Assembly (NCBI RefSeq): GCF_004681965.1
Contig: NZ_SMLL01000003.1
Coordinates: forward strand, 62,001-126,000
Source of the DNA: Ramlibacter rhizophilus
GTDB lineage: Bacteria > Pseudomonadota > Gammaproteobacteria > Burkholderiales > Burkholderiaceae_C
Length of the DNA: 64,000 nucleotides
Direction of reading: 5' to 3'
Below the pieces are notes generated by a model, which was not told the DNA's origin, did not search any database, and worked only from the letters and a program-made list of their open reading frames with translations. Each line of letters begins with the position of its first letter. Position 1 is the stretch's first letter. A program made the position numbers and the translations under genes. Positions 1 through 64,000 of the stretch are shown piece by piece.

Positions 1-1359
1 ACTCTGGAGTGGGCCCTGCTGCTGCCGCTGGCCATCCCGGCCTACGTGGTGGCCTACGCCTACACGGACTTCCTGCAGTTCAGCGGGCCGCTGCAGACCG
101 GCCTGCGCGCGAGCTTCGGCCTGGAGGGGCGGCTCCTGCCGGAGGTGCGCAGCCTGCCCGGCGCCGCCTGGGTGTTCGTGTTCACGCTCTATCCCTACGT
201 GTACCTGCTCGCGCGTGCCGCGCTCGGCGAGCGCGCGGCGCACCTGATGGAGGCCGCGCGGCTGCTGGGCGCGCCGCTGCGGCGGCGCATCACCTCGGTC
301 GCGCTGCCGCTGGCGCGGCCGGCCGTGGCCGCGGGCGTGGCGCTCGCGCTGATGGAGACGCTGGCCGATTTCGGCGTTGCCAGCTACTTCGGCATCCAGA
401 CCTTCAGCGTGGGCATCTACAAGGCCTGGCTGGCCATGGACGACCGCGTCGCCGCGGCCCAGCTCGCCACCAGCCTGCTCGCGGTGGTGGCACTGGTGCT
501 GATGCTGGAGGCGCGCGCCCAGCGGCGACTGCGCTTCGTCACCTCGCGCGGAGGGCGCGGCGCGGCGGCCGAGGCGCAGCCGGTTCGCCTGCGCGGCTGG
601 CGCGCCGGCGCGGCGTTCGGCGCTTGCCTGCTGCCGGTGCTGGCCGGATTCGTCTTGCCGGTGGCCTTCATGCTGCGGCCGCTGGGTGCCGACTGGTCGA
701 TGCTGCCTTGGGACCGATTCGTGCAGTGGGGCTTCAACAGCGTGCGGCTGGGTGCGATCAGCGCCGCCCTGGCGGTGGCCATCGCCCTGCTGCTGGCGTT
801 CCGCATGCGCCAGCGGCCCGACGCGGTGACCCGGGGCGTGGTGCAGCTGGCCGGCCTGGGTTATGCGATTCCCGGTGCGGTCATCGTGGTGGGCCTGCTG
901 CTGCCGGTCGGCTGGCTGCAGCAGGCAGCGCCCGGCCTGCCCAGCGCCTACTGGGTGACCGGCACCATCCTGGGGGTGGTCTGGGCGTATCTGGTGCGGT
1001 TCATGTCGGTCGCGCTGCAGTCGGTGCAGAGCGGCTATGCACGGATCCCCGCCAGCCTCGACGATTCGGCCCGCATGCTGGGAACGGCCGGGCTGGGTCT
1101 GCTGGCGCGCGTGCACTGGCCCCTGCTGCGCCGGTCCGCCATCGCGGCGGGCCTGCTGGTGTTCGTGGACGTGATGAAGGAGCTGCCCGCCACCATGGTG
1201 CTGCGGCCCTTCAACACCGACACGCTCGCGGTGGTGGCCTACCAGCTCGCGCGCGACGAGCGCCTGGGCGAGGCGGCCCTGCCGTCGCTGGCGCTGGTGC
1301 TGGTGGGGATGATTCCGGTGGTGTTGCTCAGCAGGACCTTGCGGCAGCCCCGAACCTGA
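1..1359 (+). CDS. ABC transporter permease, iron(III) FbpB type (5' end cut by window)
   Basis: The reading frame is open from base 1, so the start lies upstream of the window; 452 residues are visible. The protein is a chain of hydrophobic membrane segments with two EAA-type cytoplasmic loops, one near bases 250-340 (EAARLLGAPLRRR) and one near 1060-1150 (DDSARMLG...WPLLRRS). Two permease halves fused in one chain is the usual build of FbpB/ThiP-type permeases. The C-terminal stretch VMKELPATMVLRPFNTDTLA is characteristic of iron(III) FbpB proteins. It would form the membrane channel for ferric iron with a periplasmic binding protein and an ATPase that must lie outside the window. Family assignment is firm; the substrate is inferred from family. 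Confidence 0.85.
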   Translation, partial: TLEWALLLPLAIPAYVVAYAYTDFLQFSGPLQTGLRASFGLEGRLLPEVRSLPGAAWVFVFTLYPYVYLLARAALGERAAHLMEAARLLGAPLRRRITSVALPLARPAVAAGVALALMETLADFGVASYFGIQTFSVGIYKAWLAMDDRVAAAQLATSLLAVVALVLMLEARAQRRLRFVTSRGGRGAAAEAQPVRLRGWRAGAAFGACLLPVLAGFVLPVAFMLRPLGADWSMLPWDRFVQWGFNSVRLGAISAALAVAIALLLAFRMRQRPDAVTRGVVQLAGLGYAIPGAVIVVGLLLPVGWLQQAAPGLPSAYWVTGTILGVVWAYLVRFMSVALQSVQSGYARIPASLDDSARMLGTAGLGLLARVHWPLLRRSAIAAGLLVFVDVMKELPATMVLRPFNTDTLAVVAYQLARDERLGEAALPSLALVLVGMIPVVLLSRTLRQPRT

Positions 1360-1362
1360 GCA

Positions 1363-1596
1363 TCAAACCTCGTCGGTGAGGGCTTCGGCCTGCGCTTCGT
1401 GCTTGCGGAAGACGATCTCGCCCGTGGGCACATGCACCACCCGGATCTCGTGGCCGGAGGCCGGAACGAAATTCTTGGCAGCGAGGGCGACCGCCAGGCC
1501 CCGGTCCCCCACCAGCACCTGCTTGCTGCCGCCCATGGGCAGCAGGCGCCCGGACAGGGGCAGGTTGCTTTCGATGCGGTAGTCGGCTGGCGTCAT
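1363..1596 (-). CDS. Hypothetical protein, 77 aa
   Basis: A small cytosolic-looking protein of 77 residues with no signal peptide or membrane segment and an acidic tail (EAQAEALTDEV). I chose the ATG at 1594-1596 because GAAGGG lies just upstream at good spacing. The frame stays open further upstream, but that part reads as arginine/alanine-rich shadow sequence. The protein looks like a small beta-rich fold (QVLVGDRGLAVAL, HEIRVVHVPTGEIVF). It is convergent with the permease gene, with only 3 bases between the stop codons. I do not recognise a family and propose no function. Confidence 0.6.
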   Translation of the reverse strand: MTPADYRIESNLPLSGRLLPMGGSKQVLVGDRGLAVALAAKNFVPASGHEIRVVHVPTGEIVFRKHEAQAEALTDEV

Positions 1597-1790
1597 GGGG
1601 TTCCCTTCGTCTCTCTCGTTCTTTGCAACTTCCGGGCCAGCGGCGGACCCGGCCCGCGCAGCTCCATGTAAGCGGGTCGGCATAGGGTAGCCAGCGGCCG
1701 CCGCCTGTATGTAGGACGAAAGCTCATCGCGCGACCTGGGCTGCGTGCGTGCCGACGCCGCGGTGCTAACGTGGCCCGCTTCGCCGCAGC

Positions 1791-2321
1791 ATGCCGCCAC
1801 GACCGCCCGCCGAACCCCGCTTCGCTGCCGACGCCATGCTCGGGCGCCTCGCACGCTGGCTGCGCGTGCTGGGCTGGGACACCTTCTTCGACGCCACGGT
1901 CCACGATCCTGAGCTCGTGCGGCGGGCCGATGCCGAAGACCGCGTGCTGCTCACGCGCGACCGCCACCTGCTGCGCGCGCTCGCACCGCGCCGGCACATC
2001 GAGATCCGGCACGACGCGCCGCTGGCGCAACTGGTGCAGGTGGTGCGGGTGCTCGATCCGCCGCCGCCGGCTGAGCTCTTCCTTCGCTGCACCGTCTGCA
2101 ACGGGGTGCTGTCGGCGCCGGTGGACTTGGATCAGGCCCGCCCCTTGCTGCCGCTGGGCCTGCGGCACGATCCGCCCACGCCGGTGCGCGCCTGCCCGGA
2201 CTGCGGTCGGCTGTACTGGCCCGGCTCGCATGTGCGCCGCATGCGCGACGCGCTGGTGCGGAGCCTGCCGGGCTGGCTGGATGCGGCGGGACGTGAAGGC
2301 AGTGCTGGCGCCAACCGTTGA
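1791..2321 (+). CDS. Mut7-C RNase domain protein (PIN fold plus zinc ribbon)
   Basis: A 176-residue protein of the Mut7-C (DUF82) family. The N-terminal part has the family signature FAADAMLGRLARWLR, with conserved Asp14, and the PIN-like motif VLLTRDRHLL around residues 52-61. The C-terminal third carries two CxxC pairs (C100/C103 and C135/C138) forming a zinc ribbon. The family is predicted to be RNase-like, but bacterial members have no well-established substrate. The ATG at 1791 is preferred over the internal ATG at 1836 because the conserved FAADAML motif lies between them. It stands alone, separated from its neighbours by non-coding gaps of about 195 and 45 bases. Confidence 0.85.
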   Translation: MPPRPPAEPRFAADAMLGRLARWLRVLGWDTFFDATVHDPELVRRADAEDRVLLTRDRHLLRALAPRRHIEIRHDAPLAQLVQVVRVLDPPPPAELFLRCTVCNGVLSAPVDLDQARPLLPLGLRHDPPTPVRACPDCGRLYWPGSHVRRMRDALVRSLPGWLDAAGREGSAGANR

Positions 2322-2366
2322 GCAGCGCTACGATTCCTGACAGTCCCTCACCGGCAGGAGCTGAGC

Positions 2367-3455
2367 ATGGCAACTGTACCGACGACCTGGATCACCACGG
2401 CCTTGTTCCTGCTGGGAGGGGCACCTGTCGCGCAGGGGGCCGAAGCCTTCCAGATCCGCTACAACCTCGCCGGCAGCCTGGGGCAGGACCTGTTCGCCCC
2501 GGTGCCCGCGGCCGGCTGGGTGGGCAGCCTCACCCACACCCATGGGCGGGTGCATGAGGTCACCGGGGACGGCGGCGGGCCGCCGAGCGTCCAGGTCCCC
2601 GGCGGCGTGGCGCCGGTCACGTCGCTCCCACCGGCCTTGCGGCCCAGCTACGGCGCCTCGCTCGCGCGGCTGCAGGGCACCGGTTCGCTGCGGCAATGGA
2701 ACCTTGGGCTGGCCCGCCTTTCCGAACTGCAGGGCGGCTCGCGCTGGGCCTTGGGCCTGAGCCTGCCCTACGCCACCCGCCAGCAGAACTACCGGGTGCA
2801 GGCGGCCACACCGGCACTGAACTGGTCGCCGGCGGTCCCGCCCGCAGCGCGCGCCGCCGCCACCCCGCTTTTCCAGGCCGGCTACCAGGCCGCGATCGCG
2901 GCGCTGGGCGGCGGCGAATCCGGCGAGGTCAGCGGCTTCGGCGACCTGGAGCTCAGCGCCGCCTGGCTGCACACCGGTGAACGCATGCGCCTGGGCGCCG
3001 GAGCGACCCTGGTGCTGCCGACCGGCAAGTACGACGCCGCGCGCGGCGTGGACGTGGGCTTCGGCAATTTCTACACCCTGCGGCCGGCCGTCCAAGCGCA
3101 GTGGGAGATCGGCCCGCGCACCGCGGCGGCCGCGCGCTTCGTGCTGGGCCTGAACACGCGCAACGAGGACAACGACCTGCGCAGCGGCAACTGGGCGGCG
3201 CTGGAGCTGGCAGCCGGCCAGCGCACGGACTTCGGGGTGTTCGGCGTGCTGCTGCTGCACGCGCGCCAGGTGCAGGACGACCGCAACAACCCCTTCGGCG
3301 CGAGCCGCTACCGCACCAACAATGCCGGTGTGTTCTACACGGTGCGCCTGCCGGCGCCCGAGCTGTCGGTGAGCCTGCAGCACACCGTCTCGGTGTCCTC
3401 GCAGAACGCCAAGCACGGACGCTTCACGCAGCTGCGCCTGGCCAAGGCCTTCTGA
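2367..3455 (+). CDS. Outer-membrane transporter-like protein (SphA/MetA-pathway family)
   Basis: A 362-residue protein with an N-terminal signal peptide (hydrophobic stretch to about residue 25, cleavage near AQG-A). It continues as alternating amphipathic beta strands rich in Gly, Ala and aromatics and ends in LRLAKAF with a terminal Phe, as in outer-membrane barrels. The composition and motifs such as GFGDLELSAAWLHTGE and VLPTGKYD resemble the 'transporter / MetA-pathway of phenol degradation' barrel family, thought to pass hydrophobic compounds. The start is supported by AGGAG seven bases before the ATG. No catabolic genes lie beside it, so its substrate is unknown. Confidence 0.7.
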   Translation: MATVPTTWITTALFLLGGAPVAQGAEAFQIRYNLAGSLGQDLFAPVPAAGWVGSLTHTHGRVHEVTGDGGGPPSVQVPGGVAPVTSLPPALRPSYGASLARLQGTGSLRQWNLGLARLSELQGGSRWALGLSLPYATRQQNYRVQAATPALNWSPAVPPAARAAATPLFQAGYQAAIAALGGGESGEVSGFGDLELSAAWLHTGERMRLGAGATLVLPTGKYDAARGVDVGFGNFYTLRPAVQAQWEIGPRTAAAARFVLGLNTRNEDNDLRSGNWAALELAAGQRTDFGVFGVLLLHARQVQDDRNNPFGASRYRTNNAGVFYTVRLPAPELSVSLQHTVSVSSQNAKHGRFTQLRLAKAF

Positions 3456-3531
3456 GGCTTGCGCGGCCCGCCGCCTCCGGGCTGCCGGCCGCCGCGGCGA
3501 TACTTCCCCGCTCGCGAGAAAGGGTGAAGAC

Positions 3532-3849
3532 GTGGCATGGATGTACCTGATCGTGGCCGGCCTGTTCGAAGTGGGCTGGCCGGTGGGCCTGAAACTGGCG
3601 CAGCAAAGCGAAACGCGCGTCCTGGGCATCGGCGTGGCCGTGGTGTTCATCGCGCTGAGCGGCCTGTTCCTGTGGCTGGCGCAGCGCCACATTCCCATGG
3701 GCACCTCCTACGCCGTGTGGACCGGCATCGGCGCGGCCGGCACCTTCCTGGTGGGCATCGTGTTCTACGGCGACGCCGCCACGGCCGGGCGCTGGCTGGG
3801 GCTGGCGCTGATCGTCGCGGGCGTGGCGACGCTCAAGCTCGCGCACTGA
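3532..3849 (+). CDS. sugE: SugE/Gdx family small multidrug resistance exporter
   Basis: A 105-residue protein of four transmembrane helices with the essential glutamate of the SMR family at position 13 (LFEVGWPVGL) and the conserved WTGIGAAGTF segment. The opening MAWMYLIVAGLFE matches the SugE/Gdx subfamily, which exports guanidinium and some quaternary ammonium compounds as an antiparallel dimer. The GTG at 3532 is chosen as start because it gives the family N-terminus and has AAGGGTGA upstream. The 76 bases upstream are too short and lack the structure expected for a guanidine riboswitch, so regulation is not evident. Confidence 0.9.
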   Translation: MAWMYLIVAGLFEVGWPVGLKLAQQSETRVLGIGVAVVFIALSGLFLWLAQRHIPMGTSYAVWTGIGAAGTFLVGIVFYGDAATAGRWLGLALIVAGVATLKLAH

Positions 3850-3910
3850 GCACGCGCTGCGGCGTGAGGACCGCGCCAGGACATCCGGCGCGAGGCTCGA
3901 CGCCCGCTTC

Positions 3911-4315
3911 TCACGTCACGTAGTCACCACTCGCCTCGGGCTGGAAAAGCACGGCACCTACCCGCACGGTCCTGCAACTTCCCCTCGGCGTCTGCCAGCG
4001 CACTTCGTTCCCCGCCCGCATGCCGATCAGGCTGCGCCCGAGCGGCGACAGCACGGAGATGAAACCGCTGGAGGGTTCCGCGTCGTCCGGATAGCAGATG
4101 GCGAGGACGCGCCGCTCGCGCGTGTCGACCTCTTCCAGTTCGAACTGGGTGTACATGGTGATCACGGCCGCTTCGATCTCGGGCCCGGGAACGATATCGG
4201 CGGCGTCCAGCACCTCGTCGAGTTCAGCCAGCGGCCGGGACGAATTCAGGGTGCGAAGGCGGGTGAAGTCCAGCTCGGTGAGTTGCCGCTCCTGGACGCG
4301 AAGGTCTGCTTGCAT
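3911..4315 (-). CDS. rnk: Rnk-type GreA/GreB family regulator
   Basis: A 134-residue protein of the GreA/GreB C-terminal-domain family, closest in build to Rnk (regulator of nucleoside diphosphate kinase). It has a short N-terminal helical region with LTELDFTRLRTL and a C-terminal FKBP-like domain with the typical motifs ELDEVLDAADIV, ISVLSPLGRSLIGMRAG and RVGAVLFQPE. Rnk proteins bind RNA polymerase through this domain but lack the long coiled coil of GreA. The ATG at 4313-4315 is preferred over one 18 bases upstream because GGAG lies seven bases before it. It lies downstream of tRNA-Arg on the same strand, after a gap of about 260 bases. Confidence 0.85.
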   Translation of the reverse strand: MQADLRVQERQLTELDFTRLRTLNSSRPLAELDEVLDAADIVPGPEIEAAVITMYTQFELEEVDTRERRVLAICYPDDAEPSSGFISVLSPLGRSLIGMRAGNEVRWQTPRGSCRTVRVGAVLFQPEASGDYVT

Positions 4316-4573
4316 GGTTGCGCTCCGAAACAATGCGCCGGCTGGGTGCCCGGCGGAGAGGATGGCGCGTCAGAGGAAAGCAGAGGGCCGCCGGGCCGGG
4401 GGAAGTGCGGCAGCAGGCCGCCGACCGCACGAAGGCGAGCCGGCATGCATGGGAACGTGGGTGAACAAGGGCACGAGGCGAGTATGTGCGGTCTCGGCCG
4501 GAGCGCGCGTGATTCTGGCAAGGGCCGCAGGGGCTTTGTCACGAGGTCCGGGCCCGGACGGGATAGCGGCTCG

Positions 4574-4648
4574 TGGCGCCCCCGGCAGGAATCGAACCTG
4601 CATCTAGCGCTTAGGAGGCGCTCGTTCTATCCATTGAACTACGGCGGC
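4574..4648 (-). tRNA. tRNA-Arg (anticodon CCU), CCA encoded
   Basis: Read on the minus strand this folds as a 75-nt tRNA with D-arm GTTC/GAAC, anticodon stem AGCGC/GCGCT enclosing loop CTCCTAA (anticodon CCU), T-arm GCAGG/CCTGC with TTCGATT, discriminator G and an encoded CCA at 4574-4576. The acceptor strands are GCCGCCG (5') and CGGGGGC (3'), which pair except for a G4:G69 mismatch. It decodes AGG arginine codons. It begins 27 bases after the VWA-protein stop codon on the same strand and could be transcribed with it. Confidence 0.97.
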
Positions 4649-4675
4649 ACAGGAGGCGGATTCTAAGCGGCGCCC

Positions 4676-5866
4676 CTACTTGGACAGCAGCCGCATCGCC
4701 TCCTCCAGCCCCTTCACGGTCAGCGGGTACATGCGCTGGCTCACGAGCTGCTGGATGACGCCGATGCTTTGGCGGTACTGCCACACGCCCTGCGGCTCGG
4801 GGTTGATCCACACGAACTTGGGGAAGGCGTGCGTGAGGCGCTGCAGCCACTCGGCGCCGGCTTCCTCGTTGTTGTATTCGACGCTGCCGCCCGGCTGCAG
4901 GATCTCGTAGGGGCTCATGGTGGCGTCGCCCACGAAAACGAGCTTGTAGTCCTTGTTGTACTTGCGGATCACGTCCCAGGTGGGGAACTTCTCCGAGAAG
5001 CGGCGGCGGTTGTTCTTCCACATGAAGTCGTAGACGCAGTTGTGGAAGTAATAGAACTCCAGGTGCTTGAACTCCGTCTTGGCCGCGGAGAAGAGTTCCT
5101 CGACCCGGTGCACGTGTTCGTCCATGGTGCCGCCCACGTCCATCAGCAGCAGCACCTTCACGTTGTTGTGGCGCTCGGGGACCATGCGCAGGTCCAGCCA
5201 GCCGGCGTTCGCCGCGGTGGAGCGGATGGTGTCGTCCAGGTCCAGTTCTTCCTGCGCGCCCTCGCGTGCGAAGCGGCGCAGGCGGCGCAGGGCCACCTTG
5301 ATGTTGCGCGTGCCCAGTTCCTGGCTGTCGTCGTAGTCCTTGTAGGCGCGCTGGTCCCAGACCTTCACGGCGCTCTTGTTGCGTCCCTTGTCCTGGCCGA
5401 TGCGGATGCCCTGCGGGTTGTAGCCGTAGGCGCCGAAGGGCGAGGTGCCGCCGGTGCCGATCATCCTGTTGCCGCCCTCGTGCCGCTCCTTCTGTTCCTC
5501 GAAGCGTTTCTTCAGCGTCTCCATCAGCTCGTCCCAGCCCTTCTTCTCGATGCGGGCCTTCTCCTCGGGACTGAGTTCCAGCTCCAGGTTCTTGCGCAGC
5601 CACTCCAGCGGAACGTCCTTGCTGAAGTCGGTCAGCATCTCCACGCCCTTGAAGTAGGCGGCGAAGGCACGGTCGAACTTGTCGTAGTGCTTCTCGTCCT
5701 TGACCAGCGTGGTGCGGGCGAGGTAGTAGAAGTCGTCCAGCGACCAGCCGTCTTCGCTGCGCGGACCGGCCACGCCGGCCGAGACCGCCTCCAGCAGCGT
5801 GAGGTACTCCTTGACCGAGACCGGCAGCTTGGCACTGCGCAGGGTGTAGAAGAAATCGATCAGCAT
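4676..5866 (-). CDS. VWA domain protein (CoxE-like), MoxR partner
   Basis: A 396-residue protein with a charged helical N-terminal half and a von Willebrand A-type domain from about residue 230. The metal-site (MIDAS) loop reads LLLMDVGGTMDEH, with Asp243, but has Gly and Thr where the usual DxSxS motif has two serines. The same replacement is common in this bacterial subfamily as I recall. Proteins of this type work with MoxR AAA+ ATPases in chaperone-like insertion or maturation of protein complexes. The ATG at 5866 is chosen because the protein proper begins MLIDFFYTLRSAKLPVS; it overlaps the end of the GNAT gene by 7 bases. A moxR gene lies two genes upstream in the same operon. Confidence 0.88.
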   Translation of the reverse strand: MLIDFFYTLRSAKLPVSVKEYLTLLEAVSAGVAGPRSEDGWSLDDFYYLARTTLVKDEKHYDKFDRAFAAYFKGVEMLTDFSKDVPLEWLRKNLELELSPEEKARIEKKGWDELMETLKKRFEEQKERHEGGNRMIGTGGTSPFGAYGYNPQGIRIGQDKGRNKSAVKVWDQRAYKDYDDSQELGTRNIKVALRRLRRFAREGAQEELDLDDTIRSTAANAGWLDLRMVPERHNNVKVLLLMDVGGTMDEHVHRVEELFSAAKTEFKHLEFYYFHNCVYDFMWKNNRRRFSEKFPTWDVIRKYNKDYKLVFVGDATMSPYEILQPGGSVEYNNEEAGAEWLQRLTHAFPKFVWINPEPQGVWQYRQSIGVIQQLVSQRMYPLTVKGLEEAMRLLSK

Positions 5867-6477
5867 GGCGCTTCTCCCGCGGCCTGGCCGTGGCGGGCGA
5901 GCTGGTACTCCAGGTGGGCGCGCACCTCGGGCCATTCGCCGGCGGCCAGGCTGTACATCACCGTGTCGCGCACCGTGCCGTCGCGCCGCAGCGCATGGTG
6001 GCGCAGCACGCCGTCGCGGCGTGCGCCCAGGCGCTCGATGGCGCGCTGGCTCGCGAAGTTGAAGTTGTCGGTGCGCCAGCCCACCAGCTTCGCGCCCAGC
6101 ACCTCGAACGCATGCGCAAGCAGCAGCAGCTTGGCACCGGTGTTCACGTGCGTGCGCTGCCAGCTGCGGGCATACCAGGTGTAGCCGATCTCCAGGCGGT
6201 CGATGGCCGGCACGATGTCGTGGAAGCGCGTGGTGCCGACCACCTGGCCTGTCGCCCGCTCACGCACCACGAAGGGCAGCATGTGCCCCGCGGCCTGGCC
6301 TTGCAGGGCGGTGGCGATGTAGGCGGCCGTCTCGCCGGGCGCGGGCACCGAGGTGATCCGCAGCTGCCACAGCTCGCCGTCGCGTGCGCAGGCCTCCAGG
6401 GCGGCCGCATGGTCGGCCGTGAGCGGCTCCAGGGACAGCCGGGGCGACTGCAGGGTGACGGGCACGACCGGGTTCAT
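5860..6477 (-). CDS. GNAT family N-acetyltransferase (RimJ/RimL-like)
   Basis: A 205-residue acetyltransferase. It starts with the common GNAT opening LQSPRLSLEPLTADHAAAL, has the beta-4 strand IGYTWYARSWQRTHVNTGAKLL leading into the acetyl-CoA site, and the C-terminal AIERLGARRDGVLR motif typical of RimJ/RimL and related enzymes. The acceptor substrate cannot be predicted. It sits between the moxR-like gene (13-base gap) and the VWA gene (7-base overlap), so it is very likely co-transcribed and translationally coupled with the VWA gene. An acetyltransferase between these two partners is unusual enough to note. Confidence 0.88.
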   Translation of the reverse strand: MNPVVPVTLQSPRLSLEPLTADHAAALEACARDGELWQLRITSVPAPGETAAYIATALQGQAAGHMLPFVVRERATGQVVGTTRFHDIVPAIDRLEIGYTWYARSWQRTHVNTGAKLLLLAHAFEVLGAKLVGWRTDNFNFASQRAIERLGARRDGVLRHHALRRDGTVRDTVMYSLAAGEWPEVRAHLEYQLARHGQAAGEAPC

Positions 6478-6490
6478 GCTCGGGAACGCG

Positions 6491-7333
6491 TCAACGGTTG
6501 TGGCGTTGCATGAAGACGAGCTTTTCGAACAGCGTGACGTCCTGCTCGTTCTTCAGCAGCGCCCCCACGAGCGGCGGCACCGCGACCTTGTCGTCCTTGC
6601 TTTGCAGCGCCTCCAGCGGAATGTCCTCGGCCACCAGCAGCTTGAGCCAGTCCAGCAGCTCCGAGGTGCTGGGCTTCTTCTTCAGGCCCGGCAGGTTGCG
6701 CACGTCGTAGAAGGTCTTCATGGCGGCCGAGAGCAGCTCCTGCTTGAGGCCGGGGAAGTGCACGGCAACGATCTGCCGCATGGTGTCCGCGTCGGGGAAC
6801 TTGATGTAGTGGAAGAAGCAGCGGCGAAGGAAAGCGTCCGGCAGTTCCTTCTCGTTGTTGGAGGTGATGAACACCAGCGGGCGATGGCGCGCCTTGACCA
6901 GCTCGCGCGTCTCGTAGACGTAGAACTCCATGCGGTCGATTTCGCGCAGCAGGTCGTTGGGGAACTCGATGTCGGCCTTGTCGATCTCGTCGATCAGCAG
7001 GGCCACCGGCTGGTCTGCGGTGAAGGCCTGCCACAGCACGCCCTTGACGATGTAGTTGTGGATGTCCTTGACGCGTTCGTCGCCCAGCTGGGAGTCGCGC
7101 AGGCGGCTCACCGCGTCGTACTCGTACAGGCCCTGCTGCGCCTTGGTGGTGGACTTGATGTGCCATTGCAGCAGCGGCATGTCCAGCGCCTGTGCCACCT
7201 CCTCGGCCAGCATGGTCTTGCCCGTGCCCGGCTCGCCCTTGACCAGGAGCGGCCGCTTGAGCGCGATGGCGGCATTGACCGCCAGCATCAGGTCCTGCGT
7301 GGCGACGTAGTTCTCGGAGCCTTGGAATTTCAT
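6491..7333 (-). CDS. MoxR family AAA+ ATPase
   Basis: A 280-residue AAA+ ATPase. Walker A is GEPGTGKTML at residues 33-42, Walker B LLIDEIDKAD at about 112-121, sensor 1 FITSNNEKELPDAFLRR with the arginine finger following. MoxR ATPases act as chaperones that, with VWA-domain partners, assemble or activate enzyme complexes, often metalloenzymes. The VWA partner is encoded two genes downstream. The ATG at 7333 starts the family sequence MKFQGSENYVATQDLMLAVN. The gene diverges from the cytochrome c gene at 7443, with 109 bases between the two starts. Confidence 0.92.
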   Translation of the reverse strand: MKFQGSENYVATQDLMLAVNAAIALKRPLLVKGEPGTGKTMLAEEVAQALDMPLLQWHIKSTTKAQQGLYEYDAVSRLRDSQLGDERVKDIHNYIVKGVLWQAFTADQPVALLIDEIDKADIEFPNDLLREIDRMEFYVYETRELVKARHRPLVFITSNNEKELPDAFLRRCFFHYIKFPDADTMRQIVAVHFPGLKQELLSAAMKTFYDVRNLPGLKKKPSTSELLDWLKLLVAEDIPLEALQSKDDKVAVPPLVGALLKNEQDVTLFEKLVFMQRHNR

Positions 7334-7400
7334 GGGAGTCGGAAGATAACGGCGGGAAGCGGACCGCGACACGGGCGACGGAGCCTGGACGGCCGAGCCA

Positions 7401-7406
7401 TATAAT
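7401..7406 (+). promoter_or_regulatory. Candidate -10 box for the cytochrome c gene
   Basis: A perfect consensus TATAAT lies 36 bases upstream of the cytochrome c start codon, in the divergent intergenic region. No convincing -35 hexamer is seen 16-18 bases further upstream, so this is only a probable sigma-70 promoter element. Confidence 0.45.
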
Positions 7407-7442
7407 CGCCGGTTGATTTGACTTGACGATTGTGCTCGCAAA

Positions 7443-8141
7443 ATGACCAAGTTGCTGACCTCGCTCTTTGCCGTGCTTGTCGCTTCTGCGACCGGTTTCG
7501 CGAGTGCGCAGACGCCCGCCGCGCCGGCCCCCACGCAGCCGGCCGCTGCGCCCACCGCACCCGCGTCCGCCAGCGTCGAAGCCAAGGTCGCCATGTGCAT
7601 CGGCTGCCACGGCATTCCCGGTTACCAGGCCAGTTTTCCCGAAGTGCATCGCGTGCCCCTGATCTCGGGGCAGAACGCCAAGTACATCGTCGCCGCGCTC
7701 AACGCCTACAAGAGCGGTGACCGCAAGCACCCCACCATGCGCAGCATCGCCGCCGGCATGTCCGAGCAGGACATCGCCGCCGTCGCCAGCTGGTACGAGA
7801 AGCAGGGCACCGGCGCGCTCGAACCGGCCGCGCCCCTTCCCCAGCCGAACGCCCGGGTGGCCGCGCTGCTGCAGAAGGCCGCCTGCGCCTCCTGCCATGG
7901 CACGACCTACTCCAACCCGGTCGATGCCAGCTACCCCAAGATCGCGGGCCAGCACAAGGACTACCTCTACGTGGCCCTGCGGTCCTACAAGGTGGACAAC
8001 AACCCGGTGGTGGGCCGAAACAACGCCGTCATGGGCGCCATCGCCCGACAGTTCACGAACGCCGAGCTGAAGGAACTGGCCGACTACATCGGCGAACTCG
8101 AGGGCGAGATGCAGGTTCAGCCGCAGAGCCGCTTCCGCTAG
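7443..8141 (+). CDS. Dihaem c4-type cytochrome c
   Basis: A 232-residue periplasmic cytochrome with a signal peptide (cleavage near ASA-QT, residue 22), a Pro/Ala-rich linker and two haem c motifs: CIGCH at residues 52-56 and CASCH at 148-152. Each half has the c4-type pattern with a following methionine region (HPTMRSIAAGMSEQDIAAVASWY, NAVMGAIARQFTNAELKELADYI). Cytochromes c4 pass electrons to terminal oxidases, and an aa3 oxidase is encoded at 22-31 kb. A hairpin terminator follows at 8165. The ATG has no clear Shine-Dalgarno sequence, but the signal peptide supports it. Confidence 0.93.
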   Translation: MTKLLTSLFAVLVASATGFASAQTPAAPAPTQPAAAPTAPASASVEAKVAMCIGCHGIPGYQASFPEVHRVPLISGQNAKYIVAALNAYKSGDRKHPTMRSIAAGMSEQDIAAVASWYEKQGTGALEPAAPLPQPNARVAALLQKAACASCHGTTYSNPVDASYPKIAGQHKDYLYVALRSYKVDNNPVVGRNNAVMGAIARQFTNAELKELADYIGELEGEMQVQPQSRFR

Positions 8142-8164
8142 CCCACAGGCACCGCCCGCACACG

Positions 8165-8188
8165 AAAGCCCCGCAACGCGGGGCTTTT
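8165..8188. terminator. Hairpin terminator between cytochrome c and the arsenic operon
   Basis: Stem AAAGCCCCGC with loop AAC and complementary arm GCGGGGCTTTT; the run of T on one side and A on the other lets it serve the cytochrome c gene (plus strand) and the convergent arsenic operon ending at 8276 (minus strand). Confidence 0.85.
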
Positions 8189-8275
8189 CGCTTCATGGCG
8201 GCATTTTTCCCCTTGGGCTAGGTCAACCAAGCGGCGTCGCAACGGCCAGCGCTCGTCGATGGCCCGACGTGGGCC

Positions 8276-9331
8276 TCAGCGGCCATGATCGTTCTTGATG
8301 CCGCTCGTCATCCTCACGTGGGCCGGTGAGGGCCGCCGTCCGTTGACGAAAGCGACCAGCGACAGCATCACCGGCACCTCGACCAGCACACCGACCACCG
8401 TCGCGAGCGCAGCGCCCGAGTGGAGCCCGAACAGGGAGATCGCCACCGCCACGGCCAGTTCGAAGAAGTTGGATGTGCCGATCAGGCAGGCGGGCCCAGC
8501 GATCTCGCGCGGCAAGTGGAGCATCCTGGCGCCCCACCACGAGATGAAGAAGATGCCGTAGGTCTGCAGGATGAGCGGCACGGCAATGAGGCCGATGACG
8601 GCAGGCTGCTCGATGATCGTCCGGGCCTGAAACCCGAAGAGGAGAACGACAGTGGCAATGAGGCCGATCACGGACCAGGGCTTCAGGCTCGCGACGAAGC
8701 GCGGGAGCGCCGTTGCCGATCTGCGGGTGAGCGCGCGGCGAGTGAGCATGCCCGCGACGAGCGGAAGCACCACGTACAAGGCCGTGGCAAGCACCAGCGT
8801 CTGCCAGGGAACAGCGACATCCGTGACCCCCAGCAGGAACGCAGCGATGGGTGCGAAGGCGACCACCATGATCAGGTCGTTCACCGAGACCTGCACCAGG
8901 GTATAGCTGGGATCGCCCTTGACCAGTTGGCTCCACACGAAGACCATGGCCGTGCAAGGCGCCACGCCCAGCAGGATCATCCCGGCGATGTACTCCTTGG
9001 CCGACTGCGGATCGACCCATGGCGAGAAGATGTACTGGAAGAACAGGACACCCATGGCCGCCATCGTGAACGGCTTGACCAGCCAGTTGATCACGAGCGT
9101 CAGGGCCAGACCCCTGGGCCGGCGGCCGACATCGCGGACCGCGCTCCAGTCCACCTGGATCATCATCGGATAGATCATCACCCAGATGAACACGGCGACC
9201 ACCAGGTTGACGTGGGCCACCTCGAGCGAGGCCACGAGGGAGAAAAGGCTTGGCAGCGCCAGTCCGAGCCCCACGCCTGCTGCGATGCCCAGCGCCACCC
9301 ACACGCTCAGATACCGCTCGAACAGCCCCAT
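8276..9331 (-). CDS. acr3: ACR3 family arsenite efflux transporter
   Basis: A 351-residue membrane protein with about ten hydrophobic segments. It matches the ACR3 (BASS superfamily) arsenite permease in having [15 protein letters not shown] near residues 48-62 and the essential transport cysteine at position 126 in [15 protein letters not shown]. It pumps As(III) out of the cell using the proton gradient. It is the last gene of the arsenic operon; its ATG shares one base with the stop of arsC (TGATG), so the two are translationally coupled. It takes the arsenite made by the upstream ArsC. Confidence 0.96.
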
Positions 9332-9828
9332 CAGGTCTCCCGGCCGATGCGATCGAGTTCTCTTTGGAGTGCGAGCTTGTTGAGCTTGTCCAGCGGAAGG
9401 TTGGCGAAGATCGCGATCCGACGGCTCAGGAGCATCAGTGCGTCACTGAAGGCCTTGCGCCGGCGATCCTCCGGGCCTTCGGCCTGTGTGGGATCTTCGA
9501 CCCCCCAGTGGGCCGACATGGGCTGCCCGGGCCAGATGGGGCACACCTCGGCCTTGGCTCGGTCGCACACGGTGATGACGAAGTCCATGTGCGGCGCGTC
9601 GGGCTGCGCGAACTCGTTCCAGCTCTTGCTGCGAAGGCCCGCGGTCACGAGGCGATGGCGCTCCAGCAGCTCGAGCACGAAAGGGTGCACCTCTCCAGCC
9701 GGAGCGCTACCCGCGCTGAAGGCGCGAAACCGGCCCTGCGCCTGCGAGTTCAGGAGCGCTTCACCCATGATGCTGCGCGCCGAGTTGCCGGTGCACAGGA
9801 AGAGGACATTGAAGGTCTGATGTTCCAT
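9331..9828 (-). CDS. arsC: Arsenate reductase, low-molecular-weight phosphatase type
   Basis: A 165-residue protein with the P-loop motif CTGNSARS (Cys12, Arg18; C-x5-R) at the N-terminus. Two further cysteines in [15 protein letters not shown] (Cys88 and Cys96) fit the thioredoxin-coupled arsenate reductase mechanism. It reduces As(V) to As(III), the substrate of the Acr3 pump encoded immediately downstream. It lies 6 bases after arsR in the same operon. About 30 residues after the WGVEDP motif, typical of bacterial enzymes of this group, form the C-terminal helix. Confidence 0.94.
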
Positions 9829-9834
9829 GGATGT

Positions 9835-10161
9835 CTAGCAGTTCGAGCAGTCAACAGCGGAATCTGGCATGCAGGCGTTCCCGCCGCAGCAGTTGGCGGT
9901 CAGGAATCCGAGCAGGTCGTTCATGGCAGCGATCCGGGCGCGATAAATCAGATTGCGGCCCACGCGCTCCTGGGTGATCAGGCCGGCGTTGGTGAGCTCC
10001 TTGAGATGGAAGGACAGGGACGTCGGCACGATCCCGAGCTCCTCCGTCATCCGGCCGGGTGTCACCCCTTCAGGCCCTGCCACGATGAGAAGACGGAACA
10101 CCTTCAGCCTCGACTCCTGGGCCAGGGCAGCCAATGCCTTCACCACGTCGGCATCGTTCAT
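9835..10161 (-). CDS. arsR: ArsR family arsenic-responsive repressor
   Basis: A 108-residue winged-helix repressor: helix-turn-helix around residues 34-58 (TPGRMTEELGIVPTSLSFHLKEL), wing GLITQERVGRNLIYR. It lacks the classic ELCVCDL metal site in the DNA-recognition helix. Instead it has a C-terminal cysteine cluster, Cys91, Cys92, Cys97, Cys105 and Cys108, as in ArsR types that bind As(III) near the C-terminus. It presumably represses the operon from the site upstream of gapdh. It overlaps the end of arsJ by 4 bases (ATGA), an unusual third position for the regulator. Confidence 0.93.
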   Translation of the reverse strand: MNDADVVKALAALAQESRLKVFRLLIVAGPEGVTPGRMTEELGIVPTSLSFHLKELTNAGLITQERVGRNLIYRARIAAMNDLLGFLTANCCGGNACMPDSAVDCSNC

Positions 10162-11399
10162 GCGTGGACTCCGGGGGATTCGGGAACGCGGGTGGGAAGG
10201 CCCAGGGTGAACAGCCAGCACAAGCCGAGCATCGCGGCCGATCCGACCAGCGCATACAGCAGGCCGCCCCACTGGTACAGGAGCCCGGACAAGAGCGTTC
10301 CGAGGAAGCGGCCCAGCGCGTTGGCGGCGTAATAGAAGCCCACGTCCTCGGCCGCTTTTTCCGAGCCGGCGTAGGCCAGCACCAGGTACGAGTGCACCGA
10401 GGAATTGACCGCGAAGGCGAAGCCGAACACGCCAAGTCCGGCAACCACCACCCATTGGAGGTCGGGCACGTCGAGGGCCACCGCCACGGCCAGGCCGAGG
10501 GGCACGAGCGCGAGCGCGGCGGACCACCACCGGGCGGCCGGCACTTCGCGGCTGAGTCCGTCCGGACTGCGCCGGACGATCTGCGGCGCCAGGGCCTGCA
10601 CCAGCCCGTAGCCGATGGTCCAGGCGGCCAGGAAGCCGCCGACCATCGTGAACGTCCAGCCCGCCGAGTACAGGAACACCGGCACACCCACGACGAACCA
10701 GACATCGCGGGCGCCGAAGAGACCGACGCGCGCGGCTGCCAGGGCGTTGATCCCGGGGTTCTTCGCGAAGAGCTCCTTCGCGCTCGTGGACGCCTTGCTC
10801 TTGCCCATCATCGTGGGCAGGGCCGTTGCGACACCGACGAGAACCAGCGCCAGCAGCCCCGCCATGGCCCAGAGCGAGTGGCGAAAGCCCAGCGTCTGCA
10901 ACAGGAGCCCGCCCAGGAAGAAGCCGATGCCTTTCATGGCGTTCTTGCTGCCCGTGAACCAGGCCACCCACTTGAACAGCTGGCCGGCCCCCTGCTGCTT
11001 GACCTGGGCCTGCGTCACCTTGATCGCCGACTTGCTGGCCGTCTTGGTGAGGTCCTTGGCCACGCCGCAGATGCCTTGGGCCAGCACCACCCAGGCGACC
11101 GACAGCGCGGCAGTCCACCCCGGATCGAGCATGGACAGGAGCGTGAAGCCCGTGATCTGCGTCACCAGCCCCACCGTCAGCATGCGCGTGATGCCGAAAC
11201 GTGTCGCCAGCCATCCCCCGATGAGGTTGGCCAGGATGCCCGCTGCCTCGTACAGCAGGAACAGGAAGGCCAGCGTGAAGGGCGAGTAGCCCAGCTGGTA
11301 GAAGTGCAGCAGCACCAGCATCCGCAGCGCGCCGTCGGTGAGCGTGAACCCCCAGTAGGCCGCCGTGACGATCGCGTAATTGCGCGCTGCGTGCTGCAT
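10158..11399 (-). CDS. arsJ: ArsJ, organoarsenical efflux MFS permease
   Basis: A 413-residue, 12-helix major facilitator protein. The opening QHAARNYAIVTAAYWGFTLTDGALRMLVLLHF and GVAKDLTKTASKSAIK are characteristic of ArsJ. ArsJ exports 1-arseno-3-phosphoglycerate, the unstable product formed when GAPDH uses arsenate in place of phosphate; outside the cell it breaks down to arsenate. The gene for the partner GAPDH ends 2 bases upstream, the arrangement described for ArsJ pathways. I chose the ATG at 11399 over an upstream in-frame start at 11450 because the latter would run into the gapdh coding region. Confidence 0.93.
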   Translation of the reverse strand: MQHAARNYAIVTAAYWGFTLTDGALRMLVLLHFYQLGYSPFTLAFLFLLYEAAGILANLIGGWLATRFGITRMLTVGLVTQITGFTLLSMLDPGWTAALSVAWVVLAQGICGVAKDLTKTASKSAIKVTQAQVKQQGAGQLFKWVAWFTGSKNAMKGIGFFLGGLLLQTLGFRHSLWAMAGLLALVLVGVATALPTMMGKSKASTSAKELFAKNPGINALAAARVGLFGARDVWFVVGVPVFLYSAGWTFTMVGGFLAAWTIGYGLVQALAPQIVRRSPDGLSREVPAARWWSAALALVPLGLAVAVALDVPDLQWVVVAGLGVFGFAFAVNSSVHSYLVLAYAGSEKAAEDVGFYYAANALGRFLGTLLSGLLYQWGGLLYALVGSAAMLGLCWLFTLGLPTRVPESPGVHA

Positions 11400-11401
11400 C
11401 G

Positions 11402-12445
11402 TCAGATCCCGACGTGCTGCATGTGGCACGCCAGATCGACCATGCGGCACGCATAGCCCATCTCGTTGTCGTACCAGGCATAGACCTTGAGCAAGGTGCC
11501 GTCCGTGACCATCGTGGACGGCGCATCGACGATGCTGCTGCGGGTGTCGCGCGCATAGTCCGCGCTCACGAGAGGCCTCTCCTCGTAGCCCAGGATGCCG
11601 GCAAGCGGGCCGGCAGCCGCTGTCTTGAACAGTGCGTTCACCTCGTCGGCCGTGGTGTCCCGCCGCAGCTCGAACACGCAGTCGGTCAGCGAGGCGTTGA
11701 GGACGGGCGCGCGCACGGCATGTCCATTGAGCTTGCCCTTGAGCTCCGGGTAGATCAGCGCGATGGCGGTCGCGCTGCCCGTGGTGGTCGGCGCCAGGCT
11801 GAGCATGGCGCTGCGGGCGCGCCGCAGGTCCTTGTGAGGAGCATCGACAACCAGGTTGGTGTTCGTGGGATCGTGAATGGTGGTGATCTGGCCGTGCCGG
11901 ATGCCGATGGCCTCATGGACGACCTTGACGACCGGCGCCAGGCAGTTGGTCGTGCACGATGCGGCCGTGACGATGCGGTGCCTGGCCGGGTCGTAGAGGT
12001 GGTGGTTCACGCCGACGACGATGTTCAACACGTCGCCGACCTTGACCGGTGCCGCCACGATCACCCGCTTGGCACCGCGGTCCAGGTGAGCCTGCAGCGT
12101 CTCGGGCGTGAGGAACTTGCCGGTGCACTCCAGCACCACCTCGACGCCGTGTTCACCCCAGGGGATCTCGGCCGGACTGGCATGCGACGAGAAGGAAAGG
12201 CCGCGCTCGGCGATGCGGATGCGGGAGTCCCCTTCGGCTTCGATGCCCGCGCGCCACTTGCCCTGCACGCTGTCGAAGGCCAGAAGGTGCGCCGTGGCGG
12301 CTGCGCCGCCCTTGACTTCGTTCAGGTGAACAACGTCCAAGCGGTTGGCTGCCCGGGGATCGTCGGCGCCGCGCTCTGCCGCGCCCAGGGCCGCACGCAG
12401 GGCAAGCCGCCCGATCCGGCCCATGCCGTTGATCCCAACTCGCAT
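11402..12445 (-). CDS. ArsJ-associated glyceraldehyde-3-phosphate dehydrogenase
   Basis: A 347-residue type I GAPDH: Rossmann motif [16 protein letters not shown] at the N-terminus, catalytic Cys164 in [12 protein letters not shown]-terminal [15 protein letters not shown]. In this operon it most likely forms 1-arseno-3-phosphoglycerate from arsenate and glyceraldehyde 3-phosphate for export by ArsJ. A GTG and two ATG codons cluster at the start; the third (ATG at 12445) is best placed after GAGG with 5-base spacing and gives the family N-terminus [10 protein letters not shown]. It is first in the operon, so regulated expression would come from the site just upstream. Confidence 0.93.
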
Positions 12446-12457
12446 CATCACCTCGAT

Positions 12458-12477
12458 ATTTCGATAAAGGTTGAAAT
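12458..12477. promoter_or_regulatory. Candidate ArsR operator upstream of the arsenic operon
   Basis: An AT-rich patch in an otherwise GC-rich region, 12-31 bases before the gapdh start. It contains the inverted repeat ATTTC - 10 bases - GAAAT, about one helical turn between arm centres plus spacing typical of small winged-helix repressors. It would block the promoter of the whole operon. No clear -35/-10 pair was found, so the assignment rests on position and symmetry. Confidence 0.4.
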
Positions 12478-12580
12478 GTAGGGCGCAGTGGTGACAACTT
12501 CGTGACGATGTCTCAGGCGGTCCGCAGTCGTGCTTCGGCCGAGTGCGTCGCAGGGGGACGCCGGACGGTGGCGAGCCGGC

Positions 12581-13012
12581 TCAGCCCGTCGCCCGCCGCT
12601 GCACGCAGTCGAGGTAGGCCTGGCCATCGGGCGGCCGGCCGGACCGCTGGCTTTCCCAGAGCATCTGTCCCAGGCATTCCATCGCCTCGTGGTGTGCGTC
12701 GTGCAGGGAGTTGCGGCGCGCTGCGAGCAGCTCGACCGCCTGCCGGATTCCCCGCGGCTGGTCGATCGAGCACTGCTCGCTGATGGACAGGTGCATGGCC
12801 AGGTGCAGGAAGGGATTGGACTGGCCGTCGCCGCCGTCATAGACGCGGGCCACGGCCGCCTCGGCATCGGCGAGGTGCGGGTCGTATTCGGCGTGCTCGC
12901 CCAGCCACTGGCTGGCGAGGGTCTCCAGCGCGTCCAGCGGCTGTCCGGCACGCGACTTTGCGTGCACGCCGCAGAAGAAGCGGCGCACGTCTTCCTGGGA
13001 GGGATTGAACAT
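12581..13012 (-). CDS. DUF1841 family protein
   Basis: A 143-residue protein opening MFNPSQEDVRRFFCGVHAKSR, the signature start of the DUF1841 family, with HLAMHLSISEQCSIDQPRGIRQ in the middle and HDAHHEAMECLGQMLWE near the end. The many conserved histidines suggest a helical, possibly metal-binding protein, but the family has no known function. It diverges from pcaI with 83 bases between starts. The 135 bases between it and gapdh contain only the putative arsenic control region. Confidence 0.85.
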   Translation of the reverse strand: MFNPSQEDVRRFFCGVHAKSRAGQPLDALETLASQWLGEHAEYDPHLADAEAAVARVYDGGDGQSNPFLHLAMHLSISEQCSIDQPRGIRQAVELLAARRNSLHDAHHEAMECLGQMLWESQRSGRPPDGQAYLDCVQRRATG

Positions 13013-13095
13013 GCGGGCAAGGGTAGCACCCGCGGGCGCGTAAGCTACGCACCTCGCGCCCGGTGCGCCCTGCCTGTTTTTCCGGAAGTACCCAC

Positions 13096-13797
13096 GTGAT
13101 CGACAAAATCGCGGCCAGCGTGGCCGAGGCCCTGGCCGATACGCCCGACGGCGCCACGGTGATGGTCGGCGGCTTCGGCACCGCCGGCATTCCCAACGAG
13201 CTCATCGACGGCCTGATCGAGCAGGGCGCCCGGGACCTCACCCTCGTGAACAACAACGCCGGCAACGGCGACCACGGACTGGCCGCGCTGCTCAACGCCG
13301 GGCGCGTGCGCAAGGTCATCTGCAGCTTCCCCCGGCAAGCGGACAGCCACGTCTTCGACGAGCTGTATCGCAGCGGGCGCATCGAGCTCGAGCTCGTGCC
13401 TCAGGGCAACCTGGCCGAGCGCATCCGCGCGGCCGGGGCCGGCATCGGCGGCTTCTTCACCCGCACGGGTTACGGCACCGAGCTGGCGCGCGGGAAGGAG
13501 ACGCGCGAGATCGGCGGGCAGATGTACGTGCTGGAGTCGCCCATCGCCGGCGACCTCGCGCTGGTCAAGGCCGAGCGCGGCGACCGCTGGGGCAACCTCA
13601 CCTACCGCATGGCCGCGCGCAACTTCGGGCCGGTGATGGCCATGGCCTGCCGCCACACGGTGGCCAGCGTGCACGAGATCGTGGCGCTCGGCGAGCTGGA
13701 CCCCGAGGCCGTGGTCACGCCGGGCATCTTCGTCAGCCGCGTTGTGCGGGTGCCGCGCACGGTCACGCAGGCCGGCGGTTTCAAGCGTTCGCAGTGA
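13096..13797 (+). CDS. pcaI: 3-oxoadipate CoA-transferase subunit A
   Basis: A 233-residue alpha subunit of a family I CoA transferase, with the glycine motif GATVMVGGFGTAGIPNELI at residues 19-37 and SPIAGDLALVKAERGDRWGNL in the middle. With the beta subunit it moves CoA from succinyl-CoA to 3-oxoadipate in the beta-ketoadipate pathway of aromatic breakdown. A scoA-type acetoacetate enzyme is possible from sequence alone, but the following pcaF-like thiolase favours 3-oxoadipate. The GTG at 13096 is chosen: GGAAG lies seven bases upstream and homologues begin MI(D/N)KI. Confidence 0.9.
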   Translation: MIDKIAASVAEALADTPDGATVMVGGFGTAGIPNELIDGLIEQGARDLTLVNNNAGNGDHGLAALLNAGRVRKVICSFPRQADSHVFDELYRSGRIELELVPQGNLAERIRAAGAGIGGFFTRTGYGTELARGKETREIGGQMYVLESPIAGDLALVKAERGDRWGNLTYRMAARNFGPVMAMACRHTVASVHEIVALGELDPEAVVTPGIFVSRVVRVPRTVTQAGGFKRSQ

Positions 13798-13808
13798 AAG
13801 GGCAGGGC

Positions 13809-14471
<663 letters not shown>

Positions 14472-14473
14472 CC

Positions 14474-15682
<1,209 letters not shown>

Positions 15683-15710
15683 TCGCGCGGCGCGTGGAGG
15701 GCCACGGGTC

Positions 15711-16466
15711 CTGATCACCGATCCGTTCTTCTATGCCATCGCCATCCCGGCGGTGTTCCTGCTGGGGTTGAGCAAGAGCGGCTTCGGCGCGGGCTTCGGT
15801 TCCCTCACGGTGCCGCTCATGGCCCTGGCGGTGCCGGTGCCGCAGGCCGCGGCCATCCTGGTGCCGGTGCTTTTCGTGCTGGATCTGCTGGGGCTGCACG
15901 CCTGGCGCCGGCACTTCGACTGGCCCCTCATCCGCTTCCTGCTGCCCTTCGGGCTGCTGGGCACGGCCATCGGCACCGCGCTGTTCACCCTGCTGGACTC
16001 GCGGCTGGTGGCCGGCATCGTGGGCGTGTTCACGCTCCTGTTCCTGGCGCAACGGGTGATGTTTCCGTCCAGGCCGGACAGCGCGCCGCCGCCGCGCTGG
16101 CTGGGGGGCGTGCTGACCACGGTCGCGGGCTTCACCAGCTTCATCGCGCATGCCGGCGGGCCGCCGCTCAACGCCTACGCGCTCAAGCTTCGCCTCGCCC
16201 CCGCGGTGTACACGGCCAGCATGGCCATGTTCTTCTTCACGGTGAACGTGGCGAAATGGGGACCCTATGCCTGGCTGGGCCTGCTGGATGCGCGCAACCT
16301 CGCCACCTCGGCCGCGCTGCTTCCGCTGTCGCCCATCGGCGTGTGGGTGGGTGTGCGGATCGCGCACCGGCTGGACCCGGTGCTGTTCTACCGGCTCATC
16401 GACGCCGGCATGCTGCTGACCGGCTGCAAGCTGGTCTGGGATGGATTCCTGTCGGGTCGGATCTGA
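15711..16466 (+). CDS. Sulfite exporter TauE/SafE family permease
   Basis: A membrane protein of about 251 residues with seven to eight hydrophobic segments and the TauE/SafE opening FLLGLSKSGFGAGFGSLTVPLMAL and the middle motif FTSFIAHAGGPPLNAY. The family exports or imports small anions such as sulfite, sulfoacetate or organosulfonates. No ATG/GTG/TTG stands where the family N-terminus begins. The best start is CTG at 15711 (LITDPFFYAIAIPAV), with GGAGG ten bases upstream; a GTG at 15609 inside pcaF is the alternative. It follows pcaF by 28 bases and may be co-transcribed. Confidence 0.85.
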   Translation: MITDPFFYAIAIPAVFLLGLSKSGFGAGFGSLTVPLMALAVPVPQAAAILVPVLFVLDLLGLHAWRRHFDWPLIRFLLPFGLLGTAIGTALFTLLDSRLVAGIVGVFTLLFLAQRVMFPSRPDSAPPPRWLGGVLTTVAGFTSFIAHAGGPPLNAYALKLRLAPAVYTASMAMFFFTVNVAKWGPYAWLGLLDARNLATSAALLPLSPIGVWVGVRIAHRLDPVLFYRLIDAGMLLTGCKLVWDGFLSGRI

Positions 16467-16469
16467 AGG

Positions 16470-16922
16470 TCAGGCGCCCGGCTGGCGCGCCACCAGCACC
16501 GGCACGGGCGCCAGGCGGATGATCTGGTCGGCACCGCTTCCCAGCATCAGACGGTTGAGGCCACGGCGGCCGTGCGTCCCCACCACGATCAGGTCGGCGC
16601 TCCATTGCCGCGCCTCCTCGGCCACCAGGTGGGGCATGCGCTCCCCCATGCGGTCGATCAGCTCGGCCTCGCAGTCCAGGCCGGCGGCCTTCACCTGCTG
16701 CACGGCCTCCTCGAGGATGCGGGTGGCGTTGTCGCGCGTGGCGCGGTACAGCTCGCCGGCAGCGGCGCCGGTGGCGTCATAGCCCGCGAGGTAGGTGGCG
16801 TCCTCGAGCACGTGCACCAGGCGCAGCTTCCCGCCGCTCTCGCGGGCCATGCCGACGGCCGTGGTGAGTGCATGGCGCGAAGCGTCGCTGCCGTCGACGG
16901 GAACCAGTAGGCGTTGGAACAT
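16470..16922 (-). CDS. Universal stress protein (UspA family)
   Basis: A 150-residue single-domain universal stress protein: opening MFQRLLVPVDGSDASRHAL with the ATP-contacting Asp, and the C-terminal nucleotide motif GTHGRRGLNRLMLGSGADQIIR (G-x2-G-x9-G-S), so it should bind ATP. Such proteins help cells survive stress and growth arrest. It is convergent with the TauE gene, with 3 bases between stops, and lies 44 bases downstream of the cation antiporter gene on the same strand. Confidence 0.95.
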   Translation of the reverse strand: MFQRLLVPVDGSDASRHALTTAVGMARESGGKLRLVHVLEDATYLAGYDATGAAAGELYRATRDNATRILEEAVQQVKAAGLDCEAELIDRMGERMPHLVAEEARQWSADLIVVGTHGRRGLNRLMLGSGADQIIRLAPVPVLVARQPGA

Positions 16923-16966
16923 GGCGGTCTCCTGTGGCGCTATGGATCGGACGATCGTACGCCGCC

Positions 16967-18802
16967 TCAGGCGCGGATGTCGGTCTCGCCGGTCGGGTCC
17001 GGCGCCGCCGCGGGGTCCAGCCGCGCGCGCTCGGCATCGGCGCGCTCCTGGGCCATCTGCTGCTCGAACTGCTCGCGCCCCTGGCGCGCCACGGCGATCA
17101 GGCGGGCACGGTCTTTGTAGTGGGGGTACATCTGCTCGAAGAGGGCCAGGTTGTGCGTGCGAAAGCGCCCGGCCTGCTGAGCCACTTCGGCCTCGTCCAT
17201 GCCCAGCACCTGCAGCACGGTCATGCCGCTTCGAAGGCTGGACTCGAAGAGCTCGCGCTGCACGTGGCGTACGCCCCGGTCGCGCAGCTTGTTCCAGTGG
17301 GTGACGTCGCGGGCGCGCACCACGAGCTGCAGGTGCGGGAAGTGCGCCTGCGCGGTGTCCACGATGGCCAGGCACTGCGCCTCGTCGTCCACCGCCACCA
17401 CCAGCACCCTGGCCTTGTCGGCACCGGCGATGCGAAGCAGGTCCAGGCGGCGGGCGTCGCCGTAGAACACCTTGGAGCCGAAGGCACGCGCGGCTTCCAC
17501 CATGTCGGCGTCGTGGTCCAGCAGGGTGCTGGCCACGCCCTGGGCGGCGAGCAGACGCGCGACGATCTGCCCGTAGCGGCCGAAGCCCGCGATGATGACC
17601 GGCGCGTCCTGCGGCTCGCTGATCTCGGGCAGGCGCCGCGGCTGGCTCCAGCGCGGCATCAGCCAGCGGTCCATGGCCGCAAGCAGCAGCGGCCCGAGCA
17701 GCATGGAGATGGCCACGGACCCCACCAGCAGCGAGCTGGTCGGGGCGTCGATCACCCGGGCGCCGGTGGCGGCCTGGAACACCACGAAGGCAAACTCGCC
17801 GCCCTGGGCGAGCAGCAGGGTGAAGACGGTGCGGTCGGGCCGCGCCAGTCGCAGCGCGCCGCCCAGTGTCCAGATGAGCGCCCCCTTGATCGCGAGCAGG
17901 CCGATCACCAGCGCGGCCACCAGCCCCGGCGCGGCGCGCAGCGCGGCGAAGTCGATGCTCATGCCCACGGCGATGAAGAAGAGGCCGAGCAAAAGGCCCT
18001 TGAACGGCTCCAGGTCGGTCTCCAGCTCGCGCCGGTATTCGCTGTCGGCGAGCAGCACACCCGCGAGGAAGGCGCCCAGGGCCATGGACAGCCCCACCGA
18101 CAGCATCAGCGACGCGCTGAGCACGACCAGCAGCAGGGCGGCGGCGGTGAAGATCTCCGTCGTGCGACTGCGCGCGATCCAGCGGAACACCGGCCGCAGC
18201 AGCAGCCGTCCGCCCAGGATGATGGCGGCGATGGTGGCGACGATCTGCAGCGCCTCCAGCAGGCGCTGTGACACCGGGATGCTCGCGGCCGCGTCGTGTG
18301 CCCCGAGCAGCGGCACCAGTGCCAGGATGGGGATGGCCGCCACGTCCTGGAACAGCAGGATGGAAAAGCCCGCCTGGCCTGCCGGCGTGCCGAGGATGTT
18401 GCGCTCGTTCATGACCTGCAGGGCGATGGCCGTGGACGAGAGCGACAGGCCGAGCGCCGCCACCAGGGCCAGCGTCCAGGACGCCCCGGCCAGCCAGCCG
18501 GCCGCGAACAGCAGCGCCGTGCAGCCCAGGACCTGTGCCGAGCCCCAGCCGAAGATCGGACGTCGCATCGTCCACAACCTCCGCGGCTCCAGCTCCAGCC
18601 CGATCAGGAACAGCATCAGCACCACGCCCAGCTCGGCGAAGTGCAGGATGGCCTGCACGTCCGTCACCAGGCCGAATCCCGCCGGTCCGATCACGATGCC
18701 GGCAGCCAGGTAGCCCAGCACGGCGCTCAGGCCCAGGGCCCGGGTCAGCGGAACGGCCAGCACGGCGGCCGCGAGATAGATGAGCGTGTGGGTCAGCCAC
18801 AC
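16967..18802 (-). CDS. CPA2 family cation:proton antiporter with RCK domain (KefB/KefC-like)
   Basis: A 611-residue protein. Residues 1 to about 385 are 12-13 membrane helices of the Na+/H+ exchanger fold, with LGYLAAGIVIGPAGFGLV, the GLELEP motif and FFIAVGMSIDF. From about residue 400 a TrkA-N/RCK Rossmann domain follows (VIIAGFGRYGQIVARLL). This is the build of KefB/KefC glutathione-gated potassium efflux systems and related antiporters. The tail is charged and helical. No kefF/kefG-type ancillary oxidoreductase lies beside it. The GTG at 18802 is used as start; no strong ribosome-binding site is visible. Confidence 0.9.
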   Translation of the reverse strand: MWLTHTLIYLAAAVLAVPLTRALGLSAVLGYLAAGIVIGPAGFGLVTDVQAILHFAELGVVLMLFLIGLELEPRRLWTMRRPIFGWGSAQVLGCTALLFAAGWLAGASWTLALVAALGLSLSSTAIALQVMNERNILGTPAGQAGFSILLFQDVAAIPILALVPLLGAHDAAASIPVSQRLLEALQIVATIAAIILGGRLLLRPVFRWIARSRTTEIFTAAALLLVVLSASLMLSVGLSMALGAFLAGVLLADSEYRRELETDLEPFKGLLLGLFFIAVGMSIDFAALRAAPGLVAALVIGLLAIKGALIWTLGGALRLARPDRTVFTLLLAQGGEFAFVVFQAATGARVIDAPTSSLLVGSVAISMLLGPLLLAAMDRWLMPRWSQPRRLPEISEPQDAPVIIAGFGRYGQIVARLLAAQGVASTLLDHDADMVEAARAFGSKVFYGDARRLDLLRIAGADKARVLVVAVDDEAQCLAIVDTAQAHFPHLQLVVRARDVTHWNKLRDRGVRHVQRELFESSLRSGMTVLQVLGMDEAEVAQQAGRFRTHNLALFEQMYPHYKDRARLIAVARQGREQFEQQMAQERADAERARLDPAAAPDPTGETDIRA

Positions 18803-18887
18803 GGGAGCGTGGTCGATGGTGCGACTCCGGCAGGGTGGGTGCGGCCGAGTCTACGGCGGCCGCGTCGGCGGCCCTAACATCCCGGTC

Positions 18888-19340
18888 ATGAAAGTCCTCC
18901 AGTCCCCCACCGATCTGCTGGCCCTGGTCGGCCAGGAAGTCGCCGCCAGCCCCTGGCTGACCGTCACCCAGGAGCAGGTGAACCTGTTCGCGCAGGCCAC
19001 GGGCGACGCCCAGTGGATCCACGTGGACGAGGACCGCGCGCGCCACGGGCCTTTCGGCACCACCATCGCGCACGGCTACCTCACCCTCTCGCTGCTGCCG
19101 CGCTTCTTCGCCGAGGCGATCACGGTGCAGTCCATGCGCATGTCGGTGAACTACGGCCTCAACAAGGTGCGCTTCCCCGCCCCGGTGCCCGTGGGCAGCC
19201 GCCTGCGCGCGCACTTCAAGCTGCTGGGTTGCGACGCGATCGAGGACGGCCTGCAACTGGCCTGGCAGGTGACGGTGGAGCGCGACGGCGGCGACAAGCC
19301 GGTGTGCGTGGCGGAGACGCTGTCGCGGGTGTATCCGTAG
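18888..19340 (+). CDS. MaoC family dehydratase ((R)-enoyl-CoA hydratase type)
   Basis: A 150-residue single hot-dog domain with the hydratase-2 motif: FAQATGDAQWIHVDEDRARHGPFGTTIAHGYLTLSLLP, carrying the catalytic Asp and His. Such enzymes hydrate trans-2-enoyl-CoA to (R)-3-hydroxyacyl-CoA in fatty acid or polyhydroxyalkanoate metabolism. The substrate chain length cannot be judged. It diverges from the antiporter gene with 85 bases between starts and is convergent with trmL. Confidence 0.92.
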   Translation: MKVLQSPTDLLALVGQEVAASPWLTVTQEQVNLFAQATGDAQWIHVDEDRARHGPFGTTIAHGYLTLSLLPRFFAEAITVQSMRMSVNYGLNKVRFPAPVPVGSRLRAHFKLLGCDAIEDGLQLAWQVTVERDGGDKPVCVAETLSRVYP

Positions 19341-19349
19341 GTCCAGGCT

Positions 19350-19829
19350 TCAGGCCGCCGCCTCGAAGCCGTTCTGCCGCCAGGCCTCGAACACCGTCAC
19401 CGCAACGGCATTGGAAAGATTCAGGCTGCGCTGGCCCTCCCGCATCGGAAGCCGCAGGCGCTGTGCGGGCGGGAAGCTCTCACGCAGCGCCGGGTCGAGC
19501 CCGCGGGACTCGGAGCCGAAAACCAGCCAGTCGCCGGGCGCGAAGCGCACATCGTGCACTCGCTGCGTTCCGCGCGTGGTGAGGGCGAACATGCGCTCGC
19601 GCGGAGGCTGCTCGGCCTCCATCAGGCGGGCCCAGTCCGCGTGGCGGCGCACCTGCGCCCACTCGTGGTAGTCCAGGCCGGCGCGGCGCATCAGGCGGTC
19701 TTCCATCGAGAAACCCAGGGGTTCCACGAGGTGCAGGGTGCAGCCGGTGTTGGCGGCAAGGCGGATCACGTTGCCAGTGTTGGGCGGGATCTCGGGTTCG
19801 ACCAGGACGATGTGGAACATGGGCGTCAT
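19350..19829 (-). CDS. trmL: tRNA (cytidine/uridine-34 2'-O)-methyltransferase
   Basis: A 159-residue SPOUT methyltransferase with the three SAM-site motifs of TrmL: VEPEIPPNTGNVIRLAANTG near the N-terminus, WLVFGSESRGLDPAL in the middle and LRLPMREGQRSLNLSNAVAV near the C-terminus that forms the knot. It methylates the wobble ribose of tRNA-Leu isoacceptors. The ATG at 19829 overlaps the stop of the comF-like gene (ATGA), so the two are translationally coupled; an internal ATG at 19820 is a weaker alternative. Confidence 0.95.
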   Translation of the reverse strand: MTPMFHIVLVEPEIPPNTGNVIRLAANTGCTLHLVEPLGFSMEDRLMRRAGLDYHEWAQVRRHADWARLMEAEQPPRERMFALTTRGTQRVHDVRFAPGDWLVFGSESRGLDPALRESFPPAQRLRLPMREGQRSLNLSNAVAVTVFEAWRQNGFEAAA

Positions 19830-20524
19830 TCGTCGGTGCGCGCCAGCACCACGCCGACGATGCGCGCCGCACCGGCGCGGCGCAGGGCGCAGGCCGCGGC
19901 CTGCAGGGAGGCGCCGCTGGTCATCACGTCGTCCACCAGCACCAGCCGGCGCCCGGCGAGCTCGCGCAGGCGCAGCGGGTCCACCGCGAAGGCGTGCGCC
20001 ACGTTGCGCAGGCGCGCCTGGCGGTCGAGCTGGGCTTGCGGCGGCGCTTCCCGCACGCGACGCAGCAGGTCCGCGCGCAGCTTGCCGGCGGCCAGCCGCC
20101 GCGCGAGTTCTGCCGCCTGGTTGAAGCCGCGCTGAGCCAGGCGCCGCGGCGACAAGGGCATCGGAACGAGCAGGTCGGCCTCATCGACGGCCATGCCGAT
20201 CCTCGGGTCGCGTCGCATCAGGGCTGCCAGCGTCGCGGCCCAGCCGGGTTGCTCCTGGAACTTGAAGCGCGCGATGAGCCCGGACCAGGGATAGGCGTAG
20301 CCCAGCGCCGCGTGGCAGGCGTCCAGCGCCGGCGGCTGCAGCAGGCAGGTTCCGCAGCGCGCCACGCCCGCGGGCACGACCAGCGCGCAGCCCTCGCAGC
20401 GGGGCGTGGGGCGGGCGAAGCGGCGATGGCAGGACTCGCAGACCGGCCCGTGCGGCCAGCCCCCGCAGACCGCGCAGCGGGAAGGCAGGCGCGAGAGCAG
20501 GGAGCCGAGGCGGTCGCGGAGCAT
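19826..20524 (-). CDS. ComF family phosphoribosyltransferase-like protein
   Basis: A 232-residue ComF/GntX-type protein with an N-terminal zinc finger of paired cysteines (CAVC, CESC, CEGC, CGTC between residues 17 and 60) and a C-terminal phosphoribosyltransferase domain with the PRPP motif RLVLVDDVMTSGAS. In transformable bacteria ComF helps single-stranded DNA uptake; in others its role is uncertain. The ATG at 20524 is chosen, as upstream in-frame residues do not look like protein. It diverges from the BioC-like gene with 31 bases between starts, leaving little room for two promoters. Confidence 0.88.
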   Translation of the reverse strand: MLRDRLGSLLSRLPSRCAVCGGWPHGPVCESCHRRFARPTPRCEGCALVVPAGVARCGTCLLQPPALDACHAALGYAYPWSGLIARFKFQEQPGWAATLAALMRRDPRIGMAVDEADLLVPMPLSPRRLAQRGFNQAAELARRLAAGKLRADLLRRVREAPPQAQLDRQARLRNVAHAFAVDPLRLRELAGRRLVLVDDVMTSGASLQAAACALRRAGAARIVGVVLARTDE

Positions 20525-20555
20525 GGCGTCAATATACTGGCCGGCTTTCCCGCTC

Positions 20556-21449
20556 ATGCCCGATCCGCGTCCTCCCACCCTCGACCCCGTCGCCGCCGCG
20601 CGCTGGCAGGCCAGGGCCCCGGCGCGCTCGCCGTGGTTGCACGAGGAGGTAGGCCGGCGCATGCAGGAGCGGCTCGAATGGATCCGCCTGCAGCCGGCCC
20701 GCTGGGCCGACTGGGCGCCCGTGCGCGGAGGCCTGCAGGCGCATGCCCTGGTGGCGCAGCGCTACGCGCAGGCGCCCTCGCTGGCGGTGGAGCCGCAGCC
20801 GCGCCAGCGCGAGGCGGCGCTTGCGCACTTCGCCGCGCCGTGGTGGCGGCGCTGGGGTGGCGCTCGGACGCAGGTGCTCGATGCGCTTCCGGACGCCTCG
20901 GTGCAGATGCTGTGGGCGAACATGGCGCTGCATTTCGACCCCGACCCGCAGGCCCTCATCGCGAGCTGGCACCGTGCGCTGCAGGTCGACGGCTTCCTGA
21001 TGTTCTCCTGCCTCGGTCCCGACAGCGCGCGCGAGCTGCGCCGGCTGTATGCGGCGCTCGGCTGGCCGCCGGCCGGGCCCGAGTTCACGGACATGCACGA
21101 CTGGGGTGACATGCTGGTGCACGCCGGCTTCGCCGAGCCCGTGATGGACATGGAGCGCCTCACGCTGACCTGGTCCGACGCGCGCGCCCTGCTCGCTGAG
21201 CTGCGCGAGCTGGGCGCCAACCTGCACCCGGGGCGCTTCGCCTCGCTTCGCGGGCGGCGCTGGCGCGAGCGGCTCGAGGCCGGGCTGACGCAGGGCCTGG
21301 CGACGTCCGACGGGCGGCTCGCCCTGGACCTGGAGATCATCTACGGCCACGCGCTGCGACCGCAGGCCCGGCCGCGCGTGGGCGGCGACGCCGCGGTGTC
21401 CCTCGAGGACATGCGTGGCCTGCTGCGCCAGGGGCGCCCCAGGGGATGA
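20556..21449 (+). CDS. BioC-like SAM-dependent methyltransferase with eroded motif I
   Basis: A 297-residue protein resembling the malonyl-ACP methyltransferase BioC (first step of pimeloyl formation for biotin). Motifs after the SAM site are kept: VQMLWANMALHFDPDPQALIASWHRAL, LMFSCLGPDSARELR and FTDMHDWGDMLVHAGFAEPVMDME. The usual glycine-rich SAM motif (D/E-x-G-x-G-x-G) is not seen where expected (residues about 45-75, ADWAPVRGGLQAHALVAQRYA). So either a divergent SAM site is used or the enzyme has lost activity; homologues in Burkholderiales, as I recall, share this. No bioABDF genes are near. Confidence 0.7.
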   Translation: MPDPRPPTLDPVAAARWQARAPARSPWLHEEVGRRMQERLEWIRLQPARWADWAPVRGGLQAHALVAQRYAQAPSLAVEPQPRQREAALAHFAAPWWRRWGGARTQVLDALPDASVQMLWANMALHFDPDPQALIASWHRALQVDGFLMFSCLGPDSARELRRLYAALGWPPAGPEFTDMHDWGDMLVHAGFAEPVMDMERLTLTWSDARALLAELRELGANLHPGRFASLRGRRWRERLEAGLTQGLATSDGRLALDLEIIYGHALRPQARPRVGGDAAVSLEDMRGLLRQGRPRG

Positions 21450-21533
21450 AGCCGGGGTTGCCGGTGTCGGAAGTCGACCACGGCGCGAGGGATTGAGCGT
21501 CCTGCGGCGCGGGGGTGGGGGGTGGGCGCACGC

Positions 21534-21539
21534 TACAAT
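21534..21539 (+). promoter_or_regulatory. Candidate -10 box upstream of DUF2244 / cox genes
   Basis: TACAAT, five of six matches to the consensus, 32 bases before the DUF2244 start, in an AT-richer pocket. A matching -35 is not obvious in the G-rich sequence upstream. Confidence 0.35.
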
Positions 21540-21571
21540 TCCGCGTTGATCTTGTGAGCGGCCACCGTACT

Positions 21572-22045
21572 ATGCGGGGATATCGATTCGCCACGGTTCA
21601 GGGCCCTCGCATCCAGTGGGCCCTGAAGCGCAACTGTTCGATCTCCCCAGGTCAGCTGGCCTGGTTCTACGCCTCGCTGTGCGTGGTGTCCCTGGGCATC
21701 GCAACGTTCTTCTGGCTGCAAGGCGCGACATTGATCCTGCCTTTCGCCTGGGCGGAGCTGGCGGCCGTCGGCATCGCATTCCTGGTGTACGCCCGGCACG
21801 CGACCGACGGTGAGCGCATCACCCTGAGCGGCCCCCGGCTGGTGGTCGAGCTGGAGAATGCGGGGCGCCTGGAGCGGGCGGAGTTCCACCGGGACTGGGT
21901 CCGGGTGGAGCCGCGGTCGGACCAGCGCTCGCTGATCGAGTTGTCGGGCCGCGGGCAGTCGGTGCAGGTGGGGCGTTTCGTGCGCCCGGAGCATCGCACC
22001 GCGCTGGCCCAGGAGATCAGAAGGGCCTTGCGTGAGACCGCGTGA
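21572..22045 (+). CDS. DUF2244 domain membrane protein
   Basis: A 157-residue protein with the DUF2244 signature WALKRNCSISPGQLAWFYASLCVVSL, two transmembrane helices at about residues 28-75, and a C-terminal cytosolic beta domain (RVEPRSDQRSLIELSGRGQSVQVGRFVRP). Its function is unknown, but in many proteobacteria it sits just upstream of the cytochrome c oxidase genes, as here (46 bases before coxB), suggesting a part in oxidase assembly or regulation. The ATG at 21572 fits the family N-terminus better than a longer upstream start. Confidence 0.85.
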   Translation: MRGYRFATVQGPRIQWALKRNCSISPGQLAWFYASLCVVSLGIATFFWLQGATLILPFAWAELAAVGIAFLVYARHATDGERITLSGPRLVVELENAGRLERAEFHRDWVRVEPRSDQRSLIELSGRGQSVQVGRFVRPEHRTALAQEIRRALRETA

Positions 22046-22091
22046 GGCGCGGCGCATCGAGGCGGCGGATTGTCATTGAGGTAGATACGAA

Positions 22092-23258
22092 GTGAAAACG
22101 ATCAAGAGCATTTCCCGGTTGGCCTTGCTCCTGGCTTCCGGGGCCGGCTGCGGCGCTGCCCTGGCCCAGATCCAGGACCTGCCCGGTGGGCCGGCGGTGC
22201 GCCAGCTCAACCTGCATGACGCCGCCACCCGCATCGCGGGCGAGCAGGCCTGGCTGCACTGGTTCATGCTCATCACCTGCGTCGTCATCTTCGTGCTGGT
22301 GTTCGCGGTGATGTTCTATTCCATCTGGAAGCATCGCCGCTCGCGCGGCGCCAAGCCGGCCAACTTCCACGAAAGCGTCACGGTGGAGGTCATCTGGACC
22401 GCCATTCCCTTCCTGATCGTCATCGTCATGGCCCTGCCGGCCACCAAGGTGCTGGTCGCGGCCAAGGACACGAGCAACGCCGACCTCACCATCAAGGCCA
22501 CGGGCTACCAGTGGAAGTGGGGCTACGACTACCTCAACGGCGAGGGTGCCGGCATCGCCTTCCTCTCGGCGCTGGATGCCAGCCATCGCCAGATGTCCGA
22601 CGAGGGCGCCCGCGGTGTCATGCCCAACGACTACCTGCTCAAGGTGGACAACCCGCTGGTGGTGCCCGTGGGCAAGAAGGTGCGCATCATCACCACCGCC
22701 AACGACGTGATCCACGCCTGGGGCGTGCCGGCCTTCGGCGTCAAGCAGGACGCCATCCCCGGCTTCGTGCGCGACACCTGGTTCCGCGCCGAGAAGGTCG
22801 GTGACTTCTACGGCCAGTGCTACGAGCTGTGCGGCAAGGAGCATGCCTACATGCCCATCCACGTGAAGGTGGTGTCCCCGGCCGACTACAGCGCCTGGGT
22901 CGTGGCCGAGCAGAAGAAGATGGCCGCCCGCCTGGACGATCCGGCCAAGGTCTGGGAGCTCACCGACATCGCTGCCCGCGGCGAGAAGGTCTATGCGGCC
23001 AACTGCGCGGCCTGCCACCAGGCCAACGGCAAGGGCGCCGGTCCCATCAAGGCGCTCGACGGCTCGCCCCTGCTGCTCAACGCCGAGAAGAGCGCGGCCA
23101 TCGACATCCTCCTGAACGGCAAGGGTGCCATGCCGGCCTGGAAGCAGCTGTCCGACACCGACATCGCCGCCGTGATCAGCTACACCAAGAACGCCTGGGG
23201 CAACAAGACCGGGCAGGTGGTTCAGCCCGCCGACGTGCAGGCTTTCCGCGCCAAGTAA
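22092..23258 (+). CDS. coxB: Cytochrome c oxidase subunit II with fused cytochrome c domain
   Basis: A 388-residue caa3-type subunit II. A signal peptide is followed by two membrane helices (about residues 55-80 and 98-118), a cupredoxin domain with the CuA ligands (HAWGVPAFG, then CYELCGKEHAYM), and a C-terminal cytochrome c domain with the haem motif CAACH near residue 302. It takes electrons from periplasmic cytochrome c and passes them via CuA to subunit I. The following ctaD starts 19 bases later; both belong to the oxidase operon. Confidence 0.97.
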   Translation: MKTIKSISRLALLLASGAGCGAALAQIQDLPGGPAVRQLNLHDAATRIAGEQAWLHWFMLITCVVIFVLVFAVMFYSIWKHRRSRGAKPANFHESVTVEVIWTAIPFLIVIVMALPATKVLVAAKDTSNADLTIKATGYQWKWGYDYLNGEGAGIAFLSALDASHRQMSDEGARGVMPNDYLLKVDNPLVVPVGKKVRIITTANDVIHAWGVPAFGVKQDAIPGFVRDTWFRAEKVGDFYGQCYELCGKEHAYMPIHVKVVSPADYSAWVVAEQKKMAARLDDPAKVWELTDIAARGEKVYAANCAACHQANGKGAGPIKALDGSPLLLNAEKSAAIDILLNGKGAMPAWKQLSDTDIAAVISYTKNAWGNKTGQVVQPADVQAFRAK

Positions 23259-23277
23259 TTCCCCGAGGTAATCCAAG

Positions 23278-24957
23278 ATGAGTGCAGTTCTCGACAACCA
23301 CGCACACGGCGCCGACCACGCGCACGACCACCATCACGACCATCCGACGGGCTGGCGCCGCTGGGTGTACGCCACCAACCACAAGGACATCGGAACGCTC
23401 TACCTGCTGTTCGCGTTCTTCATGCTGATGTTCGGCGGCGTTCTGGCGCTGGGCATCCGCGCCGAGCTGTTCCAGCCGGGGCTGCAACTGGTCAACCCCG
23501 AGCTGTTCAACCAGCTCACCACCATGCACGGCCTCATCATGGTGTTCGGCGCCATCATGCCGGCCTTCGTGGGCTTCGCGAACTGGATGATCCCGCTGCA
23601 GATCGGCGCCTCGGACATGGCCTTCGCGCGCATGAACAACTTCAGCTTCTGGCTGATGGTGCCGGCGGGCGCGATGCTGGCGGGCTCCTTCTTCATGCCC
23701 GGCGGGGCGCCAGCGGCCGGCTGGACGCTGTATGCGCCGCTCACGCTGCAGATGGGCCCGTCCATGGACGCGGGCATCTTCGCCATGCACATCCTGGGCG
23801 CGAGCTCCATCATGGGCTCGATCAACATCATCGTGACCATCCTCAACATGCGCGCCCCGGGCATGACGCTGATGAAGATGCCGATGTTCTGCTGGACCTG
23901 GCTGATCACCGCCTACCTGCTGATCGCGGTCATGCCCGTGCTGGCCGGCGCCATCACCATGACGCTGACGGACCGCCACTTCGGCACCACCTTCTTCAAC
24001 CCCGCCGGCGGCGGTGACCCGGTGATGTACCAGCACATCTTCTGGTTCTTCGGCCACCCCGAGGTGTACATCATGATCCTGCCGGCCTTCGGCATCATCA
24101 GCCAGGTCGTGCCCGCCTTCGCGCGCAAGCGCCTCTTCGGCTACGCCTCCATGGTGTATGCCACCTCGTCCATCGCCATCCTGTCGTTCATCGTGTGGGC
24201 GCACCACATGTTCACGACCGGCATGCCCGTGACCGGCCAGCTGTTCTTCATGTACGCGACCATGCTGATCGCGGTGCCCACGGCCGTGAAGATCTTCAAC
24301 TGGATCGCCACCATGTGGCAGGGCTCGATGACCTTCGAGACGCCCATGCTGTTCGCGGTGGGCTTCATCTTCGTGTTCACCATGGGCGGCTTCACCGGCC
24401 TGATCCTGGCCATGGCGCCCATCGACCTGCTGCTGCAGGACACCTATTACGTGGTGGCGCACTTCCACTACGTGCTGGTGGCCGGCTCGCTGTACGCGCT
24501 CTTCGCCGGCTTCTACTACTGGGCGCCCAAGTGGACGGGCGTGATGTACAACGAGACCCGCGGCAAGATCCACTTCTGGTGGTCGCTGATCTCCTTCAAC
24601 CTCACCTTCTTCCCCATGCACTTCCTGGGGCTGGCCGGCATGCCGCGCCGCTACGCCGACTACCCCATGCAGTTCTGGGACTTCAACGCCGTGGCCTCGG
24701 TGGGCGCCTTCGCCTTTGGCCTGGCCCAGGTGTACTTCTTCTTCTTCGTGGTCCTGCCCGTGATGCGCGGCAAGGGTGCGGTGGCGCCGCAGCGCCCCTG
24801 GAACGACGCCGACGGCAAGGGTGCCGAAGGCCTGGAGTGGGAAGTTCCTTCGCCGGCACCTTTCCACACCTTCGAGGTGCCTCCCCGCCTGGACGCCACG
24901 GCCACCCGCGTGCTCGACGCCCGCGTGCAGCCGAGCAACCCCGACGCGGTGCATTGA
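23278..24957 (+). CDS. ctaD: Cytochrome c oxidase subunit I
   Basis: A 559-residue haem-copper oxidase core subunit with 12 membrane helices. The haem a and a3/CuB histidines lie in MHGLIMVFGAIMP, FFGHPEVYIMILPAFG (His-Tyr cross-link), VWAHHMFTTG and DTYYVVAHFHYVL. It has the E/D/K-channel features of A-type oxidases and a long N-terminal His-rich stretch (HAHDHHHDHPTG) that may bind metal. It reduces O2 to water and pumps protons. It sits between coxB and the small assembly gene in the conserved Burkholderiales order. Confidence 0.98.
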   Translation: MSAVLDNHAHGADHAHDHHHDHPTGWRRWVYATNHKDIGTLYLLFAFFMLMFGGVLALGIRAELFQPGLQLVNPELFNQLTTMHGLIMVFGAIMPAFVGFANWMIPLQIGASDMAFARMNNFSFWLMVPAGAMLAGSFFMPGGAPAAGWTLYAPLTLQMGPSMDAGIFAMHILGASSIMGSINIIVTILNMRAPGMTLMKMPMFCWTWLITAYLLIAVMPVLAGAITMTLTDRHFGTTFFNPAGGGDPVMYQHIFWFFGHPEVYIMILPAFGIISQVVPAFARKRLFGYASMVYATSSIAILSFIVWAHHMFTTGMPVTGQLFFMYATMLIAVPTAVKIFNWIATMWQGSMTFETPMLFAVGFIFVFTMGGFTGLILAMAPIDLLLQDTYYVVAHFHYVLVAGSLYALFAGFYYWAPKWTGVMYNETRGKIHFWWSLISFNLTFFPMHFLGLAGMPRRYADYPMQFWDFNAVASVGAFAFGLAQVYFFFFVVLPVMRGKGAVAPQRPWNDADGKGAEGLEWEVPSPAPFHTFEVPPRLDATATRVLDARVQPSNPDAVH

Positions 24958-24979
24958 GCCTGAAAGACGAGCAGCCGCC

Positions 24980-25123
24980 ATGGCACGTGACGACGACCCG
25001 CGCAACAACGCGGCGCCCGAAGAGCGGCGCAGGGGCAACCTGCGCCTGGGCCTGATCCTTGCGTCCATCGCGGCGGCCTTCTTCCTGGGCTTCGTCGCCA
25101 AGATGTTCCTGCTGGGTGGCTGA
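24980..25123 (+). CDS. Cytochrome oxidase small assembly protein, 47 aa
   Basis: A 47-residue protein: a charged N-terminus (MARDDDPRNNAAPEERRR) followed by one transmembrane helix (LRLGLILASIAAAFFLGFVAKMFLL in two halves). Its place between ctaD and ctaG, 22 and 19 bases from them, is typical of the small oxidase assembly protein annotated in Burkholderiales. Its exact role is unknown; it probably aids insertion or stability of the oxidase. Confidence 0.85.
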   Translation: MARDDDPRNNAAPEERRRGNLRLGLILASIAAAFFLGFVAKMFLLGG

Positions 25124-25142
25124 GCGTGACAGGAGTGCTGCA

Positions 25143-25730
25143 GTGAGCATCAGGCGCGAGAACCTTCGCATGGTCGGCAAGCTGGTCGTCGTGGCGGCCG
25201 GCATGTTCGCCTTCGGCTATGCGCTGGTGCCGATCTACCAGAAGGTCTGCGACGCGCTGGGCATCAACATCCTGGCCATCGGCGAGCGGCAGGTCCCGGG
25301 CGGATCGACGGCGCTGCCGAGCAACACCCAGGTGGACACCAGCCGCACCATCACCGTGGAGTTCGACGCCAATGCGCGCGGGCCCTGGGAATTCCGGCCG
25401 GCGCAGCGTTCCGTGCAGGTCCATCCAGGGCAGCTCACCACGGTCATGTACGAGTTCCAGAACGTGCAGAACCGGCGCATGGCCGCGCAGGCCATTCCCA
25501 GCTACGCGCCGCGGCAGTCCGCAGCGCACTTCAACAAGCTCGAGTGCTTCTGCTTCAACCAGTACACGCTCGAGCCGGGCGAGAAGAAGCAGTGGCCGGT
25601 GGCTTTCGTGATCGATCCGCGCCTGCCCAAGGACGTGACCACCATCACCCTGTCCTACACCTTCTTCGAGGTGGGCGCGCCGGTGCCCTCCGCTCCGAGT
25701 GCCGCCGCACCGGCACAGCCTCGGTCATGA
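25143..25730 (+). CDS. ctaG: Cytochrome c oxidase assembly protein CtaG/Cox11
   Basis: A 195-residue copper chaperone. One N-terminal membrane helix (residues about 12-30, ending GYALVPIYQKVCDALG) is followed by a periplasmic immunoglobulin-like domain with the copper motif ECFCFNQ near residue 138 and the closing LSYTFFEV. It delivers CuB copper to subunit I. The GTG at 25143 is chosen because AGGAG lies seven bases upstream and the family begins at this point. The stop overlaps the start of the DUF2970 gene (ATGA). Confidence 0.95.
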   Translation: MSIRRENLRMVGKLVVVAAGMFAFGYALVPIYQKVCDALGINILAIGERQVPGGSTALPSNTQVDTSRTITVEFDANARGPWEFRPAQRSVQVHPGQLTTVMYEFQNVQNRRMAAQAIPSYAPRQSAAHFNKLECFCFNQYTLEPGEKKQWPVAFVIDPRLPKDVTTITLSYTFFEVGAPVPSAPSAAAPAQPRS

Positions 25731-25945
25731 GCCACAAGGTCGCTGCCATGGCTTCGCCGCGCAAGGGATCGATCCTCCAGACCGCCAGGGCCGTGGCCTG
25801 GGCGTTCCTGGGCGTGCGCAAGAACAGCGCCTACCAGCAGGACCTGGGGCGCCTGAACCCCCTGCACGTGATCGTGGTCGCACTCGTGGCTGCACTGCTC
25901 TTCGTGCTGGCCCTGGTGGGGCTGGTGCACTGGGTCGTGAATTGA
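25727..25945 (+). CDS. DUF2970 domain protein, 72 aa
   Basis: A 72-residue protein with one predicted transmembrane helix at the C-terminus (LHVIVVALVAALLFVLALVGLVHWVV) and the DUF2970 signature GSILQTARAVAWAFLGVRKNSAYQQD. The function is unknown, but its constant position between ctaG and ctaE points to oxidase assembly. It overlaps ctaG by 4 bases and precedes ctaE by 45 bases. Confidence 0.88.
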   Translation: MSHKVAAMASPRKGSILQTARAVAWAFLGVRKNSAYQQDLGRLNPLHVIVVALVAALLFVLALVGLVHWVVN

Positions 25946-25990
25946 ATCTGAAATCGACATACAAGAACTTATCCGGAAGCAGGAGTTGAG

Positions 25991-26872
25991 ATGAGTACCA
26001 GCGCCCACGGCACCACGCCGTACTACTACGTGCCCCAGCCGTCGCGCCACCCGGCGATGATGGCGCTGGGCCTGTTCTTCGTGATCCTGGGCGCGGGCCA
26101 GTGGATCAACGGGGTGGAGTGGGGGCAGTGGTCCCTGTACTTCGGCCTGGCCTGGGTTGCGGTGGTCCTGTTCCAGTGGTTCCGCGACGCCGTGCGCGAA
26201 AGCGAAGGCGGCTTGTACAGCCGCAAGATCGACCTGTCCTACCGCTGGAGCATGAGCTGGTTCATCTTCTCGGAGGTGATGTTCTTCGGCGCCTTCTTCA
26301 CCGCGTTGTGGTGGATGCGGGCCCACTCGGTGCCGGCCCTGGGCGGCATCGACAACGCCGTCCTGTGGCCCGACTTCAAGGGCCTGTGGCCCACCGCCGC
26401 ACCGGGCGTCACCGCCTCGCCGGGCAACATCATCGAGCCCTTCCAGACGATGACGCCGTTCTGGCTGCCCACCATCAACACCGCGCTGCTGCTGTCTTCG
26501 GGCGTGACGCTCACCATCGCGCACCACGCACTGCGCGAGAACCATCGCGGCAAGACCATCGCCTTCATGTGGGCCACCGTGATCCTGGGCCTGGTGTTCC
26601 TCTTCGTGCAGGGCTACGAGTACTACCACGCCTATGTGGACCTGAACCTCAAGCTCACCTCGGGCGCCTACGGCTCGACCTTCTTCCTGCTGACCGGTTT
26701 CCACGGCTTCCACGTGCTGGTGGGCATGCTGATGCTGCTGTTCATCACGCTGCGCCTCATGAAGGGCCACTTCACGGCCGATCGCCACTTCGGCTTCGAG
26801 GGCGCTGCCTGGTACTGGCACTTCGTGGACGTGGTGTGGTTGGGCCTGTACGTGCTGGTGTACTGGCTCTGA
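25991..26872 (+). CDS. ctaE: Cytochrome c oxidase subunit III
   Basis: A 293-residue, seven-helix subunit III with the typical SEVMFFGAFFTALWWMR, GYEYYHAYVDL, TGFHGFHVLVGMLML and WYWHFVDVVWLGLYVLVYW segments. It stabilises subunit I and feeds protons to the D channel. GGAG is placed before the ATG. It ends the first oxidase operon; a hairpin terminator follows 17 bases downstream. Confidence 0.97.
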   Translation: MSTSAHGTTPYYYVPQPSRHPAMMALGLFFVILGAGQWINGVEWGQWSLYFGLAWVAVVLFQWFRDAVRESEGGLYSRKIDLSYRWSMSWFIFSEVMFFGAFFTALWWMRAHSVPALGGIDNAVLWPDFKGLWPTAAPGVTASPGNIIEPFQTMTPFWLPTINTALLLSSGVTLTIAHHALRENHRGKTIAFMWATVILGLVFLFVQGYEYYHAYVDLNLKLTSGAYGSTFFLLTGFHGFHVLVGMLMLLFITLRLMKGHFTADRHFGFEGAAWYWHFVDVVWLGLYVLVYWL

Positions 26873-26889
26873 TCGCCGCCGCACACGAC

Positions 26890-26912
26890 AAGGGCCGCGA
26901 AAGCGGCCCTTT
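26890..26912. terminator. Hairpin terminator after ctaE
   Basis: Stem AAGGGCCGC, loop GAAA, arm GCGGCCCTTT followed by GTCTTGG. The hairpin lies between convergent ctaE and the DUF2909 gene and can act on both. Confidence 0.85.
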
Positions 26913-26933
26913 GTCTTGGTGCCCGGCGGCGGC

Positions 26934-27155
26934 TCAGCCCTGCAGGGGAATCCCGGTGGGGCGCAGGTATCCCAGTTTCCAGGCGACCAGGATGCACACG
27001 AACAGCAGGATCGAGAACCCGACGCGGAAGGCCAGCGCGCGTGCCATGTGGCTGCTCTTGGGCTTGTCGCCGCTGTCCTTCATCATGAAATACAGCGCCG
27101 CCCCCAGGCTGCCGATGATGGCCACGAAGGCCAGCGAGATCAGGAGAACTTTCAT
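26934..27155 (-). CDS. Twin-transmembrane protein (DUF2909 type), 73 aa
   Basis: A 73-residue protein with two membrane helices (residues about 3-24 and 45-64) joined by a polar loop DSGDKPKSSHMAR. This twin-helix build and its position between ctaE and surf1, on the opposite strand, match the DUF2909 small membrane proteins of Burkholderiales. It diverges from surf1 with only 15 bases between starts. Its function is not known; association with the oxidase is inferred from constant location. Confidence 0.82.
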   Translation of the reverse strand: MKVLLISLAFVAIIGSLGAALYFMMKDSGDKPKSSHMARALAFRVGFSILLFVCILVAWKLGYLRPTGIPLQG

Positions 27156-27170
27156 GCGAGGGATTATCCG

Positions 27171-27896
27171 GTGCGTGCCCTGAGGGCATGGCGCTTCTGG
27201 GCCGTGACCGTGGTCGCGCTGGCCATGGCCCTGCTCACCGCGCGCCTGGGCCTGTGGCAATGGAGCCGTGCCGGGGAAAAGCTGGCGCTGCAGGAGGCCA
27301 TCGAAGCACGGGCATCGGCGCCGGCGGTGGACGCCCGCGAACTGGTCGGCACCGGCCCACCCGCGCTGCTGCACCGCACGGCCGTGCTGCGGGGCCAGTG
27401 GCTTGCGCCGCACACGGTGTACCTGGACAACCGCCAGATGCAGGGCCGCCCGGGCTTCTACGTGGTCACGCCCCTGCAGCTTGCCGATACCGATGCCGTG
27501 GTCCTGGTGCAGCGCGGCTGGGTACCGCGCAACTTCGCGGAACGCGAGCGGCTGCCCGAGGTGGCGACGCCGGCCGGCGAGGTCACCGTGCGGGGGCGCA
27601 TTGCCCCGCCTCCGTCCAAGCTATACGACTTCGCCGGGGCAGGGCAGGGGCCCATCCGGCAGAATCTCGACCTCGCCGATTTCCGCGCGGAAACCCGCCT
27701 GCCGCTGCTCGAAGGCTCGGTGCAGCAGACCGGGCCGGCTTCGGAAGGCCTGCTGCGTGACTGGCCGGTGCCGGCCAGCGGGGCGGGCAAGAACTACGGC
27801 TATGCCTTCCAGTGGTGGGCGCTGTGCGCCGTGATCCTCTTCATGTATGTCTGGTTCCAATTCATCGCGCCTGGGCGCGCCAAGCGCCGTGACTGA
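27171..27896 (+). CDS. SURF1 family oxidase assembly protein
   Basis: A 241-residue protein with an N-terminal and a C-terminal membrane helix around a periplasmic domain. SURF1 motifs are clear: LGLWQWSRAGEKLALQEAI, YLDNRQMQGRPGFYVVTPL, VLVQRGWVPRNFAER, and GKNYGYAFQWWALCAVIL before the last helix. SURF1 helps place haem a in subunit I. The start is the GTG at 27171, with GAGGG upstream; there is no ATG in a suitable place. Confidence 0.93.
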   Translation: MRALRAWRFWAVTVVALAMALLTARLGLWQWSRAGEKLALQEAIEARASAPAVDARELVGTGPPALLHRTAVLRGQWLAPHTVYLDNRQMQGRPGFYVVTPLQLADTDAVVLVQRGWVPRNFAERERLPEVATPAGEVTVRGRIAPPPSKLYDFAGAGQGPIRQNLDLADFRAETRLPLLEGSVQQTGPASEGLLRDWPVPASGAGKNYGYAFQWWALCAVILFMYVWFQFIAPGRAKRRD

Positions 27897-28566
27897 CCAA
27901 CCGCTGGACCTGACGGTCCACTCCCTGCCCAGCCCGCAGGCCGCGGCCGACACCGATGCGCGGCGCACCCGCGCCGGCCGCTGGAAGATGCTGGCCGTGC
28001 TGCTGGTGTGCGCCGCGCCCGTGGTCGCGTCCTACTTCACCTACTACGTGGTGCGGCCGGAGGGGCGGCGCAACTTCGGCGAGCTGATCGAGCCCCAGCG
28101 GCCGCTGCCCGCCTGGAGCGCGACCACGCTGGCGGGGCAGCCCGTGCCCCTGCCGTCGCTGCGGGGCCAGTGGCTGCTGGTCACGGTGGCCGGCGGCGCC
28201 TGCGATGCGCGCTGCGAGAACAACCTGTACCTGCAGCGGCAGCTGCGCGAGTCCCTGGGCAAGAACATGGATCGCCTGGACCGCGTCTGGCTGGTGAACG
28301 ACCAGGCGGATGTCCCCTCGTCGCTGCAGCCCGCGCTCGCGCAGGCGACGGTGCTGCGCGCCGACCCGCAGGCGCTCGCGGCGTGGCTGCAGCCCGCCCC
28401 GGGCCGGGACCTGTCCAGCCACCTGTACGTGGTCGATCCCATGGGCCACTGGATGATGCGCTTTCCAGCCGACCTCGACCGCGCCGGCGCCGCCAAGGCC
28501 AAGCGGGACCTGGAACGGCTGATGCGCGCCTCGGCCTCCTGGGACCAGGCGGGGCGCCCGCAATGA
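27889..28566 (+). CDS. Sco-like membrane-anchored protein with CxxxC motif
   Basis: About 225 residues: a polar N-terminus, one membrane helix (about residues 34-54) and a periplasmic thioredoxin-like domain. It retains a CxxxC pair (GGACDARCENNLYL) and a later histidine (SHLYVVDPMGHWMMRF), placed as in Sco copper proteins, although overall similarity to Sco is weak. It probably assists CuA or haem A assembly of the oxidase. I chose the GTG at 27889 (MTDQPLDLTV), overlapping the surf1 stop by 8 bases; an ATG at 27847 would add 14 residues. The end overlaps ctaA (ATGA). Confidence 0.75.
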   Translation: MTDQPLDLTVHSLPSPQAAADTDARRTRAGRWKMLAVLLVCAAPVVASYFTYYVVRPEGRRNFGELIEPQRPLPAWSATTLAGQPVPLPSLRGQWLLVTVAGGACDARCENNLYLQRQLRESLGKNMDRLDRVWLVNDQADVPSSLQPALAQATVLRADPQALAAWLQPAPGRDLSSHLYVVDPMGHWMMRFPADLDRAGAAKAKRDLERLMRASASWDQAGRPQ

Positions 28567-29705
28567 GCGAAACGGTGGATCTCTACAACCTCTCGCCCGC
28601 CCTGTGGCTCATGGGGCTGGGCGCGTTGATCGCGCTGGGCCCGCTCGCCTGGGTCTGGCTGCGCAACCGGGGCGCTTCCCCGGCCCAACGCCTGGCCGCG
28701 CTCACCGTCCTCACCCTGTTCCTCACCTTCGACCTGGTGCTGTTCGGGGCCTTCACCCGCCTGACCGACTCGGGCCTGGGTTGCCCGGACTGGCCCGGCT
28801 GCTACGGCAGCGCGAGCCCGAAGGGCGCGCATGCCGAGATCAGCCAGGCGCAGGCCGCCATGCCCACCGGGCCGGTGACGCACACCAAGGCCTGGATCGA
28901 GATGGTCCATCGCTACCTCGCCACCGGCGTGGGCGCGCTGATCCTCGCCCTGGCGGTGGCCACCTGGATGCGCCGGCGCGAGCTGCCCGTGAGCATTGCC
29001 TGGCCCGTGGTGACCCTCGTCTGGGTGTGCGTGCAGGGCGCCTTCGGCGCGCTCACCGTCACCATGAAGCTCAAGCCCCTCATCGTCACCCTGCACCTGC
29101 TGGGTGGCCTGGTGCTGCTGGCCTTGCTGTGCCGGCAAGCCGTGACGTATGCGCAGGCGGCGTCCCGCCGGCCGCTGCCCATGGTCTCGCCGGGCCTGCG
29201 CGGCGCGCTGCTGGCCTGCTTCGCGCTGTTGTGGCTGCAGGTCGCACTGGGGGGCTGGGTCAGCACCAACTACGCCGTGCTCGCCTGCCGCGACTTCCCC
29301 CTCTGCCAGGGCCAGTGGTGGCCTGAGATGAACTTCCGGCAGGCCTTCGAGCTGTGGCGGCCCCTGGGCATGACGGGTGCCGGCGAGCCGGTCGAGTTCG
29401 CGGCGCTCACTGCCATCCACTACACGCACCGGCTCGTCGCCTACGTGCTGCTGCCGCTGCTGCTGGCCCTGGGCTGGGCGCTTCGGCGGGCCGGGCTTGC
29501 ACGCCAGGGCGCCTGGATGATGGGCCTGGCCTTGTGGCAACTGCTCACGGGCCTGAGCAACGTGGTCCTGGGCTGGCCGCTCGTGGCCGCCGTCGCGCAC
29601 ACGGGCGGCGCCGCGGCCCTGGTGGTGGTGTTCACCTGGACCGCCTGCGCCTGCCGCGCACCGCAAGCGCTGGCGCCGCGCCACGCGCGGGAGCTGCGCG
29701 CATGA
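28563..29705 (+). CDS. ctaA: Haem A synthase (COX15/CtaA)
   Basis: A 380-residue, eight-helix enzyme that oxidises the C8 methyl of haem O to the formyl group of haem A. The family motifs [33 protein letters not shown], a second half with [21 protein letters not shown], and [16 protein letters not shown] supply the haem-ligating histidines and the cysteine pair. Both ends overlap neighbouring genes by 4 bases (ATGA), so it is tightly coupled with the Sco-like gene and ctaB. Confidence 0.96.
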
Positions 29706-30607
29706 ACGCCGTGCCGTCTCCACCGGGCGCGCGCTCCATGAGCCGCTTCGCGCAGTTCCACGCCCTCACCAAGCCGCGCGTGGTGCAGCTGATCGTCTTC
29801 TGCGCGCTGATCGGCATGGTGCTGGCCGTGCCGGGCCTGCCGACCCTGGCCGAACTGCGCGTTGCCGCGCTGGCCTGCCTGGGCATCTGGCTCGTGGCGG
29901 GCGCCGCCGCCGCCTTCAACTGCCTGGTGGAAAAGGGCATCGACGCCAAGATGCGGCGCACCGCCTGGCGGCCCACGGCCAAGGGCGAACTGTCGGACCT
30001 GCAGGCGCTGCTCTTTTCCGCCGGGCTGTGTGCGGCGGGCTCCTGGCTGCTGTATGCCTGGGTCAACCCGCTGACCATGTGGCTCACCCTCGCCACCTTC
30101 GTGGGCTATGCGGTGGTCTACACGGTGATCCTCAAGCCACTCACGCCGCAGAACATCGTGATCGGCGGCGCCTCGGGCGCGATGCCGCCGGTGCTGGGCT
30201 GGACGGCCATGACCGGCGAGGTCGGCCCGCAGGCGCTGATCCTGTTCCTGATCATCTTCCTGTGGACGCCGCCGCACTTCTGGGCCCTGGCGCTGTACCG
30301 GGTGGAGGACTACCGCAAGTCGGGCCTGCCCATGCTGCCCGTGACGCACGGCAACGAGTTCACGCGCCTGCAGATCCTGCTCTACACGCTGGTGCTCTTC
30401 GCCGCCTGCCTGCTGCCCTTCGCCTACGGCATGAGTTCCTGGCTGTACCTGCTGGCCGCCGTGGTGCTGAGCGGGGCGTTCTGCGTCTATGGCTTCCGGC
30501 TCTGGCGCGAATACTCCGACGCGCTGGCCCGCAAGACCTTCCGCTTTTCCCTCATCCACCTGAGCGCGCTGTTCGCCGCCCTGCTGGTGGATCACTACCT
30601 GTTCTGA
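29702..30607 (+). CDS. ctaB: Protoheme IX farnesyltransferase (haem O synthase)
   Basis: A 301-residue UbiA-superfamily prenyltransferase with nine membrane helices. The prenyl-diphosphate motif is [20 protein letters not shown] and the second conserved loop is [27 protein letters not shown]. It attaches a farnesyl group to haem B, giving haem O for CtaA. The ATG at 29702 overlaps the ctaA stop; an internal ATG at 29738 ([15 protein letters not shown]) would also give a complete enzyme. Confidence 0.96.
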
Positions 30608-30621
30608 GACCCGGACTCGTG

Positions 30622-31209
30622 ATGCAACGCCGAACTCTTCTCTCCTGCCTGCTCGCGGCCGGCGCGCTCGCCGCCTGTGGCGAACCGAAGCCGCAGTTCA
30701 AGGCCGTCGACATCACCGGCGTGGATTACGCCCGCGACTTCCGCCTGAGCGACGCCCAGGGCCAGGCGCGCAGCCTCGCCGACTTCAAGGGCAAGGCGGT
30801 GGTGGTCTTCTTCGGCTTCACGCAGTGCCCGGACGTGTGCCCCACCACCATGACCGAGCTGGCCGAGGCCAAGCGCATGCTCGGCGCGCAGGGCGAGAAG
30901 GTGCAGGGTGTCTTCATCACCGTGGACCCGGAGCGCGACACGCCCGAGGTCCTGCGCGGCTACATCGCCAACTTCGACCCGAGCTTCGTCGCCTTGCGCG
31001 GCAGCCTGGCCGAGACCGAGCAGGTCGCCAAGGACTTCAAGGTCTATCACAAGAAGGTGGAAGGCAAGACGCCCGGCAGCTACACCATGGACCACACGGC
31101 CGCCAGCTTCGTCTTCGATCCGCAGGGCAAGCTGCGGCTCTACACCCGCTACGGCACCGGGCCCGAGGCCCTGGCCCACGACCTGAAGCTGCTGCTGCAG
31201 GGAGCGTGA
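30622..31209 (+). CDS. SCO family copper-binding lipoprotein
   Basis: A 195-residue thioredoxin-fold protein with a lipoprotein signal (LLAAGALAAC, lipid cysteine near residue 17), the copper motif CPDVC in FFGFTQCPDVCPTTM, and the distal histidine in MDHTAASFVFDP. Sco proteins load the CuA site of subunit II. It follows ctaB by 14 bases and closes the assembly operon. A GTG directly before the ATG is an alternative start. Confidence 0.95.
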   Translation: MQRRTLLSCLLAAGALAACGEPKPQFKAVDITGVDYARDFRLSDAQGQARSLADFKGKAVVVFFGFTQCPDVCPTTMTELAEAKRMLGAQGEKVQGVFITVDPERDTPEVLRGYIANFDPSFVALRGSLAETEQVAKDFKVYHKKVEGKTPGSYTMDHTAASFVFDPQGKLRLYTRYGTGPEALAHDLKLLLQGA

Positions 31210-31213
31210 GCCT

Positions 31214-32920
31214 CTAGAAGTTCAAAGGCCGGATGGCCCGGCGCGGCTCGGCGCGCATGGCGTTGCAGGCCTCCTCCAGCCAGCGCAGGCACCGGCTGGA
31301 GTCGAGCTCGTGGTCCGGCAGCAGCGTCACGGCGACGTGGAATTTCAGCGTGGTCGCGGGGGGCAGGGCGCTGGCGTGCTGCAGGCCCTGGGCGACGATC
31401 TGCTGCGCGCGGGACATGGCCACTTCACCCGTGGTGGGTCCTTCGAGCAGCAGGGCGAAATCACGCTCGCCGATGCGGGCGGCCAGGTCGATGTCGCTGG
31501 CCGCGCTGCGCAGGATGGAGGCGGCCACCAGCAGCGCGCGTTCGGCCGTCGCGCGGCCGAACTCGTAGTCCAGCGCGTCGTGGTTGGTCAGGCGCACGGC
31601 CAGCACGGCGCACTGGTGGCGCTGGCTGATGGCCCGGCGCAGCGACTCGTCGAGGCGGCGCAGCAGGGTGTCGCGGTCGCACAGGCCCGTCAGCGTGTCG
31701 GTGTGCGTGAGCTGCGCGGCCCGCAGCCCCGGCTCGCGGCGCCGATGGGCGCGCCGGCTCAGGGCGTAGTAGGTCAGGGGCAGTTGCAGCGCCGTGCCGA
31801 AGGTCAGGCCGTGGCGGGTGAGCAGGCCTTCGGGCAGCAGGCCGAGGACATAAGCGATCGGGAGCAGGGCGCCCACGATCGTCGGGACGAAGGCCGCCAC
31901 CATGAGCCCCAGGTAGGGATCGCGGCCGCGCCGCCAGGCGAGCACGAGCAGGCCGCCGGCCAGCGGGAGGGTCGCTCCCAGCAGCAGGGCGACCAGCGTG
32001 GCGCTGCCCCGCGTGGCGATGAAGCCATTGAGGGCCGTGGCGCCGAGCAGCGCCGCGATCAGGCCCCAGGTGGCCAGGTCCAGCAGACGCGAGAAGCGGG
32101 CCGGCCCGGTGAGCACCTTCACGAACCAGAGGCAGGCGGCAACGGCGCAGCCCGGAACGACCAGGTGGGCCATGGCGTTCCAGTGCGGCCAGTCGGTCCA
32201 CAGGTGCTGCGCGCCAACCCCCAGGTAGACCAGTTGGATCGCGACGATGCCGGCCAGGTAAACCGCGAAGGCGCCGAAGTTGCGGTCACGCCAGACGAGG
32301 GCCGCGACGACCGAGGCGGCCGCCAGGAACACCAGCACGCCGAAGTACCCGCCCAGCGTGAACTGCTCGAAGGCACGCAGCTCCAGCACGGCCGACTGGC
32401 TGTAGAAGTGCAGCGGCAGGCTGACCTCGGAACGCTCCCGCAGCACGCGCACCCAGTAACGCGTGCTGCCGTCCGAAGGAGGCGCCAGCTCGAAGGTGGG
32501 AAGGCGCCCCGGCACCGACCAGTCCTCCGTCGAGAGCGTCTGGCCGGCCGATTGGGTCACCCAGCGGCCATCGGGGCGGCGGTAGTGCAGCTCGATCAGG
32601 TCCACCGAGGGGTGCATCAGCACCAGGTACCAGCGGCTGTCCGGCGGCGTGGCGGCATCGAACTGCAGCCACAGGGCCTTGCCGTCGATCCGGTGCTGGC
32701 GTTGCGGCTGGAAGGGCTCCCAGGCCAGGCGGGAGGCGCCAGCGGCGATCTCCTCGGCGGTGCGGTAAGCCTTGTCGTCGATCCAGGCGAGCGCGCCGGG
32801 CCCGAGGGCGCTTGCGTCGCTGCTGCGCTCCAGGCGCAGCGGTGAAGGCGTCTGTGCGCTGGCCGTGGAGCCGATCCACGCCACGAGCAGCACCAGCGCC
32901 AAGCACCTGAAGAAGTTCAC
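31214..32920 (-). CDS. 7TMR-DISM sensor with degenerate GGDEF domain
   Basis: A 568-residue sensor protein: signal peptide (cleavage near ASA-QT), a periplasmic carbohydrate-binding-like 7TMR-DISMED2 domain (residues about 25-170), seven membrane helices (about 185-385), and a C-terminal GGDEF-family domain (about 405-560). The signature loop reads IGERDFALLLEG instead of GGDEF, and the inhibitory RxxD site is not evident. Diguanylate cyclase activity is therefore unlikely; it may act as a receptor or protein-interaction module. It is convergent with sco, 4 bases apart. Confidence 0.85.
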   Translation of the reverse strand: MNFFRCLALVLLVAWIGSTASAQTPSPLRLERSSDASALGPGALAWIDDKAYRTAEEIAAGASRLAWEPFQPQRQHRIDGKALWLQFDAATPPDSRWYLVLMHPSVDLIELHYRRPDGRWVTQSAGQTLSTEDWSVPGRLPTFELAPPSDGSTRYWVRVLRERSEVSLPLHFYSQSAVLELRAFEQFTLGGYFGVLVFLAAASVVAALVWRDRNFGAFAVYLAGIVAIQLVYLGVGAQHLWTDWPHWNAMAHLVVPGCAVAACLWFVKVLTGPARFSRLLDLATWGLIAALLGATALNGFIATRGSATLVALLLGATLPLAGGLLVLAWRRGRDPYLGLMVAAFVPTIVGALLPIAYVLGLLPEGLLTRHGLTFGTALQLPLTYYALSRRAHRRREPGLRAAQLTHTDTLTGLCDRDTLLRRLDESLRRAISQRHQCAVLAVRLTNHDALDYEFGRATAERALLVAASILRSAASDIDLAARIGERDFALLLEGPTTGEVAMSRAQQIVAQGLQHASALPPATTLKFHVAVTLLPDHELDSSRCLRWLEEACNAMRAEPRRAIRPLNF

Positions 32921-32942
32921 GCCCGCATTGTTGCCGCAAAAA

Positions 32943-32964
32943 AGCCCGGAAGCTCTTCCGGGCT
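32943..32964 (-). terminator. Rho-independent terminator of rpoH
   Basis: On the minus strand a ten-base-pair stem (AGCCCGGAAG / CTTCCGGGCT) with a two-base loop is followed by six T residues. It lies 25 bases after the rpoH stop codon. Confidence 0.92.
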
Positions 32965-32988
32965 GGGTTGGGTGTGGCGCCGGTGCGA

Positions 32989-33924
32989 TCAGGCGAAGGC
33001 GGCCAGGGCCTTGCGCATCTTCTTCATGGCGGCACCCTCGATCTGGCGGATGCGCTCGGCCGAGACGCCGTATTCGGCGGCCAGTTCGTGCAGCGTCATG
33101 CCGCCCGAGCCGTCGTCGTTGACCCGCAGCCAGCGTTCTTCAACGATGCGGCGGCTGCGCGGATCGAGCTGCTCGAGTGCGCTGGCGATGCCGTCGGTGG
33201 CCAGCACGTCGCGCTGGCGCGACTCGATCATCGAGGTCGGCTCGTGGCTCGCCTCGGTCAGGTAGGTGATGGGGCCGAAGGCCTCGTCGCCATCGTCGGA
33301 AGGCGAGGGGTCCAGCAGCACGTCGCCACCGGCCATGCGCGTTTCCATCTCGATGACTTCCTCGCGCTTGACGTTCAACTCGCGGGCCATCACCTCGATC
33401 TGCGCGTCGGTGAGGGTGTCGCGGTGGGTCTGCGCGCCGGCGTCGTCCTTGAAACCCTGCTTCATGGAGCGCAGGTTGAAGAACAGCTTGCGCTGGGCCT
33501 TGGTCGTCGCGACCTTGACCATGCGCCAGTTGCGCAGGATGTATTCGTGGATCTCGGCCTTGATCCAGTGCAGCGCGTAGCTCACCAGCCGCACGCCCTG
33601 GTCGGGGTCGAAGCGCTTGACGGCCTTCATGAGACCGATGTTGCCTTCCTGGATCAGGTCGCCGTGGGGCAGGCCATAGCCCAGGTATTTGCGGGAGACC
33701 GACACCACCAGGCGCAGGTGCGAAAGCACCAGCTTCCCGGCGGCCTCCAGGTCGTTGTCGTCCCGCAGCTTGCGCGCGTACTCCTGCTCTTCCTCAGGTG
33801 TGAGCATGGGCAGGCGGTTCACGGCAGAGATATAGGCGTCCAGGTTGCCCAGCGAGGGCACCACGGCCCAGGGGTTGGACACCGCCAGCGCGGTGCCGGA
33901 AGCTCCAACTGCGGAAGTGGACAT
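32989..33924 (-). CDS. rpoH: RNA polymerase sigma-32 (heat-shock sigma factor)
   Basis: A 311-residue sigma factor with region 2 (LVLSHLRLVVSVSRKYLGYGLPHGDLIQEGNIGLMKAVKRFDP), the RpoH box QRKLFFNLR near residue 145, and region 4 with GMTLHELAAEYGVSAERIRQIE. It directs transcription of heat-shock genes. I chose the ATG at 33924 (MSTSAVGASG), with AAAGGA upstream and family-like length. An in-frame ATG at 33957 is possible, but it abuts the CIRCE operator and would overlap the likely promoter. Confidence 0.96.
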   Translation of the reverse strand: MSTSAVGASGTALAVSNPWAVVPSLGNLDAYISAVNRLPMLTPEEEQEYARKLRDDNDLEAAGKLVLSHLRLVVSVSRKYLGYGLPHGDLIQEGNIGLMKAVKRFDPDQGVRLVSYALHWIKAEIHEYILRNWRMVKVATTKAQRKLFFNLRSMKQGFKDDAGAQTHRDTLTDAQIEVMARELNVKREEVIEMETRMAGGDVLLDPSPSDDGDEAFGPITYLTEASHEPTSMIESRQRDVLATDGIASALEQLDPRSRRIVEERWLRVNDDGSGGMTLHELAAEYGVSAERIRQIEGAAMKKMRKALAAFA

Positions 33925-33958
33925 GCCGAAGAGTCCTTTCGTCGTGTGCGTCGTCATA

Positions 33959-33985
33959 TTAGCACTCGATTGGAGGGAGTGCTAA
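33959..33985. promoter_or_regulatory. CIRCE operator (HrcA-binding site) upstream of rpoH
   Basis: A perfect inverted repeat: TTAGCACTC, nine-base spacer GATTGGAGG, GAGTGCTAA. This is the exact 9-9-9 consensus of CIRCE, the binding site of the heat-shock repressor HrcA. It lies 35-61 bases upstream of the preferred rpoH start. On the minus strand a TAATAT preceded by TG at 33956-33961 could be an extended -10 overlapping one arm, so HrcA binding would block rpoH transcription. It also lies 99 bases upstream of cutA on the other strand. Confidence 0.95.
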
Positions 33986-34083
33986 GCCGCAAGTTCCACG
34001 GATCGCGAAACGAGGCCCGCACGGGCGTCGGGGCGGCCGAGCGCCGCGCGCACAATCGCGGTCGGGCACCGGCAGGAGATGGG

Positions 34084-34407
34084 ATGGACACCGTACTGAG
34101 CATCACGACCACGGTCGACTCGGCCGAGGCGGCCCGGCAGCTGGCCCAGGAGCTCATCCGCCGCCGGCTGGCCGCCTGCGTGCAGGTCGACGAAGGCGTG
34201 AGCTCGCATTACCGCTGGGAGGGCCGGGACTGCCTGGACGCCGAGTGGCGGCTCACGGTCAAGACCCTGCCGTCCTGCCGGGCGGCGGTCGAAGCCTTTT
34301 TCGCCGCGGAGCACCCCTACCAACTGCCCCAGCTGTTGTGGCTGGAAATGCAGGCCAGCCCGGCCTATGCGGCCTGGGTCCGCGCCCAGGTCGGCGAAGC
34401 GGCGTAG
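34084..34407 (+). CDS. cutA: Divalent-cation tolerance protein CutA
   Basis: A 107-residue CutA1 protein with the family motifs LAACVQVDEGVSSHYRWEG and TLPSCRAAVEAFFAAEHPYQLPQLLWLEM. CutA forms very stable trimers of PII-like fold and has been linked to copper tolerance, with an uncertain molecular role. GGAG precedes the ATG. It diverges from rpoH; the CIRCE element lies in the shared upstream region. It is convergent with selD, 4 bases apart. Confidence 0.95.
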   Translation: MDTVLSITTTVDSAEAARQLAQELIRRRLAACVQVDEGVSSHYRWEGRDCLDAEWRLTVKTLPSCRAAVEAFFAAEHPYQLPQLLWLEMQASPAYAAWVRAQVGEAA

Positions 34408-34411
34408 CGCT

Positions 34412-35488
34412 TCAGCGCACCTGGAGCCGGGCCGCGCCGGACTCGGCCGCGAGCACCTCGCCCACGACGCCGGCCTGCTCGAATCCGTGACGGCGGAAGA
34501 GCGCCAGCACGGCCGGGACCGCCTCGGGCGTGCAGGACACCAGCAGGCCGCCGCTGGTCTGTGGATCGGACAGCAACGCCTGGTCCACGGCCGAGAAACC
34601 CTGCGGCAGCGCGACCTCGGCGCCGTAGCCGGCCCAGTTGCGGCCCGAGGCGCCGGTCACGAAACCGTCCGCGGCCAGTGCGCGCACCCCGTCCAGAAGC
34701 GGCACCTGCGCCCAGTCCAGGCGCACGCTGGCGCCAGCGCCGCGGGCCAGCTCGAGCGCATGGCCGGCCAGGCCGAAACCGGTCACGTCGGTCAGCGCAT
34801 GCACGCCCTCCAGCTGCGCCAGCTCGGGCCCGGGCGTGTTCAGGCGGGTGGTGGTCTCGATCATGCGCTGGTAACCCGCCGCATCCAGGGCTTCCTTCTT
34901 CAGCGCCGCCGACAGGATGCCCACGCCCAGGGGCTTGCCCAGCACCAGCACGTCGCCCGGCCGGGCGTCGGCGTTGCGCTTGACCTTGTCCGGATGGACC
35001 AGGCCCAGGGCCACCAGGCCGTAGATGGGCTCGACCGAGTCGATGGTGTGGCCGCCAGCGATGGGAATGCCGGCTGCGCGGCAGACCGATTCGCCGCCTT
35101 CCAGGATGCGGCCGATGGTGGTCGTCGACAGGACGTTGATCGGCATGCCCACCAGGGCCAGTGCCATGATGGGCTGCCCGCCCATCGCGTACACGTCGGA
35201 GATGGCGTTGGTCGCGGCGATGCGCCCGAAGTCGAAGGGGTCGTCGACGATGGGCATGAAGAAGTCGGTGGTGGCGATCAGCGCCTGCTCGTCGTTGAGC
35301 TTGTAGACGGCCGCGTCGTCGGCCGTCTCGATGCCCACCAGCAGCTGCGGCGGCAGCGGCATTCGCGCCGTGCCCTTGAGGATCTCGGACAGCACGCCCG
35401 GGGCGATCTTGCAGCCGCAGCCGCCGCCGTGCGACAGCGAGCTCAGGCGTGGTTCCATGGGGCTCTTGGCCGGGGCAGGGTGGCTCAT
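34412..35488 (-). CDS. selD: Selenide, water dikinase (SelD/SenC), cysteine form
   Basis: A 358-residue enzyme that makes selenophosphate from selenide and ATP. The catalytic loop is SHGGGCGCKIAP with Cys24 at the position that is Cys or selenocysteine in the family, and Lys27; there is no in-frame UGA, so this is the cysteine form. ATP-site motifs TADDAAVYKL and TDFFMPIVDDPFDFGRIAATNAISDVYAMGG follow. The ATG at 35488 overlaps the senB stop (ATGA). In this locus it supplies selenophosphate to the selenosugar synthase SenB. No selA/selB/selC was seen here, so a link to selenoprotein synthesis is not shown. Confidence 0.95.
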   Translation of the reverse strand: MSHPAPAKSPMEPRLSSLSHGGGCGCKIAPGVLSEILKGTARMPLPPQLLVGIETADDAAVYKLNDEQALIATTDFFMPIVDDPFDFGRIAATNAISDVYAMGGQPIMALALVGMPINVLSTTTIGRILEGGESVCRAAGIPIAGGHTIDSVEPIYGLVALGLVHPDKVKRNADARPGDVLVLGKPLGVGILSAALKKEALDAAGYQRMIETTTRLNTPGPELAQLEGVHALTDVTGFGLAGHALELARGAGASVRLDWAQVPLLDGVRALAADGFVTGASGRNWAGYGAEVALPQGFSAVDQALLSDPQTSGGLLVSCTPEAVPAVLALFRRHGFEQAGVVGEVLAAESGAARLQVR

Positions 35489-36480
35489 GATTGCTGCATT
35501 TCCTCGATCAGTTGAAGCAGCCGCTCGCGTTCCCGGGCCGGGTCGAACAAGGCGGCGCGAAGCTCGCATTGTCCGCGCAGTCGCTCCAGCAGCGGGCCGG
35601 CGTGGTCTTGGGCTTGCGCCTGCTGTTCGCGCCGGCACTGCCGCAGGCGCTCGGCCAGCGCGGCGGCGTCGCGGGGCTCGAAGTAGCCGAGGTAGTCCTC
35701 CCCCAGCATGCCGACGTTGCCCGGCACTCGCGAGGCGAGCACGGGCGTGCCGCTGCGCACGGCCTCCATGATCACGTGGGCGCCGCCTTCCAGCGCGCTG
35801 GTGTGCACGAGCAGGTGCGCGCGCTGGATGGCGTCGCGGGCGCGGGCGTGCGGCCGGGGACCCAGCCAGCGGTAGTGGGGGCATTGCGCCGCCACCTGCC
35901 GGGCCGCCTCGGCCCAGCCCGCCTCCGCCGCGTCGCCGATGTGGTCGATGCGGATGCCCTCGTCGGCTCGCAGCCGGCGCGCGGCCTCGAACAGCGTGCC
36001 TGGGTCCTTGACCTGGCGCAGGTGACCCACCATCACCGCCCGCAGCTCGCGCCGCGTCTTGGGCAGCGCCGCCCGCGCGCTGGTGGACTGGTAAATCACG
36101 CGGGCCTTGGCGCGCAAGGCCTCGGGCAGCGCCTCGATGCCGAGCGACTGCAGCACGACCAGGCGGCCGGCCTGCGCGGTGGATTCGCGGGCCAGCGGGT
36201 CTTCTGCCAGGTCCTGGTAGAGGTCGGTCCCCGTGAGGACCACGGCCAGCCGCCGGCCGCCGCGCGCCTCGGCCCAGGCGCGGATCGAGGATGCCGAGCG
36301 CCGCGCGTGCAGCGCGAGCATGAGATCGTCGCCCGCGGCGGCCGCATCGGGCCACTGCGCGGTGATGCGCACCGCATGGTCGCGGGCCAGCAGCGCGCGC
36401 CAGCGCCGTGCGGTCTGCCAGTTGCCATTGTTGGCGCTCGCCAGTGCGGGGCTTACGATGACGAGCGATGAGCGATCCAT
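35485..36480 (-). CDS. senB: Selenosugar synthase SenB (GT4-like glycosyltransferase)
   Basis: A 331-residue GT-B glycosyltransferase-like protein. The N-terminus LVIVSPALASANNGNWQTARRWRALL and the C-terminal donor-site region HTSALEGGAHVIMEAVRSGTPVLASRVPGN are typical of the family next to selD and senA. SenB of Variovorax joins selenophosphate with a UDP-sugar to form a selenosugar, the selenium donor for selenoneine. Its ATG at 36480 lies inside the senA coding region: the two divergent genes overlap by 13 bases. Translation is coupled to selD by a 4-base overlap. Confidence 0.92.
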   Translation of the reverse strand: MDRSSLVIVSPALASANNGNWQTARRWRALLARDHAVRITAQWPDAAAAGDDLMLALHARRSASSIRAWAEARGGRRLAVVLTGTDLYQDLAEDPLARESTAQAGRLVVLQSLGIEALPEALRAKARVIYQSTSARAALPKTRRELRAVMVGHLRQVKDPGTLFEAARRLRADEGIRIDHIGDAAEAGWAEAARQVAAQCPHYRWLGPRPHARARDAIQRAHLLVHTSALEGGAHVIMEAVRSGTPVLASRVPGNVGMLGEDYLGYFEPRDAAALAERLRQCRREQQAQAQDHAGPLLERLRGQCELRAALFDPARERERLLQLIEEMQQS

Positions 36481-37685
36481 TGGTCGGTTATAGCGTGCCG
36501 GCGCAGCACGCCCGCTGGGAGGCCGGGCAGCAACTGCGTTGCGGCGGCCCGCGTGCACTGTCGCGGGCGTTGCAGGCCGTGCGGGCTCGAACCCTGGCGC
36601 TGGCGGGCATGTATGCGCAGGCCCTCGGTCCGGCCATGGCCGTGCCCCCGCGCGAGACGCTCAATCCGCCGCGCTGGGAGCTGGGGCACGTGGCCTGGTT
36701 CCAGCAATGGTGGATCGAGCGCAATCCGCATCGCGCCCGGGGCTTTCGCGCCGATCCGCTGGTGCCGCGGCCGCCCTCGGACCTGCCCGAGGCCGACGCC
36801 TGGTACGACTCCGGCGCGGTGCCGCATGCCACGCGCTGGGACCTGCCCCTGCCGCCGCTGGCGAGCACGCTGGACTGGCTCGGTTCGACCCAGGCCCGCA
36901 CGCTCGCCCTGCTCGAGGGCCTGCCCGACGACGCCGACGACGACGCCCTGTATTTCTTCCGCCTGGCCTGCCTGCACGAGGCCATGCACGTCGAAGCGGC
37001 GGCCTACATGGCCCGCTCGCTCGGTTTCCTGGACCCGGGCACGCCCGATGGGCAAGCTGGGCAGTGCGGCCCCGCATCGCTGCACCTGCCCGCGCAGGCG
37101 TGGACCACCGGCTGGTGCGGCCCGGGGTTCGCCTTCGACAACGAATTGCCTGCCCGTCGCCTCTCGCTCGATGCCTTCCAGATCGACGCCGACCCCGTCT
37201 CCTGGGACCGCTTCGCCGGCTTCGTCGAGGCCGGTGGCTATGCCAATGCCCGCTGGTGGACCGCGCCGGGCTGGGCCTGGAGGCTGCGGGCGCGTCCCCA
37301 CGCACCCACCTTCCCCACCGGCAGCGAAGCGGCCCTGCACCTGAGCGCCCACGAGGCCGAGGCCTGGTGCCGCTGGGCCGGCAGGCGCCTGCCCACCGAG
37401 GCCGAATGGGAATGCGCGGCCATGACGGCCCCGGGCTTCCGATGGGGCGACTGCTGGGAGTGGACCGGGTCCGTCTTCGCGCCGCTGCCGGGCTTCGAGC
37501 CGCATCCCTACCTGGACTATTCACAGCCCTGGTTCCGCAGCCGGCGCGTGCTCAAGGGCGCCTCGCCCTGGACCCCGGCGTGCCTGGCCCATCCGCGCTT
37601 TCGCAACTTCTATCCGCCGGCGCGCTGCGACATCTTCGCGGGCTTTCGCAGCTGTGCGCCAGCGGTGGACGCGCCTGCGGTGTAA
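36468..37685 (+). CDS. senA: Selenoneine synthase SenA (EgtB-like)
   Basis: A 405-residue iron enzyme of the EgtB/sulfatase-modifying-factor group. The N-terminal DinB-like domain has the three iron ligands: His74 in WELGHVAWFQQWW and His170/His174 in CLHEAMHVEAA. The C-terminal FGE-type domain runs through LPTEAEWECAAM and CWEWTGSVFAP to FAGFRSC. SenA couples the SenB selenosugar to hercynine, on the way to selenoneine. EgtB-like ergothioneine or OvoA activity is an alternative from sequence alone, but neighbouring senB and selD favour SenA. The ATG at 36468 is used; a GTG at 36495 is the next in-frame option. Confidence 0.92.
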   Translation: MSDPLVGYSVPAQHARWEAGQQLRCGGPRALSRALQAVRARTLALAGMYAQALGPAMAVPPRETLNPPRWELGHVAWFQQWWIERNPHRARGFRADPLVPRPPSDLPEADAWYDSGAVPHATRWDLPLPPLASTLDWLGSTQARTLALLEGLPDDADDDALYFFRLACLHEAMHVEAAAYMARSLGFLDPGTPDGQAGQCGPASLHLPAQAWTTGWCGPGFAFDNELPARRLSLDAFQIDADPVSWDRFAGFVEAGGYANARWWTAPGWAWRLRARPHAPTFPTGSEAALHLSAHEAEAWCRWAGRRLPTEAEWECAAMTAPGFRWGDCWEWTGSVFAPLPGFEPHPYLDYSQPWFRSRRVLKGASPWTPACLAHPRFRNFYPPARCDIFAGFRSCAPAVDAPAV

Positions 37686-37715
37686 TCCAGCCTCCTCACC
37701 CTTCCCGGATCTGCC

Positions 37716-38588
37716 ATGCACGACACCTCGCGCCGTCGCGTCCTCCTGGGCGCCCTGACCTCGACCGCCGCCTTCGCGCTGCCCGCCTGGGTGGGAGCGC
37801 AGGGCACGCCGCTGCGCGTGACGGCCATTCCCGACGAGTCGCCGACCGAGCTGGCGCGCAAGGCCGCGCCGCTCATGCGCTACCTCGGCGAGCGCCTGGG
37901 CACGAAGGTGGAGTTCACGCCCGTGACGGACTATGCGGCCGCCGTGGAGGCGCTGGTCAACGGGCAGGTGGACCTGGCCTGGTTCGGCGGCTTCACCTTC
38001 GTGCAGGCCAACCATCGCTCGGGCGGCAAGGTCCTCCCCCTGGTGCAGCGCGAAGAGGACGAGAAGTTCCGCTCGGTCTTCATCACCACCGACCCGGCCA
38101 TCCGTTCGCTGGCCGACCTCAAGGGCAAGACCCTGAGTTTCGGATCGCCCTCCAGCACCTCGGGGCACCTCATGCCGCGCAGCTTCATGCTGGCCGCGGG
38201 CGTCGACCCCGACCGCGACCTGCGGCGCGTGGCCTACTCCGGCGCGCACGATGCGACGGCGGCGGCCGTGGCCTCGGGCAAGGTGGATGCCGGCGCGCTG
38301 AACATCTCGGTATGGGACAAGCTGGTGTCCGACGGCAAGGTCGATCCGGCCAAGGTGCGCGTCTTCTACACCACGCCGCCTTACTACGACTACAACTGGA
38401 GCGTGAACGCCGCTATGCCCGCCGAGCGGCGCCAGAAGCTGGTGCAGGCCTTCACCGACCTGTCCCCCGAGACCCCGCACGGCAAGGAGATCCTGGGCCT
38501 GCAGCGCGCGAGCCGCTTCATCCCCACGCGCGCCGAGAACTACCGCGGCATCGAGGCCGCTGCCCGCAGTGCCGGGCTGCTGAAGTGA
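37716..38588 (+). CDS. PhnD-type ABC substrate-binding protein, putative selenium-oxyanion binder
   Basis: A 290-residue periplasmic binding protein. A twin-arginine-like signal (TSRRRVLLGALTSTAAFALP, cleavage near GAQ) is followed by the PhnD fold: VTAIPDESPTELARKAAPLMRYL, VNGQVDLAWFGGFTF, KTLSFGSPSSTSGHLMPRSFML. The PhnD family binds phosphonate or phosphite, but members beside selD/senB are annotated as putative selenate or selenium transporters. It starts 30 bases after senA and precedes the ATPase and permeases, so the four genes form one transport unit. The true ligand is untested. Confidence 0.82.
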   Translation: MHDTSRRRVLLGALTSTAAFALPAWVGAQGTPLRVTAIPDESPTELARKAAPLMRYLGERLGTKVEFTPVTDYAAAVEALVNGQVDLAWFGGFTFVQANHRSGGKVLPLVQREEDEKFRSVFITTDPAIRSLADLKGKTLSFGSPSSTSGHLMPRSFMLAAGVDPDRDLRRVAYSGAHDATAAAVASGKVDAGALNISVWDKLVSDGKVDPAKVRVFYTTPPYYDYNWSVNAAMPAERRQKLVQAFTDLSPETPHGKEILGLQRASRFIPTRAENYRGIEAAARSAGLLK

Positions 38589-38613
38589 TGCGCATCGCGC
38601 GCGGAGTCCCGCG

Positions 38614-39438
38614 GTGAAGCTCGCGCTGGAGCGGCTGTCGCTGCGCCATCCCGCCGCGCGGGGCGCACCGGCCCTGGACCTGGACGCACTGCAGCTCGCT
38701 TCCGGCGAGCAGCTGGCCATCGTCGGCCCGTCGGGCGCGGGCAAGACGACGCTGCTGCACGCCCTGGCCTGCGCGCTGCGTCCCAGGTCCGGGCGATTGC
38801 TGCTCGACGGCGCCGACCCCTGGGCGCTGTCCGCGCGCGAGTTGAGGCGGCTGCGTGCCGAGCTGTTCCTCGCGCCGCACATTCCGCCGCTGCCGCCGCG
38901 CCAGCGCGTGGTCACGGCCGTCCTCGCGGGCAGGCTGCCCCGCATGGGCTTGTGGCAGAGCCTGCGCAGCCTCTTCTATCCCGTCGGCATCGCGGACGCG
39001 GACGCCGCCCTGGAGCGTTTCGACCTGGCCGACAAGCTCTTCGCGCGCGTGGACCGGCTCTCCGGCGGCGAGCGCCAGCGCGTGGGACTGGCGCGGGCCC
39101 TGGTCGCCCGGCCCAGGCTGCTGCTGGTGGACGAGCCGCTGTCCGCCCTGGACCCGGCCCGTGCGCGGCAGGCCATGCAGGCGCTCACCGAGAGCGCCCG
39201 ACAGCAGGGCGCCACGCTGGTGTGCACCATGCACGACGTGCCCATGGCGCTGGCGCATTTCCCGCGCGTGCTGGGCCTGCAGGGCGGCGCCCTGGCCTTC
39301 GACCTGCCGGTGGGCGAGGTCACGCCCGAGCGCCTGCAGGCGCTGTACGCGCGCCATCCCGAGGAACTGGCGGGCCTGCCCGCCGCGCGCGACGAGCCGC
39401 CGGCACCGGTCGGCGCTGCGCGCATGCATTGCCGCTGA
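38614..39438 (+). CDS. ABC transporter ATP-binding protein (PhnC-like)
   Basis: A 274-residue ABC ATPase: Walker A GPSGAGKTTL near residues 37-46, signature LSGGERQRVGLARALVARP, Walker B LLLVDEPLSALD, H-loop TMHDVPMAL. It resembles PhnC and energises the two downstream permeases. The GTG at 38614 is taken as start with GGAG eight bases upstream. Compared with PhnC it has an Ala/Pro-rich tail (AARDEPPAPVGAA) and a variable region with LPPRQRVVTAVLAGRLPRMG. Confidence 0.88.
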   Translation: MKLALERLSLRHPAARGAPALDLDALQLASGEQLAIVGPSGAGKTTLLHALACALRPRSGRLLLDGADPWALSARELRRLRAELFLAPHIPPLPPRQRVVTAVLAGRLPRMGLWQSLRSLFYPVGIADADAALERFDLADKLFARVDRLSGGERQRVGLARALVARPRLLLVDEPLSALDPARARQAMQALTESARQQGATLVCTMHDVPMALAHFPRVLGLQGGALAFDLPVGEVTPERLQALYARHPEELAGLPAARDEPPAPVGAARMHCR

Positions 39439-39453
39439 GCAGGGACCCCAGGC

Positions 39454-40344
39454 ATGCCGGACCCAGGCCCGCGCAGGAGCGCCCTCGGCGGCATGCTCCA
39501 TCCGGCCCCCGCCGGGGCCGCCCTGCCAGCCCGCCACCTGCGCGACCCGGCCTGGACCGGGCGCCTCTTCTGGCTGCTGGCCGCGGCCGTCGTGCTGTGG
39601 CCCCTGGCGGTGGCCGCGGAGTTCCGTCCCTGGGAACTCTTCGCGCCCGAGAGCCTGCGCGCCACGCTGCGCTTCCTGGCCGACTTCTTTCCGCCGCGGC
39701 TGGATGCGGAGTTCCTCGGCCTGGTGCTGCGCGAGACCTGGCGCACGGTCGCCATCGCCACCGCGGGGCTGGCGCTGGCCTTGGTCGTGGCCATTCCGTT
39801 TGCGCTGCTGTCGGTGCGCAGCCTGTCCATCTCGGCGCTCGCCGGGCCCATGCACAAGGCGCCGGCCGCACTGCGCTGGGTGGTGCGCGGCGTGCTCGTG
39901 GTGCTGCGCAGCGTGCCCGAGCTGATCTGGGCCCTGGTCTTCGTGCGCGTGGTGGGCCTGGGGCCCACGGCCGGCGTGCTGGCCATCGCGCTCACCTACG
40001 CCGGCATGCTGGGCAAGGTCTATGGCGAAATCCTGGAAAGCGGCGAGCGCGAACCCACCCTCGCCCTGCTGCGCGGCGGCTCCGGGCGCTTGCAGGCCTT
40101 CTTCTACGGCATGCTGCCGCAGAACGCCGCGGAGCTGACCAGCTACACGGTCTATCGCTGGGAGTGCGCCATCCGGTCCTCGGCCGTGCTGGGCTTCGTC
40201 GGCGCGGGCGGCCTGGGGCAGCAGATGGACAACGCCATGAAGATGTTCAACGGCAGCGAGGTGGCCACGCTGCTGCTGGTCTTCGTGCTGCTGGTGGCGG
40301 GCTGCGACCGCATGAGCGCCTGGCTGCGCCGCAGCCTGGGTTGA
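39454..40344 (+). CDS. ABC transporter permease 1 (PhnE-like)
   Basis: A 296-residue permease with about six membrane helices and the PhnE-type motifs RSVPELIWALVFVRVVGLGPTAGVLAIAL and TVYRWECAIRSSAVLGFVGAGGLGQQMDNAMKMF. It is one half of the membrane channel; the second half is encoded next. It starts 15 bases after the ATPase. An ATG at 39493 could be the true start, as the first 13 residues are proline/arginine-rich and poorly conserved in appearance. Confidence 0.88.
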   Translation: MPDPGPRRSALGGMLHPAPAGAALPARHLRDPAWTGRLFWLLAAAVVLWPLAVAAEFRPWELFAPESLRATLRFLADFFPPRLDAEFLGLVLRETWRTVAIATAGLALALVVAIPFALLSVRSLSISALAGPMHKAPAALRWVVRGVLVVLRSVPELIWALVFVRVVGLGPTAGVLAIALTYAGMLGKVYGEILESGEREPTLALLRGGSGRLQAFFYGMLPQNAAELTSYTVYRWECAIRSSAVLGFVGAGGLGQQMDNAMKMFNGSEVATLLLVFVLLVAGCDRMSAWLRRSLG

Positions 40345-40355
40345 GGAAGCGGGTC

Positions 40356-41189
40356 ATGAACGAGCCGCGCCGTCCTGCCGCCAACGAGGTCTATCGCCTG
40401 CCGCCGCCGCTCTTCGACGCGCGCTGCAAGGCCTGCTGGTTCGTGCTCGCTGTCGTCGCGCTGGTGGTCCTGAGCTTCTGGTCGCTGGACCTGCAGTGGG
40501 GTCGCTTCGTCTCGGCCCAGGCGCTCGATCGCATGGGGCAGTTCCTGCTGCAGCTGCTCGCGCCCAGCACCGAGGCGGCCTTCCTGCTGCGGCTCGTGCC
40601 GGCCGTTTTCGAGACGCTCGCCATGTCCGTGCTGGGCACGCTGCTGGCCGCGGTGGCAGGCCTGGTGATCGCCTTTCCCGCCAGTCGCCTGCCGGGCGCC
40701 GAGGCGAGTGTCTGGCGCGGCCCCGCGCGCCTCCTGCTCAATGCCTTGCGCAGCATCCCCGAACTGGTCTGGGCCGCGCTGCTGCTGGTGTCGGCCGGGC
40801 TCGGGCCATTGGCCGGTACGCTGGCGCTGGCCCTGCACACCACGGGCGTGCTGGGGCGCCTGTTCGCCGAGGCGATCGAGAACGCACCGCCCGGCCCGGC
40901 CTTCGCGCTGCGGGTGCGGGGCGTGGGTGAGGGGCGGGTGCTGATGTGGGCCGTGCTGCCGCAGGTGCTGCCGCAGCTGGTGAGCTACACGCTCTATCGC
41001 TGGGAGAACAACATCCGCGCCGCCGCCGTGCTGGGCGTGGTGGGTGCCGGCGGCCTCGGGCAGATGCTGGCCTTCCATCTCGGCCTGTTCCAGATGCCCG
41101 AGACCTCCTCGGTGCTGGCGGCCATGCTGGTGCTGGTGCTGGCGGTCGATGCGGTCAGCGTGCTCGCGCGCGAGCGGCTGATGCGCTAG
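40356..41189 (+). CDS. ABC transporter permease 2 (PhnE-like)
   Basis: A 277-residue PhnE-like permease, paralogous to the preceding one: RSIPELVWAALLLVSAGLGPLAG and LYRWENNIRAAAVLGVVGAGGLGQMLAFHL align with it. Two different permeases make a heterodimeric channel. The CKACWF segment near residue 23 gives two cysteines at the start of the first helix. The stop codon overlaps the stop of ftsY on the other strand: the shared CTAG at 41186-41189 provides TAG on both strands. Confidence 0.88.
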   Translation: MNEPRRPAANEVYRLPPPLFDARCKACWFVLAVVALVVLSFWSLDLQWGRFVSAQALDRMGQFLLQLLAPSTEAAFLLRLVPAVFETLAMSVLGTLLAAVAGLVIAFPASRLPGAEASVWRGPARLLLNALRSIPELVWAALLLVSAGLGPLAGTLALALHTTGVLGRLFAEAIENAPPGPAFALRVRGVGEGRVLMWAVLPQVLPQLVSYTLYRWENNIRAAAVLGVVGAGGLGQMLAFHLGLFQMPETSSVLAAMLVLVLAVDAVSVLARERLMR

Positions 41190-42472
41190 CGCCCCAGCAG
41201 GGCCAGCGAGAACTCGCGGGCGTTGAAGGTCTGCAGGTCTTCCAGCTTCTCGCCCACGCCGATGAAGTACACCGGCACCGGCTTTTCCTGCGCAATGGCG
41301 GCCAGCACGCCGCCCTTGGCCGTGCCGTCCAGCTTGGTCACGATCAGGCCCGTCAGGCCCAGCGCCGCGTCGAAGGACTTGACCTGCGCCAGCGCGTTCT
41401 GCCCGGTGTTGCCATCGATCACCAGCAGCACCTCGTGCGGGCCGCTCGGGTCGGCCTTCTGCACCACGCGCTTGATCTTCTTGAGCTCCTCCATCAGGTG
41501 CAGCTGCGTGGGCAGGCGACCGGCCGTATCCACCAGCACCACGTCCTTGCCGCGGGCCCGGCCGGCGCTCACGGCGTCGAAGCTCACCGCGGCCGGGTCG
41601 CCGCCTTCCTGGCTCACGATCTCGACGCGGTTGCGGTCCGCCCAGACGGCGAGCTGCTCGCGCGCGGCGGCGCGGAAGGTGTCGGCCGCCGCCAGCAGCA
41701 CCGTGGCGCCGCTGTCGGCGAGGTGGCGGGTCAGCTTGCCGATGGAGGTGGTCTTGCCCGCGCCGTTGACGCCGGCGACCATGATCACGGTCGGCTCGTG
41801 CTGGCCGATCACCAGGGGCTTCTGCAGCGGCAGCAGCAGCTGCGTCAGCACCTCGGCCAGGATGTTCTTGACCTGCACCGGACGCGTCGCGCCGGTGGAC
41901 TGCACCTTGCGCTTGACCTCGGCCAGCAGCCATTCGGTGGCCGCCACGCCGGCATCGGCCATGAGCAGCGCGGATTCGAGCTCCTCGTACAGCGCGTCGT
42001 CGATCTGGCCGCCGGTGAAGACCTGCGACAGGTTGGAGCCGGTCTTGCGCAGGCCATCGCTCAGCTTGCTGAACCAGCCGCGCCGCTCCGGCGCGACCTC
42101 GGCCGCGGGCGTGGCCACCGGGATGTCCATGGCCTGGACCAGGGCGCTGCCGATCAGGCCGCTGTCCGGCGGCCCGGGCTCGGCGACGCGCGCCGCTTCG
42201 GCGGGTGCGACCTCGGCGGCGACCGGATCGGGCGGCGGCGGCACGGGTGCCGGCTCAGGCGCCAGCGCAGCGGGCGTGGGCGGCGGCACCGGCGGTGCGG
42301 CGACTTCGACCGGCGTGGGCACGGGCTCGGGTGCAGCGGGCGGGGGTTCGGCGACCGGCGCCTGGACAGGTGCGGCGCTGGCTGGTGCGGGCGCCTCGAC
42401 GCCTTCGGTCGGCGCGGCGACTTCGGGTGCTGGTGGGGCAGCCGGCTTTTTTTTCCGGAAGAAACTGAACAT
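41186..42472 (-). CDS. ftsY: Signal recognition particle receptor FtsY
   Basis: A 428-residue SRP receptor GTPase. A basic N-terminus (MFSFFRKKKP) is followed by a Pro/Ala/Glu-rich acidic A domain (to about residue 125), then the N and G domains with GVNGAGKTTSIGKLTRHL, DTAGRLPTQLHLMEEL and TKLDGTAKGGVLAAI. It docks ribosome-SRP complexes at the inner membrane. The ATG at 42472 is chosen over a TTG three bases upstream. A run of eight A residues in the coding strand (42447-42454) encodes the lysines near the start. It diverges from the M16 peptidase gene. Confidence 0.95.
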   Translation of the reverse strand: MFSFFRKKKPAAPPAPEVAAPTEGVEAPAPASAAPVQAPVAEPPPAAPEPVPTPVEVAAPPVPPPTPAALAPEPAPVPPPPDPVAAEVAPAEAARVAEPGPPDSGLIGSALVQAMDIPVATPAAEVAPERRGWFSKLSDGLRKTGSNLSQVFTGGQIDDALYEELESALLMADAGVAATEWLLAEVKRKVQSTGATRPVQVKNILAEVLTQLLLPLQKPLVIGQHEPTVIMVAGVNGAGKTTSIGKLTRHLADSGATVLLAAADTFRAAAREQLAVWADRNRVEIVSQEGGDPAAVSFDAVSAGRARGKDVVLVDTAGRLPTQLHLMEELKKIKRVVQKADPSGPHEVLLVIDGNTGQNALAQVKSFDAALGLTGLIVTKLDGTAKGGVLAAIAQEKPVPVYFIGVGEKLEDLQTFNAREFSLALLGR

Positions 42473-42501
42473 CAATGAGCTTTGGCGACTCAGACGATTC
42501 T

Positions 42502-43938
42502 ATGAAACAACTCCTGCAGAGCTTCCTGGGCGTGGGCCTCCTGGCCGCCGCCCTGGCCTCGGCGGCCCAGCCGAGCGCGCCGCCACCGGTCCCCACCCCG
42601 CAGGTGGCGAGCGCCAACGCCCCGGCGGTCCACCAGTACACCCTCTCCAATGGCATGACCCTCATCGTCAAGCCCGACCGGCGGGCGCCTACGGCCGTGC
42701 ACATGGTCTGGCTGCGCGTGGGGTCCATGGACGAGACCGACGGGCAGTCGGGCGTGGCGCACGTGCTCGAGCACATGCTTTTCAAGGGCACGCGCGAGCT
42801 CAAGCCCGGCGAGTTCTCGCGCCGCGTGGCCGCGCTGGGCGGCAGCGACAACGCCTTCACCGCCCGTGACTACACCGGCTACCACCAGCAGATCCCGGCC
42901 GAGCGCCTGGAAGACGTGATGCGCCTGGAGGCCGACCGCTTCGCCAACAACCAGTGGCCGGACGAGGAGTTCCGCCGCGAGCTGGAGGTGGTCAAGGAGG
43001 AGCGCCGCCTGCGCGTCGAGGACTCGCCCCGCGCCCGCCTCTACGAGACGCTCAACGCCACGGCCTTCCTGGCCTCGCCCTACCGCCGCCCCATCGTCGG
43101 CTGGATGAGCGATCTCGAAGCCCTGACGCCCGAGGATGCCCGCGAGTTCTACCGCCGCTGGTACGTGCCGGCGAACGCTGCCGTCGTGGTGGCGGGCGAC
43201 GTCGATCCGCAGCAGGTCCTGAAGCTGGCCGAGCGGCACTACGGCCGCATCCCGGCCCGCCCGGTGCCGGCGCGCAAGCCGCAGGGCGAGCCCACGCAGC
43301 ACGGACCTCGCCAGGTCGAGGTCCGGGCGCCGGCGGACCAGCCCTACACCACCCTGCAGTTCAAGGTGCCCAAGCTCAGCTCCTTCGAACCCACGCCGCA
43401 GAATGACGACGCGCTGGCGCTGTCCATGCTGGCGGCGGTGCTGGATGGCCACGCGGCGGCGCGGCTGAACCGCGCGCTCACGCAGGGCCCGGACCGCGTG
43501 GCCGACAGCGCCGGTGCGTCCAACGGGCTGTGGGGCCGCGGCCCCCAGCTTTTCGCGCTCGATGGCGTGCCGGCCCCGGGCAAGACGCCGCAGCAGGTCC
43601 AGGCGGCGCTGCGCGCCGAAGTCGAGCGCATCGCCCGCGAGGGCGTGAGCGAGGCGGAGCTGCAGCGCGTCAAGACCCGCTGGATCGCCGGCGAGGTGTA
43701 CAAGCTCGATTCGCTGTTCAACCAGGCGCGCGAACTCGGCGCGTACTGGGTCTATGACCTGCCGATGGATGCCGGCGAGCGCCTGCTGCGGCGCCTCGGC
43801 GAGATCACGCCCGCGCAGGTGCAGTCCGTCGCGGCCCGCTACTTCGGCGACGAACAGCTCACCGTCGGCACGCTCAAGCCCCTGCCGCGCGACAAGCAGG
43901 CGCCCCCGCGCGCTCCCGCGGCTGGCGCGCGCCACTGA
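42502..43938 (+). CDS. M16 family zinc peptidase (catalytic)
   Basis: A 478-residue secreted peptidase: signal peptide (MKQLLQSFLGVGLLAAALASA), zinc-binding HxxEH motif HVLEHMLFKG with His87, Glu90 and His91, and the downstream glutamate in ELEVVKEERRLRVEDSP. Pitrilysin-like enzymes degrade peptides in the periplasm. The ATG at 42502 is preferred over one 27 bases upstream, because the signal peptide starts there. It forms a pair with the following gene, which lacks the zinc site; the two probably assemble as a heterodimer, as in other bacterial M16B pairs. Confidence 0.93.
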   Translation: MKQLLQSFLGVGLLAAALASAAQPSAPPPVPTPQVASANAPAVHQYTLSNGMTLIVKPDRRAPTAVHMVWLRVGSMDETDGQSGVAHVLEHMLFKGTRELKPGEFSRRVAALGGSDNAFTARDYTGYHQQIPAERLEDVMRLEADRFANNQWPDEEFRRELEVVKEERRLRVEDSPRARLYETLNATAFLASPYRRPIVGWMSDLEALTPEDAREFYRRWYVPANAAVVVAGDVDPQQVLKLAERHYGRIPARPVPARKPQGEPTQHGPRQVEVRAPADQPYTTLQFKVPKLSSFEPTPQNDDALALSMLAAVLDGHAAARLNRALTQGPDRVADSAGASNGLWGRGPQLFALDGVPAPGKTPQQVQAALRAEVERIAREGVSEAELQRVKTRWIAGEVYKLDSLFNQARELGAYWVYDLPMDAGERLLRRLGEITPAQVQSVAARYFGDEQLTVGTLKPLPRDKQAPPRAPAAGARH

Positions 43939-45353
43939 TGACCGGTTTACTTCCCATGAACAGAATCCCCGTGACAAGCTTCCGTGCGCTGGCCCATGCA
44001 GGCCAGGGCCTCTTCATCGCGCTCTCGCTCCTGGCTGGCGCTCCGGCATTGGCGGCGCTGCCGATCCAGCACTGGGTGCAGGACAGCGGCGCCAAGGTTT
44101 ACCTCGTCGAATCGCCCTCGCTGCCCATGGTGGACGTGCAGATCGACTTCGATGCCGGCTCGCGGCGCGAGCCGGCGGGGCAGGTCGGCCTGGCCAACGC
44201 GACGGCCAGCCAGACCGCCAGCGGCATCCGGCGCCAGGACGGCGCGGCGGACGGCCCCTATGAATCGGCGCTGGACGAGAACCAGCTCAGCGAAGCCTGG
44301 TCCGACCTCGGCGCCGGCTTCGGCGGCTCGGCCGGCAGCGACCGCATGAGTTTCACCCTGCGGTCCCTGAGCGACCCGGCCGTGCTGTCGCGCGCGGTCA
44401 ACCTCGCGGCGCGCCAGCTGGGGCAGCCCGCCTATCCCTCCGACGTGTGGCAGCGCGATCGCGAACGCGCGGTCGCGGCCATCCGCGAAGCCAACACCCG
44501 CCCCGGCACGGTGGCGGGCAAGGCCTACCGGGCCGCGGTCTATGGCGGCCATCCCTACGGCTGGGAGGTGACCGAGTCCACGCTGGCCGCCATCTCGGTG
44601 GACGACATGCGGCGCTTCCATGCCCGCTACCTGCAGCCGTGCCGGGCCAAGGTCAGCATCGTGGGCGCGGTGGACCGGGCGCAGGCCGACCAGCTCGCCC
44701 GCCGGATGCTGTCGCTGCTGCCGCAGGGGCAGCGCTGCGAACCGCTGCCGTCCGTGGCCGAGGTGCCGCCGCTGACCCAGCCCGTGCGCCTGGACATTCC
44801 CTTCGAGTCGGCGCAGGCCCATGTGCTGCTCGGCCAACCCGGCGTCCGCCGCGACGACCCCGACTACTTCCCGCTGCTGGTGGGCAACTACATCCTGGGC
44901 GGCGGCGGCTTCGTCTCGCGCCTGTCCACCGAGGTGCGCGAGAAGCGGGGCCTGTCGTACAGCGTCTCCAGCCACTTCGCGCCCGGCCGCCATGCCGGCG
45001 CCTTCACGGTCGGCCTGCAGACCCGGCCCGACCAGGCGGGCCAGGCGGTGTCCGTCGTGCGCGAGGTCATCGAGCGCTTCGTGGCGCAGGGCCCCACCGC
45101 GCAGGAGCTCGCGGCCGCCAAGGACTACATGGTGGGCAGCTTCGCGCTGCGCCTGGACAGCAACGCCAAGCTGCTCGGCAACTTGGCGGCGATCGCCTGG
45201 CACGAGCTGCCGCTCGACTACCTGGACACCTGGCAGGACCGCGTGCGCGCGCTCAGCGCCGCGGACGTGCGCTCGGCCTTCCAGCGTGCCTTGCAGCCCG
45301 ATCGCATGGCGGTCGTCACGCTGGGCGCTGCAGGCGCGGCCGCCAGCCGATGA
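43938..45353 (+). CDS. M16 family peptidase-like protein lacking the zinc motif
   Basis: A 471-residue paralogue of the preceding peptidase with a signal peptide (FIALSLLAGAPALA). The HxxEH motif is missing: the aligned region reads GLANATASQTASG. The C-terminal half keeps the M16 feature LGGGGFVSRLSTEVREKRGLSYSVSSHF, including the RY/RGLSY substrate-contact motif. It is likely the non-catalytic partner. Its ATG shares one base with the previous stop (TGATG); an ATG at 43956 is an alternative. Confidence 0.92.
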   Translation: MTGLLPMNRIPVTSFRALAHAGQGLFIALSLLAGAPALAALPIQHWVQDSGAKVYLVESPSLPMVDVQIDFDAGSRREPAGQVGLANATASQTASGIRRQDGAADGPYESALDENQLSEAWSDLGAGFGGSAGSDRMSFTLRSLSDPAVLSRAVNLAARQLGQPAYPSDVWQRDRERAVAAIREANTRPGTVAGKAYRAAVYGGHPYGWEVTESTLAAISVDDMRRFHARYLQPCRAKVSIVGAVDRAQADQLARRMLSLLPQGQRCEPLPSVAEVPPLTQPVRLDIPFESAQAHVLLGQPGVRRDDPDYFPLLVGNYILGGGGFVSRLSTEVREKRGLSYSVSSHFAPGRHAGAFTVGLQTRPDQAGQAVSVVREVIERFVAQGPTAQELAAAKDYMVGSFALRLDSNAKLLGNLAAIAWHELPLDYLDTWQDRVRALSAADVRSAFQRALQPDRMAVVTLGAAGAAASR

Positions 45354-45479
45354 ACCCTGTCAACGCTGTCAGCCCGCTGTCCGCCTCGGCCAGCCCAAGC
45401 GTAGAAAATCACGGCGTTCTGTCACACCAAGGTTCCGGCGCCAGCCAGGAATGGTGACCAGGGAGCAAGAAGGCAGTTT

Positions 45480-45509
45480 GAACGCGGCACGTGCCGCGTT
45501 CTTTTTTTT
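45480..45509 (+). terminator. Strong intrinsic terminator after the M16 pair
   Basis: Ten-base-pair stem GAACGCGGCA / TGCCGCGTTC with a two-base loop, followed by eight T residues. It lies 127 bases after the second M16 stop codon and 50 bases before rsmD. The long distance leaves a 126-base transcribed region with no recognisable gene. Confidence 0.95.
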
Positions 45510-45558
45510 GCGGCTTCGCGGCCCGAAGCGGCCGTGCCGTGGCGATAAGCTGCGCGCC

Positions 45559-46185
45559 ATGGCCACTTCCCCGTCTCGTCCGGCTTCGCGTCCGCGCCCT
45601 GGCGTCGCCGGCGCGCGCCTTCCGCAGGAGGTCCGCATCATCGGCGGCCTCTGGAAGCGCACCCGTCTTCCCGTGGCCGACCGGCCGGGCCTGCGGCCCA
45701 CCCCGGACCGCGTGCGCGAAACGCTGTTCAACTGGCTGGGACAGGACCTCGCCGGCTGGCAGGTGGTGGACGCCTTCGCCGGCAGCGGCGTCCTTGGACT
45801 GGAGGCCGCCTCGCGCGGCGCGCAGCACGTGCTGCTCGTGGAGCAGGAGCCGCAGCAGGTCGATTCGCTGCGCGCCCTGGTCCAGCGGCTGCAGGCGCAG
45901 GCGCAGGTCCAGGTGCAGCGCGGCAACGCCCTCACCGTGCTGCAGGGCCTGCCCGCACGCAGCCAGGACCTGGTCCTGCTCGATCCGCCTTTCGATGCCC
46001 CGCTGCATGAGAAGGCCCTGGCCGCCGCGGCACCCGCCCTGCGCAGCGAAGGCTGGCTGTACCTGGAGGCGCCCACGGCCTGGACCGAGGCGCAACTGGC
46101 TCCGCTGGGCCTGCAGCCGCACCGCTACCTGCGCGCCGGTGCCGTGCACGCGCACTTGCTGCGCCTGGCCGTGCGGCCGTCATAA
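45559..46185 (+). CDS. rsmD: 16S rRNA (guanine-966 N2)-methyltransferase
   Basis: A 208-residue SAM-dependent methyltransferase with the RsmD motifs [35 protein letters not shown] motif [21 protein letters not shown] and catalytic DPPF in [11 protein letters not shown]. It methylates G966 of 16S rRNA. The first 20 residues are Ser/Pro/Arg-rich. It precedes coaD by 61 bases, a common pairing in proteobacteria. Confidence 0.95.
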
Positions 46186-46246
46186 TGCACCGCAACATTT
46201 CGCCACACAGGGCGGGCTGCCACCGGCCCGCCTGCAGGAGACAACC

Positions 46247-46747
46247 ATGGGCCAGCCCGTGATCGCCGTCTATCCCGGCACCTTCGATCCCATGACGCTC
46301 GGCCACGAGGACGTGGTGCGCCGCGCCACGCAGCTCTTTCCCAAGGTCATCGTGGCGGTGGCGGCGGGGCACCACAAGAAGGCCATGTTCACGCTGCAGG
46401 AGCGCATCGAGATGGCGCGCGAGGTCGTCAAGGACTATGCGCAGGTGGAAGTGGAGAGCTTCTCCGGCCTGCTGCGCGACTTCGTGGTGGCACGCGGCGG
46501 CAAGGCCATGGTGCGCGGCCTGCGCGCCGTCACCGACTTCGACTACGAATTCCAGCTCGCCGGCATGAACCGCAGCCTCATGCCCGAGGTGGAGACCGTC
46601 TTCCTCACGCCCAGCGACAAGTACCAGTTCATCAGCAGCACCTTCGTGCGCGAGATCGCGGTGCTGGGCGGCGAAATCGACAAGTTCGTCTCGCCCCTGG
46701 TGCAGGCGCGCCTGATGCAGAAGGTGCGAAGCCTCGGTCGCGATTGA
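46247..46747 (+). CDS. coaD: Phosphopantetheine adenylyltransferase
   Basis: A 166-residue nucleotidyltransferase catalysing the fourth step of coenzyme A synthesis. Motifs: [21 protein letters not shown] with the (T/H)xGH signature, [25 protein letters not shown], and [20 protein letters not shown] precedes the ATG by seven bases. The 200 bases downstream before the next gene hold nothing recognisable. Confidence 0.97.
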
Positions 46748-46947
46748 AACGCGGTCTTGCCTGCGGCCACGGCATGTAAATTTCCGGCCCATCACTGGCG
46801 GCGGCATGCCGGCTTCCGGCCGGCAGCCTTACATCCGGCTGCATCCACCTGAGGTCGGCTTCGGATGATCGGACCTTTCCGAAGCCGCAAGGGCGTGCCG
46901 CGAGCACCGCTTGCCGGCTAGTTCCGACTGACAGCAAAGGAATGGCC

Positions 46948-47670
46948 ATGACATCCAAGCACATCCCGCTTCTCGCATCCCTGCTCCTGGGCGCCGGCAT
47001 CGCCGCAGCGCAGACCACTTCGGGCAGCACCAGCTCGGACACCACCACGTCCGGCACGCCCAGTGCGAGCACGCAGGCTCCAGGCGCCGGACCGGGCGCC
47101 CCGCTGTCCGCCGCCGAGCAGCAGGCCGTGGAGAAGCTGCAACAGGCCGCCAACCGCCTGCGCGAATCCATCCAGGCCATGCAGAGCAAGCCCGAGGGCT
47201 CCGAGCGCGTGGGCGCGATCCGCCAGACCCAACAGGCGCTGAACGAAACGCACGAGGCCATGCTGGCCCTGCCGGAGAACCTGCGCAATGCACCGGGCGT
47301 GTCCACCACCACCTACGACGAGTCGGTGCGCAAGCTGATGCAGGCCGCCGACTCGCTGCGCGACTCCATCCAGTCCATGGCCAAGCTGCCGGCCGGTGAC
47401 GCCCGCAACAACGCGATCAAGCAGGCCAACGACGCCCTGATGCAGACCCACTCCGCCGTGGCTCAGGCCTATGTGCCGACCACCTCCGGCACCAGTGCCA
47501 TGGGTGCGGGGGCGGCCACGCCGGCAAGCAGCACCCTGAAGGAGCCGCCGGCCGCCGCTGGCAGCACCGGCACCCCGGGCGAGAGCTCGCGCACCGGCAC
47601 CCTGGGTTCCGGCGCCACCATGCCGGCCCAGGGCGCGGGCACGGAAGGCACGGCGGGCGAGAAGAAGTAG
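46948..47670 (+). CDS. Secreted helical protein with duplicated ~47-residue module
   Basis: A 240-residue exported protein: signal peptide (cleavage near AAA-QT, residue 22), a Thr/Ser/Gly-rich linker, two similar helical modules at residues about 61-108 and 127-173, and a Gly/Thr/Ala-rich low-complexity tail ending GEKK. The modules align without gaps (VEKLQQAANRLRESIQAM against VRKLMQAADSLRDSIQSM; QQALNETHEAM against NDALMQTHSAV). The ATG at 46948 is favoured over one six bases upstream because AAAGGA then sits at proper spacing. I recognise no family; a periplasmic structural or stress role is only a guess. Confidence 0.8.
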   Translation: MTSKHIPLLASLLLGAGIAAAQTTSGSTSSDTTTSGTPSASTQAPGAGPGAPLSAAEQQAVEKLQQAANRLRESIQAMQSKPEGSERVGAIRQTQQALNETHEAMLALPENLRNAPGVSTTTYDESVRKLMQAADSLRDSIQSMAKLPAGDARNNAIKQANDALMQTHSAVAQAYVPTTSGTSAMGAGAATPASSTLKEPPAAAGSTGTPGESSRTGTLGSGATMPAQGAGTEGTAGEKK

Positions 47671-47680
47671 GCGCGCCGCT

Positions 47681-48385
47681 TCAGCGCTCGGTCGCGCGCA
47701 GCCAGTCGGCCAGCGCCGCGTTGACGCGGGCCGGCTGCTCCATGGTCAGCATGTGCCCGCAGCAGGGCACCGTGTGCAGCACGGCGCCGGGCACAGCGGC
47801 GTGAATCTCCCGGGAGCATTCCAGGGGCGTGAGCGCGTCGTCCTCGCCGCACATCACCAGGACCGGGCAGGCGAGCGCCGGCAGGTGCGGCCGCGCGTCG
47901 GGCCGCAGCGTCACGGCGCGGTTCTGCCGGGCGAGCTGCTGCGCACCGGCCCGGTACACGAATCCCAGGTAGCGGCCTACCAGGGCCGGATCCCTGGCGT
48001 GATCGGGGTGGAAGGCGAAGTGCAGGTTGGGCTCGATCACCTCCTCCATGCGGCCCTGTTCGAACAGCTCGATGGCGGCTTCACGCAGGCTGCGCATGTC
48101 GGGTGTCTCGGGCCGCGCGGTGGTGCCGAGGAGGGCCAGCCCGCGCACGCGCTCTGGCGCCTGGCGGGCAGCTTCCAGCGCGATCATGCCGCCCATGGAC
48201 GCGCCGCAGAGGGTGAGCGGGCCCTCGTGTTCCTGCAGCAGCAAGGCCGCCATGGCCGCGATGCTGTCCTCGCGCATGTGCACGTCGCTGACCTCCGGGT
48301 GCCATGGGGCCAGCCCCAGCAGCTGGTCCCGCCACATCGTCGCATCGCCGGCCAGGCCCGGCAGCAGCACGAGGCGGGCCTTCAT
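47681..48385 (-). CDS. Alpha/beta hydrolase
   Basis: A 234-residue alpha/beta hydrolase with nucleophile elbow CGASMGGMIAL (Ser63), a likely acid in CPVLVMCGEDDALTP and the catalytic histidine in VPCCGHMLTMEQP. The N-terminus VLLPGLAGDATMWRDQL supplies the oxyanion loop. The substrate is unknown. It is the last gene of the long minus-strand operon; its ATG overlaps the stop of the TPR gene (ATGA). It is convergent with the secreted protein gene. Confidence 0.9.
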   Translation of the reverse strand: MKARLVLLPGLAGDATMWRDQLLGLAPWHPEVSDVHMREDSIAAMAALLLQEHEGPLTLCGASMGGMIALEAARQAPERVRGLALLGTTARPETPDMRSLREAAIELFEQGRMEEVIEPNLHFAFHPDHARDPALVGRYLGFVYRAGAQQLARQNRAVTLRPDARPHLPALACPVLVMCGEDDALTPLECSREIHAAVPGAVLHTVPCCGHMLTMEQPARVNAALADWLRATER

Positions 48386-49722
48386 GCGCCGAACACCGGC
48401 GCCACCGCCGCGAGCCCCAGGCATTCGTAGAGCGCACGGGCCTGGCGCCGCAGGCGCAGGGACTCGGGCGTGGCCCGCAGCCGCTGCTGCAGCAGGTGCT
48501 GGGCGCCGGAGAGCGCGCCGGCACGCCGCAGGGCGTCCAGGTGCAGCTGCTCGAACAGGTCGCGCTGCGCATGGCTGCCGCCGATGGCGGTGAGCCGGGG
48601 CAGGGCGCCGCCGAGTGCCTCGGCCGCTTCGGGGAAGCGCCCCTGCGCGTGCGCCAGCAGGCCGCGCGCGGCGGGCAGGGCGACCTGCATCCACACGCCG
48701 CCTTCGGCCTGCGCATGGCGTTCCAGGTGGCGCAGCAGCACCTCGGCCTCGGTCCGGCCGGCGCGGGCGAGGCCGTAGAGGTAATGCAGGTCCAGGAAGG
48801 GCAGGACCTGGTCCGCCGTCCGGGGCGCGAGGAACTCGCCGAGCTCGTGCCAGCGCGGTCCCACGTCCCAGCCGGCCAGCTCCAGGCGCGCGAGCAGGGA
48901 GACCGCATTGACCTGGTCCTGGCTGTAGCCCTTCTCGTGCGCCCACACCTGCCGGTCGTACAGGGCCAGCACCTCCTCGGGCCGGTCCAGCTCCAGCGCG
49001 AACAGCGCCTGGTGCCAGAAGTTGTGCGTGACCATGAAGGAGTTCAGGCCGACCCAGGTTTCGCTCATCTCGGCGAGGAAGGCGTGGCCTTCGGCGATCC
49101 GGCCCTGCGTGAGCAGCACGTGCGCCAGCGCGTGGTGGGCCCAGGGCTCCTTGCGGCGCAGCGCGATGGCGCGCCGCGCAGCGGCCTCGGCCTGCTCCAG
49201 CGCATGGCACTGCTCCCAGCCGAAGGCCAGCATGCCGTGCAGAAAGGGCACGTCCGCGCAGGCGGGCGCGGCGTGAAGCGCCAGGCGCAGCAGGCCCGGC
49301 GCGTCGCCGGCGTTGAAGCGGTGGTACTGCCCCAGCTTGACCGAGGCCAGGTCACGCGGGTGCAGGCGCGCCTGTTCCTCGTGGAGGTCCGCGGCGCGCC
49401 GGGTGTCGCCCGCGACCCAGGCCGCCACGGCGGCGATGAAGCGCTGCTCGCGGTCGGTGGCCTGCTGCGCGCCGGCCTGTGCACGCGCCAGGAAGGGCTG
49501 TGCGTGGTGCGGCGCCTCGGGCGTCTCGGCGAACATGTGCACGGCGGCGGCATAGGCCTGCACGAGCGGGCTCTCGTCTTCCTGTGCGCAGGCAAGCACG
49601 TGGACGGCCCGCGACTCGCAGGCGATGAAGCCCTCGACGAAGTCGTTCACGGCCGCCAGGGCCGCGTCGCTGTCGCAGCCCGTGAGCGGGTTGCCGAGGC
49701 TGTCGCTGCGTGCGGCGGGCAT
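48382..49722 (-). CDS. TPR protein resembling tetratricopeptide repeat protein 38
   Basis: A 446-residue, all-helical protein without signal peptide. Repeated helix pairs of the TPR type run through most of its length, and segments such as HHALAHVLLTQGRIAEGHAFL and SFMVTHNFWHQALFALEL match the TTC38-like family, found from bacteria to man. No enzymatic function is established for the family. It lies between an amidase gene (17-base gap upstream) and the alpha/beta hydrolase gene (4-base overlap), so it probably works with them on the compound imported by the linked ABC transporter. Confidence 0.85.
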   Translation of the reverse strand: MPAARSDSLGNPLTGCDSDAALAAVNDFVEGFIACESRAVHVLACAQEDESPLVQAYAAAVHMFAETPEAPHHAQPFLARAQAGAQQATDREQRFIAAVAAWVAGDTRRAADLHEEQARLHPRDLASVKLGQYHRFNAGDAPGLLRLALHAAPACADVPFLHGMLAFGWEQCHALEQAEAAARRAIALRRKEPWAHHALAHVLLTQGRIAEGHAFLAEMSETWVGLNSFMVTHNFWHQALFALELDRPEEVLALYDRQVWAHEKGYSQDQVNAVSLLARLELAGWDVGPRWHELGEFLAPRTADQVLPFLDLHYLYGLARAGRTEAEVLLRHLERHAQAEGGVWMQVALPAARGLLAHAQGRFPEAAEALGGALPRLTAIGGSHAQRDLFEQLHLDALRRAGALSGAQHLLQQRLRATPESLRLRRQARALYECLGLAAVAPVFGA

Positions 49723-49739
49723 GGGCGGGTCCCCGTGTC

Positions 49740-51146
49740 CTAGCCTTCGATCAGCGGCGTGGGCCAGGGCCGCTGCGGCTCGCGAATGCGTTCCCAGGCA
49801 CGGGCCACCTTCAGCACGCCCAGGTCGTCGAAGCGACGGCCGGCGATCTGCAGGCCGATGGGCAGGCCCTCGTCGGTGTAGCCGCAGTTGATGGAGGCGG
49901 CCGGCTGCTCGGACATGTTGAAGGGAACGGTGAAGGCAATGTGCTCCAGCGGCCGCAGCGGGTCGTTGGTGGGCGAGGGCAGTTCGGCCTCGAAGGCCAC
50001 CACCGGCGAGGTGGGCGAGAGGACGTAGTCGAAGGGCGCGCAGGCGGCAACCGTGGCCACGCGCGTGGCGTGGAACTGGCTCGCGGCGCGGAACATGGCG
50101 TCTGCGGAAAGGCCGGCGGCGCTGTCGGCCCACTGGCGGATGTAGGGCAGCACCTGTGCGCGGGCGTCCTCGGGCAGCGCCTTCATGTCCACATGCGAGC
50201 GCATGCGCCAGAAGTGGTCCATGCCGTCGAGCATGGCGCGGGTGAAGAAGGGCGGCATGGCTTCGACGACGGCACCGGCGCGCTCGAAGGCGCGTGCGGC
50301 GTCCTCCACGGCGGCACGGACCGCCGGCTGCACGGGCAGGCCGCAGCCGGCGTCGAGCAGCAGGCCGATGCGCAGGCCGCGAAGGCGTTCGGGAGCGGCG
50401 TCGAACTCGCCCCAGGCGATGTCCTGCCAGGGCAGGCTCATGCTGTCGCGTGCGTCGGGGCGGCTGAGTACCTGCATGAGCAGCGCCGAGTCCGCGACCG
50501 TGCGCGTCATGGGCCCGGCCGCGCGGCCGGTGTAGGGGGGGTCGATGGGCACGCGGCCCAGGCTCGGCTTGAGCGTGAAGATGCCGCACCAGCCCGCCGG
50601 CAGGCGGAGCGACCCGCCGATGTCCGTGCCCACGTGCAGCGGCCCGTAGCCGGCCGCCGCCGCCGCGCCGGCGCCGGCGCTGGAGCCGCCGGGCGTCTTG
50701 CGCAGGTCCCAGGGGTTGCGCGCGAGTGCGTGGAAGCTCGACAGGCCCGAGGACAGCATGCCGTAGTCGGGCATGGTGGTCTTGGCCAGCAGCACCGCGC
50801 CGCTTTCGCGAACGCGCGCGGCGGGGGGCGCGTCGGCCTGCGCGGGCGAGAGCGGCACGGCCCGCGTGCCCAGGGGGGTGGGGTCGCCCCGCGTGGCGAT
50901 GTTGTCCTTGAGCGTGATCGGCACGCCGTCGATGGGCCCGAGCGGCTCGCCGCGACGCCAGCGGGCTTCGCTCTCACGGGCCGCTGCCAGGGCGGCTTCG
51001 GGCCGCGGCAGGTAGAGGGCATGGAGCCGCGGCTCCCAGGCCGCGATGTGGTCCAGCACCGCGCGCGTGGCCTCCACCGGCGAGACGGCCCGGTCGCGGT
51101 AGGCAGCCACCAGTTCGGCGGCCGACAGCTCGTGCAGTGCGCCCAC
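49740..51146 (-). CDS. Amidase signature family enzyme
   Basis: A 468-residue amidase with the complete Ser-cisSer-Lys triad: Lys80 in VPITLKDNIATRG, Ser155 in TPGGSSAGAG and nucleophile Ser179 in GTDIGGSLRLPA. It hydrolyses an amide bond; the substrate is unknown. The GTG at 51146 is the only suitable start and lies 5 bases after the stop of the substrate-binding protein, so it belongs to the transporter operon. This suggests that the imported compound is an amide or short peptide derivative cleaved in the cytosol. GatA is unlikely because gatB and gatC are absent here. Confidence 0.92.
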   Translation of the reverse strand: MGALHELSAAELVAAYRDRAVSPVEATRAVLDHIAAWEPRLHALYLPRPEAALAAARESEARWRRGEPLGPIDGVPITLKDNIATRGDPTPLGTRAVPLSPAQADAPPAARVRESGAVLLAKTTMPDYGMLSSGLSSFHALARNPWDLRKTPGGSSAGAGAAAAAGYGPLHVGTDIGGSLRLPAGWCGIFTLKPSLGRVPIDPPYTGRAAGPMTRTVADSALLMQVLSRPDARDSMSLPWQDIAWGEFDAAPERLRGLRIGLLLDAGCGLPVQPAVRAAVEDAARAFERAGAVVEAMPPFFTRAMLDGMDHFWRMRSHVDMKALPEDARAQVLPYIRQWADSAAGLSADAMFRAASQFHATRVATVAACAPFDYVLSPTSPVVAFEAELPSPTNDPLRPLEHIAFTVPFNMSEQPAASINCGYTDEGLPIGLQIAGRRFDDLGVLKVARAWERIREPQRPWPTPLIEG

Positions 51147-51151
51147 GCCGA

Positions 51152-52642
51152 TCAGGACCAGGAGATGGCGGACAGGTCGTTCACGAAGATGGGCATGTCC
51201 TTCCAGAGACCCTTCACGTTGCGGTTGGCCACCGTGACCCATTGCGGCTGGTACAGGAAGGCGTGCACGCTGTCCTCGGCGATGAGGCGCTGGATATCGG
51301 CCAGCAGCTTGGCGCGGTCCTGCGGGCGCGGCGCGTTCTTGTACTTGTCGTACAGCTCGACGAACTTGGGGTTCTCGTAGTTCCAGTAGTAGCCCGGCTT
51401 GCCGAAGTTGCCCAGGTCGAAGGGCTCGACGTGGGAAATGATGGTCATGTCGTAGTTCTTGTTGCCGTAGACGTTGGAGAGCCACTGCGCCCACTCCACG
51501 TTCTGCAGCCTGGCGTTGATGCCCACCTTGGACAGCATGGAGGCGATCACCTCGCCACCCTGGCGCGCGTAGGGCGGCGGCGGCAGCACGATGGTCAGCT
51601 CCAGCGGCGTCGTGATGCCCGCTTCCTTGAGCAGGGCGCGGGCCTTGTCGGGGTCGTAGGGGTTCACGCCGGTGGTGTCCACGTAACCGAAGGCGCCCGG
51701 GACGTAGTGGCTGCCGATGGGCGCTCCGTAGCCGTCGCCGGCGCCCTGGATCACGGCCTTGCGGTCGATGGCGGCCGCGATGGCGCGGCGCACGCGCACG
51801 TCGTCCAGCGGCTTCTTCTTGTTGTTCATGGCCAGGATGGTCTTGGCGCGCGATCCCGCGACCAGCACCTGGAACCGCGGGTTGCCCTTGAGCTGCGGCA
51901 CGCTGCGCGGCGTCACGCGCTGGAAGACGTCCACGTCGCCGGCCAGGAGCGCCGCCATCTGCGCCGCCGGGTCGGAGATGAAGCGGAAGGTGGCCCGCTC
52001 GATCTTGATCTGGTCGGCGTTGCGGTACTCGGGCCACTTGCGCAGCGTGACGGAGGAGCCCTTGACCCAGTTCTCCAGCACGTAGGGGCCGGTGCCCACC
52101 GGCTTGGTGGCGTTGCTGTCCACGCTCTTGGGCTCGACCATGATGGCCGTGGCCTGGCCGAGCAGGAACAGCATGTCCGGGTCCAGCTCCTTGTTGACGA
52201 TGACCAGGGTGTGGTCATCGACGGCGCGCACGGTCTCCATGGCCGCGAAGGTGCGCTTGTCCTTGTTGGTGCTTTTCTCCGCGCCGGCGCGCTCGAAGGA
52301 GAACTTGGCGGTGTGGGCGTCGAAGGGCACGCCGTTGTGGAACTTCACCCCCTTGCGCAGCTTGAAGGTGTAGGTGCGCAGGTCGGGCGAGACTTCCCAG
52401 CTTTCAGCCAGCAGCGGGCTCACCGTGCCGTCGGGGTTGATCTTGGTGAGCGTCTCGTAGACGTTGTAGAGGGTGATCTCCGCGATGGCGGAGGCGGCGC
52501 CGGCGGTCGGGTCCAGCCCCGGCGGCTCCAGCGCCATGGCCAGGGTGAGCGTGTTCTTCTTGCCTTGCGCCAGCACGCCGGCGGGCAGGGTGGCCAGGGC
52601 GGCCAGCGAGGCCGAGTGGGTGAGCAGGCTGCGTCGTTTCAT
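51152..52642 (-). CDS. ABC transporter substrate-binding protein (peptide/DppA family)
   Basis: A 496-residue family 5 extracellular solute-binding protein. The signal peptide (MKRRSLLTHSASLAALATLPAG, cleavage near LAQ) is followed by LTLAMALEPPGLDPTAGAASAIAEITLYNVYETL, the LRTYTFKLRKGVKFHNG block and SHYVPGAFGYVDTTGVNPYDPDKARALL. It binds peptides, nickel-chelates, glutathione or similar compounds for the associated permeases. The ATG at 52642 has GAGGAG upstream. A gap of 112 bases separates it from the ATPase gene, where a separate promoter could lie. Confidence 0.94.
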   Translation of the reverse strand: MKRRSLLTHSASLAALATLPAGVLAQGKKNTLTLAMALEPPGLDPTAGAASAIAEITLYNVYETLTKINPDGTVSPLLAESWEVSPDLRTYTFKLRKGVKFHNGVPFDAHTAKFSFERAGAEKSTNKDKRTFAAMETVRAVDDHTLVIVNKELDPDMLFLLGQATAIMVEPKSVDSNATKPVGTGPYVLENWVKGSSVTLRKWPEYRNADQIKIERATFRFISDPAAQMAALLAGDVDVFQRVTPRSVPQLKGNPRFQVLVAGSRAKTILAMNNKKKPLDDVRVRRAIAAAIDRKAVIQGAGDGYGAPIGSHYVPGAFGYVDTTGVNPYDPDKARALLKEAGITTPLELTIVLPPPPYARQGGEVIASMLSKVGINARLQNVEWAQWLSNVYGNKNYDMTIISHVEPFDLGNFGKPGYYWNYENPKFVELYDKYKNAPRPQDRAKLLADIQRLIAEDSVHAFLYQPQWVTVANRNVKGLWKDMPIFVNDLSAISWS

Positions 52643-52754
52643 GGAACAAGGCTCCTCGGAAGGGATGGGCTGGATGGGAATCGTGAACCGCTGGAAAGGT
52701 TCAGCCGCGGGGCATGATCGGCTGGCGCGGCGGTGGACGGCAATGGGGGTTTCC

Positions 52755-53551
<797 letters not shown>

Positions 53552-53555
<4 letters not shown>

Positions 53556-54550
53556 GCCGGGGTCTCCGTGCGGCGCCTTGCGGGGTCGGCCGCGACGGCG
53601 TCGAGGCGGATGCAGCGCGCCTGGTGGTCCGGGGCCACCGTGACAGGTGGGGGCAATCCGGCGTGGCAATCCGGCACGGTGTAGGCGCAGCGGCCCGCGA
53701 AGGGGCAGCCGGGCGGCAGGTCGGGCAGCTCCGGCACGGTGCCGGGGATGGTCACCAGCCGCTGGCGGGGCTGGCCGGCCAGCCCCGGGCGGGCGCCGAA
53801 GAGGCCCAGGGTGTAGGGATGCGCGGGGCGTGCGAAGACGGCGGCCGTGGGGCCGTTCTCGACCACCGTGCCGCCGTACATGACCATCACGCGCGCGACG
53901 TTGCGCGCGATCACGCCCAGGTCGTGCGAGACCAGGATGAGCGCCATGCCGCGCTCGGCCACCAGCTCGCGCAGCAGGTCCAGGATCTGCTTCTGGATGG
54001 TCACGTCCAGCGCAGTGGTGGGCTCGTCGGCGATGAGCAGGTCCGGCCCGCAGGCCAGCGCCATGGCGATGGTGATGCGCTGGCGCTGGCCGCCGGAGAA
54101 CTGGTGCGGATAGGCGTCGGCGCGGCGGGCGGCATCGGCGATGCCCACGCGTTCGAGCAGGGCGATGGCCTCGCTGCGCGCCTGGCGCGAGGACAGGCCG
54201 CGGTGCAGCCGCAGCGGCTCGGCCACCTGCCGGCCCACGGTGTGGACGGGGTTCAGGGCCGTCATGGGCTCCTGGAACACCATGCCGATGCGGTCGCCGC
54301 GCAGGCCCGCAAGCGCCCGGTCCGGCAGGCCCACCAGCTCCTGGCCGGCCAGGCGGATGCTGCCGGTGACGCGCGCGTTCTCCGGCAGCAGCCCCATGAG
54401 CGCCAGCGCGGTCATGGACTTGCCGCAGCCCGATTCGCCCACCAGCCCCAGCGTGTCGCCCCGCGCCAGGCTGAAGCTCAGGTCGCGCACGGCGCGGGCC
54501 GGGCCGCGGGGCGTGGAAAGCTCGATGGTGAGGTGGCGGACGTCCAGCAT
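53552..54550 (-). CDS. ABC transporter ATP-binding protein (DppD-like)
   Basis: A 332-residue ABC ATPase with Walker [20 protein letters not shown], signature [19 protein letters not shown], Walker [17 protein letters not shown] and the extended C-terminal region of peptide transporters with cysteines in [18 protein letters not shown], which in this family can bind an Fe-S cluster. The ATG shares one base with the stop of the upstream permease gene. Confidence 0.94.
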
Positions 54551-55527
54551 CAGCGGCGGCGCGAGAGCTTGGGGTCGAGCAGGTCGCGCAGCCCGTCGCC
54601 CAGCAGGTTGAGGCCGAGCACCGCGGCCGCGATGGCCAGGCCCGGGAACACCGCGAGCAGCGGCGCCTGGAAAAGCAGCGTCTGCGCCTCGCTCAGCATG
54701 CGGCCCCAGGAGGGCTGCGGCGGCTGCGTGCCCAGGCCCAGGTAGGACAGGGCGGCCTCGGCCAGGATGGCGATGGCGAAGCGGATCGTCGCCTGCACGA
54801 TCAGCACCGAGGCGATGTTGGGCAGCACGTGCTCCAGCGTGATGCCCAGGCGCCCCTTGCCGCAGGCCCGGGCCGCCAGCACGAACTCGCGCGCCCACAC
54901 CGCGTTGGCCGAGGCGCGCGTGATGCGCGCGAAGGTGGGGATGTTGTAGATGCCGATGGCGATGATGGCGTTGACCATCCCCGGGCCGAACACCGCGGTG
55001 AGCATGATGGCCGAGAGGATGGCCGGGAAGGCGAAGCCGAAGTCGGCCACGCGCATGATGGCCTCCTCCACCCAGCCGCGCAGGGCCGAGGCCAGCAGGC
55101 CCAGCGCCGTGCCGGCGAGAAGGCCGATGCCCACCGCGATCACGCCCACCACGATGGACGCGCGAGCCCCTACCAGCAGCAGCGAGACGAGGTCGCGCCC
55201 GTAGGGATCGGTGCCGAGCCAGTGCGCGCCGCCGGGGGGCAGCAGGCGCAGCGACATGTCCACGTCATAGGGGTCGTGCGGGGTCCAGACGAAGGACAGC
55301 AGGGCCGCGAGCACCAGCAAGGCGGTGAGCACCGCGCCCGCGACGAAGCTGGGGTGGCGCATTGCCCGGCGGCGGAAGTCGTGCACCGGTGCGGCGCCGG
55401 GCTGGACGGGTGCGATGTCCCCGCCCGGTCCGCCGCCTGCCCCGGCACCGGCGCCCGCGGCCGGGGAAGCCGGATGCGGCACGCCGTCGCGCGGGGATGG
55501 CGTGCTCGGCCGGGTGCCTGCGCTCAT
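54550..55527 (-). CDS. ABC transporter permease (DppC-like)
   Basis: A 325-residue permease with an unusually long Ala/Gly/Pro-rich cytosolic N-terminus (residues 1 to about 48, with AAGAGAGAGGGPGG) before the first helix. The core has LGTDPYGRDLVSLLLVGARASIVVG and the EAA loop FVLAARACGKGRLGITLEHVLPN. It forms the channel with the DppB-like permease. It overlaps both neighbours (4 bases upstream, 1 base downstream). Confidence 0.94.
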   Translation of the reverse strand: MSAGTRPSTPSPRDGVPHPASPAAGAGAGAGGGPGGDIAPVQPGAAPVHDFRRRAMRHPSFVAGAVLTALLVLAALLSFVWTPHDPYDVDMSLRLLPPGGAHWLGTDPYGRDLVSLLLVGARASIVVGVIAVGIGLLAGTALGLLASALRGWVEEAIMRVADFGFAFPAILSAIMLTAVFGPGMVNAIIAIGIYNIPTFARITRASANAVWAREFVLAARACGKGRLGITLEHVLPNIASVLIVQATIRFAIAILAEAALSYLGLGTQPPQPSWGRMLSEAQTLLFQAPLLAVFPGLAIAAAVLGLNLLGDGLRDLLDPKLSRRR

Positions 55528-56474
55528 ATGTCGCTCGCCTTCACGCGCGGATCGATGGCCGCGTACAGCAGGTCCACCACGAAGTTGACGACCACCACCA
55601 TGGCCGCGAGCAGCATCACGCAGTTGCGCACCACGATCAGGTCGCGGTTGGCGATGGACTGGAAAATCAGCCGCCCCAGGCCTGGCAGGTAGAACACGCT
55701 CTCGACCACGATGGTGCCGGCCAGCAGCTCGGCGAACTGCAGGCCCATCACGGTGACCACCGGGATCATCGCGTTGCGCAGCACATGCCCCCACAGCACG
55801 CCGCGCTGCGACACGCCCTTGGCGCGAGCGGTGCGCACGAAGTCCTCGCGCAGCACCTCCAGCACCGCCGAGCGCGTGATGCGCGCGAGGATGGCCGACT
55901 GCACCACCGCGAGCGACAGCGCCGGCAGCATCAGGGAACGCAGGCCTTCCCACAGCCCGGCGTCCCAGCCCGGGAAACCGCCGGCGGAGAACCACTGCAG
56001 GTGCACCGAGAACAGCAGGATCAGCAGGATGGCGAACCAGAAGTTCGGAATGGCGATGCCCAGCTGCGTGAGGCCCATGACGCCCACGTCCCCCGCCTTG
56101 TTGTGGCGGGCGGCGGCATAGACGCCGGCACCCAGCGCCAGCGCGATGGTGAGGGTCATGGCGAGCACCGCCAGGGGCACCGTGAGCAGCAGGCGCTCGC
56201 GCACCAGCTCACCGACCGGCGTGCTGTAGGCGTAACTCAGGCCCATGTCGCCTCGAAGCAGGCCCGAGATCCAGTGCAGGTAGCGGGAAAAGGCCGGCTG
56301 GTCCAGGCCCAGCTTGGCGGCCAGGGCTGCCACGGCCTCGGGGGAGGCGTCCGGCCCCATCAGCACCTGGGCCGCGTTGCCGGGCAGCACCTCCAGCACC
56401 AGGAACACGACGACCGAGGTGCCAACCAGCGTCGCGAGCAGGGTGATGAAGCGCTTGACCAGGAACAGGCTCAT
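55524..56474 (-). CDS. ABC transporter permease (DppB-like)
   Basis: A 316-residue, six-helix permease opening MSLFLVKRFITLLATLVGTSVVVFLVLEVLPG and carrying the EAA loop DFVRTARAKGVSQRGVLWGHVLRNAMIPVVTVMG. It is the first gene of the operon that includes DppC-, DppD- and DppF-like components, the binding protein, the amidase, the TPR protein and the hydrolase. It diverges from the ferredoxin gene with 44 bases between starts, so both promoters must be in or near this gap. Confidence 0.94.
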   Translation of the reverse strand: MSLFLVKRFITLLATLVGTSVVVFLVLEVLPGNAAQVLMGPDASPEAVAALAAKLGLDQPAFSRYLHWISGLLRGDMGLSYAYSTPVGELVRERLLLTVPLAVLAMTLTIALALGAGVYAAARHNKAGDVGVMGLTQLGIAIPNFWFAILLILLFSVHLQWFSAGGFPGWDAGLWEGLRSLMLPALSLAVVQSAILARITRSAVLEVLREDFVRTARAKGVSQRGVLWGHVLRNAMIPVVTVMGLQFAELLAGTIVVESVFYLPGLGRLIFQSIANRDLIVVRNCVMLLAAMVVVVNFVVDLLYAAIDPRVKASDI

Positions 56475-56488
56475 GGCGCGCGGGATAA

Positions 56489-57298
<810 letters not shown>

Positions 57299-57325
57299 GG
57301 CCCTGCGATGCTAGCGCCCGGGGGC

Positions 57326-57757
57326 TCAGCGCGGGTGCTTCGAGTCCGAGGGTTTGCCCGTCCTGCCCTTGCCGGGGCGGGTGTCGCCCGCGGTACGCGG
57401 CACGCGGGCAACGAAGGGCTGGTCGCGCAGCGAGAGGTCATCCGCGAAATCGAACTCGCTGTCGTCCCGCGCGGGCTCCGTGCGCGAGCGCACCTTCACC
57501 GTCACCGGCCGCAGCGCCTGCGCCCGCTTTTCCGCGCGCAGTCGGTCCCGCTCCAGCGTGTCGGCCAGGCGGGCGTCACGCTGCGCCGCGCGCTCGGACT
57601 GCGCGCGCTGCTCCGGCAGGCGCTCGTCCGCGGCCTCCACGGCGCGGGCGCCGGGGCAGGGCCGGTCGGCGTAGGTGTTGCCGCAGCGGTAGATGGCCTG
57701 CCCCCAGGCGGGGGTGCTGGCCAGCAGCGCGATGGCAAGGGTGGTTCGCGGCTTCAT
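57326..57757 (-). CDS. DUF4124-like exported protein
   Basis: A 143-residue protein with a signal peptide (TTLAIALLASTPAWG) and the DUF4124-like motif AIYRCGNTYADRPCPGA just after it, with the two cysteines likely disulphide-bonded. The rest is a highly charged Arg/Glu-rich helix and a basic tail (GKGRTGKPSDSKHPR). The function is unknown. GAGGAGGAG precedes the ATG. It lies 26 bases downstream of pth on the same strand and may be co-transcribed. Confidence 0.82.
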   Translation of the reverse strand: MKPRTTLAIALLASTPAWGQAIYRCGNTYADRPCPGARAVEAADERLPEQRAQSERAAQRDARLADTLERDRLRAEKRAQALRPVTVKVRSRTEPARDDSEFDFADDLSLRDQPFVARVPRTAGDTRPGKGRTGKPSDSKHPR

Positions 57758-57783
57758 CCATCTCCTCCTCAATGCGTGGGCGA

Positions 57784-58407
57784 TCAGCCGTCGGCCGCCG
57801 GGGGCACGTCCGCGCGCGGCGGCTTGGGCCGGGGCGGCTTGTGCGTGTGGACCAGCAGCGTGGCCTTTTCCATCTCGCCGGCCAGCAGGGCCGGTGCGGC
57901 CTTCAGCGTGCGCGCGATGCAGTCCTCGATGGCACTGCGCTGGTCCGGTGCGGGCTTCCTGAGCACCCAGTCGGTGACCTCGGACTTCACGCCCGGATGC
58001 CCGATGCCGATGCGAAGGCGCCAGTAGTCCGCGGTGCCCAGCTGGGCATGGATGTCGCGCAGGCCGTTGTGGCCGCCGTGGCCGCCACCGAACTTGAGCT
58101 TGGCCTGGCCGGGCACGACGTCGAGTTCGTCGTGGGCGACCAGGATGTCCTGCGGCGCAATCTTGTAGAAGCGCGCGAGCGCGGCCACCGAGCGGCCGGA
58201 GAGGTTCATGAAGGTCTGCGGCTGCAGCAGCCACACGGCCTGCCCGTGCACGCTGCCCCGCGCGAGCAGGCCCTGGTAGTGGCGGTCGGGGGCCAGTTGC
58301 AGGCGCAGCTCGCGCGCCAACGCATCGACCCACCAGAAGCCGGCGTTGTGGCGCGTTCCCTCGTACTCGGTCCCGGGATTGCCCAGGCCCACGAACAGCT
58401 TGATCAT
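57784..58407 (-). CDS. pth: Peptidyl-tRNA hydrolase
   Basis: A 207-residue enzyme that frees tRNA from stalled peptidyl-tRNAs. Family motifs: [23 protein letters not shown] (Asn10, catalytic His20), [43 protein letters not shown]. The C-terminal tail is proline/lysine-rich ([15 protein letters not shown]), beyond the usual domain. It is the third gene of the conserved prs - rplY - pth series. Confidence 0.97.
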
Positions 58408-58470
58408 GGCGGCTATTAGAGACGAAATCCCCGCACGCGCCCGTGGCTGCCTGCGAGGCTTGCCAGAAAC

Positions 58471-58499
58471 GAAACGGCCCGCGATGGGCGGGCCGTTTC
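58471..58499 (-). terminator. Hairpin between rplY and pth
   Basis: Twelve-base-pair stem GAAACGGCCCGC / GCGGGCCGTTTC with a five-base loop, followed on the minus strand by GTTTCTGG. The T tract is weak, so it may attenuate rather than stop transcription into pth. Confidence 0.65.
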
Positions 58500-58535
58500 A
58501 CCATCGAGGCCTGCCGCGGCGGCAGGCTCTGGGGC

Positions 58536-59168
58536 TTACTTCTTGCCTTTGCCCTTGCCCTTGGCGGGCTCCGGCGCGGGAGCGGCTTCAGCCGCAGGCG
58601 CTTCTTCGGCAGCCTGTGCGACCACCGACACCAGCACCGGGTTCTTCTTGCCGCGCGTGACGGCCGACACGCCCTTGGGCAGCTTGATGTCTTCCAGGTG
58701 CAGGGACATGCCCTTCTTCAGGCCGGACAGGTCCACCTCGATGAATTCGGGCAGGTCGCCGGGCAGGCAGGAGATCACCAGCTCGGAGATCACGTGGTTG
58801 ACCACGCAGTGATCCAGCTTGACGGCATCGGACTCGGCCTCGCCCTTGTAGTGGACCGGCACGTTGTTCTGCAGGCGGGTGCGGGCGTCCACGCGCTGGA
58901 AGTCCACGTGCTGGACCAGCTGCTTGAACGGGTGGTACTGCACGTCGCGCAGCAGCACCTTGCTGCTCTTGCCGTCCACTTCCATGTCCAGGATGGACGA
59001 GTGGAAGGCTTCCTTCTTCAGGGCGTGCCACAGCGCGTTGTGATCGAGCTCGATCAGCTGGGGCTGGCCTTCGCCACCGTAGACGATGCCGGGCGTCTTG
59101 CCCGTGTTGCGCAGACGGCGGCTCGCACCCGTTCCCTGCTTGGCGCGCTCGAAAGCGACGAATTTCAT
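58536..59168 (-). CDS. rplY: 50S ribosomal protein L25 / Ctc
   Basis: A 210-residue long-form L25 (TL5/Ctc type): N-terminal 5S rRNA-binding domain ([40 protein letters not shown]) and the C-terminal domain ([20 protein letters not shown]), ending in an Ala/Pro/Lys-rich tail. It binds 5S rRNA in the large subunit. The ATG at 59168 is chosen, with AAGGAG upstream; 24 further in-frame residues upstream do not look like L25. Confidence 0.97.
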
Positions 59169-59250
59169 GACTGGCTCCTTGTGCAGCGCCCTGGCGCTGC
59201 CGGTTTCGATCGGCACCCACCGCGACCAGTGTGATGCCAATGCTGGAAAT

Positions 59251-59270
59251 GCCCGCCGCAGGCGGCGGGC
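59251..59270 (-). terminator. Hairpin between prs and rplY
   Basis: Nine-base-pair GC stem GCCCGCCGC / GCGGCGGGC with a two-base loop, followed on the minus strand by ATTTCC; it lies 10 bases after the prs stop. Without a T run it could be an attenuator or RNA-processing site. Confidence 0.5.
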
Positions 59271-59280
59271 GGCTTGTGCC

Positions 59281-60258
59281 TCAGAACAGGTTGTCCTGGT
59301 CCGAGAACAGACTCATGACCGACTCGCCCTTGGCGATGCGCTGGATCGTCTCGGCGATCAGCGGCGCGACGCTCAGCTGGCGGATCTTGGTGCAGGCGCG
59401 GGCGCCGTCGGTCAGGGGGATGGTGTTGGTCACGACCACTTCGTCCAGGGCCTCGCCCTTGGAGATGCGCTCGATGGCCGGGCCCGAGAAGATGGGGTGG
59501 GTGCAGTAGGCGTAGACGCTGCGCGCGCCGCGCTCCTTGAGGACCTCGGCCGCTTTGACCAGCGTGCCGGCCGTGTCGATCATGTCGTCCATGATCACGC
59601 AGTTGCGGCCGTCGATCTCGCCGATGACGTGCATGACCTCGCTCACGTTGGCCTTGGGCCGGCGCTTGTCGATGATGGCCAGGTCGCAGCCGAGCTGCTT
59701 GGCCAGGGCCCGCGCGCGCACCACACCGCCGACGTCGGGCGAGACCACGATGAGGTCGTTGTAGTTTTGCTGGCGCAGGTCCGCCAGCAGCACGGGCGAG
59801 GCGTAGATGTTGTCGACCGGAATGTCGAAGAAGCCCTGGATCTGGTCGGCGTGCAGGTCCATGGTGAGCACCCGCGAGACGCCCACGGTCTGCAGCAGGT
59901 CGGCCACGACCTTGGCCGAAATGGGCACCCGCGACGAGCGGGGCCGGCGGTCCTGGCGGGCGTAGCCGTAGTAGGGGATGACGGCGCTGATGCGCTCGGC
60001 CGAGGCGCGCTTGAGCGCGTCGACCATGATCAGCAGTTCCATCAGGCTGTCGTTGGTGGGCGCGCAGGTGGGCTGGATGACGAAGACGTCGCGCGCCCGA
60101 ACGTTGGTGTTGATCTCGACGGTGACCTCGCCGTCCGAAAAGCGCCCCACGGTGGCCGCGCCCAGCGAGATCTTGAGGTGGTCGGCGATCTCGGCCGCCA
60201 GCTTCGGGTTGGCGTTGCCCGTGAAGACCATGAAGTCGGGGGAAGGAGCAGCCTGCAT
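59281..60258 (-). CDS. prs: Ribose-phosphate pyrophosphokinase
   Basis: A 325-residue PRPP synthase. Motifs: [42 protein letters not shown], the flexible loop [17 protein letters not shown], the metal-site [11 protein letters not shown], and PRPP-binding [13 protein letters not shown]. It makes PRPP for nucleotides, histidine and tryptophan. The ATG at 60258 gives [15 protein letters not shown]; an internal ATG at 60231 is an alternative. The tRNA-Gln gene lies 155 bases upstream on the same strand. Confidence 0.97.
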
Positions 60259-60413
60259 TGCGGAGCCAGCGATGTGAAACGTTTGAGCCTGGAGTGCGGT
60301 GAGCGACACACGGCCACTGCGTCGCGCCTTGCCTGTGTCGCTCTTACCGTCGCCGCACGTGACCGGCACGCCGCGCCGCGTGCCCCGGCAACTGCAGCGT
60401 GCCGACGGCGGTT

Positions 60414-60490
60414 TGGCAGGGGAGGAAGGACTCGAACCCTCGCATGCCGGAATCAAAATCCGGTGCCTTAACCAACTTGGCGACTCCCCT
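60414..60490 (-). tRNA. tRNA-Gln (anticodon UUG), CCA encoded
   Basis: Read on the minus strand: acceptor AGGGGAG pairs fully with CTCCCCT, anticodon stem CCGGA/TCCGG encloses TTTTGAT (anticodon UUG), T-arm GAGGG/TCCTT region with TTCGAGT, discriminator G and encoded CCA at 60414-60416; 77 nt. The position between ispE and prs is conserved in betaproteobacteria. It starts 18 bases after the ispE stop and is probably cut from the ispE-prs transcript. Confidence 0.98.
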
Positions 60491-60508
60491 ACACAGGTGG
60501 AAGGCCGT

Positions 60509-61399
60509 TCAGCCTTCCACCCTTGAACTGTCGCTGCCTGCCCAGCCCCGCAGGGGGTGCGCCGGCAGATTGCTGCAGATCCTCAGTTGCATGCCCGGTG
60601 GCGGCGTGAGGGCCGAAGTGGCCAGCGCATCGCTCTTTCGGGCCGGCTCGCCCTCCCCGAGGATGGCGAACACCGCACTGCCTGAGCCGGTCATCCTGCC
60701 CTGCCAGCCTTGCGACTCCAGCCACCCGAGGGCTTCGGAGATGCCGGGGCAAAGCCTCTGGGCAACCGGTTGCAGGTCATTGCGACCGAAGTCGTAAGGC
60801 CCTGCAGCAAAGCCCGTGAGTATAGCAGGCTCGCTGGACCGGTTTAGCTGGGCGTCGGAAAAGATTTTCGCGGTCGCCAGGCCTTGCTGCGGCTTGAGCA
60901 CCACGCAGCGTACCGGCGGCAGCTCGATGGGCGTGATGCGTTCGCCGATGCCTTCGACCCAGGCATTGCGTCCCCGCAGGAAGAAGGGCACGTCCGCGCC
61001 CAGTGACAGGCCGATGCGTTCCAGCGCCGGCAGGTCGAGCCCGAGGTTCCAGAGGCGATTGAGCGCCAGCAGGCAGGTCGCCGCATCCGAGGAGCCGCCG
61101 CCCATGCCGGCCTCCGCCGGAATGCGCTTGTCGATGGCGATGTGCACGCCCTCGCGGCAGCCCGTGGCCTGCTGCAGCGCAGCGGCCGCGCGCAGGCACA
61201 GGTCCTGCGGCGGCAGGGCGGCGCCCAGGTCCTCGCGGCTGAGGGCGCCGCCGGGCCGGCGTTCGATGTGCAGGGTGTCGTGCCAGTCGATCAGCATGAA
61301 GACCGACTGCAGCAGGTGCATGCCGTCCGCGCGCCGGCCGGTCACGTGCAGGAAAAGGTTCAGCTTGGCCGGCGCCGGAAGGTCGTGGAAGGCCTTCAT
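60509..61399 (-). CDS. ispE: 4-diphosphocytidyl-2-C-methyl-D-erythritol kinase
   Basis: A 296-residue GHMP kinase of the MEP isoprenoid pathway. Motifs: [30 protein letters not shown] loop [21 protein letters not shown], and C-terminal [13 protein letters not shown]. Its ATG overlaps the lolB stop by 4 bases (ATGA). The C-terminus is somewhat extended ([19 protein letters not shown]). Confidence 0.96.
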
Positions 61400-61893
61400 G
61401 GCGTTTCGAGGACGATGCGCAGTTCGGCGGGCGGCGCGGGTGAATCGCGGCGCGCGACCAGCCGGCCCTCGGCATGCCGCGACAGGTCGGCCTGCCACCC
61501 TTCGGCCTGGCCCGGGCGCCCCCGGAGCCAGTCGAAGAGGGTCTCGACCGGAACCTGCGTGCCCAGCGCGTGCGTGATCAGCGCCTCCAGCGAGGGAAAG
61601 CCCCGCGGCTCGCCGCCGCTCTCGCGCAGCACCGCAAGTCCGGGCGCCCAGCTCAGGACGGCGGCCGTGCTGCCGACCGGGGTGAACAGCGCGAGCTCGC
61701 CGCGTTCGGGCGAGCCGCGCAGCTCGAAGCCCGCGGAGACGGACTGGCGCGGTTCGCTGTCCACGCGCACGGCCAGGCGGCCGCTCCAGCGGGGCAGCTC
61801 GGCCGCTTCCGCGGAGGGCGCGCGCAGGCGGCTTGCACAGCCGGCGAGCACGGTGAAGAGGCACGCCAGCAGCAGCCAGAGGCCCAGGCGCAT
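61396..61893 (-). CDS. lolB: Outer-membrane lipoprotein LolB
   Basis: A 165-residue lipoprotein: signal with lipobox LAGC (lipid Cys19), then the LolB barrel (RWSGRLAVRVDSEPRQSVSAGFELRG, LALFTPVGSTAAVLSWAPG, LRGRPGQAEGWQADL). LolB receives lipoproteins from LolA and inserts them in the outer membrane. It is followed by ispE in a 4-base overlap and preceded by the TPR gene 17 bases upstream, the usual betaproteobacterial order. Confidence 0.93.
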   Translation of the reverse strand: MRLGLWLLLACLFTVLAGCASRLRAPSAEAAELPRWSGRLAVRVDSEPRQSVSAGFELRGSPERGELALFTPVGSTAAVLSWAPGLAVLRESGGEPRGFPSLEALITHALGTQVPVETLFDWLRGRPGQAEGWQADLSRHAEGRLVARRDSPAPPAELRIVLETP

Positions 61894-61910
61894 CGGTGCG
61901 CCCAAGGGGA

Positions 61911-63725
61911 TCACGGGGTGACCTGCAGGCGCTTGAGCGTCTGCTGGAGGGTCTCGTTCTCGCGGTCGACCATCAGGCCCTCGCGCCAGACCGCCTGGGC
62001 CCGCTCGCGCTGCCCCATGCTCCAGAGCACCTCGCCCAGGTGGGCGGCGATCTCCGCATCGGGCCGCTGGCGGAAGGCGCGCTCCAGGAGGCGCAAGGCC
62101 TCGGCCTGGTTGCCCATGCGGTACTCCACCCAGGCCAGGCTGTCCGTGATGAAGGGGTCGCCGGGCGCGAACTCCAGGGCCTTCTGGATCAGGCGCTTGG
62201 CCTCGGGCAGGCGCTGGTTGCGATCGGCCAGCGAATAGCCCAGCGCGTTGTAGGCGTGGTGGAAATCCGGCTTGAGCTCGATGGCCTTGCGCAGGAGGCG
62301 CTCGGCCTCGGCGTGGTCGCCCATCTTCTCGGCCAGCATGGCCCAGTCGTAGAGCAGCTCGGCGTCCGCTGGCTCCTTTGCGCTCGCCTCCTGCAGCAGC
62401 GCCTGGGCGGCCTTGTACTGGCGGTTCTCGCGCAGCAGCTGCACCTGTGCCATGAGCTTGGTGCGCGCCTCGGCCGGCGTGCGCTCGGGCAGGCCGCGAA
62501 GCAGCTCGCGCGCGTCCTCCAGTCGACCCTGGCGCGCCATGATGGAGGCGCGCCGGGTCTGCGCCGCCACCAGTTCCTGTGGGTTCTCGATGCGGTCCAG
62601 CCAGGCGTTGGCCTGTGCCAGGTCCTGGCGCTTCTCCGCCACCTGCGCCAGTCCCAGGTAGGCCTGGGCCCGCCCGCGCGCGCGCTCCTCGCCGCTGCCC
62701 TCGGCGGCGCGTGCGAGCTCCAGGTAGCGCTTGAACGCGGCGTCGGCCTCCTCCAGCCGGTTCTGCTGCACCTGCAGCGCGCCCAGGACCAGCCAGGCCT
62801 CCGGAAACTCGGGGCGCTCGGTGGTGATCTGCTGCAGCTGGCCCACGGCTTCCGGCGCGCGCTGCGCGTCCAGCAGGACGCGGGCGTAGGCCATGCGCAG
62901 CTCGGGCAAGGCCTTGGGCCCGGCCAGGTAGCGCAGCACCATGGCCTCGGCCTGCGGTTCCTTCGGGTCCATGAGTTCCAGGGCGAGGAGGGCGGGACCC
63001 TCGGCTGACGGGTCGGCCGAGTGCGCGCGCTGCGCGGCGGTCACCGCACCGGGCGTGTCGCCGGCGGCAAGCCGCACGCGGCCCAGGGCGGTCCAGGCCG
63101 AGGCGCGGGTCTGCTCGCGCGCGGTCCACTCGGCCAGCGCCTGTTCGACCACGGCCGCGGCCTGCTTCTTGTCGCTCACGCGGGCATAGAGGCGGGGCAG
63201 GGCGGCCAGCACCGCCGCTCGCTCGCTGGCGGGGGCGAGGCTCAGCTCCGACCGGAGCGGCTCCAGGCTCTCGGGAACCCGATTGAGCGCCAGCAGGATC
63301 TGCAGCACGTAGCGGTTCGCCTCGCGCGAGCCGGGATGGGCCTGCTTCCAGGCCCGGGCCGCCTGCAGCGCGGATTCGCCGGCGCGCGACTGGAAGGCGA
63401 TCTCGACCGCCCGCTGGTACAGCTCCGGGTTGTTGGTCTTGCGGGCCGCGTCGAGCACCAGCGAGAACCCCATGCCGGGGTCGTCGCTGCGGGCGTTGAG
63501 TTCGCCCAGGAGCAGCTGGTAGAACAGCTCCGCGCCGAGTCCGCCGCCGGCTGCGGCCGCGGCGGCGGCAGGGCCCGGGCTCGAAGTGGGTTGCGGCGCG
63601 GCCGCCGCGGGCCGTGATGGTGGCGAAGCGGGCGCGTTGCCCTGCGCGCAGGCGGCCTGTGACGCGGCCAACAGCGCCAGCGCGACCGCGCCAAGACGGG
63701 GAAGAAAGCTCATTCGGGCCATCAT
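61911..63725 (-). CDS. Exported TPR-repeat protein
   Basis: About 604 residues: signal peptide (LGAVALALLAASQAACAQ), an Ala/Pro-rich linker, then TPR repeats through to the end, best seen at AWLVLGALQVQQNRLEEADAAFKRYLEL, AELLYDWAMLAEKMGDHAEAERLLRKAIEL and PFITDSLAWVEYRMGNQAEALRLLERAF. The cysteine in QAACAQ could serve as a lipobox, making it a lipoprotein. Periplasmic TPR proteins upstream of lolB are common in this group and may take part in envelope assembly. Three ATG codons (63725, 63722, 63713) could be the start; a TATGAT overlapping the first two may be a -10. Confidence 0.88.
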   Translation of the reverse strand: MMARMSFLPRLGAVALALLAASQAACAQGNAPASPPSRPAAAAPQPTSSPGPAAAAAAAGGGLGAELFYQLLLGELNARSDDPGMGFSLVLDAARKTNNPELYQRAVEIAFQSRAGESALQAARAWKQAHPGSREANRYVLQILLALNRVPESLEPLRSELSLAPASERAAVLAALPRLYARVSDKKQAAAVVEQALAEWTAREQTRASAWTALGRVRLAAGDTPGAVTAAQRAHSADPSAEGPALLALELMDPKEPQAEAMVLRYLAGPKALPELRMAYARVLLDAQRAPEAVGQLQQITTERPEFPEAWLVLGALQVQQNRLEEADAAFKRYLELARAAEGSGEERARGRAQAYLGLAQVAEKRQDLAQANAWLDRIENPQELVAAQTRRASIMARQGRLEDARELLRGLPERTPAEARTKLMAQVQLLRENRQYKAAQALLQEASAKEPADAELLYDWAMLAEKMGDHAEAERLLRKAIELKPDFHHAYNALGYSLADRNQRLPEAKRLIQKALEFAPGDPFITDSLAWVEYRMGNQAEALRLLERAFRQRPDAEIAAHLGEVLWSMGQRERAQAVWREGLMVDRENETLQQTLKRLQVTP

Positions 63726-63745
63726 AATCGGCGCCTTTCGCCGCC

Positions 63746-64000
63746 ATGCCTGAACTGCCGGAAGTCGAGGTCACTCGCCTGAGTTTTGCCGACCGGATCA
63801 CCGGCGCGCGCATCCTTTCGGCGCGAATCGGCAAGCCGTTGCGCTGGGCGCTGGGCTGCGAGCCGGCCGAGCTGGCCGGCCGGACGGTGTGTGGCGTGCG
63901 TCGCCGCGGCAAGTACCTGCTCATCGACCTGGACCAGGGCATCCTGCTGCTGCACCTGGGCATGTCCGGCAGCCTCTCCTTCGCGCCGGACCATCCCGAG
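63746..64000 (+). CDS. mutM: Formamidopyrimidine-DNA glycosylase (3' end cut by window)
   Basis: The first 85 residues of MutM/Fpg: the catalytic N-terminus [18 protein letters not shown] with Pro2 and Glu3, and [26 protein letters not shown] with the conserved lysine of the active site. It removes 8-oxoguanine and ring-opened purines from DNA. It diverges from the TPR gene with 20 bases between starts. The rest of the gene, including the zinc finger, lies beyond the window. Confidence 0.96.

Follow-up and report, generated by a model that had tools for sequence, protein, structure and literature searches.

A candidate selenite importer adjoining the selenoneine genes of Ramlibacter rhizophilus

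Four consecutive genes next to the genes for the antioxidant selenoneine (sen genes) of Ramlibacter rhizophilus are predicted to encode an ABC importer for a selenium oxyanion, most likely selenite, that would feed the selenium economy of the cell. We put the probability of this reading, which is drawn from sequence comparisons, at about two in three. The genes lie in a 64,000-nucleotide stretch of contig NZ_SMLL01000003.1, referred to below as the window. A selenium assignment has already been predicted by a database, through the name of the NCBIfam family TIGR04553, a hypothetical equivalog named for selenate by prediction; the phrase "putative selenate ABC transporter" occurs in the text of one paper (PMC13077682). 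The present analysis favours selenite instead.

The original prediction placed selD, senB and senA beside a PhnD/PhnC/PhnE/PhnE-type ABC importer at 34412–41189, and a profile scan recovered all seven genes at those positions. On the minus strand lie selD (senC; 34412..35488), encoding the selenide water dikinase that produces selenophosphate (NF002098, 539.7 bits, cut-off 299; TIGR00476, 428.9 bits, cut-off 125), and the selenosugar synthase gene senB (35485..36480; TIGR04348, 416.7 bits, cut-off 300). These were scanned as 34412–35440 and 35485–36504, respectively; the selD start at 35488 was taken from the sequence and the ATG start of senB at 36480 from the sequence and the N-termini of relatives. 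If selD starts at 35488, the two genes overlap by ATGA. On the plus strand, senA (36468..37685) encodes selenoneine synthase, an EgtB-like iron enzyme that scores 450.7 bits with NF041186 (cut-off 420) and 199.5 bits, under the cut-off of 360, with the EgtB model TIGR03440. Its start is either the ATG at 36468 or a later GTG at 36495. The senA and senB genes point away from each other, with starts that adjoin or overlap within 36468..36495, where the string TTATAGC is the same in the window and three aligned relatives. No Rfam match at the gathering score was found in positions 30000–46000 of the window, and a scan of 35400–37800 for promoters and terminators returned none.

The importer genes follow senA on the plus strand. 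The stop codon of senA and the ATG of the binding-protein gene are separated by 30 bp, the spacing given originally, and the gaps within the transporter are as short as had been claimed (25, 15 and 11 bp). The periplasmic binding protein (37716..38588; PF12974, 246.3 bits) carries a signal at the N-terminus, and its mature domain was modelled from 37812. It is followed by an ABC ATPase (38614..39438; PF00005, 91.7 bits; best NCBIfam model PhnC, 175 bits, under the cut-off of 266.1) and two PhnE-type permeases, one at 39454..40344 (TIGR01097, 212 bits, cut-off 216.7; PF00528, 47.1 bits) and one at 40356..41189 (TIGR01097, 253.3 bits, same cut-off; PF00528, 53.3 bits), the latter scanned as 40341–41189 with its start at 40356 taken from the sequence. 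The ABC importer is complete, with the binding protein, the ATPase and both permease domains matched; we infer that it works inward.

The three sen families occur together, each above its cut-off, and stand side by side as the matching genes do in Variovorax paradoxus, whose sen locus (Kayrouz et al. 2022) is given as senA, senB and senC/selD in PMC9814287 and PMC10891094. The available text of these accounts names senA–senC without a transporter, whereas the importer adjoins the sen genes here. A full path to selenoneine, also part of the original prediction, is present genome-wide but not at the locus, since EgtD is encoded on another contig (G000:C1:123517-124407; TIGR03438, 399.1 bits), and the step from oxyanion to selenide is putative. 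Both SelA (selenocysteine) and SelU (selenouridine) are encoded in the genome.

By score, the binding protein belongs to TIGR04553 (390.6 bits, cut-off 250), and it falls under the cut-off of the PhnD model TIGR03431 (160.6 vs 261.1 bits). The family is set apart in 329 Pseudomonadota genomes, where its 27 copies reach at least 326.6 bits and the next best match only 171.2. The arsenite- and arsenate-binding proteins AioX and ArrX, which have a sensory role, are 22–25% identical to the window protein. The structure comparison was a realignment of Foldseek's top 1000 chains. The phosphite-binding PtxB proteins (PDB: 5O2J, 5JVB, 5LV1) form a clade separate from the window protein on a 100/100 branch and, unlike PtxB systems, the locus has no dehydrogenase among its nine scanned proteins, as judged by best models. 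PhnD of the C-P lyase-linked PhnDCE system of E. coli (PDB: 3P7I) has Asp205 where the window family has a capping tyrosine (PMC5700983).

Across the same 329 genomes, selD was found in 24 of the 26 TIGR04553 carriers vs 78 of the 303 other genomes (Fisher p 1.4e-11, a value that ignores relatedness), and phnJ, the C-P lyase marker, in 3/26 vs 58/303 (p 0.44). The two carriers in which selD was not found are G263 (78% complete) and G143 (100% complete), and the G143 binding protein lacks the capping tyrosine. Ten of the 27 copies have selD within 10 kb and 17 do not, a family-wide link to selenium genes; none has phnJ within that distance, and phnJ also has no match in the window's genome. The control was formed by lower-scoring relatives, at least 123 in number; among the 123 matches listed, none is near selD and 34 are near phnJ. 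The proposal of selenium uptake over phosphonate import thus held in a survey of C-P lyase and selenium neighbours, and a phosphonate importer was dropped on the PhnD score and the absent phnJ linkage.

That the transporter is dedicated to selenoneine, as first proposed, did not survive. Among the 26 carriers, senB occurs in 6 and has no match in 20, while selU is present in 23 and selA in 15; of 60 genomes of the window's genus, 21 have senB without the transporter. The pattern suggests an importer for selenium in general, one that is frequently joined to sen loci. Within the genus, 22/60 genomes have the transporter and 19 of these also have senB, the two profile matches being 230–1383 bp apart in 19/19. 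Because all 19 keep them adjacent, the transporter–sen arrangement is more than chance.

Wider neighbourhoods were taken from the best 80 of 584 relatives, a sample that favours close, mostly beta-proteobacterial relatives and in which 22 loci span less than 20 kb. With a reach of up to 10 kb, selD was found at 39 loci, egtD at 31, senB at 24, senA at 21 and egtB at 19; 28 loci have none of the five, and 10 have egtB and egtD without selD, senA or senB within reach. The 1.9 Mb genome G202, which belongs to the same taxonomic order as the window, carries a senA-like gene, selD, the four transporter genes, egtD and senB inside about 7.5 kb. Roseateles saccharophilus DSM 654 (L113) also has the full locus. 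A Sphaerotilus plasmid carries mnmH(selU), ATPase, permease, binding protein and selD in a single co-directed run. Clustering of 4807 neighbourhood ORFs, a mechanical and noisy set, gave no further conserved neighbour common to more than 14 loci; it missed mnmH, which was picked out with a specific query. A 2016 survey (PMC5029168) and a 2022 review (PMC9312934) both note the ATPase of an ABC transporter in the vicinity of orphan selD genes. Viral contigs scanned with the PhnD1 chain contained no relative.

Marine cyanobacterial PhnD1 is inside TIGR04553 by score and by tree. With a PtxB-type outgroup, it is nested in the TIGR04553 clade (100/100 and 97/96 in two trees) and groups with gamma- and alpha-proteobacterial members (100/96 and 100/99), long branches being flagged in both trees. 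Structures are available for PhnD1/PhnDCE (PDB: 7S6G, 5LQ5, 5LQ8; "group 3" of Bisson et al. 2017, PMC5700983). Shah et al. (2023; PMC10284923) describe PhnD1 as a binder of phosphite, phosphate and methylphosphonate and name tesA as its conserved neighbour. They report binding of phosphite at 0.05–4.3 µM and of phosphate at 7–182 µM (their Table 1), a preference for phosphite of about tenfold or more. Hypophosphite binding was unmeasurable, from which the authors infer that three oxygens in a trigonal array are needed, and they dismissed sulfate in the crystal using X-ray data around the sulphur edge.

PhnD1 and the window protein share, besides their clade, all ligand-contact residues. Those surrounding phosphate in Synechococcus PhnD1 (D, Y, T, S-STS, H, N, D, Y; PMC10284923) are kept in the window pocket, DYTSSTSHNDY, as mapped by alignment. 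The pocket retains the aspartate D193 (numbered from 37812), whose PhnD1 counterpart, according to the same paper, accepts a hydrogen bond from the ligand. In three proteins linked to selD and senB (L009–L011), both 164 and 193 are Asn, and the acidic acceptor is not universal. A Burkholderia vietnamiensis plasmid relative (41.7% identity; 221.2 bits, sub-cut-off), which adjoins a gene annotated as phosphonate dehydrogenase, has nearly the same pocket as the window protein, and pocket residues therefore cannot separate phosphite from selenite. Given this relative and the three proteins lacking the acidic acceptor, naming the ligand from the pocket alone was dropped.

Selenate, like sulfate, is unprotonated at neutral pH, and with D193 at a hydrogen-bond acceptor position the pocket argues for selenite rather than selenate, which is our prediction. 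The preference of PhnD1 for phosphite over phosphate and the dismissal of its crystal sulfate point the same way. The NCBIfam name nevertheless says selenate, which the cell would reduce to selenite and then to selenide, and selenate is equally compatible with the linkage to selenium genes. Since L009–L011 lack the acidic acceptor and PhnD1, with the same pocket, binds four-oxygen phosphate, so that the cap admits four-oxygen ions, selenate gains weight at the expense of selenite; we still consider selenate import unlikely. The window importer would thus probably bring in selenium as selenite.

Import of phosphite or phosphate, with the place beside selD and sen either meaningless or a matter of phosphorus supply, draws on the measured members, the PhnD1 proteins, which bind phosphite best, and on the relative beside the phosphonate dehydrogenase gene. 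That relative does not branch within the TIGR04553 clade (97/96, long branch), linkage to selD, senB, mnmH and egtD recurs in several lineages, and none of the 27 copies is near phnJ. In addition, two PhnD1-carrying Synechococcus strains did not grow on phosphite or methylphosphonate, and ocean expression of PhnD1 does not track phosphate (Shah et al., PMC10284923); we regard a phosphorus importer as quite unlikely. The 10 loci with egtB and egtD alone among these genes could also suit a different small anion of the XO3 type, or a sulfur compound (sulfite, for instance), handled beside ergothioneine genes with selenium incidental. However, egtD supplies hercynine to SenA too, at some selD–mnmH–importer loci egtD was not found, and the importer tracks selD across genomes, making such a substrate very improbable.

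Under the favoured import of selenite, the pocket would grip the ion through its three oxygens, and the capping tyrosine would cover the side bearing the P-H in phosphite and the lone pair in selenite. Imported selenite would be reduced to selenide by some putative route, SelD would convert selenide to selenophosphate and SenB would form the selenosugar, from which SenA would join selenium to the hercynine made by EgtD, yielding selenoneine. The same selenium could also feed SelA and SelU, so the importer would serve the general selenium economy, although in this lineage its genes form part of the sen locus.

According to a 2026 review (PMC13188914), a selenium transport system that is both specific and of high affinity has yet to be identified in prokaryotes, and the 2022 review (PMC9312934) likewise describes a high-affinity selenium transporter as not identified; a 2024 archaeal study (PMC11097638) reports five putative transporters, none of them required. 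The locus offers a concrete selenium-importer candidate, a four-gene set with a defined pocket. Its near relative in ocean cyanobacteria, PhnD1, has so far been studied as a phosphorus pump only, and no PhnD1 or PhnD-type protein was tied to selenium uptake among the top-ranked literature matches, which covered few subscription papers. PhnD1CE is reported in all 97 sequenced marine picocyanobacterial strains of one database, and its authors call the role of PhnD1 "paradoxical", most strains being unable to use phosphite by known means (PMC10284923). Marine picocyanobacteria are also reported to have an NADH-dehydrogenase–SelD fusion and ybbB (selU) (PMC1273633). The candidate bears on the paradox of abundant ocean phototrophs whose PhnD1 binds a phosphite that most strains have no known use for, as PhnD1, too, may import selenite. 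At odds rather below even, we tentatively suggest that TIGR04553 is the long-sought selenium-specific selenite uptake of bacteria, with PhnD1CE as a member in which phosphite mimics selenite and whose real job would be to provide selenium for the SelD fusion and ybbB.

The genes selD, senB and senA and then the four genes of the importer (binding protein, 37716-38588; ATPase; two permeases, to 41189) lie in the window (G000:C6:62001-126000 of the source genome) where the original prediction placed them. In profile scoring, selD, senB and senA exceed their model cut-offs, the binding protein exceeds that of TIGR04553, the NCBIfam 'putative selenate ABC transporter' family, and the ATPase and both permeases are ordinary ABC parts. 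senA, the binding protein, ATPase and permeases are co-directed, with gaps of 30, 25, 15 and 11 bp. senA and senB are divergent, with abutting or overlapping starts, as in Ramlibacter loci L106 and L107 and in L109. A TTATAGC string just within senA is identical in the window (36468-36495), L106, L107 and L109, and a senB promoter may lie inside the senA coding start. The signal of the binding protein (37716-37800) has an SRRR run of Tat-like appearance, and paired arginines precede the hydrophobic stretch in some relatives too.

The binding protein scores 390.6 bits against TIGR04553 and 160.6 against the PhnD equivalog (cut-off 261.1). Among 329 Pseudomonadota genomes the family has a clear edge: 26 genomes hold 27 copies of at least 326.6 bits, and the next best match scores 171.2. 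selD is present in 24 of these 26 carriers versus 78 of 303 other genomes (p = 1.4e-11, relatedness ignored), and the C-P lyase marker phnJ in 3 versus 58. For ten of the copies selD is no more than 10 kb away; among the 123 lower-scoring relatives listed, none is near selD and 34 are near phnJ. A phosphonate importer was rejected on the sub-threshold PhnD score and because none of the 27 copies is near phnJ; the family is thus not found mostly beside C-P lyase genes, one of the two gene settings (the other being phosphite genes) that the original prediction held would count against it.

A relative on a Burkholderia vietnamiensis plasmid (L192, CP000618.1:178726-191490; 41.7% identity; 221.2 bits, below the TIGR04553 cut-off) adjoins a gene annotated phosphonate dehydrogenase, and its pocket differs from the window protein's at 2 of 11 positions, so phosphite transport is probably close by in the importer family and the pocket alone is indecisive. 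The plasmid is typed conjugative, transposase and integrase genes flank the region, and L192 is likely a phosphite cassette. Three pocket residues (counted from 37812) are exchanged together, D8/N164/D193 to E/D/N, in alignment A2 rows L170, L173, L174, L176, L177, L180, L181, L183 and L184 and A1 row L031; this swap may mark a difference in ligand or affinity. For the cyanobacterial phosphite-binding protein PhnD1, PMC10284923 describes tesA as the conserved neighbour of phnD1, cites one strain in which induction follows growth in P-deficient medium, and reports large thermal shifts with phosphorus sources only, all of which count against a selenium role. For such a role count the SelD with an NADH-dehydrogenase-like extension and the ybbB of Prochlorococcus and Synechococcus, described by Zhang et al. 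2005 (PMC1273633), together with SelD fusions of this kind adjoining the importer in proteobacteria (senB too in L069-L071, L110, L136 and L137).

These extended SelD proteins (756-775 aa, with an N-terminal extension; L069:6195-8462, L110:3961-6285, L137:3083-5374, L136:3222-5537, L170:7354-9639) resemble the type reported in marine cyanobacteria. The fused oxidoreductase domain, TIGR03169, was confirmed in L069 and L137 (513.9 and 518.5 bits in relatives' SelD) and is a candidate selenium reductase for reduction to selenide. Profile scoring gave no TIGR03169 match in the window's SelD, and the window does not account for this step. In L129:814-3155 a change of frame divides the fusion in two; the gene is either broken or mis-sequenced there.

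The importer had been predicted to be dedicated to selenoneine, a claim that does not hold: 6 of the 26 TIGR04553 carriers have senB, versus 15 with selA and 23 with selU, and the source genome itself carries selA (G000:C8:34166-35506) and selU (G000:C5:18072-18989). Within the genus, the association with senB is modest (19 of 22 importer-carrying genomes versus 21 of 38 others; Fisher p 0.022), and similar in the 45 better genomes (at least 90% complete, at most 5% contaminated; 13/14 versus 19/31, p 0.038); where both occur, they lie 230-1383 bp apart (19/19). selD is found in 56 of 61 same-genus genomes searched and the importer in 22 of 60, so selenium use does not require the importer.

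Neighbours were sought by tblastn (>85 bits) up to 10 kb from the best 80 of 584 relatives from a contig search, 22 of these 80 loci being shorter than 20 kb. selD was found in 39, egtD in 31, senB in 24, senA in 21, egtB in 19 and none of these in 28; selD, senA or senB occurs in 30 of the 58 longer loci. Ramlibacter, Caenimonas, Roseateles, Rubrivivax and Limnobacter all have loci with the order selD, senB, senA, (egtD), importer. The importer is paired with mnmH and selD in Janthinobacterium (L147, L150, L159), and on a Sphaerotilus plasmid mnmH, ATPase, a ~560-codon permease gene, binding protein and selD form a single run. The small genome G202 packs together a senA-like gene, selD, importer, egtD and senB; the senA-like product scores 379.4 bits against SenA, short of the cut-off of 420, and far lower, 194.4, against EgtB.

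In L108, L111, L122, G334, G357 and G359, senB is near the importer (or egtD) with no senA match or no room between them, and senA may have been lost or replaced, or may lie at another site. L092 (G271:C6:97533-99344) has a tandem pair of TIGR04553 binding proteins adjoining selD, then one ATPase and two permeases. The binding protein of L093 (G143:C1) lacks the capping tyrosine and perhaps has a different role; tblastn with window queries found no ATPase or permease within ~10 kb, and the G143 genome gave no selD match. A third SenA/EgtB-like protein of the source genome (G000:C11:141986-143170; L186:7984-9213), encoded close to genes for a LysR regulator and a TRAP transporter, scores 310.4 bits against SenA and 149 against EgtB, under both cut-offs.

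Since the NCBIfam annotation exists, a selenium substrate is not itself a new proposal. The present analysis adds the quantitative separation of the importer family from its C-P lyase-linked relatives, the case for selenite as the ligand, the placement of cyanobacterial PhnD1 in the importer's clade, and the correction of the importer from dedicated to general.
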